This document shows, piece after piece, positions 1 through 64,000 of a DNA stretch of 64,000 nucleotides. The notes beneath the pieces were generated by a model, which did not search any database, had not been told where the DNA came from, and saw only the letters and a program-made list of their open reading frames with translations. The position numbers were made by a program, and so were the translations under genes. Positions within the stretch are counted from its first letter, which is position 1. Every line of letters starts with the position of its first letter. The stretch lies in contig JAFXAK010000016.1 of NCBI GenBank assembly GCA_017517135.1, forward strand, positions 1 through 64,000, read 5' to 3'. This DNA is from Clostridia bacterium (GTDB taxonomy: Bacteria; Bacillota; Clostridia; Oscillospirales; Acutalibacteraceae).

Positions 1-53
1 ATGCTATAAGCAAACCTCGCCCTCGGCGTACCTTTGTACGCTGTCGGGGAAAC

Positions 54-158
54 CAAAAACAACACTTTTGTGTTGTTTTTGCTCGGTTTACTCATTCTGC
101 GCATTTTTTCCTGCCCCCTAAAAAGCCAGGCTGTAAAAAAAAACTTTTTTTTACAGCC
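54..158. repeat. Intergenic hairpins at window start
   Basis: Two perfect inverted repeats lie in otherwise non-coding sequence. One has a 12-bp stem (54-65 with 70-81) and a TTTT loop. The other spans 129-158, GGCTGT plus A-tract facing T-tract plus ACAGCC. Nothing else in 1-186 looks like a gene. The second may terminate a transcript whose gene lies left of the window. Function is not known. Confidence 0.45.
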
Positions 159-181
159 CCATTATTTTAATTGAGCGGAAA

Positions 182-210
182 GAAAAAAAGCCGAGGAAAA
201 CCTCGGCTTT
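182..210 (-). terminator. Intrinsic terminator of rpmB
   Basis: A 10-bp stem (187-196 with 201-210, AAAGCCGAGG/CCTCGGCTTT) with a 4-nt loop is followed on the minus strand by a run of T. It starts 19 bases after the rpmB stop. Confidence 0.85.
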
Positions 211-228
211 ATTCTTTCGTCAGTTAAA

Positions 229-417
229 TCAGACAGCTCTTGTTACCTTACCGGAACGGATGCAACGAGTGCAAGCGTGAACTCTGCAAGGAGTGCCGTT
301 TACTACAGCCTTAACTCTCTTTACATTGGGCTTCCATGTTCTGTTGGATCTTCTGTGAGAGTGAGAAACTTTGATACCGAATTTAACTTCTTTACCGCAA
401 AAATCGCATTTTGCCAT
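229..417 (-). CDS. rpmB: 50S ribosomal protein L28 (zinc-binding form)
   Basis: Ribosomal protein L28 is a structural protein of the large subunit. The 62-residue product has the normal family length. It carries CDFC near the N-terminus and CTRC near the C-terminus, the four cysteines of the zinc-ribbon (C+) form, plus the basic SHSHRRSNRTWKPN segment typical of L28. The ATG at 415-417 is preceded by a strong GGGAGGTG site on the minus strand. The gene is monocistronic, with its own promoter at 476-504 and a terminator at 182-210. Many bacteria also carry a zinc-free L28 paralogue used under zinc limitation; none is in this window. Confidence 0.97.
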   Translation of the reverse strand: MAKCDFCGKEVKFGIKVSHSHRRSNRTWKPNVKRVKAVVNGTPCRVHACTRCIRSGKVTRAV

Positions 418-475
418 TGGAGCGCACCTCCCTTAATTTATGTGCAAATATTTATTTAACAAATCAGCAAACAAC

Positions 476-504
476 ATAATAGCAGAAACTAAGTTTAAAT
501 GCAA
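476..504 (-). promoter_or_regulatory. Promoter of rpmB
   Basis: On the minus strand TTGCAT (499-504), a 17-bp spacer and TATTAT (476-481) form a near-consensus housekeeping promoter. It leaves a leader of about 50 nt before the rpmB ATG. Confidence 0.7.
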
Positions 505-549
505 TAGTTTTTTTAAACTTTTTTAAGTTTTCTGCCTATATAAGTCAAA

Positions 550-1788
550 TTATTTCAGCTTATGGATAAATAAGCCGCTGAGAAGCTTCGGCTCAAACCA
601 TGTTGACTTGGGCGGCATAATCTCACCTGCATCCGCAATAGCCATAAGCTCGTCGAGTGAGGTGGGATACATTGAAAATGCCAGCACCGCATCCTCATTA
701 CAGCGCTTTTCGAGTTCACCTAAGCCTCTTATTCCGCCTACGAAATCTATTCTGCTGTCCGTTCTCGGATCGGAAATGCCGAAAACGGGCTCAATAACCT
801 CTTTCTGCAATACGGACACATCAAGAGAAGCAACGGGATCGGTGTCGTCCGCAATACCGTTTTTAAGCGCTAAGGAATACCATTTGTTCTTATAGTACAT
901 ACCGAAAGTGTGCTTTCTTTCGGGAGATACGGCAACGGGACTTTCATTTATTGTGAAGCTTTCCTCCAAAAGTGCGAAAAGCTCTTCGTCGCTGTGGGAA
1001 TTGGTGTCCGCCAGCAGTCTGTTATAATCAAGGATTTTAAGCTCGTCTGCTCTGAAAAATACCGCGAGGAAAAAATTGAATTCCTCATTACCCGTATAAT
1101 CGGGCTTTTCTTCGCGTCTTCTCTGCCCTACCCTGACGGCGGAAGCGGCTCTGTGATGTCCGTCTGCGATATAAAGGCTCTCAATATCCTCAAAAGCGGT
1201 TATGACAGCCTCAATATCCTTTTCGTCGTCAATTACCCATACGGTATTTTTAACATCGCCCTCTGACACAAAATCATACTCGGGGAGGAGAGCCGTATAT
1301 TTTTCAATTATACCGTCAACGGTACTGTTTCGTCTGTAGGCAAGGAAAATGGGGCCTGTGTTGGCATCACAGGTGTCCACATGGCGGATTCTGTCTTCCT
1401 CTTTATCGGCACGCGTGAGCTCGTGGCGTTTTATAACACCGTTCATATAGTCATCAATAGATGCACAGCCCACTATACCCGTCTGACAGTTATTTCCCAT
1501 CACCTGACGGTAAATGTAGAGCTGATTTTTACTGTCCTGAACGCATATACCGTCATTTTCGAGCTTTTTAAGATTATCTGCAGCTTTTTTATAAACCTCG
1601 TCTGAATACAGATAAGTGTTCTCAGGCAAATCAATCTCTGCCTTATCTATATGCAAAAAGGAATAGGGATTTCCCTGTACCTTTATTCTTGCTTCTTCGG
1701 AATTCATTACATCATACGGCAAGGCAGCAACCTGAGCGGCGTATTCCTTTGCAGGTCTTAATGCCTTGAAAGAACGGATAACTGACAC
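550..1788 (-). CDS. DUF1015 family protein
   Basis: The 412-residue protein matches the DUF1015 family along its whole length. It shows the N-terminal pattern SFKALRP...ALPYDVM, the central YIADGHHR motif around residue 208, and the C-terminal DSRIDFVGG. The DGHHR motif recalls ParB/SbnI-type nucleotide-dependent enzymes, so a kinase or hydrolase role is possible but is inference. Family members are often found beside serine biosynthesis genes in Clostridia; no serA or serC is visible here. The start is GTG at 1786-1788, 9 bases after an AGGAG site. The preceding minus-strand gene stops 22 bases... to the right only a gap to the OppA-like lipoprotein gene (ends 1811) is seen, so co-transcription with it is likely. 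Confidence 0.85.
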   Translation of the reverse strand: MSVIRSFKALRPAKEYAAQVAALPYDVMNSEEARIKVQGNPYSFLHIDKAEIDLPENTYLYSDEVYKKAADNLKKLENDGICVQDSKNQLYIYRQVMGNNCQTGIVGCASIDDYMNGVIKRHELTRADKEEDRIRHVDTCDANTGPIFLAYRRNSTVDGIIEKYTALLPEYDFVSEGDVKNTVWVIDDEKDIEAVITAFEDIESLYIADGHHRAASAVRVGQRRREEKPDYTGNEEFNFFLAVFFRADELKILDYNRLLADTNSHSDEELFALLEESFTINESPVAVSPERKHTFGMYYKNKWYSLALKNGIADDTDPVASLDVSVLQKEVIEPVFGISDPRTDSRIDFVGGIRGLGELEKRCNEDAVLAFSMYPTSLDELMAIADAGEIMPPKSTWFEPKLLSGLFIHKLK

Positions 1789-1810
1789 AAAAAGTCTCCT
1801 TTACTTATTA

Positions 1811-3397
1811 TTATTCATCTGTTGCATTGAACAGATACAGATTCTCTTCACCCGGTAAAGCTATAACACCCCTTGCATCCTGAGTGCAGACAAAATATGT
1901 GCTTTCACTCCATACGGGAATAACCGCACCGGTATTGAGAAGCTTTTTTTCAGCCTGAGAGAAAAGCTTATCCCTGTTCTGCTGTGATGAGCTGTAAAGA
2001 GAATTTACAAGCTTATCGTAAGCTTCATCCTCAAGCTTAATAATATTATTATCCGAAAGAGAGGTAAACATATGATAAAAATCCTCTTTACAGGGTGTTT
2101 GGGCTCTTAACGGGTAAAAGGCTATATCATACTCGCCCTTTTTCACTCTTTCGATAAGCTCGGTTTCATTTACGGCTTCAACGGAGATAATCATATTGAC
2201 ACCTAATGTCTGCTGCCATTTCTGCATAGCAATTTTAAGGCTTTCTTCATATTGAACAGGTGTCAGCACGCTTACGCTTATATCCTCTCGGTTTAATTTT
2301 TCAAGTCCCTTTTTCAGATAGTCCACTGCCTTATCGGGCTTATAATACTCTCCTGCGGATGCTTCACCGCCGAAAGAGGCGGGCAGCAGACCGCTTACCT
2401 GCTTTGAATTTTTTTCAGCGAGTGAAACGGCATCAACAACACTAATAAAGGCAAGACGGATGTTTATATCCGACAAAAACTCGTTTTCGGTATTAAGCAC
2501 AAAGCAGCGGGTTACATCCTTTATTTCAAGCACGGTCATTTTTCTGTCCGTTTTAAGCTTCCCGAATTCAAGCTCGGAAAGATACGCTCCCGAATACTGA
2601 TGCTCTTCAAGAACGGAAACAAGTGCATCAGTATCGGACTGTATATAAAACCATAAGGTATCAGCCGCAGCGAAATTATCTCCCGTATAATCCGTGCTTT
2701 TTGTCAGACGGTAGGATTTTTCGTCAAAATATGAAATATAAAACGGTCCGTTTGATATAAAATACTTTATAAACATTCCGTATCTGCCGCCGCACGCTTC
2801 AAAAAATGTTTCGTTGCAGGGCATACATATGCTTTCGGTCAGCACATTCAGAAAATTACTCTGAGGCTGAGAGAGTGTTATTTTAAGCGTGTATTTATCG
2901 GCAGCCTTAACCGCGAGAGTGTCGGGTGATGCATTTCCCGCTATTATCGCCGAAGCATTTGCAATATTTTTAAGGAGATAAGCATTTTTTGCACCCATCG
3001 ACGGATCAACGGCTCTTTTTAAGGCAAATTCAAAATCGTAGGCTGTGACCTCAAGAGAAAAATCCTCGGGCAGCTTCCCCTCAAGCTGTTTTTTTGCGGT
3101 GTTTGTGAGGTGCCACACGGCATTTTCACGAAGTGTAAATGTATATGTCAGTCCGTCCTTACTGACAGTCCATCCTGAAGCAACACCGGGGACTATCTCA
3201 CCGTTTTCATTGTATCTCACAAGCCCCTCAAAGCAGTTTTTTACTAAAATATTCGTTGTTGCATTTTCTGCAATCTGAGGATCAAAGCTTCCCGCCGCCT
3301 CTTTTACGGCAAAGGACATCGAGATAATTGTGTCCGACGAGCAGGCAGTACACAGCAAAAGAACAAAAATCAATATAACACAAACTGTTTTCTTCAC
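1811..3397 (-). CDS. OppA-like solute-binding lipoprotein (SBP family 5)
   Basis: This extracellular solute-binding protein of the peptide/nickel ABC transporter class (SBP_bac_5) has 528 residues. The N-terminus is a lipoprotein signal ending in a lipobox (LLCTAC, Cys19), so the mature protein should be membrane-anchored outside the cell. The motif SFDPQIAENATTNILVKNC is the usual DP..... N-terminal strand of the family, followed by LTYTFTLRENAVWH and, later, the AVDYLKKGLEKLN segment. No permease or ATPase gene lies nearby, so it is an orphan receptor whose partner must be elsewhere. The start is GTG at 3395-3397 behind GGAGG. Peptide binding is the family default; the ligand is unknown. 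Confidence 0.88.
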   Translation of the reverse strand: MKKTVCVILIFVLLLCTACSSDTIISMSFAVKEAAGSFDPQIAENATTNILVKNCFEGLVRYNENGEIVPGVASGWTVSKDGLTYTFTLRENAVWHLTNTAKKQLEGKLPEDFSLEVTAYDFEFALKRAVDPSMGAKNAYLLKNIANASAIIAGNASPDTLAVKAADKYTLKITLSQPQSNFLNVLTESICMPCNETFFEACGGRYGMFIKYFISNGPFYISYFDEKSYRLTKSTDYTGDNFAAADTLWFYIQSDTDALVSVLEEHQYSGAYLSELEFGKLKTDRKMTVLEIKDVTRCFVLNTENEFLSDINIRLAFISVVDAVSLAEKNSKQVSGLLPASFGGEASAGEYYKPDKAVDYLKKGLEKLNREDISVSVLTPVQYEESLKIAMQKWQQTLGVNMIISVEAVNETELIERVKKGEYDIAFYPLRAQTPCKEDFYHMFTSLSDNNIIKLEDEAYDKLVNSLYSSSQQNRDKLFSQAEKKLLNTGAVIPVWSESTYFVCTQDARGVIALPGEENLYLFNATDE

Positions 3398-3554
3398 CTT
3401 TTCTGCCTCCTTTTTATGTAACTCTTATTATTGTAGCAGAATTTACGGCACATTTCCATATATTAATAAAACTTTTTTCAAATTTATATTTTTACTTTAT
3501 TTTTTTTGTTTCCTATGCTATACTTATTGTATATGTGAAAAAGGAGTAGCTTTT

Positions 3555-4826
3555 ATGACTCAGACAATGGGATTTGTGCTGATATTTTTATGCGTTATAT
3601 GTATCGCACTTTTAATTGCGGTGCTGATAAAATTATCGGGCAATAAAAATTCCCTTACAAATGAAAAAATAGATAACCTTTCAAAAAGCTGTGCGGATAA
3701 TTTTTCGTCGCTGAGAAATGAAAATATAACAAATGCAGAGCATATAAAAACGGCTGTAAGCACAAATTCGGACAAAATCGCAGAAAAGCTCGTTTCCCTC
3801 AACAATGCCGAAGCAGACCGTCAGCTGATGCTTGTAAAATCCCTTTCGGATATGCGCGAAAAGCTTGACGGCACGGGCAAGGAGCAGACTAAAGCCGTTA
3901 CCGAAGCTGTTGAAAAGCTACAGCTCTCAAATGAGAAAAAACTCGAAGAAATGCGTGCTACCGTTGACGAGAAGCTTACCTCCACCCTTTCAACAAGGCT
4001 TGATTCCTCTTTCAAGACCGTTTCAGAGCAGCTTTCAAATGTATATAAGTCTCTCGGAGAAATGAAGGAGCTGTCGTCAGGAGTAAGTGCACTCAACCGT
4101 GTGCTTACGAATGTAAAGACCAGAGGTAACTGGGCAGAAACTCAGCTTGAGGGTATACTCGACCAGATAATTCCCAATATGTATGTCAAAAACTACCGTT
4201 CGGATTCCTCAAGAGATGTTGTTGAATTTGCGGTAATCATTCCCGATAACAACGGCAACGGAAAAACACATCTGCCGATAGACTCCAAATTCCCTATGGA
4301 AGACTATTTAAGACTTTGCGAAGCCGGAGACACGGGTGACACAGAGGCTGTAAAGACGGCAAGAAAGGCTTTGTATACAAGAGTTTTAAGTGAGGCAAAG
4401 GATATCAGCAAATACATAAATCCCCCGCACACAACTCCCTTTGCAATTATGTATCTTGCAACAGATTCCTTGTATGCGGAAATCATATCCTCAAAGGAAA
4501 ATCTTGCCGACAGGCTTCACAACGATTATTCAATCCTGCTTGCAGGTCCGTCAACCATAACCGCACTCCTTTCAAGCCTTGCAATGGGCTTCAGAACGGT
4601 AGCTCTCAATCAGAAAGCAAACGAGGTTATGGATTTACTCTCTGCAGCAAAAGCACAGTATGAAAAATTCGGTTTGTCACTCGAAAAGGCTAAAAAGAAG
4701 ATTGACGAGGCGGGCAAGAGCCTTGATGATGCACAATCAAGAAATTCTATTATTATGAAAAAATTAAAGGGTGTTGAGGTTATAGACAGCGGCGAAGCGT
4801 CAGATATCCTCGAGCTGCCCGAATAA
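3555..4826 (+). CDS. rmuC: DNA recombination protein RmuC
   Basis: RmuC-family protein of about 423 residues, thought to limit inversions at short inverted repeats and to have a PD-(D/E)XK-like nuclease fold. The architecture is classic: an N-terminal transmembrane helix (residues 5-25), a long coiled coil (about 40-180), then the RmuC domain with GNWAETQLEGILDQIIP and LPIDSKFPMEDYLRL, followed by a second coiled coil. The ATG at 3555 sits 6 bases after AAGGAG; the reading frame is open further upstream but lacks a ribosome site. The oxidoreductase and GH3 genes follow at 26- and 19-bp gaps, so the three may be co-transcribed despite unrelated functions. Confidence 0.93.
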   Translation: MTQTMGFVLIFLCVICIALLIAVLIKLSGNKNSLTNEKIDNLSKSCADNFSSLRNENITNAEHIKTAVSTNSDKIAEKLVSLNNAEADRQLMLVKSLSDMREKLDGTGKEQTKAVTEAVEKLQLSNEKKLEEMRATVDEKLTSTLSTRLDSSFKTVSEQLSNVYKSLGEMKELSSGVSALNRVLTNVKTRGNWAETQLEGILDQIIPNMYVKNYRSDSSRDVVEFAVIIPDNNGNGKTHLPIDSKFPMEDYLRLCEAGDTGDTEAVKTARKALYTRVLSEAKDISKYINPPHTTPFAIMYLATDSLYAEIISSKENLADRLHNDYSILLAGPSTITALLSSLAMGFRTVALNQKANEVMDLLSAAKAQYEKFGLSLEKAKKKIDEAGKSLDDAQSRNSIIMKKLKGVEVIDSGEASDILELPE

Positions 4827-4852
4827 TATAAATATTAAAAAGGGGTATTTTT

Positions 4853-5797
4853 ATGCTGAAAATCGGTCTTGCAGGTTGCTGGCATGTACATTTTGACGGC
4901 TATGCAAAAACTGCCGCAGAAAGAGAAGACTGCAAAATTGTTGCCTTATGGGATCCCGACGAAAAAAAAGGCAAGGAAAAAGCAGATAAATTCGGCTGCG
5001 AATATGTTGCGGATTATGACGAATTTCTCAAAAAGGACATTGATGCGGTAATGGTATGTGCTGCAACTAATATCCATCCCGAGGTTCTCCTCAAAGCCGC
5101 AAATGCTAAAAAGCACATTTTTACAGAAAAAGTACTGACAGCAAAGGCAGAGGATGCCGAAAGGGTGAGTGCCGCAGTAAAGGAAAACGGTGTTAATTTC
5201 TGTATCTCCTTTATCTGGCGCGCAAGAGCAGACTTCTTATGGATAAAGGATGCCGTTGATTCGGGGCTTTTAGGTCAGCTTACATATGTGAGAATGAGAA
5301 ACGCTCACAACGGTGTAAGCGGCGGCTGGCTTCCCGATTCCTTCCTTGATCGAGTTCCCACCTGCGGAGGAGCTATGATGGACCTCGGTGCACACGGAAT
5401 GTATATATTAAACTGGCTTTTAGGAGAACCCGAAAGCGTTACATCCGTTTTCACAAATGTGATGTGCAATACCGTTGAAGACAACTGTGTTTCCGTGCTT
5501 AAATACAAAAACGGTGCAATAGGCGTAAACGAAACGGCATTTGTTGCTCAGTCAAATCCTTTCTCACTCGAGGTTGTGGGCACAAAGGGTACAATTATGT
5601 GCGGCGGTGCAGACAATAAGCTGTGCTACAAAACAGACGGCGACTGGGTATATCCCGATATTGAGGGCTTAGGAAAGGTATCTCCCCTCGAAAGCTTCCT
5701 CGATGTATGCTTAAACGGCGGAGAAATCCCCTACACAATAGACGATGCGGTAGCTCTCACAAAAACTATGGCTGCAGCATATGAAAATATAAAATAA
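4853..5797 (+). CDS. Gfo/Idh/MocA family oxidoreductase
   Basis: NAD(P)-dependent sugar or cyclitol dehydrogenase-like enzyme of 314 residues. The N-terminal Rossmann segment (KIGLAGCWHVHFDGY, then ALWDPD) is followed by the family's second domain with GAMMDLGAHGMYILNWLLG. The usual EKP motif that supplies the catalytic lysine reads EKVL (TEKVLTAKAEDAE), so the lysine is kept but the proline is not. The glycine-rich start is GLAGCWHVH rather than GxGxxG, which is atypical. A GH3 glycosidase follows 19 bp later, which suggests the pair acts on the same carbohydrate. The substrate cannot be told from the sequence. Confidence 0.88.
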   Translation: MLKIGLAGCWHVHFDGYAKTAAEREDCKIVALWDPDEKKGKEKADKFGCEYVADYDEFLKKDIDAVMVCAATNIHPEVLLKAANAKKHIFTEKVLTAKAEDAERVSAAVKENGVNFCISFIWRARADFLWIKDAVDSGLLGQLTYVRMRNAHNGVSGGWLPDSFLDRVPTCGGAMMDLGAHGMYILNWLLGEPESVTSVFTNVMCNTVEDNCVSVLKYKNGAIGVNETAFVAQSNPFSLEVVGTKGTIMCGGADNKLCYKTDGDWVYPDIEGLGKVSPLESFLDVCLNGGEIPYTIDDAVALTKTMAAAYENIK

Positions 5798-5816
5798 CCC
5801 GAAAGGAAAAGATATA

Positions 5817-8240
5817 ATGAAACACGCAGAACTTATCAAGCAAATGACACTTGAAGAAAAAGCAAGTATGTGTGACGGTCTTGATTACTGGCACTCTCAG
5901 CCTGTTGAGAGACTGGGCATCAAGTCCATTGCCCTCAACGACGGTCCTCACGGTATCCGTAAAAAGGGTGATGCATCAGAAAACAAGGATATGCTTTTAG
6001 GCGTTCCCGCAATCTGCTTCCCCACAGCTTCGGCTACTGCCTGCTCATGGGACACGGAGCTTATCCGTAAAATGGGTGAGGCACTCGGGGATGAATGCAG
6101 AAAGGAACAGGTTTCCGTTCTTCTCGGCCCCGGCACAAACATCAAGCGTTCTCCTCTTTGCGGAAGAAACTTTGAATATTTCTCCGAAGACGGTGTGCTT
6201 GCAGGCGAAATGGCTGCCGCTTTCATAAACGGTGTTCAGAGCAAGGGTATAGGTACCTCTCTCAAGCACTATGCAGCAAATAATCAGGAAACACGCAGAA
6301 TGACGGTAAACACCGTTGCAGACGAAAGAACACTCCGTGAAACATATCTCCTCCCCTTTGAAATCGCAGTTAAAAAGGCTCAGCCCTGGACTGTAATGTG
6401 CTGCTATAACCGTCTTAACGGAACATACGGCTCGGAAAACAAGTGGCTTCTTACAGATGTACTTCGTAAGGACTTCGGCTTCGAGGGACTTGTTGTTACC
6501 GACTGGGGTGCAGGCAACGAAAGAGTGCCCGGTCTTATCGCAGGTCAGGAGCTTGAAATGCCCACATCAACCGGTATCGGCACAAAGCTTATTGTTGATG
6601 CAGTAAACAGCGGTGAGCTTGACGAAGCAGTCCTCGACGAGGCTGTTGATAAGCTTATTGAGCTTACAAAGAAGGCTGAGCCTATGCTCGGTAAAACATA
6701 TACATACAACTCAGACGAGCATCATAAGCTTGCCCGTGAAATTGCTTCTCAGTGTATGGTGCTTATGAAGAACGACAATTCTCTTCTTCCCCTTAAGAAG
6801 AACGCTAAGGTTGCTCTTATCGGTGAAATGGCTCGCACACCCCGTTATCAGGGTGCAGGCTCATCAATCATCAACCCCATAAAGCTCGATAATGCACTCG
6901 GCACAATGAAGGAAATGGGCATTAATCTTACCTTCTCCGAGGGCTACAAGCTCAAGGGTAAGGACAAGAAGCCCGATGAGCTTATTTCCGCAGCTGTTGC
7001 TAAGGCAAAGGAAGCAGAGGTTGCTGTTGTATTTGTCGGTCTTACAGACGAATACGAAACAGAGGGCAACGACAGAAAGCACCTTGCAATTCCTCCCGTA
7101 CACAATAAGCTCGTTGAAGAGGTACTCAAAGCAAATCCCAATACTGTTGTTGTGCTTTCAGGCGGTGCATCCGTTGAAATGCCCTGGGCAGACAAGGTTC
7201 CCGCTATCCTTAATATGTTCCTCACAGGTCAGGCAGGCGGCAGCGCTGTTTGCGACATCCTCTTCGGTGATGTTAACCCCAGCGGTAAGCTGAGCGAAAC
7301 ATATCCCCTCTCTCTTTCCGACAATTCAAGCTACAACTATTTCCCCGGCACTCAGGTTTCCGTTGAATACAGAGAAGGCATCTACGTTGGCTACAAGTAT
7401 TACGACACAGCTAAAAAGGATGTCCGCTTCCCCTTCGGCTTCGGTCTTTCATACACCACATTTGAATACAGCGATATCAAGGTATCTGCCGATAATATCA
7501 AGGATACAGACACAGTAACGGTTTCCTTCAAGATTAAGAATACAGGCGATGTTGACGGTGCTGAGGTAGCTCAGCTTTATGTAAGCGATGTTGAGAGCAC
7601 AATTTACCGTCCTCTCAAGGAGCTTAAGGGCTTTAAAAAGGTATTCTTAAAGGCAGGCGAGGAAAAGACAGTTGAAATCACACTCGACAAGCGTGCATTC
7701 GCTTACTACAATGTGAACATAAACGACTGGCATGTTGAAAGCGGTGAATTCAAGCTCTTAGTAGGTGCATCAAGCCGTGATATCAGACTTGAAGCAACTG
7801 TAAATGTTGAATCAACCGTTGAAGCTGTAATTCCCGATTACAGACAGTCTGCTCCCTGCTACTACGGTGCAGATATTATGAATGTAAGTGCTGACGAATT
7901 CAAGGCTGTTTACGGCAAGGAATTACCTCCCTCACAGAGAGACAAGAACGATCCCTTTACAGTCCTTAACACCATAGAGGATGCACAGCACGGCAAATGG
8001 GGCGGCAGACTTTACAGACTTCTCATCAAGCTTCTCGGAGCAGAAACAATGGCAGGCGGCATTGCAACACAGACTCCCATCAAGAACTTCATTTCAATGA
8101 GCTTCGGTCTGTTCAGTCCCGAAATGGCAGAAGGTCTCATCCTTATTCTTGCCGAAGACAAAATGGGCAAGGGACTTAAAATTATATTCAAGGGTATCCC
8201 GAGCCTTATCAAAAATCTCGGCAGATTAAAGCAGATTTAA
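5817..8240 (+). CDS. Glycoside hydrolase family 3 (beta-glucosidase-like)
   Basis: 807-residue GH3 enzyme, expected to release terminal beta-linked sugars. The (beta/alpha)8 domain holds LGPGTNIKRSPLCGRNFEYF, the KH motif (Lys150-His151) and the nucleophile in VVTDWGAGN (Asp229). The second alpha/beta sandwich domain begins near residue 310 and includes VFVGLTDEYETEG. A fibronectin-III-like domain follows (about 575-650, VSFKIKNTGDVDGAEVAQLY). A C-terminal extension of about 130 residues with hydrophobic helices is seen in clostridial members of this subfamily. No signal peptide is present, so it is probably cytoplasmic and acts on imported oligosaccharides. The ATG at 5817 follows GAAAGGAAAAG. 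Confidence 0.93.
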   Translation: MKHAELIKQMTLEEKASMCDGLDYWHSQPVERLGIKSIALNDGPHGIRKKGDASENKDMLLGVPAICFPTASATACSWDTELIRKMGEALGDECRKEQVSVLLGPGTNIKRSPLCGRNFEYFSEDGVLAGEMAAAFINGVQSKGIGTSLKHYAANNQETRRMTVNTVADERTLRETYLLPFEIAVKKAQPWTVMCCYNRLNGTYGSENKWLLTDVLRKDFGFEGLVVTDWGAGNERVPGLIAGQELEMPTSTGIGTKLIVDAVNSGELDEAVLDEAVDKLIELTKKAEPMLGKTYTYNSDEHHKLAREIASQCMVLMKNDNSLLPLKKNAKVALIGEMARTPRYQGAGSSIINPIKLDNALGTMKEMGINLTFSEGYKLKGKDKKPDELISAAVAKAKEAEVAVVFVGLTDEYETEGNDRKHLAIPPVHNKLVEEVLKANPNTVVVLSGGASVEMPWADKVPAILNMFLTGQAGGSAVCDILFGDVNPSGKLSETYPLSLSDNSSYNYFPGTQVSVEYREGIYVGYKYYDTAKKDVRFPFGFGLSYTTFEYSDIKVSADNIKDTDTVTVSFKIKNTGDVDGAEVAQLYVSDVESTIYRPLKELKGFKKVFLKAGEEKTVEITLDKRAFAYYNVNINDWHVESGEFKLLVGASSRDIRLEATVNVESTVEAVIPDYRQSAPCYYGADIMNVSADEFKAVYGKELPPSQRDKNDPFTVLNTIEDAQHGKWGGRLYRLLIKLLGAETMAGGIATQTPIKNFISMSFGLFSPEMAEGLILILAEDKMGKGLKIIFKGIPSLIKNLGRLKQI

Positions 8241-8250
8241 CAATAACAAT

Positions 8251-8279
8251 AAAAGGAGCTGCACCAAACAGCTCCTTTT
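8251..8279. terminator. Bidirectional terminator between GH3 and the DUF3990 cassette
   Basis: An 11-bp stem (8251-8261 with 8269-8279) with a 7-nt loop is flanked by A-rich and T-rich tracts. It sits between convergent genes and can serve both. Confidence 0.8.
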
Positions 8280-8285
8280 AATTAT

Positions 8286-8486
8286 TTATTCTGCTTCTTT
8301 TGTCATCTTATCAATATCGGCAAAGGCATTTTCTATGGCTTCAATGTGATAAAGCTCATACAGGGAATAAATCCTGTCCGTAATACCGAGCTTATCCCAT
8401 TCTTTCAGAATTTCACCTGATGTACTTTGCTTATATTCGGCATATCTTTCTGTGAGATACATAAAAAATGTCATTTCACGGCTCAT
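8286..8486 (-). CDS. DUF3791-like small protein, third gene of cassette
   Basis: 66-residue protein resembling the DUF3791 family: MSREMTFFMYLTERYAEYK, then LKEWDKLGITDRIYSLYELYH and a tail with AFADIDKM. Such proteins are commonly encoded beside DUF3990 proteins in Clostridia, which suggests an antitoxin or partner role; this is inference. Its start overlaps the previous stop as ATGA (8483-8486), so translation is coupled. No enzyme motif or membrane segment is visible. Confidence 0.6.
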   Translation of the reverse strand: MSREMTFFMYLTERYAEYKQSTSGEILKEWDKLGITDRIYSLYELYHIEAIENAFADIDKMTKEAE

Positions 8487-8734
8487 ACCGAATCCCCCCT
8501 AAGATAAAGAGAATTTCTGGGATTGCCTGTTATTTTTTCTGCTTCCCACATATCAAATATAGCAGGAGCACCGAAATCCCACATTTCAAATTTTTTATCA
8601 GAGAGCATACGGTGAATTTCAGAAGCGGTAAATTCCCTGAACGCCTGCATAGGCTTATAACCGTATTTTTCACAGATAAGCTCAACAACTGCTTTGTTAT
8701 AATAATCCATTATCACTACAGGTGTTCTTGTCAT
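8483..8734 (-). CDS. Small protein, second gene of DUF3990 cassette
   Basis: 83-residue protein that I do not recognise. It is acidic to neutral with a helical N-terminal half (YYNKAVVELICEKYGYKP) and aromatic patches such as FEMWDFGAPAIFDMWEAE. It overlaps both neighbours by ATGA (8731-8734 and 8483-8486), so the three products are probably made in fixed proportion. A role as an antitoxin or regulatory partner of the DUF3990 protein is suggested by context only. Confidence 0.7.
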   Translation of the reverse strand: MTRTPVVIMDYYNKAVVELICEKYGYKPMQAFREFTASEIHRMLSDKKFEMWDFGAPAIFDMWEAEKITGNPRNSLYLRGDSV

Positions 8735-9207
8735 AATAAAATCACCTCTCTGAATTTTAATGCTTCTATTGCATTGAGAGTTTTCATAACATATTGGTCT
8801 TTTAATTTCTGTGTAAGAAGCCGTCTGATTGCTTCTTCCTCATTATAGTCCCCTGCAATAAACATATTTATTACAGGCATTGTGTTATCATTTGCAACAG
8901 GTCCTGATATCACATCATAGTCATTGTGCAAATGGATATTTGTTCTGTTAGCCGTTACAAATTTAAGCCATTCTCCGTCAGGTGCCGTAAATTCAAGATT
9001 TTTCAATTCAGACAAATTCTTGTCATATTCAAATACCGTAACAGTCGGCTGACCTTCTCCTCGGCGGACAACCGTAAGACAAGCCCACTTTGCAGCCTGT
9101 TCATAATCAGAGGTCAGATAAAAACCGCTTCCGAAATCCAATGCGCGGTTACTTTTTATTATTTTAGGTTCATTAACCGCAACATTACTGCCATGATACA
9201 AAAGCAT
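8731..9207 (-). CDS. DUF3990 protein (ADP-ribosyltransferase-clan)
   Basis: 158-residue protein matching DUF3990 (PF13151), which from memory is placed in the ADP-ribosyltransferase clan. Recognisable blocks are LLYHGSNVAVNEPKI at the start, DFGSGFYLTSDYEQAAKWA, and the GPVANDNTMP segment. The YHGS and GFYLT patterns are those of ART-fold proteins that bind NAD+ with a His and Tyr. It is the first gene of a three-gene ATGA-coupled operon on the minus strand. I chose the second ATG (9205-9207) because the GGTGGAG site is at the right distance from it. A toxin role is likely by analogy but not shown. Confidence 0.78.
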   Translation of the reverse strand: MLLYHGSNVAVNEPKIIKSNRALDFGSGFYLTSDYEQAAKWACLTVVRRGEGQPTVTVFEYDKNLSELKNLEFTAPDGEWLKFVTANRTNIHLHNDYDVISGPVANDNTMPVINMFIAGDYNEEEAIRRLLTQKLKDQYVMKTLNAIEALKFREVILL

Positions 9208-9236
9208 TTTTTCTCCACCTTTCATTGATTTATTTC

Positions 9237-9265
9237 AGTATAGCACTTTCAAGTGAATTTTTCAA
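9237..9265 (-). promoter_or_regulatory. Promoter of DUF3990 cassette
   Basis: On the minus strand TTGAAA (9260-9265), a 17-bp spacer and TATACT (9237-9242) precede the cassette. A short inverted repeat (CACTTTC/GAAAGTG-like, 9244-9258) lies in the spacer and could be an operator for autoregulation. Confidence 0.6.
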
Positions 9266-9290
9266 GACAATAAAAAAGTACATAAATCAG

Positions 9291-9472
9291 CCCCCCGGCT
9301 AAGCCGGGGGGTTGCACTGCCCCTTCAAGGGGAGATTACTGGCTTTGCCCCTAAAAGGGGCTCTGAAAGTTTAGCAGCACATTACTGTTACTGGCAGCCG
9401 CTCGGGAGCGGCTGTTTTATTTATATATAGGAAATTGCTCGCGAAGTGAGCAATTTAGCTTATATCAAGAAA
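9291..9472. repeat. Cluster of intergenic hairpins, repeat family A copy 1
   Basis: The 350-bp gap between the DUF3990 cassette and the dockerin gene has no gene. It holds consecutive perfect hairpins: 9291-9311 (CCCCCCGG arms), 9320-9332, 9347-9361, 9395-9413 and 9432-9456 (AAATTGCTC arms). The segment 9422-9472 recurs in inverted orientation at 44502-44551 with near-identical flanks, so it is a dispersed repeat. A further long-range pairing (TTCGGCTT/AAGCCGAA) lies near 9502-9538. Confidence 0.7.
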
Positions 9473-9560
9473 GATTTTTTCTTATAAATTTACTGCAAAA
9501 TTCGGCTTACGAATTGTAGGGAACGCTGGCGAAGCCGAAAATTTTATTAAAAAAGGAAAA

Positions 9561-10181
9561 TTACAATACATCAAGTCCTACTGCAGTTCGCAAAATGCTT
9601 CGGGCATCTTCAGATAAAACTTTTCCGTCACCATTGAAGTCACAAGCATAAATCTGTGTCTGATTGAAGTCGGGCTCCAAGCCGACGGCATAACGCAAAG
9701 CAAGTCTTGCATCGGCAGATGTAATCAGTCCGTCACCGTTTACATCACCTTTAAGATAACCGGGCTCAAGCTGTACAGTACTGTCTGTTTCAATGCTTTT
9801 CACTCCGTTACATTCTTTGAGTACCGTTTTGATGGTTTCAATGTTTTTTGTGCCGTAAATTGTCAGCTCCAACAGAATAATAGCAGAGTCGGAAGCTGTG
9901 TTTTTATCAGCTCCGTAGATTATCTCAACATTACGCAAGCACATATCACCGTATAAATCTGTGTTATCATTTATAAAAGAAATCAGATTCTTTTTATCAG
10001 AAAAATAATCCTTGTTTTCCCGTTCAACTGTCAAGAGAATTGATTTTCGTCCCAAAAGGTCTGTTGAGTCGTCCGTTGTTGTCAGAGCAAATGAATTTAT
10101 GCATAATGCAAACATCAACAAAAAAGTCATAACAAAAATATGCAGTTTTTTGAAATTAGCAACACAAAGTATATTTTTCAC
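9561..10181 (-). CDS. Secreted protein with C-terminal dockerin-like domain
   Basis: 206-residue protein. The N-terminus (residues 1-33) is a Sec signal peptide with a long hydrophobic core. A region of about 110 residues of unknown fold follows. The C-terminus (about 143-206) is a type I dockerin-like pair of calcium loops: GDVNGDGLITSADARLALRY and DFNGDGKVLSEDARSILR. Dockerins bind cohesins on scaffold or surface proteins, so this product is probably displayed or assembled extracellularly. The start is GTG (10179-10181) 9 bases after AAGGAGAG. The central region shows no recognised enzyme domain. A second dockerin protein starts at 63017. Confidence 0.85.
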   Translation of the reverse strand: MKNILCVANFKKLHIFVMTFLLMFALCINSFALTTTDDSTDLLGRKSILLTVERENKDYFSDKKNLISFINDNTDLYGDMCLRNVEIIYGADKNTASDSAIILLELTIYGTKNIETIKTVLKECNGVKSIETDSTVQLEPGYLKGDVNGDGLITSADARLALRYAVGLEPDFNQTQIYACDFNGDGKVLSEDARSILRTAVGLDVL

Positions 10182-10284
10182 AGAAATCTCTCCTTTCAGT
10201 TAAATATCGATTATGCTGTTTTTCAATAATCCAAGACGCAACGCGTCTTCCTCACTTTTTCACTATTCCCTTTTACATATTACC

Positions 10285-11538
10285 TTAACTTACTCCTCCG
10301 CCCCATTCAACAACCGTAAAGCCTGTTCTGTCAAACTGCTCTAAAACGGGCTCGGCTGTTTGTATTGCTTCATCGAGGGGCTTTATTACGGTGTACACTC
10401 TTATAACGCTGTCGGGTGCGGGGGTAATATTGAGCTTTGCGTTGTCCGTATAACAATCGGTCTGGAATGTGATATAGTTGTATGCATTTTTGCTGAGGTA
10501 TGGCAGCCAGAAACCGAGATAGTCGTTTATTTCCTTTTCGTTAAGTCCTATATATGCTAACTTTTCACGCATAAATTCTTCGGTGTCAGTACCCTTTACA
10601 CAAAAGCCCTCGCTCATATCGAACTCTACCGCACTCATATCTGCTTCCCAGAAAAGATACTCGTATGTGCCGTTTTCGTCTGTCAGAGTACCGTCGGGAG
10701 CGGCTGTGACTGTCCAACCGTCATTATAAATAGGAGCGGAGCAAAGCAAAGCACCGTTTATATCCAATTTTACACTTATCTCACTTGTATTTTCGGGATA
10801 GAGATATATAACGGGCTTATATGCAACACCCTCCTGATACACAAATGTTGTGATCTGCACATCCCTTGCATCTACCTCACAGACCTTGTCATCCTCGGAC
10901 ATCAGATATTTTCCGTCAACGGAGATTATGTCAACATAATCCCCTACACAGAATTCGTCAGACAGCTCAATATTGAATCTGTATGTTATATAAGGATTTC
11001 CGATTCCGCTGTGACAGATTATGAAATCGTGGAAAATCATATCTATACGGTAATATATAAATTCGTCCTGCTGCTGTTGGGAAGCGGTTGCATTTTCCCC
11101 TGCGCTAACGGGTGTAATCAGCTCAATGAACTTTTCGGCAGCCGAGGGAATAACCGAATAGCAGACATCGTTATACTCAACAATTCTGTTTTCGGGGTAA
11201 TAGGTAAATATCTTTTCACCGTTTTCGTCCGAAACATATATTGTGTACGATTTGCCCATACCCGTAGCTTCAGCACGGCTTATCATACTCTTAAAAGCGT
11301 CCGTCAGCTCCTTTCGGTAGCTTTCATTGGCTTTTATAAAGCTGTTGTCGGAATTATCTATAATACTCAGGGGCGAGAGAGAACCGACGATATCGGTTAT
11401 TTCTTTAAGCTGTGTCTCGTTTACCTGTACGGTTGTTGTTTCATTAATTGTTGTTTCTTCATTGACTGTGCCGTCACAGGAAGAAAATATCATACAAACA
11501 ACAAGTATTGCTAAAAGTACATATAATGGCTTTTTCAT
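10285..11538 (-). CDS. Lipoprotein with conserved 'KPVIYLYPE' domain
   Basis: 417-residue lipoprotein. The signal peptide ends in a lipobox (FSSC), followed by a Thr-rich linker, so it should be anchored on the outer face of the membrane. The C-terminal half is a conserved but uncharacterised domain found in many Firmicutes, running from KPVIYLYPENTSEISVKL through APDGTLTDENGTYEYLFW to RTGFTVVEWGG. It follows the anti-sigma gene by 19 bp and is probably a target or accessory of that sigma operon. The ATG at 11536-11538 was chosen over upstream starts because AAAGG lies 9 bases before it. No catalytic residues are evident. Confidence 0.8.
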   Translation of the reverse strand: MKKPLYVLLAILVVCMIFSSCDGTVNEETTINETTTVQVNETQLKEITDIVGSLSPLSIIDNSDNSFIKANESYRKELTDAFKSMISRAEATGMGKSYTIYVSDENGEKIFTYYPENRIVEYNDVCYSVIPSAAEKFIELITPVSAGENATASQQQQDEFIYYRIDMIFHDFIICHSGIGNPYITYRFNIELSDEFCVGDYVDIISVDGKYLMSEDDKVCEVDARDVQITTFVYQEGVAYKPVIYLYPENTSEISVKLDINGALLCSAPIYNDGWTVTAAPDGTLTDENGTYEYLFWEADMSAVEFDMSEGFCVKGTDTEEFMREKLAYIGLNEKEINDYLGFWLPYLSKNAYNYITFQTDCYTDNAKLNITPAPDSVIRVYTVIKPLDEAIQTAEPVLEQFDRTGFTVVEWGGGVS

Positions 11539-11557
11539 AGTCATTATCCTTTCATAA

Positions 11558-12259
11558 TTATTCTGCCAAAGACCACGAAGATGCATTTATCTGTGCAGGA
11601 TATGTTTCCATAATAAGTCCGTCATAAACTATAAGAACAACATCGCCTTTTTTAACATCCAATTCCTCGAGCCCTGCCTTTGAAAAGACAATCTTGTCCG
11701 AGGAACTGCTCTCGGGAGCCTGAAGCGGCTCAACCATAACAGAATCTCCGTTGATTTTTATTATTTTTGCCCTGAAAACTACACCTTGCTGTGTGGCATT
11801 GCCGTTATATTCCTGTGATTTTCCCGTTGTTGTTTCGGCGGTCTCAGGCGGTAAGCTTGTATCCACCCCCGTCACGGCTTCTGAGGGAGAGGTAGAGCCT
11901 GTTTTTTCTCCCGGTGCTGTAGCCTGCTCCTCGGGATCGGCAGTTTCGGAAATGTAAATCCCCGTAGAGTATTCAGGATTTGCACTTTCGGGTGTCATAT
12001 TACCTGTGCCGCCCGATGTGTTTCCCACAACATTCTCTGTAACATACTGATTTTCATTTTCAGGAACATCATTTATTGACATATCTCCTCCGAGACTGCC
12101 TATGACAACTATACTCACATAAACAAACACGGCAAGACAGGCGGCAAGGGCTGCAAACAGCATTTTGCGGTTTTTCTTTCTTTTCTTTATGACAGCCGCT
12201 TCTTCAATAAGGTCATCGTCTATCATATTTATTGCATTGAAAAATTCTTCACCGTTCAT
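11558..12259 (-). CDS. Putative transmembrane anti-sigma factor
   Basis: 233-residue single-pass membrane protein. The cytoplasmic N-terminus (MNGEEFFNAINMIDDDLIEEA) is acidic, then comes a KKRKKNRK basic stretch, a transmembrane helix (about 35-57) and a long Thr/Pro/Glu-rich extracellular linker. A compact C-terminal beta-rich domain (about 155-233) follows. This layout, and its place directly after an ECF sigma gene, indicate an anti-sigma factor that senses an extracellular signal. I prefer the ATG at 12257-12259 with GAGG 9 bases upstream. An in-frame TTG five codons earlier would overlap the sigma gene. No zinc-binding anti-sigma motif is present. Confidence 0.75.
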   Translation of the reverse strand: MNGEEFFNAINMIDDDLIEEAAVIKKRKKNRKMLFAALAACLAVFVYVSIVVIGSLGGDMSINDVPENENQYVTENVVGNTSGGTGNMTPESANPEYSTGIYISETADPEEQATAPGEKTGSTSPSEAVTGVDTSLPPETAETTTGKSQEYNGNATQQGVVFRAKIIKINGDSVMVEPLQAPESSSSDKIVFSKAGLEELDVKKGDVVLIVYDGLIMETYPAQINASSWSLAE

Positions 12260-12263
12260 TTTA

Positions 12264-12818
12264 TCAAACCTCAACTCCCTGACAAATCAAATATTCTTTC
12301 AGCTTCTGACGGATTCTTGAAAGAGTGGTTTTTACCTTGCTTTCGCTGATATCAAAACCTTGCGAAATGTCCCTGATACTGTCACAATACCAGTATCTGC
12401 GGATAAAAATGTGTCGCTTTTCGGCATCCAATGAGCGTAAAAAGTCGGAAATATGCCTTGCGGTCTCCTTTTCGTCGAACAGACTTTCCGTCGTTTCAGG
12501 AGTGCTCAACGAAGAAAGCTCGTCTATACATTCCTCATAGCCGTTGCCTCTTTTGCGTGCAGTTCTCTGACGGATTTTTATGACGGAGATATTTTTTATT
12601 ATTCTTCCGAGATATGCACCAAGATACTCAGGTCTGTTTTCGGGCATAGAATTCCAAGCCGCAAGATATGTATCGTTCTCACATTCTTCAGCATCGCTTT
12701 TGTTTTTCAGAATTGAAAAAGCTATTGAATTGAGCATTGCAGAATATTTCTGCTTCGTTTGATTTATCGCGCTTTCGTCACGAAGCCAGAAAAGCTCCAC
12801 TATTTTCCGATCTTCCAT
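12264..12818 (-). CDS. ECF-type RNA polymerase sigma factor
   Basis: 184-residue sigma-70 family protein lacking region 1 and 3. Region 2 covers about residues 15-85 (NKSDAEECENDTYLAAWNSM, then LGAYLGRIIKNISV). Region 4 is near 120-178 with the helix-turn-helix SIRDISQGFDISESKVKTTL. The ATG follows GGAGG by 8 bases. It heads an operon with its presumed anti-sigma factor and a lipoprotein. Promoter targets cannot be told from this window. A second, unrelated ECF pair lies at 47825-49229. Confidence 0.92.
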   Translation of the reverse strand: MEDRKIVELFWLRDESAINQTKQKYSAMLNSIAFSILKNKSDAEECENDTYLAAWNSMPENRPEYLGAYLGRIIKNISVIKIRQRTARKRGNGYEECIDELSSLSTPETTESLFDEKETARHISDFLRSLDAEKRHIFIRRYWYCDSIRDISQGFDISESKVKTTLSRIRQKLKEYLICQGVEV

Positions 12819-12897
12819 AAAATGTCCTCCGTCAGAAACAAAAGGAAAACCCTTTCATATATTAAGTAGCATTATTTTAGAATTAGTTACAAAAAAA

Positions 12898-12931
12898 ATT
12901 ATATCAGTGCGATTTTTACACCGTACTGATA
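12898..12931 (-). terminator. Terminator overlapping the end of the Lgt-like gene
   Basis: An 8-bp stem (ATATCAGT 12901-12908 with ACTGATAT 12924-12931) is followed on the minus strand by AATTTTTTTT. The stop codon of the Lgt-like gene lies in the loop. Confidence 0.6.
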
Positions 12932-13659
12932 TATTTTTTGTTGCTTTTCAGCACGGCAAAAAGCCATATTACGCCTGAAACAAAACCGATTAAACAGATT
13001 ATCTGCCAGAAATTCATAAAAAGGAATAAATCCTCCTGCTTCGGAAATTCGTAGTATCTGAAAAATTCCAGAATAAAGCGTCCTGCACAAAATAATATCA
13101 AGCCGAGAGGATATATGCTTCCTCTGACATATTTTTTACCGTGCAGAATAATAAAAAAGAAAATAATAGCAATTATGACACCTAAAAATACTTCCAGAAG
13201 CTGTACGGGAAAATGCGAAAGACCTGTAATCGGATTTGTAATACCGAATGCACATTCTTCTCCGTAGCAGCAGCCGTACACAGCACAGCCTATTTTTGAA
13301 ATTCCCAGACTTAAAAACAACCCCGGGGAGAGATAGTCCATAATATCCTTATATTTATAAGGATAATTTTTCATAGGTCGTAAAAGCGCAAGAGGCGGAA
13401 AAACAAGACTGCCTAAAAGTCTGAATCGGCTCTGATATGTAAACAATCCGTCAGTTGCATACGCATTTACTGCATTGTCAAGCTTTGCCATAAGCATAAC
13501 ACCTAAGAAAGCCGAAAGAATACCCATTGAAACAATACTGACGGCATCTCTTAATTTTACACCCTTTTTTCTGCTTATGAGCATAAACATACACACCGAA
13601 AGCACAACACTTACAGCCATACACAGATAATATATTTTAAGTCTCACGCTCTCGGGCAT
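12916..13659 (-). CDS. Lgt-like prolipoprotein diacylglyceryl transferase family protein
   Basis: 247-residue polytopic membrane protein with about seven hydrophobic helices, belonging to the Lgt family that moves diacylglycerol to lipobox cysteines. It keeps a family-like central block (GISKIGCAVYGCCYGEECAFG, about 120-138), the HFPVQLLEVF counterpart of HPTQLYE, and AGRFILEFFR near the end. The canonical RxGNFxNxE block is missing and is replaced by a cysteine-rich GCAVYGCCYG, so it belongs to a divergent branch and may not be the housekeeping enzyme. Its start is 1 bp after the hisJ stop codon, so the two genes are coupled. Confidence 0.75.
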   Translation of the reverse strand: MPESVRLKIYYLCMAVSVVLSVCMFMLISRKKGVKLRDAVSIVSMGILSAFLGVMLMAKLDNAVNAYATDGLFTYQSRFRLLGSLVFPPLALLRPMKNYPYKYKDIMDYLSPGLFLSLGISKIGCAVYGCCYGEECAFGITNPITGLSHFPVQLLEVFLGVIIAIIFFFIILHGKKYVRGSIYPLGLILFCAGRFILEFFRYYEFPKQEDLFLFMNFWQIICLIGFVSGVIWLFAVLKSNKKYISTV

Positions 13660-13660
13660 A

Positions 13661-14437
13661 TTACTCTCCTAACAGCTTTAATTTCGGCATACCTATATAA
13701 TTAAGATTATATTTTTTTACCATTTCCTTTGCTTTCACTAAAGAGTCTCCGTCAAATGCTGCCCGTACACTGTGGGCATCAAAGCCGAAGGTTACCGGGG
13801 CTTTCTCCTCCCCGACCGTTTCCCAGAACAAATCCCTCGGATAAGCTCTGCCCTCTCTTATACCTAAAAAATTGATTTCAAGAGGCACATCATATTCCCT
13901 TGAAGCACGGCACATCCTGCGTATTTCTTGTGTATAAACAGCATCATCACCCGTAAAGTTAATAAGATCGGGATGAGCTATATATGTGAATGCTCCCGTT
14001 GACATACCCTCGCATATACAATCAACATAATTTTTCAGCTTATCTGTGCTGTCGCTCGGTGCACTTGATGGCCGAACCCCCTCAAGCTCCTCTTCGGTAA
14101 AATGCTCTCCCATAATCAGATATTCTGCACCGTATTTTTTCGCATTTTCAAGCATTTCCTCGAAATTTTCGGGATAATATTCCATCTCAAAACCGATTTT
14201 TATGTCAATTTCAGCCTTGTATTTTTCCCGAAGTGCCCTAATCGTGTCAAAATAGTCTTCTACCTGACAGACAGGTACTCTGAAAGAGGATTCGTGTCCG
14301 TCTGAGCATATAAAAGGAAAATGGTCAGAAAAGCCCATATATTTTATGCCGTTTTCTATTGCTCTTTTTATATATTCCACCTCCGTACCGCTCGCATGAG
14401 AGCATCTGAAGGTGTGGGTGTGGTAATTATATATCAT
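13661..14437 (-). CDS. hisJ: Histidinol-phosphatase, PHP family
   Basis: 258-residue PHP-type phosphatase of the HisJ/HisK class, which removes phosphate from L-histidinol phosphate. Metal-binding motifs are visible: YHTHTFRCSH at the N-terminus, SDHFPF, EMEYYPE, MGEHFTEEE, IAHPDLI and GFDAHSV. These fit the trinuclear site of PHP enzymes. The length agrees with the family. The ATG at 14435-14437 follows GGGAG. No other his genes are nearby; it is paired with the Lgt-like gene. A PHP phosphoesterase of other specificity remains possible. Confidence 0.85.
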   Translation of the reverse strand: MIYNYHTHTFRCSHASGTEVEYIKRAIENGIKYMGFSDHFPFICSDGHESSFRVPVCQVEDYFDTIRALREKYKAEIDIKIGFEMEYYPENFEEMLENAKKYGAEYLIMGEHFTEEELEGVRPSSAPSDSTDKLKNYVDCICEGMSTGAFTYIAHPDLINFTGDDAVYTQEIRRMCRASREYDVPLEINFLGIREGRAYPRDLFWETVGEEKAPVTFGFDAHSVRAAFDGDSLVKAKEMVKKYNLNYIGMPKLKLLGE

Positions 14438-14626
14438 AAATATCTCCCGAAATTGTTAATGCTGTTGTATACAAATAATAACATTATATATCTTATAAGT
14501 AAAGTCCTTTGTTTTCTATTTTTCCCTTCCTAAGCTTTTATATAAACACTGAATTTGCTTAAAAATTTTCCCTCACACACAAAAAATATCATTTTTCTGC
14601 TACGGAAAATATTTTTCCTCAATTTG

Positions 14627-14655
14627 TTGACAGCATTTTTGTGTTGTGATAAACT
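14627..14655 (+). promoter_or_regulatory. Promoter of first ATP-grasp gene
   Basis: TTGACA (14627-14632), a 17-bp spacer and extended -10 TGaTAAACT (-10 at 14650-14655). The leader before the ATG at 14688 is only about 25 nt. The same extended -10 occurs upstream of the PHP gene at 44683. Confidence 0.75.
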
Positions 14656-14687
14656 TATGCTGTATAAACAAAGGAGTGTTCTTAATT

Positions 14688-16268
14688 ATGAAATCAGACA
14701 CCAATAACAATTCAATAATCCAAAAATTACCTCCGATGCGTAAGGTTGCCATTGAAGCAGTTATGGCAATAACCGGATGGGATGCAGAATATGCGAAACA
14801 ACAGATTTCTTCTGCTGCGAAGAAATTGAATACTACCTGGACTGCTTATGCAAAAAATGAACTCTGGTATCTTGATGAAAATGATTCACCCGCAAGTCTT
14901 GGTGCCGCAAAAAGAACTGCTGCGAAAAGAAAAGAATATATAACAAAGGTCAGGGAAGCTACCGGCTGGGATGAAGCAAAAACCAGAGCTGAATTAGCAA
15001 AAGCCAGAAGCTACGGAATGAATGGTTATTATTACTGTTTATATGCCGCATGGAATCTTTCCGATGAAGAAATTGCAAAGCAGGCAAAGGTTATTGCAGA
15101 AAGAAAAGAACAAAGACAAAAAACCGAAGATTGGTATATAGACACCTGCGTAAAAAAGTCAGGCAAATCCAGAGAAGAAATTGTTGCTCATATGAAGGAA
15201 TTAAAGGCAATGGGTATCAATACTCACAAATATACCACATTTGAATGCTTTAATTTCACTCCCGAACAGATTGAAGCTTTTGCAGTCCGTGCAAAAGAAG
15301 AGCAGGAAAAGAGCGATAACACTACCCGTAAGTATCTGCAAAAGATATGTGATGCAACCGGCTGGTCAGAAGCAAAGGTAAAAATGGAGGTTTCCAGAGC
15401 TAAATTAGCTTGCGGTGCTTCCTATGAGGACTATTATGTTTTCCGTCTTTATGAACAGCCGTATGAAGCACATGCTCAATATGTAACCTTCGGCCTGTTC
15501 AGTAAAATGCGTGCAAAATATAACGATTACGGTCCTTCAATTAAAGTTCTGGATGACAAGGCTGAATTTAACCGTACATTCAGTGACCTTATAAACCGCA
15601 GATGGTTTGTAAACCGCAATCTTTCTTATGAAGAATTCCTGAAGAATATTGACGGTCTGGATTCCGTTATCGTAAAGCCTCTCGCTGCAACACAAGGTAA
15701 GGATGTTCATAAATTCAGCTGTAAAGTTGAAGACAAGGAAGCACTGTATAAAGAAATTATGTCGCTTCGCAAAAGTATTGTTGAAGAATATATCATACAG
15801 CACCCCGATGTTATGGCTTTCTGTGACACATCCGTAAACACAATCCGCATAACAACTCTGAATGCTAACGGAAAATGCAATTTCCTTTACTCTGTTTTCC
15901 GCATGGGCAGAGGAAATGTTGTTGACAATTTCCATGCGGGCGGAATTGCCGCTGCCGTTGACATGCGAACAGGTGTTGTAATTACTCATGCAGCTGATCT
16001 TGAGGCAAATGTTTTCCCCACAAATCCCTACAGCGGTCTTGCTATGCGCGGTTTCCAGATTCCTCATTGGGATAAAATTATTGATATCTGCAAACAAGCA
16101 TACAACCGCGTACCCGGTGCAAATCTTATCGGTTGGGACTTTGCAATCACTCCCGACGGCGTTGATCTGATTGAAGGCAATCCCGGTGCATCTTATGTTG
16201 TTGCACAGATTCCTTTTGTTCAGCACCATGTCGGCTTGCGTGATGTTATGGTTGATCCGTATATGTAA
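14688..16268 (+). CDS. Sugar-transfer-associated ATP-grasp protein with four N-terminal repeats
   Basis: 526-residue cytoplasmic protein. The C-terminal half (about 270-526) is an ATP-grasp domain of the 'sugar-transfer associated' type (ATPgrasp_ST). It has VIVKPLAATQGKD (Lys330) as the nucleotide-binding loop, EEYIIQHP, SVNTIRITT, and the metal-binding end GWDFAITPDGVDLIEGNPG (Glu496, Asn498). The first 262 residues are four repeats of about 60 residues with a conserved ATGW-type turn near 28-31, 91-94, 158-161 and 223-226, which I do not recognise. ATP-grasp enzymes join a carboxylate to an amine or thiol. The substrate is unknown; context suggests a cell-surface polymer. The ATG is preceded by AAAGGAG. 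Confidence 0.85.
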   Translation: MKSDTNNNSIIQKLPPMRKVAIEAVMAITGWDAEYAKQQISSAAKKLNTTWTAYAKNELWYLDENDSPASLGAAKRTAAKRKEYITKVREATGWDEAKTRAELAKARSYGMNGYYYCLYAAWNLSDEEIAKQAKVIAERKEQRQKTEDWYIDTCVKKSGKSREEIVAHMKELKAMGINTHKYTTFECFNFTPEQIEAFAVRAKEEQEKSDNTTRKYLQKICDATGWSEAKVKMEVSRAKLACGASYEDYYVFRLYEQPYEAHAQYVTFGLFSKMRAKYNDYGPSIKVLDDKAEFNRTFSDLINRRWFVNRNLSYEEFLKNIDGLDSVIVKPLAATQGKDVHKFSCKVEDKEALYKEIMSLRKSIVEEYIIQHPDVMAFCDTSVNTIRITTLNANGKCNFLYSVFRMGRGNVVDNFHAGGIAAAVDMRTGVVITHAADLEANVFPTNPYSGLAMRGFQIPHWDKIIDICKQAYNRVPGANLIGWDFAITPDGVDLIEGNPGASYVVAQIPFVQHHVGLRDVMVDPYM

Positions 16269-16296
16269 GAATCCCGAACAATCAGAATAACTCAAC

Positions 16297-16333
16297 AAAA
16301 AACGCAACAGTCTGTGCGACAGTTGCGTTTTTA
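16297..16333 (+). terminator. Terminator after first ATP-grasp gene
   Basis: An 11-bp stem (AAAAACGCAAC 16298-16308 with GTTGCGTTTTT 16322-16332) is followed by a T-rich tail. It separates this gene from the alr operon. Confidence 0.8.
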
Positions 16334-16394
16334 TATTATCGGCATATCCTTATCTTTCTGCAAAAGTGCCGTAAAAAAAATAAACAAAATACAC

Positions 16395-16423
16395 TTGTAT
16401 ATTGCCGTTTCGTGTGATATAAT
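16395..16423 (+). promoter_or_regulatory. Promoter of alr-ABC exporter operon
   Basis: TTGTAT (16395-16400), 17-bp spacer, TATAAT (16418-16423). It leaves an AT-rich leader of about 130 nt before alr. GAAGCTTTC near 16468 can pair with GAAAGCTC near 16532. I see no known riboswitch or T-box in it. Confidence 0.75.
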
Positions 16424-16557
16424 AAATTAAATATAAAAATTACATTTTGTAATATATTTAATAACAGAAGCTTTCATCAAATATACTATTAACACTCAGA
16501 GTTTCAATATAATTTTTATTTTGCAGATAAAAGAAAGCTCGAAAAGGGGAAAAATCA

Positions 16558-17682
16558 ATGGAGCCTCTTCGCCGGGCATGGGCCGAAATCGACCTTGATG
16601 CTTTGGTCAATAATTTTAACATTATAAAAAATACAACAAATCAAAAAATATATGCCGTAGTCAAAGCCGATGCTTACGGACACGGAGCTATACAGATTTC
16701 CCGTGCTTTACAAAGAGCAGGGGTTTTCGGCTTTGCTGTTTCAAATCTTTTAGAGGCTGAGGAGCTGCGTTTCGCGGGAATAGATAAGCCGATACTTATC
16801 TTGGGCTACACTCCCGTTGACTGTGCAAAGCGACTGGCACTCAACAACATCAGCCAGTGCGTTATGTCTTACGACTATGCCGAGCAGCTGAATTTTTATG
16901 CAAAAAAAGCAGATGTCACGGTTACAACACATCTGAAGCTGGATACAGGAATGGGCAGAATCGGGCTTGATTTCCGCAATGAAGAGGATTTCGCTTTTGA
17001 GGAAGCTGAAAGGATTTTTGCACTCAGAAACCTGAACACAGAAGGCGTTTTTATGCATTTCGCCGTTGCAGACAGTGAAGACGAAGACGACAAAAAATTT
17101 ACATCTCAGCAATATAAGCGTTTTCTCAGTGCAGTCAGTCAGCTTGAAAAGAAGCATCCGTTTCAAATCAAGCATTGCAGCAACTCTGCCGCATTGTTAA
17201 ATGGTATTGAGAATCAGGAAACTGCTGTCCGTGCCGGAATTATTCTCTATGGACTGAGTCCCTCAGATAACCTTCCTGTTCCTCACGGAATAAAACCCGT
17301 GATGTCGTTTCATTCCGTGGTTTCAATGATAAAAGACATTGAGCAGAATGAAACGGTAAGCTACGGCAGAACATACACAGCCCCCTCACAGCGGTGCATA
17401 GCAACAATCCCCGCAGGATATGCGGACGGTATGCCGCGTTTACTGTCAAATAAGGGATATGTTATCATAAAAGGAAAAAAAGCCCCCATCATCGGCAGAA
17501 TATGTATGGACCAGTTCTGTGTTGACATCACAGATATTGAAGATGTATCTCTCGGCGATGAGGTAATAATTTTTGGTGACGGGCTTTCAGTAGATGTACT
17601 CGCAGAAATTGCACAGACTATAAATTATGAAATTATTTGCGGAATATCCAAGCGTATTCCCCGTATTTATAAAGGATTTTAG
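16558..17682 (+). CDS. alr: Alanine racemase
   Basis: 374-residue fold-type III PLP enzyme that interconverts L- and D-alanine. The PLP lysine is in YAVVKADAYGHGA (Lys36). The catalytic tyrosine is in the block VSYGRTYTAP, and the C-terminal beta domain has GRICMDQFCVDIT. Length and motifs fit a complete active enzyme. It is the first gene of an operon with an ABC-2 exporter, and lies amid ATP-grasp ligases rather than with cell-wall genes, so it may supply D-Ala for a dedicated polymer rather than for peptidoglycan alone. It ends with TAG, the only amber stop noticed among intact genes here. The ATG follows AAAAGGGG. Confidence 0.95.
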   Translation: MEPLRRAWAEIDLDALVNNFNIIKNTTNQKIYAVVKADAYGHGAIQISRALQRAGVFGFAVSNLLEAEELRFAGIDKPILILGYTPVDCAKRLALNNISQCVMSYDYAEQLNFYAKKADVTVTTHLKLDTGMGRIGLDFRNEEDFAFEEAERIFALRNLNTEGVFMHFAVADSEDEDDKKFTSQQYKRFLSAVSQLEKKHPFQIKHCSNSAALLNGIENQETAVRAGIILYGLSPSDNLPVPHGIKPVMSFHSVVSMIKDIEQNETVSYGRTYTAPSQRCIATIPAGYADGMPRLLSNKGYVIIKGKKAPIIGRICMDQFCVDITDIEDVSLGDEVIIFGDGLSVDVLAEIAQTINYEIICGISKRIPRIYKGF

Positions 17683-17687
17683 CCAAA

Positions 17688-18470
17688 ATGAAAGATTTGT
17701 TTAAGAATTGTAAAAAATATTGGAACTTCTGCTGCTATTCAGCATACTGCCATCTTTCTTCGGACATTTCAAGTATGCGTCTCGGATGGCTCTGGTGGGT
17801 TGCCGAACCTCTCTTGTTCATGGCAGTATATACTGTTGTTTTCTCTGTGGTTTTCAACAGAAATATGACCTACCTTATGGCATATATCTCCTGCGGTCTT
17901 ATGATGTGGAACTTCTTCCAGAGGTGTGTTCTGAACAGCGTGTCTCTGGTAAAGCACTACTCGGGACTGCTGCACAGAGTTTATATACCGAAATACATTC
18001 TGATTTTCTCAACCTTGCTTTATGAAGCTTTCAAAATGTTTATAAGCTTTATGATAGTTATGGTATTTATGGTATACTATCGTATTCCGTTAAGCTTTAC
18101 CACTTTGCAGTTCATTCCCGTACTTGTGACCTTTTTCCTGTTTACCTTCGGCTGCTGTGTATGGCTTCTTCATTTAGGAGTATATCTGCCCGACATAAAA
18201 AAAATCACCTCGGTCTGCTTAAAGGTTTTATTCTACCTTTCCGGTGTATTCTTTTCTCTGGACAACAGAATCAAGGGTGATTTCGGCAGCTTCCTTCTGA
18301 GAGTCAACCCGGTAGGCCGTTTGTTACATGAAGCACGCAATGCATTACTGTATAACACAAACATCTCTGTGCGTCCCGTTGCACTCATTTTTGTTATGGC
18401 TGTTATTTTGTCAGTCAGCGGTATTTTTGTAGTAACACGCTATGAACAACACTATATAAAGGTTTCTTGA
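17688..18470 (+). CDS. ABC-2 type polymer exporter, permease subunit
   Basis: 260-residue membrane protein with six predicted transmembrane helices and the architecture of the TagG/Wzm/RfbA/KpsM permeases that export teichoic acids, O-antigens or capsules. The N-terminal amphipathic segment precedes LGWLWWVAEPLLFMAVYTVV, and the family's conserved late block is NPVGRLLHEARNALLY. It begins 5 bp after alr and 6 bp before its ATPase gene, so all three are co-translated. The product is expected to be a lipid-linked surface polymer moved across the membrane. Confidence 0.9.
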   Translation: MKDLFKNCKKYWNFCCYSAYCHLSSDISSMRLGWLWWVAEPLLFMAVYTVVFSVVFNRNMTYLMAYISCGLMMWNFFQRCVLNSVSLVKHYSGLLHRVYIPKYILIFSTLLYEAFKMFISFMIVMVFMVYYRIPLSFTTLQFIPVLVTFFLFTFGCCVWLLHLGVYLPDIKKITSVCLKVLFYLSGVFFSLDNRIKGDFGSFLLRVNPVGRLLHEARNALLYNTNISVRPVALIFVMAVILSVSGIFVVTRYEQHYIKVS

Positions 18471-18476
18471 TATATT

Positions 18477-19532
18477 ATGGAACAGATAATAAAAGTAAAT
18501 GATATAAAGATATTCTACAGAACACTTGTCAAGCGGAAAGGTTCAAAAAAGTTAACCCATCTGCTCGGCAAGCGCCGCAGTAATTTCTGCGCGTTGCAAG
18601 GAATATCCTTTGACATAACTCCCGGTGAAATTTTAGGAATTATAGGCACGAACGGCAGCGGAAAGTCAACCCTGCTTAAAGCGTTGGGCGGTATCATCAA
18701 GCCCGACAGCGGCAGCATTGAAGTGGCTGAAAATACCAGAGTGTCGCTTCTGGCTTTGGCTTCAAGTCTTATGACGGAAATGCCGGGCCGTGATAACATC
18801 TATCTTATCGGTCTGCAGTTAGGCTTTTCCCGTGAGGAAATAGAAGCACAGTTTAATAAGATAGTGGAATTTGCTGACTTAGGTTCTTTTATTGACAAGC
18901 CGGTACGCACATATTCGAGCGGTATGCGCTCAAAGCTCTCTTTTTCAATTGCAGTGCACCTCACAACCGAGGTTATCCTCATTGACGAGGTTTTAAGTGT
19001 CGGTGATGTTGCTTTCAGACAGAAAAGCTACCAAAAAATGAAAGAGCTTATCACAGACGATAAGCATACGGTTATCATTGTATCGCACGATATGGGCCGC
19101 CTTTCCACCCTTTGTGACCGAGTCCTCTGGCTTGATAAAGGTCAGCTTGTAATGCTGGGAGAAGCAAAAGAAGTTGTCAGCAAATATCAGCAGAAATATG
19201 CGGCGACAGAGCAAAAAGGAATCCAGAGTGAAATAAAAGCTCCCAGACCCATAGAGGTTATCCCGTCACAGAACGGACTTGTGGTCTGCTGGAATACTGT
19301 TTCAGAAGCAACGGGTTACATTGTTTACAGAAAAAAAGAAAAAGAATCCTATAAAAGAGTCGGAATTGTTGTGGGAACACAAACTGATAAGTTTGAAGAC
19401 AACAATGTTTCTCCCGGAGAAACATACACTTATACCATCCGTGCCTTCAGAGTATATAACGGCATAACGGACAGAAGCTCGGTATTTGCTGCAGGTATTT
19501 CCGGCACGGTTCCTCAGAAAAACTCCAACTGA
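18477..19532 (+). CDS. ABC polymer exporter ATPase with C-terminal FN3-like domain
   Basis: 351-residue ATPase of the TagH/Wzt class. The nucleotide-binding domain (about 1-240) has Walker A GTNGSGKST, signature YSSGMRSKL, Walker B EVILIDEVLSVGD and the switch His in SHDMGR. The last 95 residues form a fibronectin-III-like module (VVCWNTVSEATGYIVYRKKE, then GETYTYTIRAF). In Wzt-type exporters an extra C-terminal domain recognises the polymer, so this one may select the substrate, which is an inference. FN3 modules are usually extracellular, making a cytoplasmic one unusual. It pairs with the permease at 17688. Confidence 0.9.
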   Translation: MEQIIKVNDIKIFYRTLVKRKGSKKLTHLLGKRRSNFCALQGISFDITPGEILGIIGTNGSGKSTLLKALGGIIKPDSGSIEVAENTRVSLLALASSLMTEMPGRDNIYLIGLQLGFSREEIEAQFNKIVEFADLGSFIDKPVRTYSSGMRSKLSFSIAVHLTTEVILIDEVLSVGDVAFRQKSYQKMKELITDDKHTVIIVSHDMGRLSTLCDRVLWLDKGQLVMLGEAKEVVSKYQQKYAATEQKGIQSEIKAPRPIEVIPSQNGLVVCWNTVSEATGYIVYRKKEKESYKRVGIVVGTQTDKFEDNNVSPGETYTYTIRAFRVYNGITDRSSVFAAGISGTVPQKNSN

Positions 19533-19605
19533 TATTTTCAAAAATTATATCATTCCAATCGTTGCATATAAAACTTTATCATTGATTGTGTAAGGGACAG
19601 AAAAG

Positions 19606-20652
19606 ATGAAGGAATTTGTAAAAAATTTATTAGAAAAGCTTAAACTTATATATATCTGGTTTACAAAAATCTTGTTTGCAAAGGACCACTTTAAGGTCGC
19701 ACCATGGACAAAGCTTTGGCTTAATCTGCACGGTTATCTTGTTGACCAGTATATGATTTATGATTTCAAGCACCGCGGCTCAAAAGAATATCTTGCCGAG
19801 TTTGACTGGTACCGCTCAAGAAACATAAACGGTGATTACAGCTTTATACTTAACAACAAAATTGTTTGTGCGGATATGCTCAAGCAATATACAAATGTAC
19901 CGAAAACCTATGTAACAAAGGTCGGCAAGGTTATGGTTATGTCTGACAACACCATTGCAACAGACGAAAAAATACTTGAATGTATCCGTGAAAATGCCAT
20001 AGCAATTATGAAGCCGATAAACTTCGGCAAGGGCAACGGTGTTAATCTTATAACATATGAGAACAGAAAGTTTTTTGTCAATAAACAGGAAAAAACAGAC
20101 AAAGAGCTGCTCGATTTTTTGAAATCCTCAAAAAACTGGTTCTTGTCGGAATATATATGTCAGGGAGAATACCTCAACAGAATATATTACCGCACGGCAA
20201 ACACAATAAGACTTATTACCCTGCGCGATCCCGACACACAGGAATTCAAGGTATTTTTTGCAGTACAGCGTATCGGCACAGACAAAACCTTCCCTGTTGA
20301 CAACGGAAGCCGAGGCGGTCTGGTTTCCTGTATTGACCTTGAAACGGGTGCTTTAAGCGAAGCAAAAACTCTGCACAATCTTGATGTTTACGATGTGCAT
20401 CCGAACACAGGAGCACAAATAAAGGGTGCCGTTATTCCAAACTGGTTACAGATAAAAAACGATGTTCTCGCTCTGGCAAACAAGTTCCCTTACTTATCAT
20501 TTGTTGCCTGGGATATACTGGTCACAAACAACGGCTTTTATGTGATTGAAGCAAACACCTCATCAGGTGTAAACATAATTCAGCTCTGGGGCGGTCAGCG
20601 CAACGGCGAGCTCGGTCGTTTTTATAAGGCCCATAATGTTATAAAAAAATAA
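19606..20652 (+). CDS. Sugar-transfer-associated ATP-grasp protein (single domain)
   Basis: 348-residue ATP-grasp protein of the ATPgrasp_ST type, without the N-terminal repeats of its paralogues. It has an N-terminal helical segment with a hydrophobic stretch (LKLIYIWFTKILF, 12-24), then the nucleotide loop AIMKPINFGKGNG (Lys136), SEYICQGEYLNR, ANTIRLITL and the metal site AWDILVTNNGFYVIEANTSS (Glu315, Asn317). All expected catalytic residues are present. The gene follows the ABC ATPase by 73 bp and probably belongs to the same transcript. The acceptor is unknown. Confidence 0.85.
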   Translation: MKEFVKNLLEKLKLIYIWFTKILFAKDHFKVAPWTKLWLNLHGYLVDQYMIYDFKHRGSKEYLAEFDWYRSRNINGDYSFILNNKIVCADMLKQYTNVPKTYVTKVGKVMVMSDNTIATDEKILECIRENAIAIMKPINFGKGNGVNLITYENRKFFVNKQEKTDKELLDFLKSSKNWFLSEYICQGEYLNRIYYRTANTIRLITLRDPDTQEFKVFFAVQRIGTDKTFPVDNGSRGGLVSCIDLETGALSEAKTLHNLDVYDVHPNTGAQIKGAVIPNWLQIKNDVLALANKFPYLSFVAWDILVTNNGFYVIEANTSSGVNIIQLWGGQRNGELGRFYKAHNVIKK

Positions 20653-20691
20653 GTTCTGTTCTGATAATAAATAAATTAGGATGAGATTTTT

Positions 20692-21294
20692 ATGAAATAT
20701 ATAATTATGGCAGACGGCAAAGGACAGCGTTGGAAAAACTTTCAGGGTATTCAGAAGTGTCAGATTCAGATAGGCTCAAAAACACTTTTAGAAATAACCT
20801 GCGACCTGATTCATAGCCTTGATAAGTCTGCAGAAATTTATATCACATCCCACAACCCTGAGCTGCATATTCCCGGTGCTACCCGTTATGAGCCTCAGAA
20901 CAATGTTCTTGAGATTGACAGATTCACCTACGAATTGATTGAACGGGATGTCTGCTTCCTTTACGGTGATGTTCTTTATTCGGAAAATGCAATGCGTTGT
21001 ATCATAGAACACGAAACAGACACCGTTCTGACCTTCGGAAGTGCAAAAAAGATATTTGCAATAAAAATTGCAGATGATGTCTTTTTCAAAAGCCATCTTG
21101 ACCGCGTGCGTGAATTATTCTTAAAAAATGAATTGAAGGAATGCATCGGCTGGGAGGTTTACCACTCTATGCAGGGACTGCCTATCGAATCACGCGAAAT
21201 CGGCAGCAACTATGTCATAATTGAGGATGACACAAGAGATTTCAATGCTCCCTCGGATTTACTCGAATATCAGAAGGAACAGCACGAAAATTAA
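20692..21294 (+). CDS. Small nucleotidyltransferase-like protein
   Basis: 200-residue protein with the N-terminal MKYIIMADGKGQRWKNFQG motif, a variant of the LAAGxGxR nucleotide-binding loop of sugar-phosphate nucleotidyltransferases. FLYGDVLYS is the expected Asp-containing strand, and QKCQIQIGSKTLLEIT is the lysine-containing loop. At 200 residues it is shorter than usual, close to CMP- or CTP-type transferases such as LicC or IspD. It could activate a sugar or choline-like headgroup for the polymer made by this cluster. The substrate cannot be told from sequence. The ATG follows AGGATGAG. Confidence 0.7.
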   Translation: MKYIIMADGKGQRWKNFQGIQKCQIQIGSKTLLEITCDLIHSLDKSAEIYITSHNPELHIPGATRYEPQNNVLEIDRFTYELIERDVCFLYGDVLYSENAMRCIIEHETDTVLTFGSAKKIFAIKIADDVFFKSHLDRVRELFLKNELKECIGWEVYHSMQGLPIESREIGSNYVIIEDDTRDFNAPSDLLEYQKEQHEN

Positions 21295-21367
21295 ATGTTA
21301 ACACTGACTCAAAAAAAAACAAAATCCGATAAAAATATTTTTGTTTCTTGAGATAAGGAGATTTATT

Positions 21368-22666
21368 ATGTTAAATATATTTAAAAAAAATCAAGAGGAA
21401 AATGTTATGAGCAAAGAAAATACATCGATTGCTTCTGTAAACGCAAAAACAGACACAAAAAAACGCAATGAACAAAAAGAGCGTGACATTGCATCCATAA
21501 TGAAAAAGACCGGTTGGTCATATCAGGAAACTGTTGAAAAGGTAGAAGCCCTGAAAGCAAAGCTGGGAGTAACCTTCTTTGATTATAATAAATATAATCT
21601 TCACAAGGTAGCTGCAGAGGACATGGAGTCCAGATATAAGGAAATTCAGGCAAAAAAGCAGGAAAACAAGAAAAAACTCGCAGAATCAAGAGAACATTGT
21701 ATAAACGGTGTTATCAATCAGACCGGTTGGGAAAGAGCTGTTGTTGAGGCTAAAATAGACGAAGCAATAAAACGCACCGGCTGCCGTTACAAGGAATATC
21801 TTTTATACAGATTTTTTGAGCTGACAGAAGAAGAACAGGATCAGATCCCGATAATGTCCTTCACCGCAAAGCTCACCAAAAAATTCAATGTTAATGCAGA
21901 GTTTGCCAGAATGCTGGACGATAAAGCAAGAACAAACATTTTCTTCTCAGAATTTATGAGGCGTCCGTGGTGTGTAAATACGGATGTAACCTTAGAAGAT
22001 TTCAAGAAAATTTTTGCAAAAAGCACCAAGGTTATCTATAAGCCCCTTGAAGGCATAGGCGGTCACGGAATTTCAACATACGAAATCAAAGACAAAAATT
22101 ATGCAGAGGTTTTTTCTGAAATAGTCAAGCAACCCAAGGGTGTTGTTGAAGAATATGTTGTTCAGCACCCGGATATGAGCAAGCTTTGTGCTTCTTCCGT
22201 AAACACCTTGAGAGTTGTTACAATCTGTTCAAAAACAAAACCCGTTACGCCCGACGGAAAGTATATGGATATTGCATACGGTGCACTCAGAATCGGCGGC
22301 GGCACAGATGTTGTTGACAATTTCCACAGCGGCGGTATGGCGGCAGCAGTTGATATGAAAACCGGTGAGCTTATTACCCATGCAGTAGACATGACAGGTG
22401 AAACATATATTGTTCATCCCGTATCGGGCACAAGAATCAAGGGCTTCAAAATCCCCTTCTTTGATGAAGCAATGCAGATGGTCAGAGATATCTGTGCTAA
22501 AGAAGGTGTTGAGGGAAATCTCGGTTGGGATATCGCCATCTCAGAAAATGGTCCCGTGCTTATCGAAGCAAACAGAGGTCCCGGTGCAATTCTTTTGATT
22601 TCTCCTTATATCAATGAGAAAAAAGGTATGATGAGATATGTTCTTGATAAATATCTCGATATTTAA
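21368..22666 (+). CDS. Sugar-transfer-associated ATP-grasp protein with two N-terminal repeats
   Basis: 432-residue paralogue of the product at 14688. Residues 1-38 are charged and flexible, and two repeats of the same type follow (about 40-85, KKTGWSYQ; 108-155, NQTGWERA). The ATP-grasp domain (about 165-432) holds VIYKPLEGIGGHG, EEYVVQHPDM, SVNTLRVVT, NFHSGGMAAAVD and the metal site GWDIAISENGPVLIEANRGPG. The ATG at 21368 follows AAGGAG; an upstream TTG lacks a ribosome site. It is the last gene on this strand before a strong terminator, and a distinct substrate from its paralogues is likely because the repeat number differs. Confidence 0.85.
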   Translation: MLNIFKKNQEENVMSKENTSIASVNAKTDTKKRNEQKERDIASIMKKTGWSYQETVEKVEALKAKLGVTFFDYNKYNLHKVAAEDMESRYKEIQAKKQENKKKLAESREHCINGVINQTGWERAVVEAKIDEAIKRTGCRYKEYLLYRFFELTEEEQDQIPIMSFTAKLTKKFNVNAEFARMLDDKARTNIFFSEFMRRPWCVNTDVTLEDFKKIFAKSTKVIYKPLEGIGGHGISTYEIKDKNYAEVFSEIVKQPKGVVEEYVVQHPDMSKLCASSVNTLRVVTICSKTKPVTPDGKYMDIAYGALRIGGGTDVVDNFHSGGMAAAVDMKTGELITHAVDMTGETYIVHPVSGTRIKGFKIPFFDEAMQMVRDICAKEGVEGNLGWDIAISENGPVLIEANRGPGAILLISPYINEKKGMMRYVLDKYLDI

Positions 22667-22689
22667 TATATTTCCATAAAACCACAACA

Positions 22690-22727
22690 CCCCTTACGGC
22701 AGCACTGCCGTAAGGGGATATTTTTTG
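22690..22727 (+). terminator. Terminator after the ATP-grasp/ABC operon
   Basis: A perfect 12-bp stem (22690-22701 with 22706-22717, CCCCTTACGGCA/TGCCGTAAGGGG), 4-nt loop and ATATTTTTT tail. Confidence 0.9.
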
Positions 22728-22764
22728 ACCTAAGCACAGGTGTAAGCCCTTTACAAGAAAACGG

Positions 22765-22889
22765 CTTCGCCGTACGCCTACGGCGGAATGTTTTCGTATA
22801 GTCCATCTCCGAGGGAAGTTTACTTCCCGTTCGGAGGGACATATAATTTTTTTACTTTATAGGAATAAATTTCCTATAAAGTAAAAAAA
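22765..22889. repeat. Intergenic palindromes between convergent ATP-grasp genes
   Basis: Non-coding stretch with several hairpins: ACGGCTTCGCCGT, CGCCTACGGCG, and a nested pair around GGGAAGTTTACTTCCC (22812-22830). The largest has a perfect 19-bp stem (22847-22865 with 22871-22889) and a 5-nt loop. No gene is visible between 22728 and 22888. Confidence 0.65.
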
Positions 22890-22914
22890 CTGACCTCGCA
22901 AAAACGAAGTCAGT
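22880..22914 (-). terminator. Terminator of tandem ATP-grasp gene
   Basis: A 10-bp stem (22889-22898 with 22905-22914, one G-U) and a minus-strand T run. It lies 31 bases after the stop codon and partly overlaps the 19-bp palindrome. Confidence 0.8.
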
Positions 22915-22945
22915 CTTTAACTTAAATTTTTAATTGCAGTTGAAA

Positions 22946-25387
22946 TTATTTATTTCTGTCGGGAAGCTTGAACAATTTTTTACCAAGATTCTTATCATAA
23001 CCGTAGAGCTTCTTCTTGAGTTCAAGCTTATAAAGCAAGTAATCAATTGTTGCGGGGCTGTATTTCTCAATTGCGGGATAATCGGGGAATCTGTTGATTT
23101 CGGGGAATTTCAGTCCGTCGGGAGTTACGGCAAGGTCAAAGCCGAACCATTCGAGCTGCTGAATTTCTCTTGCAACATCAAGAACATCCTGCTTTACCTT
23201 TTCCCAGTTGGGCAGATAACCGTCAATCTTTTCGTGTGTATCGGGATGATACAGACAGGACTTGATTTCGTTTTCCTCAATAATTTTCGCATCATAGAAA
23301 CGGCCTGTTTCAACATCAATACGGGCATACATACCGCCGGCACCCATATTATCAACGGCACCTGTACGGGAAGAACCGAAACGCATATATGCGTTACCTA
23401 TCTGAGGATTCTTGCCGTCCTTTTTGAATACAAGCATACGGATTGTATTAACCGCACCTGAGTAAATACGCTTGATTTCGGGATGCATATCTATATATTC
23501 CGTGATAAGATACTGATTCTTTTCATCCTGAAGAATATCAAGAACCTGCTGCTCGGTTGCTTCCTGATGATTAAGATAATATTTCTCACCGTCATAAGAG
23601 AACTTAAAGAAGCCGTTGCCGTGGGAGCCTTCGTCGGGCTTGAGAGCAAGGGAGCCTTTTTCCTTGACAAGACGGAAGATATCTTCATATACACCGTCGT
23701 ATCCTTCGGGACAGTCCATCATAGGAAGAATCTTATTCTTACCGTCCTTAAGGCTGATGTGATAGTAGTATTCGGGGAAGCAGTGGTTATATTCGGAGCA
23801 GATATACTTGACTGTAATCTTATCTTCCATCCAATGGCGGTACTTGGGATTGATGTGACGCAACCACTTGTACTCAAAGTCTGAAATATAATTTTTCCAG
23901 TTTTCCTCTGTTATTCCGTACTGATGCAGTCTGTAGGAAATAAATCCGTGCTTAACTGCCCAGAGCTTTTCTTTAAGTGTTGTATCCTTGTTTGTCTTGA
24001 AATCCTTCCACTGGTCCTGGAACCAACGGATTGACAAATACGGAAGCAGTGTTTTGGGAAAGAACATTCTGCAGAAGCCCGCACGAATACGAAGCTTCAT
24101 TTTGTGGCATCCGCGTGATAAAATCTTTGCAGGAGTGTAGGACTCCTTCTTCTGTGCCATCTTTTTCTTAAGATAAGCGGATGTTTCCTTGCTGAAGGGA
24201 ATACGCTGGGGATATCCGGGATGGTTCATAACTCTTGTGATTCTGAAGCCGTCATCAGTAAGGATAATCTCAAGACCGAAAAATTCAAGCTGAGGAACAA
24301 AACGGCACAGCTTCTGAATAGTATCAACTATTTCCTGCCAGCAGGGAATATTTCTGGGAAGGAACTCCATTGTGTTGGGGTTAACCTCGTTCATTCCCTT
24401 GCAGGAATCGATAAGAGAAAGCTCACCTGTCTGTGTGTCTACAGTATAGAATATAGCCTTGCTCTCACCCCAGTTGATTTCCTGATTCAGGCTTTCATCA
24501 ACCTTTTCCGATTCGGATTTCTTTGCCTTGAAAATATTTTCGTCAACAGCCTTTTTTGCTGAAAGAGCCGTACAGAAAAGCTCTTCATCCTTTTCAAAAG
24601 CAATACCCGCCATTGCTTTTCTGTATGCTCTGTTTTCCTGAAGGCTGTGAACCTTACGGAAGCGGATATAGGACTCGCCGATTACGGGATCATTTCCGTG
24701 CTCATTGAAAACAACCAGACGAAGCTTACCGCCGACGAATGCCCTTGAAGCGGCAACTGCCTCACAGACAACAACGATTCCGCCGAATCTCTGGATACGC
24801 CTTCTCAGAGTTTCAACAGGAAGCTCCTGACCGTCAAGATAATATTTCTTACCGTCAAATGCGATAAGCCAGCTCATTCTGCTGACAGAACGCTTTATAC
24901 ACAGAATCTTCTTTTCCCTAAGAAGATCAATAACTGCATCAATAGTATCAGGACCGTTTTTATCCTGAAGATTGATAACCTGAGTTTTTCCGTCACGCTT
25001 ATTGATCTGGAAATAGCACTTGGGCATTGTGTCACGGAAGGGCTTGAAAATAGTATGAACCGTTACCAGGTCAGAAATCCATTTGCTGTAAATTCCGTTA
25101 AGGGGACGAAGATACGCATAATCCTTTGCGGATATTGTATCGTTACGGTTCTCCTCAGTAATACCGAGATTCTTAACCTGAGAGGGTAAAAATCCGTTCT
25201 TAACAGCCCGTCTGACCTGACTGAGAGAATACTCTCCTCCCTGCAATGCCTTACGGTAATTTCTGTACACACTTCTCACCCAGGTCTTTGCTTCCTCACC
25301 GACATATCCGGCAGAGGCCATAGGGAAAGCACGCATATCAACAATAGCATTTTTAACTTTTTTAACAACCTTTTTTGAAGCCATCAT
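22946..25387 (-). CDS. Tandem ATP-grasp protein with degenerate N-half
   Basis: 813-residue protein made of two ATPgrasp_ST modules in tandem, each with its own helical lead-in. The C-half (about 425-813) is intact: LALKPDEGSHGNGFFKF, TEYIDMHPEIKR, AVNTIRMLVF and the metal site GFDLAVTPDGLKFPEINRF. The N-half keeps the fold signature (KYYLDGQELP, ENRAYRKAMAG) but the nucleotide loop reads LCIKRSVSRMSWLIAF and the metal site reads LTDDGFRITRVMNHPGY, so key residues are lost and it is probably a non-catalytic partner domain. The ATG at 25385-25387 follows GAGAGGG. It is transcribed toward the alr/ABC operon and diverges from the CapA-like gene. Confidence 0.85.
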   Translation of the reverse strand: MMASKKVVKKVKNAIVDMRAFPMASAGYVGEEAKTWVRSVYRNYRKALQGGEYSLSQVRRAVKNGFLPSQVKNLGITEENRNDTISAKDYAYLRPLNGIYSKWISDLVTVHTIFKPFRDTMPKCYFQINKRDGKTQVINLQDKNGPDTIDAVIDLLREKKILCIKRSVSRMSWLIAFDGKKYYLDGQELPVETLRRRIQRFGGIVVVCEAVAASRAFVGGKLRLVVFNEHGNDPVIGESYIRFRKVHSLQENRAYRKAMAGIAFEKDEELFCTALSAKKAVDENIFKAKKSESEKVDESLNQEINWGESKAIFYTVDTQTGELSLIDSCKGMNEVNPNTMEFLPRNIPCWQEIVDTIQKLCRFVPQLEFFGLEIILTDDGFRITRVMNHPGYPQRIPFSKETSAYLKKKMAQKKESYTPAKILSRGCHKMKLRIRAGFCRMFFPKTLLPYLSIRWFQDQWKDFKTNKDTTLKEKLWAVKHGFISYRLHQYGITEENWKNYISDFEYKWLRHINPKYRHWMEDKITVKYICSEYNHCFPEYYYHISLKDGKNKILPMMDCPEGYDGVYEDIFRLVKEKGSLALKPDEGSHGNGFFKFSYDGEKYYLNHQEATEQQVLDILQDEKNQYLITEYIDMHPEIKRIYSGAVNTIRMLVFKKDGKNPQIGNAYMRFGSSRTGAVDNMGAGGMYARIDVETGRFYDAKIIEENEIKSCLYHPDTHEKIDGYLPNWEKVKQDVLDVAREIQQLEWFGFDLAVTPDGLKFPEINRFPDYPAIEKYSPATIDYLLYKLELKKKLYGYDKNLGKKLFKLPDRNK

Positions 25388-25458
25388 TAATTCCCTCTCC
25401 ACACATTTTTGTGTTTTTTTACATTCAAATATAAAACCAGAACCAATTTTTCCGTTAC

Positions 25459-25487
25459 AGTATAACACATACAAAGTCAAAGTGCAA
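25459..25487 (-). promoter_or_regulatory. Promoter of tandem ATP-grasp gene
   Basis: On the minus strand TTGCAC (25482-25487), 17-bp spacer, TATACT (25459-25464). It is divergent from the CapA-like promoter 70 bp away. Confidence 0.7.
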
Positions 25488-25556
25488 TATATATATAAGA
25501 CTTTTTTGTGTTATTCAATCTTATTTTATATAATTCTGTCTTTATTTAAAAAGTAC

Positions 25557-25585
25557 TTGCAAACACATTTTCGCTTTGCTATAAT
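25557..25585 (+). promoter_or_regulatory. Promoter of CapA-like gene
   Basis: TTGCAA (25557-25562), 17-bp spacer, TATAAT (25580-25585). Confidence 0.8.
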
Positions 25586-25659
25586 ATTGCAGAAATATAT
25601 TTTATGTGCGTTATTATGCCAAAAAAACTATGATAACCTTAAAGGAGAGGACACAGTCA

Positions 25660-27552
25660 ATGAATTATTCTCAGATTGATAAGTTTGAGTACAAATCTCC
25701 CAGCTACGCATTGTGCAACAGAGAAGGCACAGGCATTGATTCCGATTCCAACAAAAAGCTCCGCCGTTTCACACAGGCAGACAACAACACATTCACATCA
25801 GTTGCAGAAGGCAAAAATTCCGTATCACTTCTGTTCGGCGGCGACCTGCTTTGTCAAGAAGACCTTATAAAGGCTTATCAGAAGCAGGACGGCAGCTATG
25901 ATTTCTCACTCTGCTTTGAATACATCAAGCCCCTTCTTCACTCCGCAGATTTCACAGCAGCAGCTTTAAGAACTCCTGTTTCTCACACCTCTCCCTATCA
26001 GGGTGAAATATTATCTCACGAGGGTCCCCGTTACTATAATGCTCCCGTAGCATACCTTGAAGCACTCTCTCAGGCAGGCTTTGATATGCTCACAACAGAA
26101 GGTAACCACTGCCTTGATACAGGCGTAAGAGGACTTTTCGAAACAATTGAAAACATCAGCAAATTCGGAATGATTCAGACAGGCACAAGCTGCGATGAAA
26201 ACGGTGCAAAATTTGTTATCGTAAACATCTGCGGCTTCAAGGTAGGTATCACTGCCTTCGGCGGTAATTATAACAATATGCGCCGTAACCTGACTGCAGA
26301 GGGTAAAGCTGCATTGCTCAATCCCTTCTCCTTTGATGCAGCAGCTGAAATCCGCACCCAGATGATCAGAAACGGTGCTGAATACACAATCTGTCTTCCC
26401 TTCTGGGGCAAGGAATATACCGAAGAGCTCACTGAAAAGCAGATAGAAACAGCAAGAACTCTCTCTCTTCTCGGCTTTGACCTTGTGCTCGGCTCTCACC
26501 CCCATATGTTGCAGCATTTCAATCTTGTTAACGGCAAGCCTGTTGCTTTTTCATTGGGTGACCTTATATCCGTTCCCAACTCAAAAAAGAAGGGCACCGA
26601 AGACACAGTGCTGTGTCATGTACAGCTGACACGCGCTGAAAATTCAATCGAAACAAATATTGAATTTATCCCCTGCAAAATTGTCAAGGGCTACAAGGGT
26701 ATCCCCTATACCGTTCTCCCCGTTTCAATGCAGATGGGCATTACCGATTCTCAGGAGCCCGTTATTGCAAAAACAGGCGACCGTGTACTTAAGCGCCTGA
26801 ACTGTAAGGCTTCCAGAATCCGTATGGATTTCCCCGTAGACGGCAACACCTTCCTTAACATCCGTGCAATGGAAAAGGATGAGCTTCCTGTGCGTCTGGC
26901 TGCACTCACTCCCGCTGAAAAGCACGAAAACACTATTCCCGCAGTTGAAATGCCTCAGGAGCTTACAGAGGATAAGAATTCTTACCGCCTTGAAAAGAAA
27001 TGTCTGTATAAGCTTGAAGGCAAGACTGCTAAATTAGTTTTATTCGGCAGAACAGGTGAAACAGTAACTCTTCCCAGAAAGGTTGAAAATCTTCCCGTCC
27101 GTAAGGTTTCAGGCGGCGGCGTGAAGAATACAACAACCCGTCTTATATATCTCGGCAGATCCGTCCACAGCATTGAGGATGAAGCATTTGCAGATTTTAC
27201 AGCACTGGAGAGTGTTCGTATCTTCAAGTGGCTCAAGAAGGTCGGCAACAGAGCTTTTGCCGGTTGCTCAAGCCTTACAGGTATTATCCTTCCCAAGAAT
27301 GCTCAGGAAATCGGTGCTGAAGCCTTCCTTAACTGTTCAAGCCTTCTCAGCATCAAGATTCCCCCCAAAGTAACATCAATTGGTGAGGATGCATTCTCAG
27401 GCTGTGAAAAACTCACTATCTTCTGTGAAAGAGGATCAGCTGCTGACGATTATGCAAAAACAAATAAAATCCCCGTAAAATATATGCCTTTAACCGCGAA
27501 AGCTGCTGTCGCAGAAGCAGATGACGATGACGACGATGAGGGCGATGCGTAA
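25660..27552 (+). CDS. CapA/PgsA-like metallophosphatase with leucine-rich repeats
   Basis: 630-residue protein. Residues about 55-330 match the CapA domain of poly-gamma-glutamate synthesis proteins, a metallophosphatase fold: LLFGGDLLCQED, TEGNHCLDTG, and VLGSHPHMLQHF carry the metal-binding Asp, Asn/His and His residues. After a beta-rich linker come BspA-type leucine-rich repeats (about 470-600) such as HSIEDEAFADFTALESVRIF and VTSIGEDAFSGCEKLTIF, then an acidic tail with seven acidic residues. No signal peptide or membrane helix is visible, unlike PgsA/CapA proteins. The ATG at 25660 follows AAAGGAGAGG; it diverges from the tandem ATP-grasp gene, hinting at a shared surface-polymer role. 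Confidence 0.82.
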   Translation: MNYSQIDKFEYKSPSYALCNREGTGIDSDSNKKLRRFTQADNNTFTSVAEGKNSVSLLFGGDLLCQEDLIKAYQKQDGSYDFSLCFEYIKPLLHSADFTAAALRTPVSHTSPYQGEILSHEGPRYYNAPVAYLEALSQAGFDMLTTEGNHCLDTGVRGLFETIENISKFGMIQTGTSCDENGAKFVIVNICGFKVGITAFGGNYNNMRRNLTAEGKAALLNPFSFDAAAEIRTQMIRNGAEYTICLPFWGKEYTEELTEKQIETARTLSLLGFDLVLGSHPHMLQHFNLVNGKPVAFSLGDLISVPNSKKKGTEDTVLCHVQLTRAENSIETNIEFIPCKIVKGYKGIPYTVLPVSMQMGITDSQEPVIAKTGDRVLKRLNCKASRIRMDFPVDGNTFLNIRAMEKDELPVRLAALTPAEKHENTIPAVEMPQELTEDKNSYRLEKKCLYKLEGKTAKLVLFGRTGETVTLPRKVENLPVRKVSGGGVKNTTTRLIYLGRSVHSIEDEAFADFTALESVRIFKWLKKVGNRAFAGCSSLTGIILPKNAQEIGAEAFLNCSSLLSIKIPPKVTSIGEDAFSGCEKLTIFCERGSAADDYAKTNKIPVKYMPLTAKAAVAEADDDDDDEGDA

Positions 27553-27573
27553 TAATTAAATGCTTTAACAGCA

Positions 27574-27616
27574 AAGACTTGTACATTCGAAAAAAGGTGT
27601 ACAAGTCTTTTTTTTA
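27574..27616 (+). terminator. Terminator of CapA-like gene
   Basis: A 12-bp stem (27574-27585 with 27598-27609, AAGACTTGTACA/TGTACAAGTCTT) and a run of T. Confidence 0.9.
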
Positions 27617-27624
27617 ACATACAG

Positions 27625-27653
27625 TTGACCAAAATCTGCTTTCGTTATATAAT
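27625..27653 (+). promoter_or_regulatory. Promoter of secreted metallophosphatase gene
   Basis: TTGACC (27625-27630), 17-bp spacer, TATAAT (27648-27653), about 31 bp before the ATG at 27685. Confidence 0.8.
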
Positions 27654-27684
27654 CAATGTATACAGAACCTCGGAGGAATAATTT

Positions 27685-28980
27685 ATGTCTGCATTTATTT
27701 CTTTACTTTTAGGCTTTCTTTCTCTTTTTACATCGCTTTTTGTCCCCCTGTCAAAGGCTCAGATACCGGAGAACAATGATGATTTTGTACCCGTTGCCCG
27801 TTTTATCGCAACAAGTGACACTCATATCACCGCTCTCGGAGACAAGGGCTGTACAAGAATTGCGAAAATGATAAACTCCGCTTATGCCATAGCCGAGGCA
27901 GATTCAGACTACAATAAGCTTGATGCGGTTGTTTTCGCAGGAGATATCACCGACAGCGGTACTTTCACCGCTTTTTCCGCCTTTGCGGCAACCACCGACA
28001 AGGCAATAAAGGGCGATACCGAGAGACTTGCAGTTGTTGCAAAATCGCACGACTCGTCCTCTTTCGGCAGCGATGCACTTGACACATTTACTTCCCTTAC
28101 AGGGCAGGAGCCTGATTTCCACAGAGTTATAAACGGCTTCCACTACATAGGTATTTCCCGCTCCCCCACAGACGAGCATTACACAGCCGAGCAGGTTAAA
28201 TGGCTTGACACCGAGCTTGAAAAAGCAACAAAAGAAGCTCCCGAGCAGCCCGTTTTCGTATTTACTCACGAGCATGTACTGAACACCGTTTTCGGTAGCT
28301 TTGCATATGACGGCTGGGGTATGGATACCTTCCTCGATGTACTCAACAAATATCCTCAGGTTATTCATATTTCGGGACATTCACACTACCCCGCAAACGA
28401 TCCCCGTTCAATATGGCAGGGCAATTTCACAGCTATCGGTGACGGCGGACTTGCTTACTATGAATTTACGGTTGATAATGAAACATCAGTTCATCCCCAC
28501 AACTACAAGAGTATGACACAGGCTCTTCTCATTGAAATTGATGCAGACAACCGTGTGCTTATAAGAGTTTTGGATGTTGATGCAGGCGAATTTGTCAAGG
28601 AATATCTTGTTGACAATGTCTCCTCTTCCGTAAAGCTCAAATACTCCCACGATGCGAGAAAGCTTTTAAGCACAGCTCCCGTATTCGATGAAAATGCCGC
28701 TCTTAGCGTAAAGAAGTCCTGCGGTAAATACAAAATCACCGTTCCTCAGGCAAAGGTTACGGGCGATAATGAAGTATACTTATACAGAATCAGCATAACC
28801 GATTCCGACGGTAATGAAGTATATTCCGCCCGGGAGCTTTCACAGTATTACTTTGCAGACACACCCGACAGCATCACATTCAGCGGCATCAGCCTTAAAA
28901 ACGGCAGTTACACCGTAAGTGTTGCAGCCGAAGATGTATGGGGTAATCTCAGCGAAGCTCTCACAACTCAGATAGGCTAA
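27685..28980 (+). CDS. Secreted calcineurin-like metallophosphoesterase
   Basis: 431-residue protein with an N-terminal signal or anchor (LLLGFLSLFTSLFVPLSKA). The phosphoesterase domain (about 35-290) has ATSDTHI, FAGDITDSG, FTHEHV and SGHSHY, which are the usual metal ligands. The GNHD/E block appears as VAKSHDSSS, so the Asn of that motif is missing and activity may be altered. A beta-sandwich-like C-terminal region (about 330-431, YRISITDSDGNEVYSA) follows. It is preceded by its own promoter. The substrate is unknown; position next to the CapA-like gene suggests envelope work. Confidence 0.82.
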   Translation: MSAFISLLLGFLSLFTSLFVPLSKAQIPENNDDFVPVARFIATSDTHITALGDKGCTRIAKMINSAYAIAEADSDYNKLDAVVFAGDITDSGTFTAFSAFAATTDKAIKGDTERLAVVAKSHDSSSFGSDALDTFTSLTGQEPDFHRVINGFHYIGISRSPTDEHYTAEQVKWLDTELEKATKEAPEQPVFVFTHEHVLNTVFGSFAYDGWGMDTFLDVLNKYPQVIHISGHSHYPANDPRSIWQGNFTAIGDGGLAYYEFTVDNETSVHPHNYKSMTQALLIEIDADNRVLIRVLDVDAGEFVKEYLVDNVSSSVKLKYSHDARKLLSTAPVFDENAALSVKKSCGKYKITVPQAKVTGDNEVYLYRISITDSDGNEVYSARELSQYYFADTPDSITFSGISLKNGSYTVSVAAEDVWGNLSEALTTQIG

Positions 28981-29015
28981 ATCATAAACGCGAATCTTTC
29001 GATAGGAGGGAAAAT

Positions 29016-30629
29016 ATGGATCCTATTTATGTAACCGGACATAAGAATCCCGACACGGATTCAATTGTGGCGGCTATTGCTTATGCATCCCTGAGAAATG
29101 CTCTGGGTGACAGAGAATATACAGCAGCCTGCCTCGGGCTTGTATCAGACGAAACACAGCTTGTGCTTGACCATTTCGGCTTTGAAGCTCCCGTTCTGAT
29201 AACGAATTTATATACACAGGTACAGGACCTGGACTTTGATAAGCCTCCGATTCTCAATGCAGGCCTCAGCGTTGACAGGGCTTGGAATGAGCTTCAGCAG
29301 CGAAAGGAGCTTCGTGCAATTCCCGTTGCTAATGACGACGGCACTCTGCTCGGAATAATCACCCGCGAAGACATCGCAAACTACAATATGGAGCTTAATA
29401 ATTCGAGTGTCCTTGATAAAGTACCGCTGTTCAATGTCTTGTCCGTGCTCGAGGGCAAGGTCATCAATGATGCGGGCGAATATTTAGATACCGTATCAGG
29501 CGAGGTTGTTCTCGCTATCCCCGAAAGCAGAGGAACTGATATATTCCCCGACAGCGACCGTGTTGTAATCTGCGGTCATCAGCCCGATATGATACGCCGG
29601 GCTTTAGAGCAGAATGTAAACTGTCTTATCCTCTGCCGTACTCAATTGGATGCCGAGCTTTCTCAGATAGAAACCTCAACCTGTATTATCTCAACTCCTT
29701 TTGATGCATACAAGGCTACGAGACTGATTTTCCAGTCAACACCCATCCGCAGAATCTGTACCACAAAGGACTTAGTATGCTTCCACTTAGAGGACAGAGT
29801 TGACCTTGTAAAGGAAATGGTATGGAAATACAGAAAAACCTGTTATCCCATCCTCGATGAAAAAGAAAAGATTGTAGGCATACTCACAAGATATCATCTG
29901 CTTCGTCCGAGAAAAAAGCGTGTTGTTCTCGTTGACCATAATGAGATTTCGCAGTCTGTCCCCGGCTTAGAGGAAGCCGAAATTCTCGAAATAATTGACC
30001 ATCACAGACTTGCTGATATTCAGACAACAAACCCCATTTTCGTCAGAAATGAGCCTGTAGGCTCCACCAATACAATAATAGCGTCTATGTTCCAGGACAA
30101 GGGACTGCTTCCCTCTGAGAAGCTCGCGGGAATGATGGCGGCGGCAATTCTGTCGGACACCGTAATGTTCAAGTCCCCCACCTGTACCGTACGGGACATC
30201 CGCACAGCGGAAAGAATGGCGCGAATTGCAAACATCTCTCTTGAGGAGCTTGGCAAAAAGATTTTCTCAGGCTCGGGCGAGGGCAAAACTGCAAACGATC
30301 TGCTTTATACGGACTACAAGGAATTCCATATTGCAGGCCACGATTTAGCAGTATCACAGATTACCTGCTTAGACAGCGCGAGCATCCTTTCAAGAAAACA
30401 GGAGCTGCTTGACCAGATGAAGGTCATTGCAGACAAAACCGAGGCTTCCTTAGTTATTCTGATGCTGACAGATGTACTTTTAGAGGGCAGCTATCTGCTT
30501 TTTGTGGGTGACGAGGATATAATCGGTCAGGCTTTTGATGTAACACCGAAGGATAACGAAGTATTCCTCCCCGATGTTATGAGCCGTAAAAAACAGATAA
30601 TTCCCACATTATCGGCTTTGTGGGGTTAA
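29016..30629 (+). CDS. CBS-domain manganese-dependent inorganic pyrophosphatase
   Basis: 537-residue family-II inorganic pyrophosphatase with a regulatory insert. The N-terminal DHH domain has TGHKNPDTDSIVAA; a CBS pair (about 70-290) with an intervening DRTGG-like region follows; then come VDHNE, IDHHRLAD and the C-terminal DHHA2 domain ending in SRKK. Such enzymes hydrolyse pyrophosphate in the cytoplasm and are inhibited by AMP/ADP and activated by ATP or diadenosine polyphosphates through the CBS region. The ATG at 29016 follows AGGAGGG. It lies 35 bp after the metallophosphatase gene and may be co-transcribed. Confidence 0.93.
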   Translation: MDPIYVTGHKNPDTDSIVAAIAYASLRNALGDREYTAACLGLVSDETQLVLDHFGFEAPVLITNLYTQVQDLDFDKPPILNAGLSVDRAWNELQQRKELRAIPVANDDGTLLGIITREDIANYNMELNNSSVLDKVPLFNVLSVLEGKVINDAGEYLDTVSGEVVLAIPESRGTDIFPDSDRVVICGHQPDMIRRALEQNVNCLILCRTQLDAELSQIETSTCIISTPFDAYKATRLIFQSTPIRRICTTKDLVCFHLEDRVDLVKEMVWKYRKTCYPILDEKEKIVGILTRYHLLRPRKKRVVLVDHNEISQSVPGLEEAEILEIIDHHRLADIQTTNPIFVRNEPVGSTNTIIASMFQDKGLLPSEKLAGMMAAAILSDTVMFKSPTCTVRDIRTAERMARIANISLEELGKKIFSGSGEGKTANDLLYTDYKEFHIAGHDLAVSQITCLDSASILSRKQELLDQMKVIADKTEASLVILMLTDVLLEGSYLLFVGDEDIIGQAFDVTPKDNEVFLPDVMSRKKQIIPTLSALWG

Positions 30630-30670
30630 TGAAGCATTTATTTATACTTTATTCTTATTAAACATAAAAT

Positions 30671-30718
30671 GACCTCCTTGTATTTGGTAATACCGATTTA
30701 CAGGGAGGTCTGTGTTTT
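30671..30718 (+). terminator. Terminator after CBS-PPase
   Basis: A 12-bp stem (30671-30682 with 30699-30710) and a TGTGTTTT tail. Confidence 0.7.
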
Positions 30719-30746
30719 GACGGGAAGGAGCAGAATATCTATATCC

Positions 30747-30775
30747 TTGATTTTTTCTATACAAATAAGTATAAT
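30747..30775 (+). promoter_or_regulatory. Promoter of TPR-nuclease gene
   Basis: TTGATT (30747-30752), 17-bp spacer, TATAAT (30770-30775), 36 bp before the ATG. Confidence 0.75.
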
Positions 30776-30811
30776 TAATTTAGATATTTTCAATATTAAA
30801 GGACTGGTTAG

Positions 30812-32311
30812 ATGTACACACAAGTAGAGTTATCATCCTACATAGATGATTTAGAAAATCTCTCGTATGAAAATACGATTGAGTTTTTGGAAAAAAATAA
30901 GAAAACTGAAAATTTTCAAGCATTAGTTGAGCATATATGCAATATATCATTAGATATTATTCAAAGGACTTTTTATAAATATGATTTGTCCAACGAGCAA
31001 AATACAGTCATTGATACATTTGTAAAAGCAACTAAATATATAACAACCGAAGCTTTGTATTATTACAAGGCTGTTGCATGCTATTTCAAAAACGATCGAA
31101 AAAATACAATCAAATATCTCAAAACGGCAAAGGATATAGGATTTTTTAGTGATAATAAATCCGATTTTACCATTGATGAATTTGCACTATGTTTTATAGC
31201 ACCATTTAAAAATGGTTATCCGGGATTTTGGGATGATATTTATTATTTACTTTCTGATTTACCTTTGGAAAAAGGAGTTTTAGATTTATGTAAAGCTGTT
31301 GATGTTTTTTATAATTCAGAGGATACATTATCAATAAATTCAGCGTTAATTAATGTTTTAACCGTAAGTCCTGAAAGTTTAGTTGTTAAAGAGATGCTCG
31401 CAATAAATTATTATAACGAAGGCAAATGGGGTAATGCAGTTGCATTATTAGAGCAAATCGGCGAAAAAACAACACTGCTATTTAGTGATGATTTATACTT
31501 TATGCTGGGTTGGGGTTACGGAAAACTAAAAGAAACAGTCAACGAAATAGCTGCATATAAAAAAAGCTATGAAATATATCCTGAAGGAAATTCCACACTA
31601 AACAATCTCGGATATGCTTACTATAAAGCAAAACAATACAACAAAGCGATAGAATGCTTTGAGGAATGTATAAAAAATAAAGCAGATCTTAAATATTCTG
31701 CTAACAACTATGTTCGCACATTACTTGCTGTTCACAGATATAAAGATGCAAAGCAATTTATAAAAAATTCCCCTGTGAAAATTTATAAGAATTTGCTTGA
31801 CAAAGTAACAGCAGCCCCTAATTCCAATGCACAAATCAAGAATGATAAAAATATCGAATTACTTGAAGATCATTACACAATTTGTGAAAAAGATATTAAT
31901 ATCGGTGTTAAAAAACAACAATTTACAAGTGAAAAAATTCTCGAAGATGAACTTGCATTGAGAATTGAGTCAGGTATCCCTGTTTTTAGTAAAAAACTGA
32001 AAATGTACAGAAGAAATGGGATATATGGGAGACAGTATATATTATCTAACGGCAAAAGACCTGATTTGTTAGCAGAAGACGATGAAGGCAATTTATATGT
32101 AATTGAATTAAAGAAAGATAGTGGATATGATGATGCCTATGAACAGACTGTTGATTATTTAAATTGGTTTGATGCTAATTGGGGAAATAGTTTTAATAAC
32201 ATCTATGGAATAATATGCCTTAATAATCCAACATCAGATTTATTAAACAAAATTCATAAAAATAAACGAGTAAGGGTTTTTGAATATCAGATTTCATACA
32301 CTGAATTATAA
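30812..32311 (+). CDS. TPR protein with C-terminal PD-(D/E)XK nuclease-like domain
   Basis: 499-residue protein. The middle (about 60-330) is built of tetratricopeptide-like helical repeats, for example NLGYAYYKAKQYNKAIECFE. The last 110 residues look like a PD-(D/E)XK nuclease of the NucS/DUF91 type: KRPDLLAEDDEGNLYVIELK supplies the D...ExK triad, followed by a QTVDYLNWF helix. The coding sequence is clearly more AT-rich than its neighbours and sits between its own promoter and terminator, which fits horizontal transfer. A role in defence or DNA processing is possible; nothing shows the target. The ATG follows AAAGGA. Confidence 0.75.
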   Translation: MYTQVELSSYIDDLENLSYENTIEFLEKNKKTENFQALVEHICNISLDIIQRTFYKYDLSNEQNTVIDTFVKATKYITTEALYYYKAVACYFKNDRKNTIKYLKTAKDIGFFSDNKSDFTIDEFALCFIAPFKNGYPGFWDDIYYLLSDLPLEKGVLDLCKAVDVFYNSEDTLSINSALINVLTVSPESLVVKEMLAINYYNEGKWGNAVALLEQIGEKTTLLFSDDLYFMLGWGYGKLKETVNEIAAYKKSYEIYPEGNSTLNNLGYAYYKAKQYNKAIECFEECIKNKADLKYSANNYVRTLLAVHRYKDAKQFIKNSPVKIYKNLLDKVTAAPNSNAQIKNDKNIELLEDHYTICEKDINIGVKKQQFTSEKILEDELALRIESGIPVFSKKLKMYRRNGIYGRQYILSNGKRPDLLAEDDEGNLYVIELKKDSGYDDAYEQTVDYLNWFDANWGNSFNNIYGIICLNNPTSDLLNKIHKNKRVRVFEYQISYTEL

Positions 32312-32316
32312 GTCAA

Positions 32317-32356
32317 AAGAACCAAGGCTATTTTTAACCTTGGTTCTTGTCTTTTT
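32317..32356 (+). terminator. Terminator after TPR-nuclease gene
   Basis: An 11-bp stem (32317-32327 with 32338-32348, AAGAACCAAGG/CCTTGGTTCTT) and a CTTTTT tail. Confidence 0.85.
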
Positions 32357-32434
32357 GTCAGATGTGGCCTCAAGCTGTAAAAAAATATTAAGTTTAACAT
32401 CAGACATCTATGCAGAGCGTTTTTATTCTGACTT

Positions 32435-32866
32435 TTAAAAGCTATACTGTGAAAAAGGCACAAGCTCTGCCTGAAGCCTACTTACAATAAACGGATTGAG
32501 CTTGAATGGGAGATGGCTCGGCATAGCGAAAACAGAGGTCTGATTTAATTTCAGGATACTGAATCCGTCATATTCCTCGATATAGAAAAAATATTCTCTG
32601 TGGGAGCCGTATTCGGAAATAACAACTGTATTACATTCAAAATCAAACCGACAGTTTAGCTCCTCTATATCGTCTTGTTTACTTAAAGTGTCGATAATAT
32701 CATCCCTCTTCAGAGCTGTCTTATAAACAAATTTCCGCATATAAATATCATAATTTATAATACCGTCAGTTGTTTTATAGTGCTTTCTGAACATAGGGAT
32801 AATTATACTTAAAACCAAAGGTATAAGAATACAAACAAGGAATATAGCGTAAATCAAACCGTCCAT
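32435..32866 (-). CDS. Small membrane-anchored protein of unknown function
   Basis: 143-residue protein I do not recognise. The first 25 residues form a transmembrane helix (IYAIFLVCILIPLVLSIIIP) followed by a basic FRKHYK, so the rest should be cytoplasmic. The remainder looks like a mixed alpha/beta domain (FECNTVVISEYGSHREYFFY, then FSILKLNQTSVFAMP). The pattern recalls YcxB-type proteins but the match is weak. The ATG follows AGGAGGGG by 7 bases, so it is probably expressed. No partner gene is evident. Confidence 0.65.
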   Translation of the reverse strand: MDGLIYAIFLVCILIPLVLSIIIPMFRKHYKTTDGIINYDIYMRKFVYKTALKRDDIIDTLSKQDDIEELNCRFDFECNTVVISEYGSHREYFFYIEEYDGFSILKLNQTSVFAMPSHLPFKLNPFIVSRLQAELVPFSQYSF

Positions 32867-32978
32867 AAGTGTCCCCTCCTGTTTATCATTATAACATAAT
32901 ATTACTGTTTTTACAATTACTGCTACAGCAAAGGCTCTAAAAAATCAAGCCGGAGGATTGGATATAATCAATCCGATT

Positions 32979-33155
32979 CCGTTTGCCCGGCAGGGCAACA
33001 TCATTGTGCCGAAGTCACACATCATTGACGAAGTCACTTCATTTGCCGTAAGGCAACATCGTTTTGTGTCCGCTTTTCGTACAATGAAGTTTGCTGCAAA
33101 CAGCAAAACGAAGTACTCACTACGCTCGTAACGATGTTGTGTCCTTGCGGACACA
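32979..33155. repeat. Modular hairpin array, family B copy 1 (downstream of ssrA)
   Basis: Non-coding array of short hairpins separated by ACTTCATT-like words that become AATGAAGT-like in the right half, so the whole is also an inverted repeat. Spacers form stems such as TTGCTGCAAACAGCAA and GTGTCC...GGACAC. It aligns at roughly 80% by eye with 38309-38487, in the same orientation. It lies directly beyond the tmRNA terminator. No gene is visible between 32867 and 33199. Confidence 0.75.
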
Positions 33156-33160
33156 AACAC

Positions 33161-33200
33161 AAACAAATAAGGACTTGCAAAAGCAAGTCCTTATTTGTTT
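33161..33200 (-). terminator. Terminator of ssrA
   Basis: A perfect 18-bp stem (33161-33178 with 33183-33200, AAACAAATAAGGACTTGC arms) with a 4-nt loop at the 3' end of tmRNA. It has A/T-rich ends on both strands. Confidence 0.75.
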
Positions 33201-33551
33201 GGTGGAGGCGAGGGGAGTCGAACCCCTGTCCGAAAAACCCTCCTCACGACTTTCTACGAGCGTAGTTACTTATTTAATCTCGTCCTCCCCGGCGTGAAGT
33301 AACACACTCCCGGGAAGACCAGCCCTTTGATTCACGATGAAATACAAGGCTCTCTTTCATTCGCGTTCACCGCTCAATGACGCCACGCACCGAGTCGCGG
33401 TACTCTCGGGAATGACGGCTGTTGCACTTAGGCAGCAGCTAAAACTGTTTTATTGTTGTTATTTATTTTATAACTTGAAGCTTTTATAGAGGTGCCCCGC
33501 CTCTGCTCGCTTATCGAAACTCAGATTCCCCGTCGAAATCCTTTCGCCCCC
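33200..33551 (-). ncRNA. ssrA: Transfer-messenger RNA (tmRNA)
   Basis: tmRNA rescues stalled ribosomes with SmpB, encoded 0.9 kb away at 34438. The mature 5' end GGGGGCGAAAGG (33540-33551) pairs with the 3' end CGCCTCC before the encoded CCA (33200-33202). The 3' part has the T-arm GGGGTTCGACTCCCC. The tag frame ends in NNNNKTVLAAA and TAA (33428-33430). The resume codon is uncertain: an open frame extends upstream to GCT (near 33481). Pseudoknot-forming GC-rich segments follow. The total of 352 nt is normal for the family. Transcription appears to start about 150 nt upstream. Confidence 0.95.
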
Positions 33552-33554
33552 ATA

Positions 33555-33678
33555 TAGCAGATTTGTTTTACAAATCTGCGGTGATATATTTTGCTGCGCA
33601 AAATGTGAAATCACTTCGTGGTGAAATTCTGCCTTCGGCAGAGTGAAATACCGACTTCGTCGGTGTTGAAAGAATGAT
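33555..33678. repeat. Modular hairpin array, family C, in ssrA leader
   Basis: Consecutive hairpins: GCAGATTTG/CAAATCTGC, ATTTTGC/GCAAAAT, CTGCC-TTCG-GGCAG, CCGAC-TTCG-TCGG, and a GTGAAAT-like word between them. The array lies between the predicted ssrA promoter (33708-33736) and the mature tmRNA 5' end. Confidence 0.7.
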
Positions 33679-33707
33679 TGTGTTATACACTTTCTTTCGG
33701 GAAGATT

Positions 33708-33736
33708 ATTATATATTATTTTTCTGAGAATATCAA
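33708..33736 (-). promoter_or_regulatory. Probable ssrA promoter
   Basis: On the minus strand TTGATA (33731-33736), 17-bp spacer, TATAAT (33708-33713). It would add about 150 nt of leader to precursor tmRNA. A nearer promoter cannot be excluded. Confidence 0.6.
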
Positions 33737-33746
33737 CTGGAAATCA

Positions 33747-34289
33747 TCAGCTTATTTCTATTGATATTACAGTCCCGTCCTCGGCTTCTACATTAAGAAT
33801 TTCTCCCACAACGCCCTCTTCGGTGAGTTGGAGTATCTCTTCCATTTGTGCGTTGCTTATAGAAGTATTGCCTACTATTCCGGATATTCCGTTTCCGATT
33901 CTTGCTACTTTTTTGGCAAGTGCCACCGGCACGGTTATATTTGTGGGTTTCTTGTTTACAGGAGTTATTCTTATTTTTAATTTGAGTTTACTGTTATCCG
34001 TAACAGTACGCTTTGGTGCTTCTTTTCTTTTTGTTTCGCCTGTTAAAAGCTCTTCAATGCCAACACCGAGAATTTCTGATATCTTCGGTAAAATAAGGAT
34101 ATCCGGACAAGACAGGTTATTTTCCCATTTTGATACAGCCTGCGGTGTAACATCAAGATAATTTGCAAAATCCTCCTGAGTAAGTCCTTTTCTTTTTCTC
34201 ACCGCAGATAATCTTTCTCCGAGTGTTTTTGCATCGTTGATTTTTTCTTCGCTTGCGTTTTCGTTTTCTTTTTTTGTAAATAAAGTCAT
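33747..34289 (-). CDS. XRE-family helix-turn-helix regulator
   Basis: 180-residue DNA-binding protein. The HTH_3/XRE domain (about 20-75) shows LGERLSAVRKRKGLTQEDFA, then YLDVTPQAVSKWENNLSCPD and the usual ISEILGVGIEELLTGE end. The C-terminal half (about 95-180) is not recognised; it has KLKLKIRITPVNKKPTNITV and an acidic EDGTVISIEIS end. I chose the inner ATG (34287-34289), which has AGGAG 9 bases upstream; an upstream start would add a basic Lys-rich stretch. It is monocistronic between smpB and ssrA on the same strand, and no target is visible. Confidence 0.85.
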   Translation of the reverse strand: MTLFTKKENENASEEKINDAKTLGERLSAVRKRKGLTQEDFANYLDVTPQAVSKWENNLSCPDILILPKISEILGVGIEELLTGETKRKEAPKRTVTDNSKLKLKIRITPVNKKPTNITVPVALAKKVARIGNGISGIVGNTSISNAQMEEILQLTEEGVVGEILNVEAEDGTVISIEIS

Positions 34290-34437
34290 TTTCTTTTTCT
34301 CCTTTCGGCTTTGCCGTTTGTTCAAAAATATTTTAACGGAAAAACCGAAAAATTTGAATTGAACAAAGGTTGAAACGGAGTCAATTTTCCAAACGAAAAG
34401 TTGTTTTTTGCCAAAATCGAACTAAACCAACGGTTGA

Positions 34438-34902
34438 TTAAGCATTTTTGTCGCCTCTGAGAGAGCGCTCAATATCTCGGTTTGCGCTCTTTCTGGCTTC
34501 GGTTTCGCGTTTGTCGTATAATTTTTTACCCTTACACAGACCTATCTGCAGTTTTGCCCGTCCGCGTACGAAATATACCGACAGCGGAATTATCGCATAT
34601 CCCTGTTGCTTTGTCAATCCGAAAAGCTTGGAAATTTCACGCTTATGCATAAGCAGTTTCTTCACTCTCATCGGATCGCGGTTGAATATATTTCCTTTTT
34701 CATAGGGTGAAATATGCATTCCGCAGGCAAAGATTTCACCGTCTTTTATATTGCACCAGGAGTCCTTGAGGTTCACTCTCCCCTCTCGTATAGACTTTAC
34801 CTCGGTGCCGTAAAGCTCAAGACCTGCTTCATAGGTTTCTATTATAAAATAGTCATGATAAGCTTTCTTGTTCTGTGCTACAGTTCTTTGTGCGTCTGCC
34901 AT
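34438..34902 (-). CDS. smpB: SsrA-binding protein SmpB
   Basis: 154-residue RNA-binding protein that loads tmRNA into stalled ribosomes. Family blocks are AQNKKAYHDYFIIETYEAGL, GTEVKSIREGRVNLKDSWC, HISPYEKGN and the C-terminal tail KLYDKRETEARKSANRDIER. Length is normal. It follows argS by 31 bp and is presumably the last gene of the DUF1934-argS-smpB operon, with ssrA 0.9 kb further downstream on the same strand. Confidence 0.97.
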   Translation of the reverse strand: MADAQRTVAQNKKAYHDYFIIETYEAGLELYGTEVKSIREGRVNLKDSWCNIKDGEIFACGMHISPYEKGNIFNRDPMRVKKLLMHKREISKLFGLTKQQGYAIIPLSVYFVRGRAKLQIGLCKGKKLYDKRETEARKSANRDIERSLRGDKNA

Positions 34903-34933
34903 ATTTTCACCTACTTCCTTTTACTTATCATTT

Positions 34934-36622
34934 TTACATAGTCTCGGGAGCATCTACCTTGAGAAGTCCGAGAACATTACCGAGTACTGTTTTTGCGCTG
35001 CTGCAAAGGAAAAGTCTTGCTGTCATAAGGTCTTTCTCTTCAATATCACAGCGGCAGGCATTATAGAACTTATGGAAGAGTGTTGCAAGCTCAACTGCAT
35101 ATCTTGTAAGCTTTGAAGGATCCAGAGCATTTGCTGCACTTTCAACCTCACCTGTAAGGGATGCGATATGGCGGATAAGCTCTTTTTCCTCGTTTACGGT
35201 GAGAAGCTGAGCCTGAGCATCTGTACAGCCCGCATATTTTACGCCCTTCTCTTCCATTTTTCTGAAAATGGAGCATATACGGGCGTGTGCATACTGACAG
35301 TAATACACGGGATTCTGTGAAGACTCCTCAACTGCAAGGTCGAGGTCAAAGTCGCAATGTGAATTTGCCTCTCTTGTGTTGAAGAAAAATCTTGCTGCAT
35401 CAATCGGCACCTCTTCAAGGAGAGTTACGAGTGTGATAGCCTTACCCGAACGCTTTGAAGCCTTGATTACTTCACCGTCCTTAACAAGACGAACCATCTG
35501 CATAAGCACTACCTGAAGTCGCTCGGGATCAACACCGAGTGCGGTGAGAGCGGCTTTGAGTCTGGGTACATAGCCGTGGTGGTCTGCACCGAGAATATCA
35601 ACAGCTAAATCGAAATTTCTTTCGCAGAGTTTATTATAGTGGTATGCGATATCGGGTACTATATATGTCAAAAAGCCGTTTGAACGGACAAGCACAAAGT
35701 CCTTATCACAGCCGAACTGTTCTGCCTTGAACCATACTGCACCGTCAAGCTCATAGGTGTAGCCCTTTTCGGTAAGAAGCTTTATAACATTTCTTGCGGC
35801 ACCCGAATTGTGGAGCGTGCTTTCCTTGAACCAGGTGTCATACTTGATTTTATACTTGAGCAAATCTCTTTCAAGTCCTGCTATGTTAAGAGGAAGTGCA
35901 TATTCAACAAGTGCCTTTCTTCTCTCCTCTTCACTTACGCGTATATACTTATCGCCGTGGATTTTTGCAAATGCTTCGGCGTGGTCGATAATATCCTGAC
36001 CGTGATAAGAATCCTCGGGCATTTCAATTCCGTCCTCATACAAAGCACGGTATCTCAAATCAAGTGACAGACCGAACTTTTCGATCTGATTTCCGCCGTC
36101 GTTTATATAAAACTCTCTTTCGGTTTCATAGCCTGCCCAACTGAGTACCTCTGCAAGACAGTCACCCATTGCACCGCCTCTTGCATTACCTACATGCATA
36201 GGTCCTGTGGGGTTTGCTGAAACGAATTCAACAAGAGCCTTTTTGCCCTTGCCCATCTCGGAATGACCGTATTTTTCACCCCTTGCTTCAACATCCTTGA
36301 GTATATCTGCATAATATGCGGGGGAAAGCGTAAAGTTTATAAAGCCCGCACCTGCACATTCAACACAGGAGAAGTATGTATTCTCAAGGTCAATACAGTC
36401 CTTTATTGCATTTGCAATCTTTATGGGGGGCATACGGAATGCTCTTGCGTGTGACAAAGCGGCATTTGTGGAATAGTCACCGTTTTTTCTGTCGGCAGGG
36501 ATTTCAACCTTGAAGTCAAGAAGCCCGGCCTCGGGAAGAAGACCTGTTTCCATTGCCTTTTTAAGTGCAGCTTCAACTGCTGTATATATCTGCTTTTCTG
36601 CATTTTTAACAAGTATACTCAT
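34934..36622 (-). CDS. argS: Arginyl-tRNA synthetase
   Basis: 562-residue class I synthetase that charges tRNA-Arg. The N-terminal Arg-specific domain is followed by the signature FVSANPTGPMHVGNARGG (HIGH-type HVGN). The KMSKS-type loop appears as VIKASKRSGKAIT, with Ala where Met is usual. The C-terminal DALR anticodon-binding domain has VYYCQYAHARICSI and LARLF.. helical blocks. The ATG follows AGAGGGAG. A tRNA-Arg(CCG) gene is encoded 2 kb upstream. It is in a DUF1934-argS-smpB operon. Confidence 0.97.
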   Translation of the reverse strand: MSILVKNAEKQIYTAVEAALKKAMETGLLPEAGLLDFKVEIPADRKNGDYSTNAALSHARAFRMPPIKIANAIKDCIDLENTYFSCVECAGAGFINFTLSPAYYADILKDVEARGEKYGHSEMGKGKKALVEFVSANPTGPMHVGNARGGAMGDCLAEVLSWAGYETEREFYINDGGNQIEKFGLSLDLRYRALYEDGIEMPEDSYHGQDIIDHAEAFAKIHGDKYIRVSEEERRKALVEYALPLNIAGLERDLLKYKIKYDTWFKESTLHNSGAARNVIKLLTEKGYTYELDGAVWFKAEQFGCDKDFVLVRSNGFLTYIVPDIAYHYNKLCERNFDLAVDILGADHHGYVPRLKAALTALGVDPERLQVVLMQMVRLVKDGEVIKASKRSGKAITLVTLLEEVPIDAARFFFNTREANSHCDFDLDLAVEESSQNPVYYCQYAHARICSIFRKMEEKGVKYAGCTDAQAQLLTVNEEKELIRHIASLTGEVESAANALDPSKLTRYAVELATLFHKFYNACRCDIEEKDLMTARLFLCSSAKTVLGNVLGLLKVDAPETM

Positions 36623-36645
36623 TTTATCTCCCTCTTTTCAAATAA

Positions 36646-37068
36646 TCAGAAAGTATTTCCCACTTCAATCAGCATTTCATTGCCGCTTGTGAAATTTCCG
36701 TAAAAATCTATTGTATACACAAGCTTCAGCGTGCCGCCGTCGGGAGTCATTTTATTTTCAACCGTGCTTGCGAAAACACCCATCTGCATTTCGCCGTACG
36801 GTGTGCCGTACTGGAAATTATGTCTTCTGCCCGCTTCAAGGATAATTTCGTTGTTCATATCCCCTCTTCGCAAAAGATTTACGCTTTTACCGTCTTTCAC
36901 GGTAAGAACGGTGTGGCTTTTCAGTCCGTCTTCAAAAATCTCATCGAATTCGAGAGTATAATTCTCATTATCACCGCTGAGCGTTCCGCGTGTGGTGATT
37001 TCGATTGTATCCTCGCCGTCCTCGGTGCTCTGGAGGCTTGTTATCTTTATTATTCTTTCATTTTCCAT
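36646..37068 (-). CDS. DUF1934 family protein
   Basis: 140-residue cytoplasmic protein of the DUF1934 (YwiB-like) family, expected to form a lipocalin-like beta barrel. Typical blocks are TLEFDEIFEDGLKSHTVLTV, RRGDMNNEIILEAGRRHNF and YTIDFYGNF. The function is unknown. It commonly precedes argS in Firmicutes, as it does here with 23 bp between them. The ATG follows AAGGAGG by 9 bases. Confidence 0.9.
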   Translation of the reverse strand: MENERIIKITSLQSTEDGEDTIEITTRGTLSGDNENYTLEFDEIFEDGLKSHTVLTVKDGKSVNLLRRGDMNNEIILEAGRRHNFQYGTPYGEMQMGVFASTVENKMTPDGGTLKLVYTIDFYGNFTSGNEMLIEVGNTF

Positions 37069-37170
37069 TTCTTAAACCTCCTTGATATTTTTCAAAATAT
37101 TTTATCATAAATATACACAAAAATCAATATCAATTTTTGTGCAAAAGAAGAAAAGCTGTTTTGCGCAAAA

Positions 37171-37209
37171 GAAAAAAACCGTGTTTCGCCATAAAAAGAG
37201 AAACACGGT
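37171..37209 (-). terminator. Terminator of cation/sodium exchanger gene
   Basis: A 10-bp stem (37178-37187 with 37200-37209, ACCGTGTTTC/GAAACACGGT) followed by a minus-strand run of T. Confidence 0.85.
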
Positions 37210-37230
37210 CTGAAAAATCAAGGCTGTAAA

Positions 37231-38250
37231 TCAGATTGCAAACTGCAGCACACAAAAAGCTGCATAGATGCCGAGCATAACAATTCCCTGCCAACGGGAG
37301 AGCTTCTGCTTAATGAGTGTGGGAACTGTGAGTATAAGCATTACTGCGAGCATTACGGGGATATCAATCACAAGCGAGGAATTGATACCGTTTACAAGAC
37401 CTGATACGGGAAGCTCAAAGGGACTGATTGTGATAGCCGCACCGCTTACAAGCACAAGGTTGAAAAGGTTAGCACCGATGATGTTACCGAGTGACAGGGA
37501 GCCGTGTCCTTTTATAAGTGAGGTTATTGCGGTTACAAGCTCGGGGAGAGATGTGCCGAGCGCTACTATTGTGAGACCTATTACCTTTTCGGAAACACCG
37601 AAATTTTCTGCTATTACTATAGCATTGTCAACAAGTAAATCTGCACCTACTGCAATAAGAACAGCACCGAGAACAAGAAGAATTATATCCTTGAGAAGAG
37701 AGTCCTTTGTGCCGGCTGCCTCTGATTCCACAACGAAGTCTTCACCGCTTGCAGCCTCCAGAGCTTCCTCTGTTTCATGTCCTTCAAGCTCAGAATTGCT
37801 GTTCTTCATTCTGAAAACGGTAGCAATCATATAAACAACAAAGGTTGCAAGAAGAATGATGCCTGTTGTGCGTGCGAATGCGCCGAAAACATAGGAGCAT
37901 ACACAATAAATGGCAGCTGCACCGAAGAAAAATGCAACGGGCATTATAAGACTTTTTCTTGCTGCCTTACCGGGCTTGACAGCAATGGTAAGAGCCGCGA
38001 TAAGAGATGTGTTACAGATAATTGAGCCTATAGCATTTCCGTATGCAATAGAACCGCTTCCCTGAAAAGCCGCACCTGCAGAAACCATAACCTCGGGAAG
38101 AGTTGTACCGATGGAAACAACTGTTGCACCGATTAAGATTTCGGGAAGACGGAAGCGACGCGCAATACCTGAAGCACCGTCAACAAACCAGTCACCGCCC
38201 TTGATGAGCAGAATAAAACCTACAGCGAGTAATAATACGGGAATAAGCAT
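37231..38250 (-). CDS. Calcium/sodium antiporter, CaCA family (YrbG-like)
   Basis: 339-residue membrane protein with two inverted sets of five helices. Each half carries an alpha-repeat: GATVVSIGTTLPEVMVSAGA (first) and LTIVALGTSLPELVTAITSL (second), which hold the acidic ion-binding residues. A hydrophilic Glu-rich loop (about 145-175) separates the halves. Family members exchange Ca2+ for Na+ (some also K+). The ATG follows AAAGGAG. The gene stands alone with its own terminator. Confidence 0.93.
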   Translation of the reverse strand: MLIPVLLLAVGFILLIKGGDWFVDGASGIARRFRLPEILIGATVVSIGTTLPEVMVSAGAAFQGSGSIAYGNAIGSIICNTSLIAALTIAVKPGKAARKSLIMPVAFFFGAAAIYCVCSYVFGAFARTTGIILLATFVVYMIATVFRMKNSNSELEGHETEEALEAASGEDFVVESEAAGTKDSLLKDIILLVLGAVLIAVGADLLVDNAIVIAENFGVSEKVIGLTIVALGTSLPELVTAITSLIKGHGSLSLGNIIGANLFNLVLVSGAAITISPFELPVSGLVNGINSSLVIDIPVMLAVMLILTVPTLIKQKLSRWQGIVMLGIYAAFCVLQFAI

Positions 38251-38308
38251 TTTCTTTCTCCTTTGACATCTAAACTTTTATATTTTTGAAGTAACCAAAA
38301 CACAGGTT

Positions 38309-38487
38309 CGTTTGCCTGTCAGGGCAACTTCATTGTGCTGCAAGCACACTTCATTGGCAAAGCCACTTCATTTACCGTCAGGAAACTTCATTTTATGTCC
38401 GCTTATCGGACAATGAAGTTGACTGTAAACAGTCAAATGAAGTACTCGCTTCGCTCGTAATGAAGTTATGTCCTGCGGACATAAACT
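38309..38487. repeat. Modular hairpin array, family B copy 2 (downstream of tRNA-Arg)
   Basis: Same design and orientation as 32979-33155. Words ACTTCATT in the left half and AATGAAGT in the right half separate short hairpins such as TTGACTGTAAACAGTCAA, ACTCGCTTCGCTCGT and TATGTCCTGCGGACATA. It lies directly beyond the tRNA-Arg terminator. Confidence 0.8.
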
Positions 38488-38488
38488 G

Positions 38489-38523
38489 AAAAAACCCCGT
38501 TCTCATCAGAACGAGGTTTTTTC
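38489..38523 (-). terminator. Terminator after tRNA-Arg
   Basis: A stem of about 15 bp (AAAAAACC.CGTTCT with AGAACG.GGTTTTTT) and a minus-strand T run. Confidence 0.8.
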
Positions 38524-38600
38524 TGGCCCGCCCGAAGGGATTCGAACCCCCGTTCTTCAGAATCGGAATCTGCTGCGTTATCCAGCTGCGCCACGGACGG
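38524..38600 (-). tRNA. tRNA-Arg (anticodon CCG)
   Basis: 77-nt tRNA folding into a cloverleaf. The acceptor CCGTCCG pairs with CGGGCGG, and CCA is encoded (38524-38526). The anticodon loop is TTCCGAT, giving CCG, which reads CGG. The T-loop is GGTTCGAATCC. The D-stem has only three clear pairs and base 27-43 is mismatched. Confidence 0.95.
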
Positions 38601-38798
38601 ATTTCTGATGTAACAATAACAATCGGTTTCATATTCTACACTAATTTTTCCCTGCAGTCAACACAAAAAAGCAAATTTGATATTAGTTAAAAATATAACA
38701 ATATTGTTAAAAATATAACAGTAAAAGTACTTGACTAAATGCATACTTTTATTGCACAATTACAGTAAAAGAAAATGACTAAAATGAGGTAATAAAAA

Positions 38799-39041
38799 AT
38801 GAGATTGGACAAATACTTAAAGGTATCAAGACTTGTTAAAAGACGCACCGTTGCAAATGAGCTTTGTGATGCAAAGCATGTTGATGTTAACGGAAAAACC
38901 GCAAGAGCGTCCTATGAAATAAAGGTAGGCGACATTATTGAAATACAGATGGGGGCAAACCGCATCAAAGCCGAGGTGCTTGTTGTTTCCGAATATGTAA
39001 CAAAGGAAAATGCTTCGGCTATGTATAAATTATTGCCGTAA
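38799..39041 (+). CDS. rqcP: S4-domain protein RqcP (YabO-like)
   Basis: 80-residue RNA-binding protein that is essentially a single S4 domain: MRLDKYLKVSRLVKRRTVA, then VNGKTARASYEIKVGD. This is the size and sequence of RqcP, which binds 50S subunits and assists RqcH in alanine tailing of stalled peptides. It is preceded by a run of poly-A/T and starts at ATG 38799 after a GAGG-like site. It is close to other rescue genes (ssrA, smpB), but it is on the other strand. Confidence 0.88.
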   Translation: MRLDKYLKVSRLVKRRTVANELCDAKHVDVNGKTARASYEIKVGDIIEIQMGANRIKAEVLVVSEYVTKENASAMYKLLP

Positions 39042-39092
39042 ACCGCAATTTTAAACTATTTTAAATAATTCGGGGATAGTATATATCCGAAA

Positions 39093-39122
39093 CATACAGC
39101 AGATGCGTACGGCTGCTGTATG
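39093..39122. other. Hairpin upstream of HtrA gene
   Basis: A perfect 10-bp stem (CATACAGCAG 39093-39102 with CTGCTGTATG 39113-39122) with no T-tract, just before the start. It could be a protein-binding palindrome or leader structure. Confidence 0.4.
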
Positions 39123-39155
39123 CATTTCAACTAAACAAAGAAATTGTGTGATTTT

Positions 39156-40550
39156 ATGGAAAAAATTAATGCTCAGAAAAAAAAGGCGGCAAGAAAACGC
39201 CGTCTTGCATTTGCCGCAGTCCTTGTTGTTATATGCACTGCGGTAAGCTCCGTTTCGGGAGCGGTTTCTTCGTATATGGTCTATAATATGCTGGTGAGAA
39301 ATGAAGAAACAAGCGACACAACAACCGAACAGTATATTGAAGAAAGCACAACTCAGGTAAGCGTTATCTTCCCCGAGGAAACAACCGTGCTTGAAAATGT
39401 GAACGAAGAAAACACCTTTATGCCCGAAACCACAACTGAAACAACAACACAGGCAGTTGAACAGCCGTCAGCTCAGCCTCAGGAAAGCACCACAGCATAC
39501 ACCGAAAACACCACGGCTGTCCCTGAAACCACTACTCAGGCTCCCGTGAATGTAACTCAGCCGACAGCATCTGCCGACACAAAGAGCAAGGGCGAAATAT
39601 ATTCTCAGGCGGTTGACAGCATTGTTTGTATAACAATTACGGGCTATAAGACCTATTCGTCCTTTTTCGGTCAGTCCTATAAGCAGAAATTCACATCCTC
39701 CGGCTCGGGCTTTATAATCTCAAAGGACGGATATATAGTAACCAACCACCATGTTATTGAGGGTGCCGAAGAAATTTCCGTGTCCACCTATGACGGCAGC
39801 GAATACTCGGCAAGTCTTATAGGCAGCGAAGAAGCAAACGATGTTGCCGTTATTAAAATAAACGGCTCGTTTACTCCCGTAAAAACAGGTTCATCAGCCG
39901 ATTTACAGGTCGGTGACGAGATTATGGTTATCGGCAACGCGCTGGGCGAGCTTGCATATACATTTACTGACGGTATTGTGAGCTATTTGAGCCGAGCTGT
40001 CACAACCGATTCGGGTGCAACCATAAATATGTTCCAGACAAATGCCGCTATTAATGAGGGAAACTCGGGCGGTCCCGTATACAATATGAACGGTGAGGTC
40101 GTTGGCATTGCAAGTGCTAAATACGCGTCCTCCTCCATTGAGGGACTGGGCTTTTGTATTCCGATAGACGATGTCAAGGCAATAATAAATGACCTCAGAA
40201 CATTAGGATATGTTTCGGGCAAGCCGCTTCTCGGTATTTCCGTACAGACAATAAACTCCTCTATGTCCCTGAAATACGGCTACCCCACAGGCTGTTATAT
40301 CGTGGCTCTTGACGAAAATTCCTGCTGTGCAAAAGCGGGACTTAGCGCAAAGGATGTCATAACACATATTGACGGAGAGAGAATTTCGGGGGCAGACGCT
40401 TTGTCTTCTCTGCTTTCTCAGAAAAAAGCCGGTGACAGCCTTGAAATCACCTATACCAGAGAGTCCTCTTCATACACACTTACACTTACTTTAGACGAAT
40501 ATAAGCCATATGAACCCCGCACAAGCTATTCAAATGTGTACGATTTTTAA
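39156..40550 (+). CDS. Membrane-anchored HtrA/DegP-type serine protease
   Basis: 464-residue S1C protease. A short basic cytoplasmic tail precedes a transmembrane helix (about 15-45), then an extracellular Thr/Glu-rich linker (about 55-140) of low complexity. The trypsin-like domain has the triad His in TNHHVIEGA, Asp in NDVAVIKI and Ser in EGNSGGPV. A C-terminal PDZ domain (about 355-450) carries LLGISVQTI and GLSAKDVITHIDGE. HtrA proteases degrade misfolded surface proteins. The start is uncertain: ATG 39156 has no clear Shine-Dalgarno, and TTG 39144 is also in frame. Confidence 0.92.
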   Translation: MEKINAQKKKAARKRRLAFAAVLVVICTAVSSVSGAVSSYMVYNMLVRNEETSDTTTEQYIEESTTQVSVIFPEETTVLENVNEENTFMPETTTETTTQAVEQPSAQPQESTTAYTENTTAVPETTTQAPVNVTQPTASADTKSKGEIYSQAVDSIVCITITGYKTYSSFFGQSYKQKFTSSGSGFIISKDGYIVTNHHVIEGAEEISVSTYDGSEYSASLIGSEEANDVAVIKINGSFTPVKTGSSADLQVGDEIMVIGNALGELAYTFTDGIVSYLSRAVTTDSGATINMFQTNAAINEGNSGGPVYNMNGEVVGIASAKYASSSIEGLGFCIPIDDVKAIINDLRTLGYVSGKPLLGISVQTINSSMSLKYGYPTGCYIVALDENSCCAKAGLSAKDVITHIDGERISGADALSSLLSQKKAGDSLEITYTRESSSYTLTLTLDEYKPYEPRTSYSNVYDF

Positions 40551-40570
40551 CTTTTTTTACCATACAGGTA

Positions 40571-40598
40571 TTTACAAAATATTTTTTTGATGTATAAT
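40571..40598 (+). promoter_or_regulatory. Promoter of yybP-ykoY leader
   Basis: TTTACA (40571-40576), 16-bp spacer, TATAAT (40593-40598). Confidence 0.8.
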
Positions 40599-40605
40599 AT
40601 ACTCT

Positions 40606-40715
40606 AAAGGGAGTAGCTCGCAAACAGATTTTTCTGTATGCGGTATACGGCGTCATTCACGGGCGTTCTCTTCAGTAACGCTCCGCCTGTACCTTAATGA
40701 GTGAGACTTTTACCG
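40606..40715 (+). promoter_or_regulatory. yybP-ykoY (manganese) riboswitch
   Basis: The leader begins AAAGGGAGTAGCTCG and ends AATGAGTGAGACTTTTACCG. Central blocks GTATACGGCGTC and CGCTCCGCC match the yybP-ykoY consensus. This class senses Mn2+ and turns on genes for metal exporters, including P-type ATPases, when Mn2+ is high. Here it sits directly before such an ATPase. Identified by eye from the consensus ends. Confidence 0.85.
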
Positions 40716-40750
40716 CTTTTCAATAATAAAAACGGTAAAGGTCTTTTTTT
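40708..40750 (+). terminator. Riboswitch expression platform terminator
   Basis: TTTTACCG (near 40709-40716) pairs with CGGTAAAG(G) (near 40734-40742), followed by TCTTTTTTT. The 3' edge of the riboswitch is used in the terminator stem, which implies transcription control. Confidence 0.8.
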
Positions 40751-40788
40751 ATAAGTTACCCCCCATAATCAAGAAAAGAGGTATAAAA

Positions 40789-43473
40789 ATGAAGCACTAT
40801 CTTGAAACTGCTGAAGCTGTTTTTCAGGAAGTAAAATCCTCTCCCGAGGGATTAAGCTCAGCAGAAGCCGCAAAGCGTCTTGAAGCAAACGGCAAAAACA
40901 AGCTCGCTGAAGCTAAAAAGGACTCAATGCTCAAAAAGTTCTTTGACCAGATGAAGGACCCTATGATCATTATCCTTATTGTTGCTGCCGCAATCTCAGC
41001 AGTAACAGAATTTATTGAAGCAAAAAATGCAGGTCACAGCTTCTTCCCCACCGATACATTTATCATTCTTGCAGTTGTTATAATCAATGCCGTTCTCGGT
41101 GTTATGCAGGAAAGCAAGGCGGAAAAGGCTGTTGAAGCTCTGCAGAAGATGTCTGCCGCAACAACAAAAACCCTGCGTGACGGCAAGGTTGAAGTAATAA
41201 AGAGTGAAGACCTTGTTGTGGGTGATGTTATTCTTCTTGATGCCGGTGATGCTATCCCCGCAGACTGCCGTATTTTTGAATGTGCAAGTATGAAAATCGA
41301 GGAAGCGGCTCTCACAGGTGAATCCGTCCCCGTAACAAAGCTTGTAAACGCTTTAATGGGCAAGAAGAACGAGGACGAGGTACCTCTCGGTGACCGTAAG
41401 AATATGGCTTATATGGGCTCCACCCTTGTTTACGGCCGCGGTAAGGCTGTTGTTGTTGCAACGGGTATGGACACCGAAATGGGTAAGATAGCAAATGCTA
41501 TTTCTCTTGCCCAGGAAGGCAAAACTCCCCTTGAAATCAAGCTCGAGCAGCTTTCAAAGATTCTCACAAAGCTCGTTCTCGGTGTATGCCTTGTAATTTT
41601 CGCATACAATATCATTATGTATTTCGTAAACGGCTCTCAGGGTGCATTCTACGAGGTTGCTCTTGACTCCTTCATTACTGCTATCGCTCTCGCAGTTGCA
41701 GCTATCCCCGAAGGTCTTGTTGCCGTTATGACAATCGTGCTTTCAATCGGTGTTACGAATATGTCAAAGAAAAATGCCATTATCCGTAAGATGAATGCCG
41801 TTGAAACACTCGGCTGTACACAGATTATCTGCTCCGACAAGACAGGTACTCTCACACAGAATGTTATGACCGTTGTTGACCACTATGCTCAGGACGAAAA
41901 GCTCCTTGCAACTGCTATGGCTCTTTGCACAAATGCAGAGGTTGAGGAAGACGGCAAGAGCACAGGCGAGCCCGACGAGGTTGCCCTTATAAACTACGCA
42001 AAAACTCTTAATCTCAAAAAGGCTGACCTTGTTGCTGCCGCTCCCAGAGTGGGTGAGGTTCCCTTCGATTCAGGCAGAAAGATGATGAGTACCGTTCATA
42101 ATATAAACGGTGTTTACACTCAGTACACAAAGGGTGCTCCCGATGAAATTCTCAAGAAGTGTACACACGCTCTTATAGACGGTCAGGTCGTTGAAATGAC
42201 AGAAGCTATCCTCGCTAAGGTTTCCGAGGAAAACACAAGAATGGGTAACAAGGCTCTCCGTGTGTTTGCGGTAGCATATAAAGAATATACAACAGCTCCC
42301 GCAGTATACGAATCCGCTGAGCTTGAATGTGATATGATTTTCATCGGTCTTACGGGTATGATTGACCCTGTCCGTCCCGAGGTTAAGGATGCTATCGTTG
42401 AATGCCGCGGTGCAGGTATCACACCTATTATGATTACGGGTGACCACATCAACACCGCAAAGGCTATTGCAAGAGAGCTCGGTATTCTCACAGACGATTC
42501 CCAGGCTATGATGGGTGCCGATATTGATAAATACACAGACGAGGAATTTGAAAAAATCGTTGAAAACATTTTCGTATATGCCCGTGTTCAGCCCGAACAC
42601 AAAACACGAATTGTTAATGCATGGAAGAACAAGGGCTTCGTTACCGCTATGACCGGTGACGGTGTAAACGATGCTCCCTCTATCAAGAGTGCGGATATCG
42701 GTGTAGGTATGGGTATCACCGGTACAGATGTTACAAAGAATGTTGCAGATATGGTTCTCACAGACGATAACTTTGCAACTATAGTTTCAGCCGTTGGCGA
42801 AGGCAGAAGAATTTACGACAACATCCGTAAGGCTATTCAGTTCCTTCTCGGCTCAAACCTTTCAGAGGTTATTTCAATCTTCTTCGCAACCATTATGAGC
42901 TTTACAATTCTTGAAGCTCCCCACCTTCTTTTCATCAACCTCGTAACAGACTCTATTCCCGCACTTGCTCTCGGACTCGAAAAGCCCGAAGCCAACATTA
43001 TGAGAAGAAAGCCCAGAAGCAAAACTGACGGTATCTTCGCAGGCGGCCTCGGATTTGACTGTGCTTATCAGGGTGTACTCGTAAGTATTCTCACTGTTGT
43101 TGCTTTCTATATCGGTGAATACCTTGAAACAGGTCACCTTGTTTTCAGAAACATTCCCGACTCCTCCGAGGGTATGACAATGGCATTCTTCACAATGGCT
43201 ATGTGTGAAATCTTCCACTCCTTCAATATGCGTTCCCAGAGAGGTTCTGCAGTTGCTATGGTATTCAAGGGACATCACAATGTTGCTCTCTACGGTGCAA
43301 TGATAGGCTCCTTCCTTCTCACAACTGCTGTTGTTGAAATTGACTTCCTTTCAAATCTCTTCGGCTTTGCTCACCTTGACCTCAAGGCATACCTCATTTC
43401 TCTTGCTCTCTCAGTTTCAATCATCCCGATTGTTGAAATTGTAAAGCTTATACAGAGAAAGCTTGCTAAATAA
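40789..43473 (+). CDS. P2A-type cation-transporting ATPase (Ca2+/Mn2+)
   Basis: 894-residue P-type ATPase. The N-terminal cation ATPase domain and actuator domain (TGES at 176-179) precede the M4 motif IPEGL (307-310). The phosphorylated Asp is in ICSDKTGTLTQN (Asp350), the nucleotide site includes YTKGAPDE, and the hinge motif is TGDGVNDAP. M6 has NLVTDSIPALAL. It resembles SERCA/PMR1-type pumps, which move Ca2+ and often Mn2+ out of the cytoplasm. Its yybP-ykoY leader makes Mn2+ export the likely regulated role. It is monocistronic with a terminator at 43489. Confidence 0.95.
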   Translation: MKHYLETAEAVFQEVKSSPEGLSSAEAAKRLEANGKNKLAEAKKDSMLKKFFDQMKDPMIIILIVAAAISAVTEFIEAKNAGHSFFPTDTFIILAVVIINAVLGVMQESKAEKAVEALQKMSAATTKTLRDGKVEVIKSEDLVVGDVILLDAGDAIPADCRIFECASMKIEEAALTGESVPVTKLVNALMGKKNEDEVPLGDRKNMAYMGSTLVYGRGKAVVVATGMDTEMGKIANAISLAQEGKTPLEIKLEQLSKILTKLVLGVCLVIFAYNIIMYFVNGSQGAFYEVALDSFITAIALAVAAIPEGLVAVMTIVLSIGVTNMSKKNAIIRKMNAVETLGCTQIICSDKTGTLTQNVMTVVDHYAQDEKLLATAMALCTNAEVEEDGKSTGEPDEVALINYAKTLNLKKADLVAAAPRVGEVPFDSGRKMMSTVHNINGVYTQYTKGAPDEILKKCTHALIDGQVVEMTEAILAKVSEENTRMGNKALRVFAVAYKEYTTAPAVYESAELECDMIFIGLTGMIDPVRPEVKDAIVECRGAGITPIMITGDHINTAKAIARELGILTDDSQAMMGADIDKYTDEEFEKIVENIFVYARVQPEHKTRIVNAWKNKGFVTAMTGDGVNDAPSIKSADIGVGMGITGTDVTKNVADMVLTDDNFATIVSAVGEGRRIYDNIRKAIQFLLGSNLSEVISIFFATIMSFTILEAPHLLFINLVTDSIPALALGLEKPEANIMRRKPRSKTDGIFAGGLGFDCAYQGVLVSILTVVAFYIGEYLETGHLVFRNIPDSSEGMTMAFFTMAMCEIFHSFNMRSQRGSAVAMVFKGHHNVALYGAMIGSFLLTTAVVEIDFLSNLFGFAHLDLKAYLISLALSVSIIPIVEIVKLIQRKLAK

Positions 43474-43488
43474 TTAATAGGCCAAAAG

Positions 43489-43532
43489 TAATACCCTTGC
43501 GGAGAAATAACTCTCTGCAAGGGTATTTTTTC
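43489..43532 (+). terminator. Terminator of P-type ATPase gene
   Basis: A stem AATACCCTTGC paired with GCAAGGGTATT (43489-43527), 16-nt loop region and a TTTTTT tail. Confidence 0.9.
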
Positions 43533-43554
43533 ATATCAACAAAGACTTTTGCCG

Positions 43555-44307
43555 TCACTGTGCATAAATCAACTCTTTTTCAGCCTCAGCCTTTTCGTGC
43601 TTCTTTTTTATTAAAACAAGCACGGCAAACAGAACTAATGCAGCGGGAATCGTTGTAATCGTTGCGTCAATCATATCGAGCATTGTATCCCATAAGGGGA
43701 ACTGACCGACACCGCCGTTTGCGCCCTGACCGAATATTTTAAACCATATATCGTCCTGAGGGGGTACATAGTAATAGCCCTGATTCTGCGAACCTATGAA
43801 ATAATCGCTTATAAACTCCTGAATCTCCCATAACACCATAATTACAAAGGAGAAAGAAAAAGAACAGTAGGTTGCAATAACGGGATTTGTGCAATATTTT
43901 TCTTTTTGGTCTTTTGTTACAAATGCTTTATATATGTAATAGCCGGCGATAACAACAACGGGACCGGACAGAAGATGCAACAAACGGTCGAATTTAGGAA
44001 TACGGTCGTACACAAAAAGAAGATGGCCGAAGAATATACCTAAAACCTCCATAAGATTTATAAGGTGCTGACATCTGAAATCAATTCTTGCAAAAAAAGA
44101 TTTTTTCGGTGCAACAAAGCGCAGCGCAGTCATAGCATATGCAGTCAGCATATTGAGAGAGTCAAGCGTTCTGTATGCATTGTCTTTTGCAAAAATTACC
44201 GCACATAAAAGCATAATTCTTGCAACCCACCACAAAACATATTCAAAAACGGTTATTTCTTCAAAAAGCTGCTTTCTCAGCTCTTTTGCTCTGTTAACAA
44301 TTTTCAT
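43555..44307 (-). CDS. Polytopic membrane protein (possibly DUF2238-like)
   Basis: 250-residue membrane protein with about six hydrophobic helices. It has conserved-looking charged residues in membrane-flanking positions: FDRLLHLLSGPVVVIAGYYI, MVLWEIQEFISDYF and PLWDTMLDMIDATIT. These resemble the DUF2238/YjdF family, although the match is by pattern only. The function is unknown. An in-frame TTG two codons upstream (44311-44313) is a rival start with better Shine-Dalgarno spacing. It is convergent with the P-type ATPase. Confidence 0.7.
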   Translation of the reverse strand: MKIVNRAKELRKQLFEEITVFEYVLWWVARIMLLCAVIFAKDNAYRTLDSLNMLTAYAMTALRFVAPKKSFFARIDFRCQHLINLMEVLGIFFGHLLFVYDRIPKFDRLLHLLSGPVVVIAGYYIYKAFVTKDQKEKYCTNPVIATYCSFSFSFVIMVLWEIQEFISDYFIGSQNQGYYYVPPQDDIWFKIFGQGANGGVGQFPLWDTMLDMIDATITTIPAALVLFAVLVLIKKKHEKAEAEKELIYAQ

Positions 44308-44313
44308 AATCAA

Positions 44314-44682
44314 AAACAGATACTTCCTTTCTGATATTATGCAGAAAGCAATATACTCTCTTTTTTCTTCTCTGTAAAGAATAGTTACTTAATTTTAATA
44401 AAATTTTAATTTTTGTTATCAATCTGTAATAATTTATGCACTCAATAAGAAAAAATCTTACGATTTATCAACCCCCTACCCCCACTCTTGGGGGAAAGGT
44501 GTTTCTTGATATAAGCAAATTGCTCACTTCGCGAGCAATTTCCTATATATTAAAAATAAAACAGCAAATTATTTGTATACACTTACCAAAATTATTCGCT
44601 TTATTTTAGGCTTTTCGCTTCATTGACTATTTTTTCCTCTTATGATAAACTTAATATATATTTATTATTAGGAGGGGATTTT
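44314..44682. repeat. Intergenic with repeat family A copy 2 (44502-44551)
   Basis: This gap has no gene. It holds a copy of the repeat at 9422-9472 in inverse orientation: flank TTTCTTGATATAAGC (44502-44516), hairpin AAATTGCTC/GAGCAATTT (44517-44541) and flank CCTATATAT. A G/C-rich hairpin with CCCCC/GGGGG arms precedes it near 44480-44494. The PHP gene promoter is at 44623-44651. Confidence 0.7.
44623..44651 (+). promoter_or_regulatory. Promoter of tandem PHP genes
   Basis: TTGACT (44623-44628), 17-bp spacer and extended -10 TGaTAAACT (44646-44651). Confidence 0.75.
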
Positions 44683-46236
44683 ATGAAAAAGGCATTATCT
44701 GTTTTTCTGGCAGCTCTTATGCTTATGAGCTTGCTGCCTGCTGCCTCCTTTGCGGCAGACACGGATAAAAACTTTATTATCGACAATCCTTATGAAGAAG
44801 TGGACTGGGATTTATGGCAGGACTACAAAACTCAGCTTCACTGCCACACAACAGCAAGTGACGGCTTCCTCACAATAAAGGAATTTGTACAACTTCACTA
44901 TGACTGCAACTACGATATCGTAGCCCTTACAGACCACGGCACACTCAACCGCGGCTGGAATGTTGCTCCCGACACTGTTCCGCTTATGCGTCTTATCAAG
45001 AAAGAACGCACCAAGATGGAAGACATAATTCCTCTCTCGGACGAAGAGTATGCGGCATATCTTGACGGTACGGCTGCATCCGAAAAAAGAACACACGAAA
45101 ACGGTATGCTCGATGTACCTCTCGGAAACGAGCAGAATATGGCAACACCCTTTGCTGACTGTCATTTAACAAGCTATTATGCCGAATACGGTCAGGGCTA
45201 TGCAGGTGTTTTCGGTGACTACGAAACACCCTCAAGAGAGGTTGCAAAGCTCGGCGGTATCACCTTCCTTTCACATGTCGGTGAATATGTATATCCCGAT
45301 AAGGATACCGTAAACCACACAGGAAAGTTGGTTGACGAATATTATGTAAACAAATTCGCAAGAATTTTCCTTGACTATCCCGGTTCCTCACTCGGTATGG
45401 GTATAAACTCCGCAACAGACGCACACACTCGCTGCGACAGAATACTTTACGACCAGATTCTGCAGAAAACAATCCCCAACGGCGTTGTTCCGTGGTGTAA
45501 CACCTTTGCTGATTCTCACAGCTACACATCCGTAAACGATGCATACACAATGACCTGGATGCCTGAATTAACAAATGAAGCTTTCAGAGAAGCTCTTGAA
45601 AACGGCTGGTGGTTCTCAGTTTCTCACTTCACAAACGGATATGAGCTCAACGGTATGTCAGAATACCCCGGCTTTGTTGAGCAGGAGGTTTACGATACAG
45701 AACGCTACTGGCTTGACAACACTCCTCAGGTAACAAGAATTGAGGTTGATGAAGAAAATGACACAATTACTGTATACGGTGTCAACTTCAATCAGATAAC
45801 ATGGGTTTCAGACACAAATGTTATTGAACGCACAACTCTTACAGAGGGTACGGACTACACCTATTATACAGGTGAAGACGGTGCAACCTACTCAACAGAG
45901 GCTAAGGTTACTATTGACCTTCATTCCGATGAGCTTCTGGGTGAAGCTAATCTCTATGTAAGATTCTATATCACGGGTATAAACGGCATCTGCTATTCTC
46001 AGCCCTTCGTGCTCAATGTTGAGGGTGAAGAATTTACCCCCGTAGAGGTTCCCGAAACACACGATATTTCAACATTCTTAAGATCATTCGTAACAATTGT
46101 TGACTATATCTTCTTCAAGTTAAGTCCCGTTATATGGGCATTCAAGTATTTCGCATTGGGCTATGATCCCATTGAGCAGCTTTCTGACTCAACGGTTGAT
46201 CTTTTCAATTCAATATTCACAGGCACAGGGTGCTGA
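44683..46236 (+). CDS. Secreted PHP-domain phosphoesterase 1
   Basis: 517-residue exported protein. A signal peptide ends near ASFAAD. The PHP (polymerase and histidinol phosphatase) domain follows, with LHCHTTASDG, ALTDHG, LSHVGEY and DAHTRCD supplying metal ligands. A beta-rich C-terminal region (about 375-470, TRIEVDEENDTITVYGVNF) follows, then hydrophobic helices near the end (about 480-517, FVTIVDYIFFKLSPVIWAF) that may act as anchor. The substrate is unknown; exported PHP proteins are plausible phosphodiesterases of nucleotides or glycerophospho-sugars. A paralogue follows 20 bp downstream. The ATG follows AGGAGGGG. Confidence 0.82.
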   Translation: MKKALSVFLAALMLMSLLPAASFAADTDKNFIIDNPYEEVDWDLWQDYKTQLHCHTTASDGFLTIKEFVQLHYDCNYDIVALTDHGTLNRGWNVAPDTVPLMRLIKKERTKMEDIIPLSDEEYAAYLDGTAASEKRTHENGMLDVPLGNEQNMATPFADCHLTSYYAEYGQGYAGVFGDYETPSREVAKLGGITFLSHVGEYVYPDKDTVNHTGKLVDEYYVNKFARIFLDYPGSSLGMGINSATDAHTRCDRILYDQILQKTIPNGVVPWCNTFADSHSYTSVNDAYTMTWMPELTNEAFREALENGWWFSVSHFTNGYELNGMSEYPGFVEQEVYDTERYWLDNTPQVTRIEVDEENDTITVYGVNFNQITWVSDTNVIERTTLTEGTDYTYYTGEDGATYSTEAKVTIDLHSDELLGEANLYVRFYITGINGICYSQPFVLNVEGEEFTPVEVPETHDISTFLRSFVTIVDYIFFKLSPVIWAFKYFALGYDPIEQLSDSTVDLFNSIFTGTGC

Positions 46237-46256
46237 AATTAACGGAGGTAAAATAA

Positions 46257-47621
46257 ATGAAAAACATCAAAAAAATTCTTTGCATTGCTCTGAGCATGCT
46301 TCTTATTGCTCAGATCGGTGTTCTTGCTGCAGGTGCTGCAGACAAGGACTACACAATCGTTTCTCCCTATGAGGATGTAATCTGGGATGGCGAAAACGCA
46401 TGGGGCGCATACAAGGGCTCTCTTCACACTCACTCAACATATTCAGACGCTGACGAAACACTTGTTACTATGGTAAAAGAACACTATAACCAGGGATACG
46501 ATTTCCTTGCATTCGCAGACCACGGCACAACAGGTGTTGCCTGGAACAAGGCTCCCTCTATTGTTGCTCTTTATTACTATCAGCTCATAATCGGTAATAA
46601 GTTCGAACACCTCACAGATGAGGAATTCGAAGCTATCACAAGCGGTACATACAACAACAGAGGCAAGGGTATGACCTGCGTTACAGGTGCTAACGAATTC
46701 AACTATATTTCTCTTACAAAAAACCATGTAAACGGATACTTTATCACATCTAAAGCTAATGCTTTCCCCGGCGGTGAAAACGAAAAGGGCTACACAGATG
46801 CTCTCGATTATATCGACAAGGCAGGCGGTCTTTCACACATCAACCATCCCGGTGACTGGCTTGCTTCCAACCAGAATCCCGAGGTTGTAAACGATCCCGC
46901 AAAGGTTGAATTCTTCGGTGATCTTATCCTTAAATACGATTCATGCCTGGGCACAGAGGTTTTCAATGAAAGAAACGGCACAACAGGCTATGACAGAGTT
47001 CTCTGGGATAACCTTCTTATGTATACTCTCCCCTACGGCAAAACAGTTATCGGCTTCAGCAATAACGATGCTCACCATACCGGTACAGTTGATACTTCAT
47101 TCAGCATTTTCATGATGGATGAAAACAATATGGAAGCAGTAAAGGAAACAATGCAGAGCGGTGCATTCTTTATGGTTACAAGAATGCTCAGAAAAAATGT
47201 TGTAAACGAAATCGGTCCCGAAGAGGAATTCGATGCAAGCAACACAGAGCTCGCTTATCCCATGTTCAATAAGCTCACCGTTGACGGTCACAAGATTACT
47301 GTTTCAGTTAAGGATGCTACTCAGGTACAGTTCATTGCAGACGGCAAGGTTATTTCAAAATCCGCTGTTGATGCAAACGGTGCTACAGTTACTCTTGACC
47401 TCGACACTATTGAAGGTGCAGAAGATTTCCTTTATGTCAGAGTTGAAGCTCTCGGCGAGGGCGGTATGACTCTTTCTCAGGCACTTGTAATTGATGACGG
47501 CAGCGAAAAGCCTGATTATGAAGAAGTAACCCGCGATTGTGCAGGCTTCTTCGAATACATCTACCGTTCATCAAAGCTCTGCTCCATTATTAACGAGCTC
47601 ATTGCTCTTATAAAAGGCTAA
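46257..47621 (+). CDS. Secreted PHP-domain phosphoesterase 2
   Basis: 454-residue paralogue of the gene before it. Signal peptide (1-28) is followed by DYTIVSPYEDVIWDGE, the same lead-in as the first copy, then SLHTHSTYSDA, FADHG, LSHINHPGD and NNDAHHTG. The C-terminal third is a beta-sandwich-like module (about 335-405). It lacks the long hydrophobic C-terminal region of copy 1 but ends in a hydrophobic segment (YIYRSSKLCSIINELIALIK). The ATG follows GGAGG. The pair probably acts on related substrates. Confidence 0.82.
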   Translation: MKNIKKILCIALSMLLIAQIGVLAAGAADKDYTIVSPYEDVIWDGENAWGAYKGSLHTHSTYSDADETLVTMVKEHYNQGYDFLAFADHGTTGVAWNKAPSIVALYYYQLIIGNKFEHLTDEEFEAITSGTYNNRGKGMTCVTGANEFNYISLTKNHVNGYFITSKANAFPGGENEKGYTDALDYIDKAGGLSHINHPGDWLASNQNPEVVNDPAKVEFFGDLILKYDSCLGTEVFNERNGTTGYDRVLWDNLLMYTLPYGKTVIGFSNNDAHHTGTVDTSFSIFMMDENNMEAVKETMQSGAFFMVTRMLRKNVVNEIGPEEEFDASNTELAYPMFNKLTVDGHKITVSVKDATQVQFIADGKVISKSAVDANGATVTLDLDTIEGAEDFLYVRVEALGEGGMTLSQALVIDDGSEKPDYEEVTRDCAGFFEYIYRSSKLCSIINELIALIKG

Positions 47622-47626
47622 AAATG

Positions 47627-47662
47627 TTGACGGGTGTTCAATGAACACCCGTCAATTTTATT
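47627..47662 (+). terminator. Terminator of tandem PHP operon
   Basis: A 14-bp stem (TTGACGGGTGTTCA 47627-47640 with TGAACACCCGTCAA 47642-47655) and TTTTATT tail. Confidence 0.85.
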
Positions 47663-47824
47663 GGTCTTCAGTAAAGGCATCGCAGCTTAAAATTGCGATG
47701 CCTTTGACATTTGTGACATAATATATTTTGTAAATATTCAAAAACAAGTGAGACCTTTTAAGCTCTCTTGCGTTTAATAAGTGAAAGGGCAAAAAAAACG
47801 CACCTTTCGGAAAGGAGTAGGTCA

Positions 47825-48382
47825 ATGGATAACGGTGCAAGTAGCTACCGCCGTTTCCTTGATGGTGATGACAAAGGCTTAGCGGAAATTGTAAGGGATT
47901 ACAGAGACGGGTTGACACTTTATCTTAACGGTATCGTAAACAATATATGCGTAGCTGAAGAGCTGATGGAAGAAACCTTTTTTAAGCTCATAACAAAAAA
48001 GCCGAGGTTCAATGCGAAATACTCGTTCAAAACATGGCTTTATACCATCGGGCGAAATGCAGCGATTGATTATCTCAGACACAATACAAAACATACGGAC
48101 ACATCCTTTGATGATTTGGAGAAATATATTCAGGATGAATATGATTTAGAAAAGCTCTATATCGTAGAAGAAGATAAAATTGCTGTACACAGAGCATTGA
48201 AGAAGTTACATCCCGAATACAGACAAATCCTTTGGCTGCTCTATTTTGATGGTATGAGCAATTGCGAGGCTGCAGTAGTTATGAAAAAAAATACCCGTCA
48301 GATAAAAAACCTCGTTTACCGTGCAAAAAGTGCTTTGAAATCAGAACTTGACAAGGAGGGCTTTGTTTATGAAAAACTATGA
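47825..48382 (+). CDS. ECF-type RNA polymerase sigma factor 2
   Basis: 185-residue sigma-70 family protein. Region 2 holds AEELMEETFFKLITKKPRF and FKTWLYTIGRNAAIDYLR. Region 4 is near 125-178 with YRQILWLLYFDGMSNCEAA. The ATG at 47825 follows AAAGGAG; an in-frame start further upstream has no site. Its end overlaps the next gene by 14 bp, which argues for coupled translation with its anti-sigma factor. Confidence 0.9.
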   Translation: MDNGASSYRRFLDGDDKGLAEIVRDYRDGLTLYLNGIVNNICVAEELMEETFFKLITKKPRFNAKYSFKTWLYTIGRNAAIDYLRHNTKHTDTSFDDLEKYIQDEYDLEKLYIVEEDKIAVHRALKKLHPEYRQILWLLYFDGMSNCEAAVVMKKNTRQIKNLVYRAKSALKSELDKEGFVYEKL

Positions 48383-49229
48383 CGAATTAACAAATAATCT
48401 GCTCGAACGAAGAGACCGTTACATTGCAGAGCAAAAGAAGAAAAGAAAAAGAGTGATTGGTGTAACAGCCTCACTGTCGTGCATCTGCCTTGTTGCACTG
48501 CTCGGCTTCGGCATGTGGCAGGTCGGGCTATTCAACAGCAAACCGCCTGTTACCTCAGATGAAGCTACCACTAACGGCAAAAATGCTTATGTTACCCCCG
48601 TAGAACCGGACAACACTCAGACAACACAACCGGACAACACTCAGACAACACAACCCGTCAATAATGAAAATCAGACAGATATAACACAAAATGATGATCC
48701 TGCAAGAATTATGTGGGTAATAAACAGGGTTGAAGGTCAGTTAGGTGCAGCAAAATTGAATTTCAGTACTGATAAATACTACTCTGAAACAAAAACACTC
48801 ACAGACATTGCTGATTATCTCGGAAAAGATATGTCAAACCTTCAAGCAGCTATATCACAGGGATTTAAGTTTCTGGGAAGGTATGAAACGGATTTCTACT
48901 ATGAGTTGGACGGGAAACTTGCTTACGACAGTTGTGCTTTCGGTTATGAAAAAAACGATCAGCAGATAACAATTAATGTAAGTAAAATCGGTGTTCCGTA
49001 TGATTGCATATATGTACTGAATAACCCTACTGTATCAAACTTAAACGGTGTTGAAGTCACAATAGGCGGTATCTATAAAACCGATAATTCCGGGTATTGT
49101 GATCTTGTGTTTGCAGATTTCTCTCACGCAGGAAAACAATACAGAGTAAGTGTCAGAAATATTCCTTCTGACGGTGACAAGGATGCATTTGTTTTGATTG
49201 CCGAAATTATTTATGAAATAACGAAGTAA
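48369..49229 (+). CDS. Putative transmembrane anti-sigma factor 2
   Basis: 286-residue single-pass protein. A cytoplasmic N-terminal helical segment (MKNYDELTNNLLERRDRYIA) precedes a basic patch and a transmembrane helix (about 32-50). The outside part has a Thr/Asn/Gln-rich linker with a repeated PDNTQTTQ unit, then a folded domain (about 115-286). The order sigma then membrane protein suggests an anti-sigma factor; no zinc motif is present. The ATG at 48369 follows AAGGAGG and overlaps the sigma gene end. Confidence 0.75.
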   Translation: MKNYDELTNNLLERRDRYIAEQKKKRKRVIGVTASLSCICLVALLGFGMWQVGLFNSKPPVTSDEATTNGKNAYVTPVEPDNTQTTQPDNTQTTQPVNNENQTDITQNDDPARIMWVINRVEGQLGAAKLNFSTDKYYSETKTLTDIADYLGKDMSNLQAAISQGFKFLGRYETDFYYELDGKLAYDSCAFGYEKNDQQITINVSKIGVPYDCIYVLNNPTVSNLNGVEVTIGGIYKTDNSGYCDLVFADFSHAGKQYRVSVRNIPSDGDKDAFVLIAEIIYEITK

Positions 49230-49245
49230 ATACGATAACAAGAGA

Positions 49246-49284
49246 GGCAGTATCAGACATCGTAACAGATGTTTTGATACTGCC
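49246..49284. terminator. Hairpin between convergent genes
   Basis: GGCAGTATCA (49246-49255) pairs with TGATACTGCC (49275-49284) and an inner pair extends it. There is no T-run, so it may block convergent transcription only weakly. Confidence 0.5.
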
Positions 49285-49360
49285 CCTTGCATACTATCCT
49301 CAAATTCCCCATAGAAAATATCACGAAAATTTGAATGCTTTTTTTCTTATATTAAATTTT

Positions 49361-50335
49361 TCAATCACCGAAAAATTCTGCTATCGCATCAAGATATTTT
49401 TCCATAACATCGTTTGTGCTCATATAAATCTCGTGCTTTGTTTTTTCGGTTTTTATCATTTTTGCAGTAGGTACCATAGCTACAAATTCGTCCTGCTTGT
49501 CGTTCATTACGAGCTTATCGTTCTCTGCCTGGAAGAGAAGAATGTCTGCTTTTATATTTTTGTTTCTGTCCTTGTCAAGATTTCTGAAGCTTACCTCGGC
49601 TGCCTGCTTTACCCAGCCGGCTGTGGGAGAAGAGTTCTGAAAGTGACGGTCGTTGCATCTTTTTGTGTGTGCATATGTAAATCTCTCACGGCTTGTGTCC
49701 GAGGAATCCTCAAAGGCTCTGTCCTTATTAAACTCAGAGCTGCCGAGCAGCATAGCTTTAAGACCTAACTTACACAAAACAGAAGCCGCCGCAGAGGCAA
49801 CAGAAATGGGCAGTCCCATTGTTATCGGCATTATCATAGGTGAAGAAAGAACTGCTTTACCGAATACCTCGGGATATGTCTGCAGATACTGTACGGCTAT
49901 CGCTCCGCCCATTGAGTGCGAATACAAATATAATGGCGTGTTGCCGCTCTGAGGAACTACTATATCCTTAACAAAGCAGTTGAGGTCTTCAACATAGTCC
50001 GAAAAACGCTCTATATGTGTGCTTTCAAATACTTTCACATCTCTGTGGGAATTGCCGTGTCCTCTGTTATCAAAGGTAAACACCGAAAAGCCCATCTGTA
50101 TATAGTAATACACCATTTCACGGTACTTTTCACAAAATTCCGTAAAGCCGTGCACCATCACAACACAAGCCCTTGCTTCGTCGGATACATAGTTTTCGTA
50201 ATAAAGCTTTTTACCGTCAAAGCCGTTGAAAAAGCCCTGTGTGCGTCTTTCCTCAAGGTAAGGCTCAACTTTAGTCTGCATAGTACTGATAAAGTCCGCT
50301 TCGTTTATAAGCTCGATTTTTGTTTTAATTGCCAC
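49361..50335 (-). CDS. Alpha/beta hydrolase (monoacylglycerol lipase-like)
   Basis: 324-residue serine hydrolase of the Hydrolase_4/S33 group, which includes lysophospholipases and monoacylglycerol lipases. Oxyanion-hole motif VHGFTEFCEKY, FDNRGHGNS, nucleophile elbow YSHSMGGA (Ser), then LFQAENDKLV with the acid and KTKHEIYMS with the His. No signal peptide is present, so it is probably cytoplasmic. The start is GTG (50333-50335) after a GGGGGTG site. Confidence 0.9.
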   Translation of the reverse strand: MAIKTKIELINEADFISTMQTKVEPYLEERRTQGFFNGFDGKKLYYENYVSDEARACVVMVHGFTEFCEKYREMVYYYIQMGFSVFTFDNRGHGNSHRDVKVFESTHIERFSDYVEDLNCFVKDIVVPQSGNTPLYLYSHSMGGAIAVQYLQTYPEVFGKAVLSSPMIMPITMGLPISVASAAASVLCKLGLKAMLLGSSEFNKDRAFEDSSDTSRERFTYAHTKRCNDRHFQNSSPTAGWVKQAAEVSFRNLDKDRNKNIKADILLFQAENDKLVMNDKQDEFVAMVPTAKMIKTEKTKHEIYMSTNDVMEKYLDAIAEFFGD

Positions 50336-50408
50336 AATAACACCCCCGTATGATTTACTCTTATTTTAACATTTAAGGAAAAATTTTTCAATATTAAAAA
50401 AATTTATG

Positions 50409-50437
50409 TTTACTGTGACGAAAAAGTGTGCTAACAT
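50409..50437 (+). promoter_or_regulatory. Promoter of acyltransferase/SGNH pair
   Basis: TTTACT (50409-50414), 17-bp spacer, TAACAT (50432-50437). Confidence 0.55.
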
Positions 50438-50496
50438 AGGGTGATGGTAGTAATCCGAACCATGCCTATATATGTATAAAAAAGGAGATTTCTTTT

Positions 50497-51417
50497 ATGA
50501 AACATTATAATCAGTTCTTTGCAGATTTTATGTCCCGCTACAGCTACCCCGAAATTGCGGTTGAAACCTTTTCAAGGGTGTTAAAGCGTCTTGACGATGA
50601 AAAGGATTTCGGCGATAAAATAGACGAGCTTGTTACTGCCTATATGAATCCCGAAAACGAGGAGCTTGGTCCCTTCCTTGACAAGGTTACCGAGCTTTCA
50701 AAGGAATATAACGAAAACGAATACACAATGCATTTCATCTTCCTGCTTCTGTGTACACCTATCCTCAAAGAAAACTACGAAAAAGCAGGTATCCCTGAGT
50801 ATCTGTACTGGGACACAATGGACGACCTTCGCTGCAAGCTCAAAGAATGTATTGACTGTGAAGAGGTTGCAGGTACCTTTGTTGCAGGCTGGTTCAACGG
50901 CTTTTTCAAGCTCGAACGCTTTGCTTACGGCAGATTCCAGTATGAAATTTCAGACTGCCGCACCGAAAAAGACTATGTTCTCTCCTGCGGCAAGGTTGTG
51001 AAAGACGGAGATACATACATAGGCTTCCATATCCCCTCCTCGGGCATTCCGCTTACAGACGATGTGAGACTCGACTCCTATAAAAAAGCATATCAGGCAT
51101 ATAAGCACCTTTTCCCCGACGGTATTGTGATTTTCGGCTGCGGCTCATGGCTTTTATATCCCCCGCACTACGATTTCCTCCCCGAAAACAGCAACATTCT
51201 CAAGTTTATGTCTGACTTTGAGATAGTAAAATACAAATCAAAGGATGAATTCAGCGACGGCTGGAGAGTTTTTGCTAAGGACTCCGATTTACCCATCGAT
51301 CAGCTCCCCCGCAACACCTCTCTCAGACGCGCCTTTGCAGACTGGCTTCAGGCAGGCAACAAAACAGGCGACGGCTTCGGTCTTATAGCCTTTGACGGCG
51401 AAAAGATTTTACGATAA
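50497..51417 (+). CDS. NAT-type acyltransferase domain protein
   Basis: 306-residue protein resembling two-domain acyltransferases with an N-terminal NAT_N-like helical half and a C-terminal GNAT-like half (LSCGKVVKDGDTYIGFHIPS). Other blocks are TMHFIFLLLCTPILKENYEK, VAGWFNGFFKLERFAYGRFQ and VIFGCGSWLLYPPHY. These are typical of clostridial 'acyltransferase domain-containing' proteins of unknown substrate. The ATG follows AAAGGAG. An SGNH hydrolase is 24 bp downstream, which suggests acyl transfer and removal on the same target. Confidence 0.75.
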   Translation: MKHYNQFFADFMSRYSYPEIAVETFSRVLKRLDDEKDFGDKIDELVTAYMNPENEELGPFLDKVTELSKEYNENEYTMHFIFLLLCTPILKENYEKAGIPEYLYWDTMDDLRCKLKECIDCEEVAGTFVAGWFNGFFKLERFAYGRFQYEISDCRTEKDYVLSCGKVVKDGDTYIGFHIPSSGIPLTDDVRLDSYKKAYQAYKHLFPDGIVIFGCGSWLLYPPHYDFLPENSNILKFMSDFEIVKYKSKDEFSDGWRVFAKDSDLPIDQLPRNTSLRRAFADWLQAGNKTGDGFGLIAFDGEKILR

Positions 51418-51441
51418 GTAATACAGTAAAGGAGAATACTT

Positions 51442-52062
51442 ATGAAGACTATAGTTTTTCAGGGCGACTCAATAACCGATGTCGGAAGAAACCGCGATAA
51501 TATAATGGAGCCGGGTATGGGCTATCCCCTGCTCGTTTCCGCTGAGCTGGGCTTCAGATTTCCGGGAGAATACAAATTTATAAATGAGGGTGTCAGCGGT
51601 GACAGAGTTGTTGATGTCTATGCAAGAATACGCCGCGATATAATAAACAACAATCCCGATATTCTCACCATTCTTATCGGTGTAAATGATGTGTGGCACG
51701 AATTGGGCGAGGAGCCTAACGGTGTTGACAATGAAAAGTACTTCAAGGTATACTGCGATTTAATCGAAGAGGTAAAAAGAATGTGTCCGCAATGTGAAAT
51801 TTATATTCTTGAGCCCTTTGTTCTCAAAGCAAGTGCAACTGCCTCAAAATGGGATATTTTCAGCCGTGAGGTTGCAAAGAGAGCTGAATCTGCAAAGAAA
51901 TGTGCAGAAAAATTCTCTCTTACATTCATTCCTTTACAGGAGGATTTCAACAAGGCCTGCGAGAAAGCACCCGCTTCCTATTGGCTGGGTGACGGTGTTC
52001 ACCCCACCTTTGCAGGTCATGAGCTTATTGCTAAAAAGCTTATTGAAAATATCTGTAAATAA
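51442..52062 (+). CDS. SGNH/GDSL hydrolase
   Basis: 206-residue esterase of the SGNH fold. Catalytic blocks are QGDSITDVG (Ser), EGVSGDRVVD (Gly), LIGVNDVW (Asn) and GDGVHPTFAGH (Asp/His). No signal peptide is present. It likely removes acyl or acetyl groups from carbohydrates. The ATG follows AAAGGAG. Confidence 0.93.
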   Translation: MKTIVFQGDSITDVGRNRDNIMEPGMGYPLLVSAELGFRFPGEYKFINEGVSGDRVVDVYARIRRDIINNNPDILTILIGVNDVWHELGEEPNGVDNEKYFKVYCDLIEEVKRMCPQCEIYILEPFVLKASATASKWDIFSREVAKRAESAKKCAEKFSLTFIPLQEDFNKACEKAPASYWLGDGVHPTFAGHELIAKKLIENICK

Positions 52063-52065
52063 AAA

Positions 52066-52093
52066 TTGCATTTTAAAATAATTGTGTTATAAT
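52066..52093 (+). promoter_or_regulatory. Promoter of ceramidase-like gene
   Basis: TTGCAT (52066-52071), 16-bp spacer, TATAAT (52088-52093). Confidence 0.65.
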
Positions 52094-52127
52094 AGAAAAG
52101 TAAAATTTTAACTTGGAGTGAAATAAA

Positions 52128-61929: not shown

Positions 61930-62865
61930 ATGGATAAAAATAATTTTGATAAAAATGATTATCCCGATATATCGGGGATTTTCGATATAGATGAAAGCAC
62001 ACTTCCGAAAGAGCTGATAGTAACAGAAAAACAAAAAAAAGACCGCCGCAGAAAGCCTATTCTCATTTCCGAGGACAAGGAAAAGCAGTTTGAAAAGGAA
62101 AGAGAAAAGCAGTTAAAGGCCGCATAGAAAAAACAGAGAAAAAAAGAACAGACAAAAAAGAAAATCAAAAAGACGGGAATTGCCTCATTAATCGGTGTAC
62201 TTATCATTCTTGCGGCCGTTTTCTCGCTGAAAAGCTTTATAGACACCAAAAAAGCTCCCGATGTAATGCTAAGTACCGCTCAGACAGGAGAAATATCTGT
62301 CTCACATCTCTCCCACGCGCTTATGCTTCTCTCCGACACAGGCTCTCTTTATGCCGCATTTGTTGACAACGATTTCGACCTGCACTCGATTGAAAACGGA
62401 CTTTCGGCAATAATCACAAGTGCGGATGAACGCCAATTCGTAGCCCATATTCAGGCAATACGCTCCGAGGAGCCGGGCAGCGAAATCACCTCAAGAATAC
62501 AGGCTATGCTGCCCAACGGCATATATTCCTCTGCCTCAAACTATGTTATTTATGCAGTCCCCACACAGAGCATCACGGGAATGAACGAAAACGATACCGT
62601 AACGGTTGAAACCGTCATAGACTATGCAACAAATGCTCTGATAATCCCCTCTGCCGCCCTTTTTTCGGACGAAAACGGTGACTTCGTGTGGAAATATTCC
62701 TCCCTTACAAAGAGGATAAAAAAGGTGTATGTAACAGCAGGAATAAACAACGGGGCAAATGTGCAGATTACCGAGGGATTAAAGAAAAACGATTCGGTTG
62801 TATATCCTGAAAATATTGAAGCTGCTACCCTTTCGGATAATCAGAAGGTAAATATAGTACAATAA
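61930..62865 (+). pseudogene. Membrane-fusion-like protein interrupted by an in-frame TAG
   Basis: The reading frame from ATG 61930 runs to TAA 62863-62865 with only one stop, TAG at 62125-62127. The first part (65 residues) is cytoplasmic and highly charged. After the TAG come a basic stretch, a transmembrane helix (IASLIGVLIILAAVFSL, about residues 80-96) and an outside domain with a HlyD/RND-adaptor-like end (IIPSAALFSDENGDFVW, ITEGLKKNDSVV). Coding character continues smoothly on both sides, as expected of one gene. TAG could be a CAG (Gln) mutated by one transition, or recoded. The next ATG (62266) lies beyond the helix, so internal restart would lose the anchor. The TAG is next to a Lys/Gln-rich KAA-KKQRKKEQ segment. 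Confidence 0.75.
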
Positions 62866-62943
62866 GTATGCGGGTTGTAAAAAGCTTTCGTTTTTTCAGC
62901 CCCATTTTTTCTTTTTAAAACAGGCTGAAATATATTTTATTTA

Positions 62944-62972
62944 TTGCATTTATTTTTATTTTGTGTTAGAAT
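62944..62972 (+). promoter_or_regulatory. Promoter of dockerin/Cys-repeat gene
   Basis: TTGCAT (62944-62949), 17-bp spacer, TAGAAT (62967-62972). Confidence 0.65.
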
Positions 62973-63016
62973 ATAAAAGTATATTTGTATCTTCAGGACT
63001 CTTTAGGAGGATTTTT

Positions 63017-64000
63017 ATGAAAAAGCTTTTATTTTCACTGATTTTATGCCTTGTTACGCTTATCGGCTTGTGTGCTTTTGCATCTGCCGAAGAGATTGAC
63101 CTCGGCGGATATGAAATAGCTGAAAGCAAGGAGCATTGCTCAGGTATGGGGGATGTAAATTCCGACGGAACGGTCACCTCTGCTGATGCAAGACTTATTC
63201 TGCGTCAGGCGGTAGCGCTCGAACGCTTCACTTCCGAGCAAAAGGCGGTTGCCGACCTCAACGGTGATGCTATAATAAATTCCGCAGATGCAAGACTTGC
63301 ATTGAGACTTGCAGTAAAGCTTGACGAGCAGCCTCCTCATTCAACCGAAAATGTTGTGCTTTCGGAAGCTACCTGCTCAGCTAAGGGCATTGTAGGTCAG
63401 ATCTGCAAGGCATGCAATAAAGTAGTCACCTATTCACAGACAAGCGTTTCGGGACATATTGTCGGCAACTGGGTAACGGTAAAGCAGGCAACCTGCTCAG
63501 AAAACGGTCTGAAGCAGAAGATATGCACAATATGCGGTAAGGTGCTTGAAGAAAAGGAAACAACAGCATCACACACCTTCGTATATGAAGACGGCTTCAA
63601 GGGTGCGGACTGTATGAAGGTTTTAACTGTAAAACAGACCTGTACACAGTGCGGTGTCACACAGAGCAAAATTGTTAACCCCATAGGAAAGCACTCCTTC
63701 GCATGGGTAACAACCAAGCCCGCTACCTGCTCAAAGCCCGGACTTGCCGAATACAAATGTACCGTCTGCGGTGACACGGGTAACGGTCAGACAAAGACTG
63801 TCAACTGTTCGGGGGTCAAGATTGAGCAGACAGTAAAGGCTCCCACATGTACAGAAAACGGTATTTCTGCAAAGGTTTGCTATGTATGCGGTGAACAATC
63901 GGACGAAAAGGTATTGCCCGCAACAGAGCATGAATATAACTACAATATCAAAAAAGTGGTAAAGGAACCTACCCACCTTGAAACAGGTACTGCCAAGGTA
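63017..64000 (+). CDS. Dockerin protein with Cys-X2-Cys repeats (cut by window end)
   Basis: The first 328 residues of an open frame that continues past the window. A signal peptide (about 1-24) is followed by a dockerin-like pair: GDVNSDGTVTSADARLILRQ and DLNGDAIINSADARLALR. Then come repeats of 30-45 residues with a pattern ATCS..G....ICx2C (for example ATCSENGLKQKICTICGKV and ATCSKPGLAEYKCTVCGDT), like zinc-ribbon-type repeats seen in surface proteins of gut Clostridia. The Cys pairs could bind metal or form disulfides outside the cell. The start follows AGGAGG by 6 bases. The C-terminal end is not visible. Confidence 0.85.
   Translation, partial: MKKLLFSLILCLVTLIGLCAFASAEEIDLGGYEIAESKEHCSGMGDVNSDGTVTSADARLILRQAVALERFTSEQKAVADLNGDAIINSADARLALRLAVKLDEQPPHSTENVVLSEATCSAKGIVGQICKACNKVVTYSQTSVSGHIVGNWVTVKQATCSENGLKQKICTICGKVLEEKETTASHTFVYEDGFKGADCMKVLTVKQTCTQCGVTQSKIVNPIGKHSFAWVTTKPATCSKPGLAEYKCTVCGDTGNGQTKTVNCSGVKIEQTVKAPTCTENGISAKVCYVCGEQSDEKVLPATEHEYNYNIKKVVKEPTHLETGTAKV

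Follow-up and report, generated by a model that had tools for sequence, protein, structure and literature searches.

A cluster of ATP-grasp genes within a 64,000-nucleotide window of a Clostridia genome (2.27 Mb, 94 % complete) is probably part of a teichoic-acid-type wall polymer system in which ATP-grasp ligases act as core enzymes. Analysis of related loci identified a trio comprising a TagF/TarL-like polymerase, a 348-aa ATP-grasp ligase (AG348) and a nucleotidyltransferase (NTase), whose genes are direct neighbours in 20 of the 22. The best reading of the product is a wall-teichoic-type polymer with a CDP-activated unit, amidated by the ATP-grasps and exported, a reading that draws directly on gene content, conserved linkage, the intact or dead state of active sites and the folds of the ATP-grasp and NTase models.

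Table 1. Features of the ATP-grasp cluster and the polymerase gene on the same contig
Feature	Coordinates	Strand	Evidence
ATP-grasp ligase (ATPgrasp_ST), 540 aa, four ~45-aa N-terminal repeats in front	14688..16268	+	Pfam; repeat analysis
Alanine racemase, alr	16558..17682	+	TIGR00492, 377 bits
ABC-2 / Wzm-like exporter permease	17688..18470	+	NCBIfam NF050109 4e-13, Pfam 3e-4, both below cut-off
TagH/Wzt-like exporter ATPase, C-terminal extension	18477..19532	+	NCBIfam NF010066 (TagH) 192 bits, cut-off 320
Core ATP-grasp ligase, 348 aa (AG348)	19606..20652	+	Pfam; relatives in 22 loci; fold
Nucleotidyltransferase (NTase), probably cytidylyltransferase	20692..21294	+	relatives in 21/22 loci; AF2 model; Foldseek
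ATP-grasp ligase, 441 aa, two N-terminal repeats	21368..22666	+	Pfam; repeat analysis
Terminator-like stem, 3′ of the + strand genes	22690..22717	+	stem scan
Tandem ATP-grasp, 844 aa, N half apparently dead, C half intact	22946..25387	-	Pfam; alignment of halves
CapA-like protein with BspA-type LRR_5	25660..27552	+	Pfam; fusion in L074
TagF/TarL-like polymerase (contig 9, past the window end)	66180-67358		PF04464 domain, 66255-67304

Pfam and NCBIfam scans recovered each of the other genes named in the first-pass annotation, namely alr, the permease (below cut-off), the ATPase, the nucleotidyltransferase (a weak match), CapA and a metallophosphatase, and agreed with it that no glycosyltransferase lies within the cluster. 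The open reading frames of the 540-, 441- and 844-aa ATP-grasp genes and of the CapA gene extend from GTG 14646, TTG 21341, TTG 25480 and GTG 25606 respectively, and by eye the starts given in Table 1 (an ATG at 14688) each have a ribosome-binding-like sequence. Position 14627 falls in a promoter-like hexamer and is not a gene start. The stem scan found 22 terminator-like stems across the region against 12.1 expected.

All four ATP-grasp proteins match PF14397 (ATPgrasp_ST) well above the Pfam cut-off of 31.4 bits, scoring 138 (540-aa), 130 (348-aa), 151 (441-aa) and 131 bits (844-aa), and no further match was found genome-wide. The family reportedly goes back to a study of amidoligases published by Iyer and colleagues in 2009. 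Five ATP-grasp domains had been claimed for these four genes, a count that holds with the qualification that one of them looks catalytically dead. This fifth domain, the N-terminal half of the 844-aa protein, has no match in Pfam; in an alignment of 388 columns it shares 24.5 % identity with the C-terminal half (E 7e-33). In the window protein and 13 aligned relatives (two more, cut by contig ends, were left out) the N-terminal half is without the ATP-binding Lys/Gly loop and E-x-N, hence its apparent loss of activity, and the C-terminal half retains both. AG348 retains the ATP lysine, Gly loop and E-x-N metal motif, which we take to be the motif set of ATPgrasp_ST, and its 12 checked positions are invariant across 22 aligned sequences. 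Inspection by eye also found the lysine and E-x-N in the 540- and 441-aa proteins; the loop of the former contains only one glycine.

The related loci were gathered by scanning genome contigs with the 348-aa pair as the query and, since all 22 were found via AG348, the gene counts are conditional on it; several of the locus contigs are short. A scan with the 441-aa ATP-grasp as the query confirmed no relative. AG348 relatives share 50-56 % identity and NTase relatives occur in 21 of the 22 loci. Clustering of AG348 at 80 % identity reduced 21 loci to seven groups, six of which hold the trio; the loci without it are L101, which forms the seventh group, and L102, which was left out of the AG348 alignment and grouping. 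A LytR-CpsA-Psr (LCP) wall ligase is present in 13/22 loci and, together with the polymerase (20/22), supports an assignment of the AG348 neighbourhood to the teichoic-acid type. The proposed check of conserved neighbourhoods also upheld the co-occurrence of ATP-grasp genes and an ABC exporter, permease and ATPase both being found in 16 of the 22 loci (as neighbours in 13, apart in 3). Among 35 loci fetched for other ATPgrasp_ST matches the only one with a polymerase or NTase was L074, itself an AG348 locus and therefore set apart, so that the count for the others is 0/34. Distribution of the core trio is patchy, with AG348 in one of 13 Anaerofustis-group genomes and the NTase, used as a marker, in none of 299 other genomes of the host family. 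Seven of 72,556 plasmid records matched AG348, all at 27-31 % identity. The three core proteins have identity matrices that correlate at 0.87-0.94 across 21 members, a result we weight little, as co-inheritance of any genes would produce it and the window accounts for one member against 20 others. No description of the trio was found in the titles and abstract openings of the literature matches listed.

The suggestion that the cluster may depend on genes elsewhere was well placed, as the polymerase absent from it lies on the same contig, 2.2 kb past the window end and ~41 kb from the ATP-grasps. No other PF04464 gene was found in the genome, and this one shares 44-49 % identity with the polymerases of the related loci. 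The polymerase profile matched TarL (1.6e-40); the polymerases, at ~370-390 aa, score under the NCBIfam TarL and TarB cut-offs. Three LCP genes were identified in the genome, all on other contigs and none in the window, and reading their surroundings by eye we recognised no teichoic cluster.

The predicted structure of the NTase (AF2, pLDDT 88.9) suggests that it is probably a cytidylyltransferase. Foldseek places the model nearest to PntC, inositol-phosphate cytidylyltransferase, LicC, IspD and MobA, all of them distant (TM-scores 0.45-0.67 and identities of 8-16 % among the 50 matches listed), and its profile matched PDB sequences at E 0.017 at best. In common with LicC and PntC it has the fold, an occurrence beside surface-polymer genes and the GxGxR and GD motifs, which we take to be the nucleotide-binding motifs of those enzymes; G9, G11, R13, K22, G92 and D93 are invariant among aligned relatives. 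It differs from them in sequence, with 9-16 % identity in structural alignments, and lic or ppm genes were absent from the 30 window proteins scanned. PntC makes CMP-AEP and LicC makes CDP-choline (PMC6697681).

The association of a CapA-like gene with the ATP-grasps was borne out by comparison of further loci. The two are fused in Anaerofustis locus L074, and CapA lies within 3 kb of an ATP-grasp in 7/13 congener loci versus 0/7 control loci, a count made with a profile built partly from the counted congener loci and against a small control (7 loci, 98 kb); the window CapA alone as query found 6 of the 7 congener CapA loci. Such repeated proximity and fusion could indicate a poly-gamma-glutamate or teichuronopeptide-type layer, with CapA and the ATP-grasps as synthetase, the ABC pair as exporter and the TagF-like enzyme serving a separate teichoic acid. 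Locus L099 would fit this, containing a MurF-like ligase joined to LRR_5, a PGA_cap match of 21.9 bits (under the cut-off of 27), Ddl and glutamate racemase, with the proteins of L098 85-95 % identical to its own, as would two congeners whose exporters are among the closest relatives of the window exporter in the 99 genomes searched and adjoin TupA-type ATP-grasps. A CapA-MurF fusion in L098/L099 was considered and held weak, given the sub-cut-off PGA_cap match and a BLAST match to the window CapA that consists of its LRR part. A PgsBCA system, by definition, combines PgsB and PgsC with a CapA that is anchored in the membrane. The window cluster resembles PgsBCA / CapBCA in its CapA domain (PF09587, 159 bits) but has no PgsB or PgsC match among its ten proteins, its CapA carries LRR_5 and showed no hydrophobic or membrane segment in hydropathy analysis, and Pfam found no PF14305 domain in the cluster. 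These differences, and the TagF-like gene that adjoins AG348 in 20/22 loci, make a poly-amino-acid layer unlikely. In Bacillus halodurans a TupA-type gene has been tied to an amino-acid-bearing wall polymer, teichuronopeptide (PMC8153356); that TupA belongs to another ATP-grasp family, and glucuronate genes were unmatched among the ten cluster proteins.

Other claims of the first-pass annotation fared less well. Its inclusion of alr in the system is rejected as far as conservation goes, with alr near none of the 22 related loci, and the link is weak. No alanine racemase besides the window alr was found in the genome, so this one presumably also serves peptidoglycan, although the assembly is 94 % complete and its missing portion could contain another copy. 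That it represents the usual gene of the genus was rejected, as seven congener alr genes share 57-94 % identity mutually and 47-49 % with that of the window; ArgRS shares 72-81 % identity with congeners. In three congeners compared, the neighbours of alr are a carbohydrate phosphorylase on one side and a gene of unknown function on the other. Both flanks are preserved on contig 24 of the present genome, with a DUF975 gene in place of alr, and tblastn with the three congener genes returned only a 30-aa match (E 0.48); by this comparison the usual site appears to have lost alr. Congener alr loci L115, L116 and L119 have other neighbours. The metallophosphatase had no match in the 22 loci and sits behind a terminator-like stem, and was left out of the system; congener locus L041 contains a relative (33 %) ~7 kb from CapA. 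As to the exporter, an ABC exporter does recur at related loci, but without orthology to that of the window, whose permease was matched in seven of the 22 loci at 19-24 % identity, the others giving no match at E 1e-4.

A composite neighbourhood, in which alr is a housekeeping gene, the exporter belongs to an unrelated polymer and gene gain brought the ATP-grasps together, would account for a sole racemase missing from 22/22 related loci, for this dissimilarity of exporters and for an NTase found in 0/299 other family members. It sits poorly with the tight spacing of the genes (5-6 bases between alr, permease and ATPase, then 73 to AG348 and 39 to the NTase) and with the core accompanying other exporter types elsewhere, as judged by best-matching query, and we regard it as quite improbable.

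The proposed comparison with structure databases was carried out for AG348, and Foldseek puts the model near RimK, Ddl and LysX, at TM-scores (0.34-0.47 over the 50 matches listed) indicating distant relationships; the listed matches also include carboxylases, PurK, inositol-phosphate kinase, PsnB and a Streptomyces ATP-grasp peptide ligase. Profile searches were less clear than these fold comparisons, the AG348 profile having a single match among PDB sequences (E 0.14), and in NCBIfam cluster proteins matched an alpha-L-glutamate ligase-like model weakly and far under cut-off. RimK, PsnB, the Streptomyces ligase and the glutamate ligase-like matches would suit ATP-grasps that produce a small peptide-like compound or act on a protein as RimK and the graspetide ligases do, the exporter secreting the product, but the conserved partners, namely an LCP ligase together with a polymerase of teichoic type and an exporter of polymer type, make this very doubtful.

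The system resembles those for wall teichoic acid in its PF04464 polymerase and the LCP enzyme of its relatives, and may do so in its exporter, a TagH-like ATPase (below cut-off) with a weakly matched ABC-2 permease; it differs in a conserved core that holds ATP-grasp ligases and a cytidylyltransferase-like NTase; TagD/TarIJ or Dlt had no match (Pfam, NCBIfam) among the ten cluster proteins. A further comparison is the Campylobacter jejuni capsule, in which a TupA-like ATP-grasp amidates glucuronate with serinol-P or ethanolamine-P (PMC11800379). This enzyme, Cj1438, is likewise an ATP-grasp encoded with surface-polymer genes and makes polymer amides (PMC11800379), but is TupA-like rather than PF14397 and acts in a glucuronate capsule with GT2 polymerases, not on a TagF-type polymer.

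For the teichoic-acid-type system favoured here we infer the identity of the unit, amino acid and acceptor, the sequence of the steps, attachment to the wall in this organism and whatever use is made of D-Ala. The NTase would activate a phosphorylated unit in a CTP-dependent manner and the TagF/TarL-like enzyme of contig 9 would polymerise units on a lipid carrier, while AG348 may couple an amino acid or amino alcohol to the unit, or to the chain, through an amide bond. Further groups may come from the remaining ATP-grasps, one of which would be paired with a dead domain, and CapA may act inside the cell on a polymer intermediate shared with the ATP-grasps. The ABC exporter would then carry the chain out on its lipid, and a LytR-CpsA-Psr enzyme would attach it to peptidoglycan. 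More tentatively, and as a possibility we would not yet favour, the repeating unit may receive an amide-bound amino acid ahead of polymerisation, with the NTase and AG348 yielding a CDP-aminoacyl unit for the TagF-like enzyme and the dead/live tandem and soluble CapA adding D-amino acids, which would constitute a distinct class of teichoic acid in Clostridia.

Teichoic acids and their amino-acid decorations govern surface charge, tolerance of antimicrobial peptides, and phage and host recognition. In the Dlt route D-Ala esters are added outside the membrane. A conserved ATP-grasp core, if true, would place amide decoration in the cytoplasm, ahead of export, and the aminoacyl-unit reading, if true, would provide a cytoplasmic alternative to Dlt-type D-alanylation. 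At ~370, 350 and 200 aa the members of the trio are small enough for reconstitution in vitro, and the system would suggest a role for ATPgrasp_ST and soluble CapA, both poorly understood families.

A conserved core comprising a TagF/TarL-like polymerase (PF04464), a relative of the window's 348-aa ATP-grasp ligase (AG348) and a nucleotidyltransferase (NTase) was first seen in Anaerofustis stercorihominis (L074, judged from its identical proteins to be the same contig as L088). Here a single 1076-aa protein combining CapA, LRR_5 and ATP-grasp is followed by the polymerase, an AG348 relative (55 % identity), the NTase (51 %) and, where the contig ends, the beginning of a counterpart of the window's 844-aa gene. 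When 84,980 species genomes were searched with the 348-aa pair, 22 loci came up, including Emergencia, Anaerostipes, Anaerofustis and Lachnospiraceae. In 20 of them the polymerase, the ATP-grasp and the NTase follow in that order, uninterrupted by any further query gene. In L101 the NTase precedes the ATP-grasp and no polymerase lies within the DNA examined, and in L102 the ATP-grasp stands alone at a contig edge. Exporter permease and ATPase genes occur in 16 of the 22 core loci (adjacent in 13, apart in L090, L091 and L103), a tandem ATP-grasp in 15 (truncated at the contig end in two), a LytR-CpsA-Psr (LCP) wall ligase in 13, a further ATPgrasp_ST (PF14397) gene in six, glutamate racemase in five and CapA in four, while alr and metallophosphatase are found in none of the 22; several loci are short and cut contigs may explain some absences. 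Grouped at 80 % AG348 identity, 21 loci (L102 left out) form seven groups, and the linkage is therefore not the signal of one clone. Within a contrast set of 35 loci around other ATPgrasp_ST matches (584 kb, a part of all matches and some of them short) the polymerase or NTase was present only in L074, itself an AG348 locus, and in 0 of the other 34; an ABC ATPase match was present in 4 of the 35. The gene after LCP encodes threonyl-tRNA synthetase in 11 of the 22 core loci (L082, L084, L089, L092-L094 and L096-L100). In L099 and L098 the genes for glutamate racemase, a MurF-like ligase joined to LRR_5 (with a PGA_cap match below cut-off) and Ddl adjoin the exporter and trio (Table).

The first-pass annotation had reported no glycosyltransferase or flippase in the cluster. 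No polymerising enzyme lies inside it, but a genome search turned up a single PF04464 gene, located 2.2 kb past the window end, with a glutamate racemase gene 10 bases after it. This TagF-like polymerase shares 44-49 % identity with those of the core loci and its best PDB relative is TarL (2e-32); it scores about equally against the curated models of TarL and TarB, in both cases below the cut-off, so ribitol and glycerol are not distinguishable. An adjoining 992-aa protein contains many similar CxxC-bearing repeats (by eye) and is a possible surface partner. The window exporter is related to pairs in G072 and the congeners G013 and G018 (permease 35-37 %, ATPase 51-52 % identity), and in both congeners a double TupA-type ATP-grasp adjoins the pair on the opposite strand. 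Exporters of the core loci are distant relatives of the window's and, sorted by best-matching query, form at least three sets. The window looks like a variant in which the core genes have been rearranged, the polymerase has moved away and a local exporter type is used.

The plus-strand run consists of alr, permease, ATPase, AG348, NTase and a 441-aa ATP-grasp gene, separated by 5, 6, 73, 39 and 73 bases, the last measured to the ATG at 21368. The 844-aa gene is convergent toward the terminator-like stem that follows this run. Our scan gave 22 terminator-like sites against 12.1 expected, making single sites weak evidence. Beside the cluster, a sigma-70-family factor overlaps a downstream gene with one membrane segment (by eye), probably a sigma/anti-sigma pair. 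Elsewhere in the window, a large STAND-type NTPase is possibly a defence gene, and a TPR protein gene with a third-position GC of 0.22, against 0.30-0.49 in 25 other genes measured, is possibly foreign.

Coordinates of features in the window and in related loci
Feature	Location	Strand	Remark
Sigma-70-family factor and overlapping gene	11558-12818	-	
AG348	19606-20652	+	
NTase	20692-21294	+	
Terminator-like stem	22690-22717		12-pair; after plus-strand run
Terminator-like stem	27573-27610		between CapA and metallophosphatase
TPR protein	30812-32311	+	weak NucS-like C-terminus, below cut-off
STAND-type NTPase	55928-59737	+	1269 aa; NPHP3_N/NACHT domain
CxxC-repeat protein	L106:2963-5941 (contig 9, 62963-65941)	+	992 aa; adjoins TagF-like gene
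TagF-like polymerase	contig 9, 66255-67304 (ORF 66180-67358)		
Site of alr in three congeners, as in this genome	L131:6510-7643 (contig 24)		DUF975 gene replaces alr
Second alr of G019	L123:6689-9001 (G019 contig 9)		beside ATPgrasp_ST gene
Glutamate racemase, MurF-like ligase joined to LRR_5, Ddl	L099:2190-7130; L098:2226-7131		adjoin exporter and trio

PF14397 scores above the Pfam cut-off in four proteins of the cluster, the only matches genome-wide, and alr, the ABC-2 permease and ATPase, CapA with LRR_5 and the metallophosphatase all lie where first annotated. The fifth ATP-grasp domain exists, forming the N half of the tandem 844-aa protein (24.5 % identity to the C half over 388 columns, E 7e-33) but looks dead: the lysine/glycine loop and E-x-N metal motif are missing from the window protein and 13 aligned relatives, and the C half retains K-P-D-x-G-S-H-G and P-E-I-N-R in 14 of 14 aligned sequences. 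N-terminal repeats of ~45 aa occur in the 540-aa (four) and 441-aa (two) proteins; among 15 pairs of hand-cut segments, 13 were reached by ≤3 of 500 shuffles and the others by 10 and 78. Similar N-termini (by eye) are carried by relatives of these two proteins in L090, L091, L099 and L103, and in L066. Twelve AG348 positions, hand-picked as likely site residues, are invariant across 22 aligned sequences. Best structural matches to its model (pLDDT 77.5) include the amide-forming enzymes RimK, D-Ala-D-Ala ligase and LysX, at low TM-scores (0.34-0.47), and carboxylases, PurK, PsnB and inositol-phosphate kinase are also among the 50 matches listed.

The closest structures to the NTase model (pLDDT 88.9) are those of PntC, CTP:inositol-phosphate cytidylyltransferase, LicC, IspD and MobA. 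Sugar-1-phosphate nucleotidylyltransferases also appear among the matches; cytidylyl transfer is the likely, though not the certain, activity. According to published accounts, PntC forms CMP-AEP and LicC forms CDP-choline (PMC6697681), and Campylobacter capsule is amidated by a TupA-like ATP-grasp with serinol-P or ethanolamine-P (PMC11800379). A table in PMC4000134 places, within a surface-sugar cluster of Clostridium acetobutylicum, an ATP-grasp amino acyl ligase beside a sugar phosphate nucleotidyltransferase.

An ATPgrasp_ST gene is found no more than 3 kb from CapA in 7 of the 13 loci examined in the genus, 0 of 7 in the family or order, 1 of 15 in the class and 4 of the 22 core loci; of the control loci, taken around alr, 0 of 7 show this. 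In Anaerofustis CapA is fused to ATP-grasp. The CapA subunit of poly-gamma-glutamate synthase is membrane-anchored; hydropathy gave no membrane segment in the window CapA, so it is not an anchored subunit of this known kind. CapA also shows a weak resemblance to MslH, an epimerase, scoring well short of that model's cut-off, and might act as an epimerase.

No PF00842 gene other than the window alr was found in the genome, so this one presumably supplies peptidoglycan as well. It is not the copy usual in the genus: its identity to congener alr genes is 47-50 %, against 72-81 % for ArgRS, although seven congener alr genes share 57-94 % among themselves. At the site that carries alr in three congeners compared, this genome retains the flanking carbohydrate phosphorylase (76-78 %) and 431-aa gene (48-50 %), with no trace of alr found there on contig 24. 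One further alr beside an ATPgrasp_ST gene came to light, the second, divergent copy of the congener G019. Most likely, an alr of foreign origin was taken into the operon and then became the cell's sole alr, which agrees with a D-Ala role without demonstrating it.

Our literature search, which misses most subscription papers, found no description of the trio or of the dead/live tandem, and both seem to be new here. The amino-acid-bearing surface polymer originally proposed is likely right in kind, supported by the neighbouring polymerase, NTase and exporter genes instead of alr.
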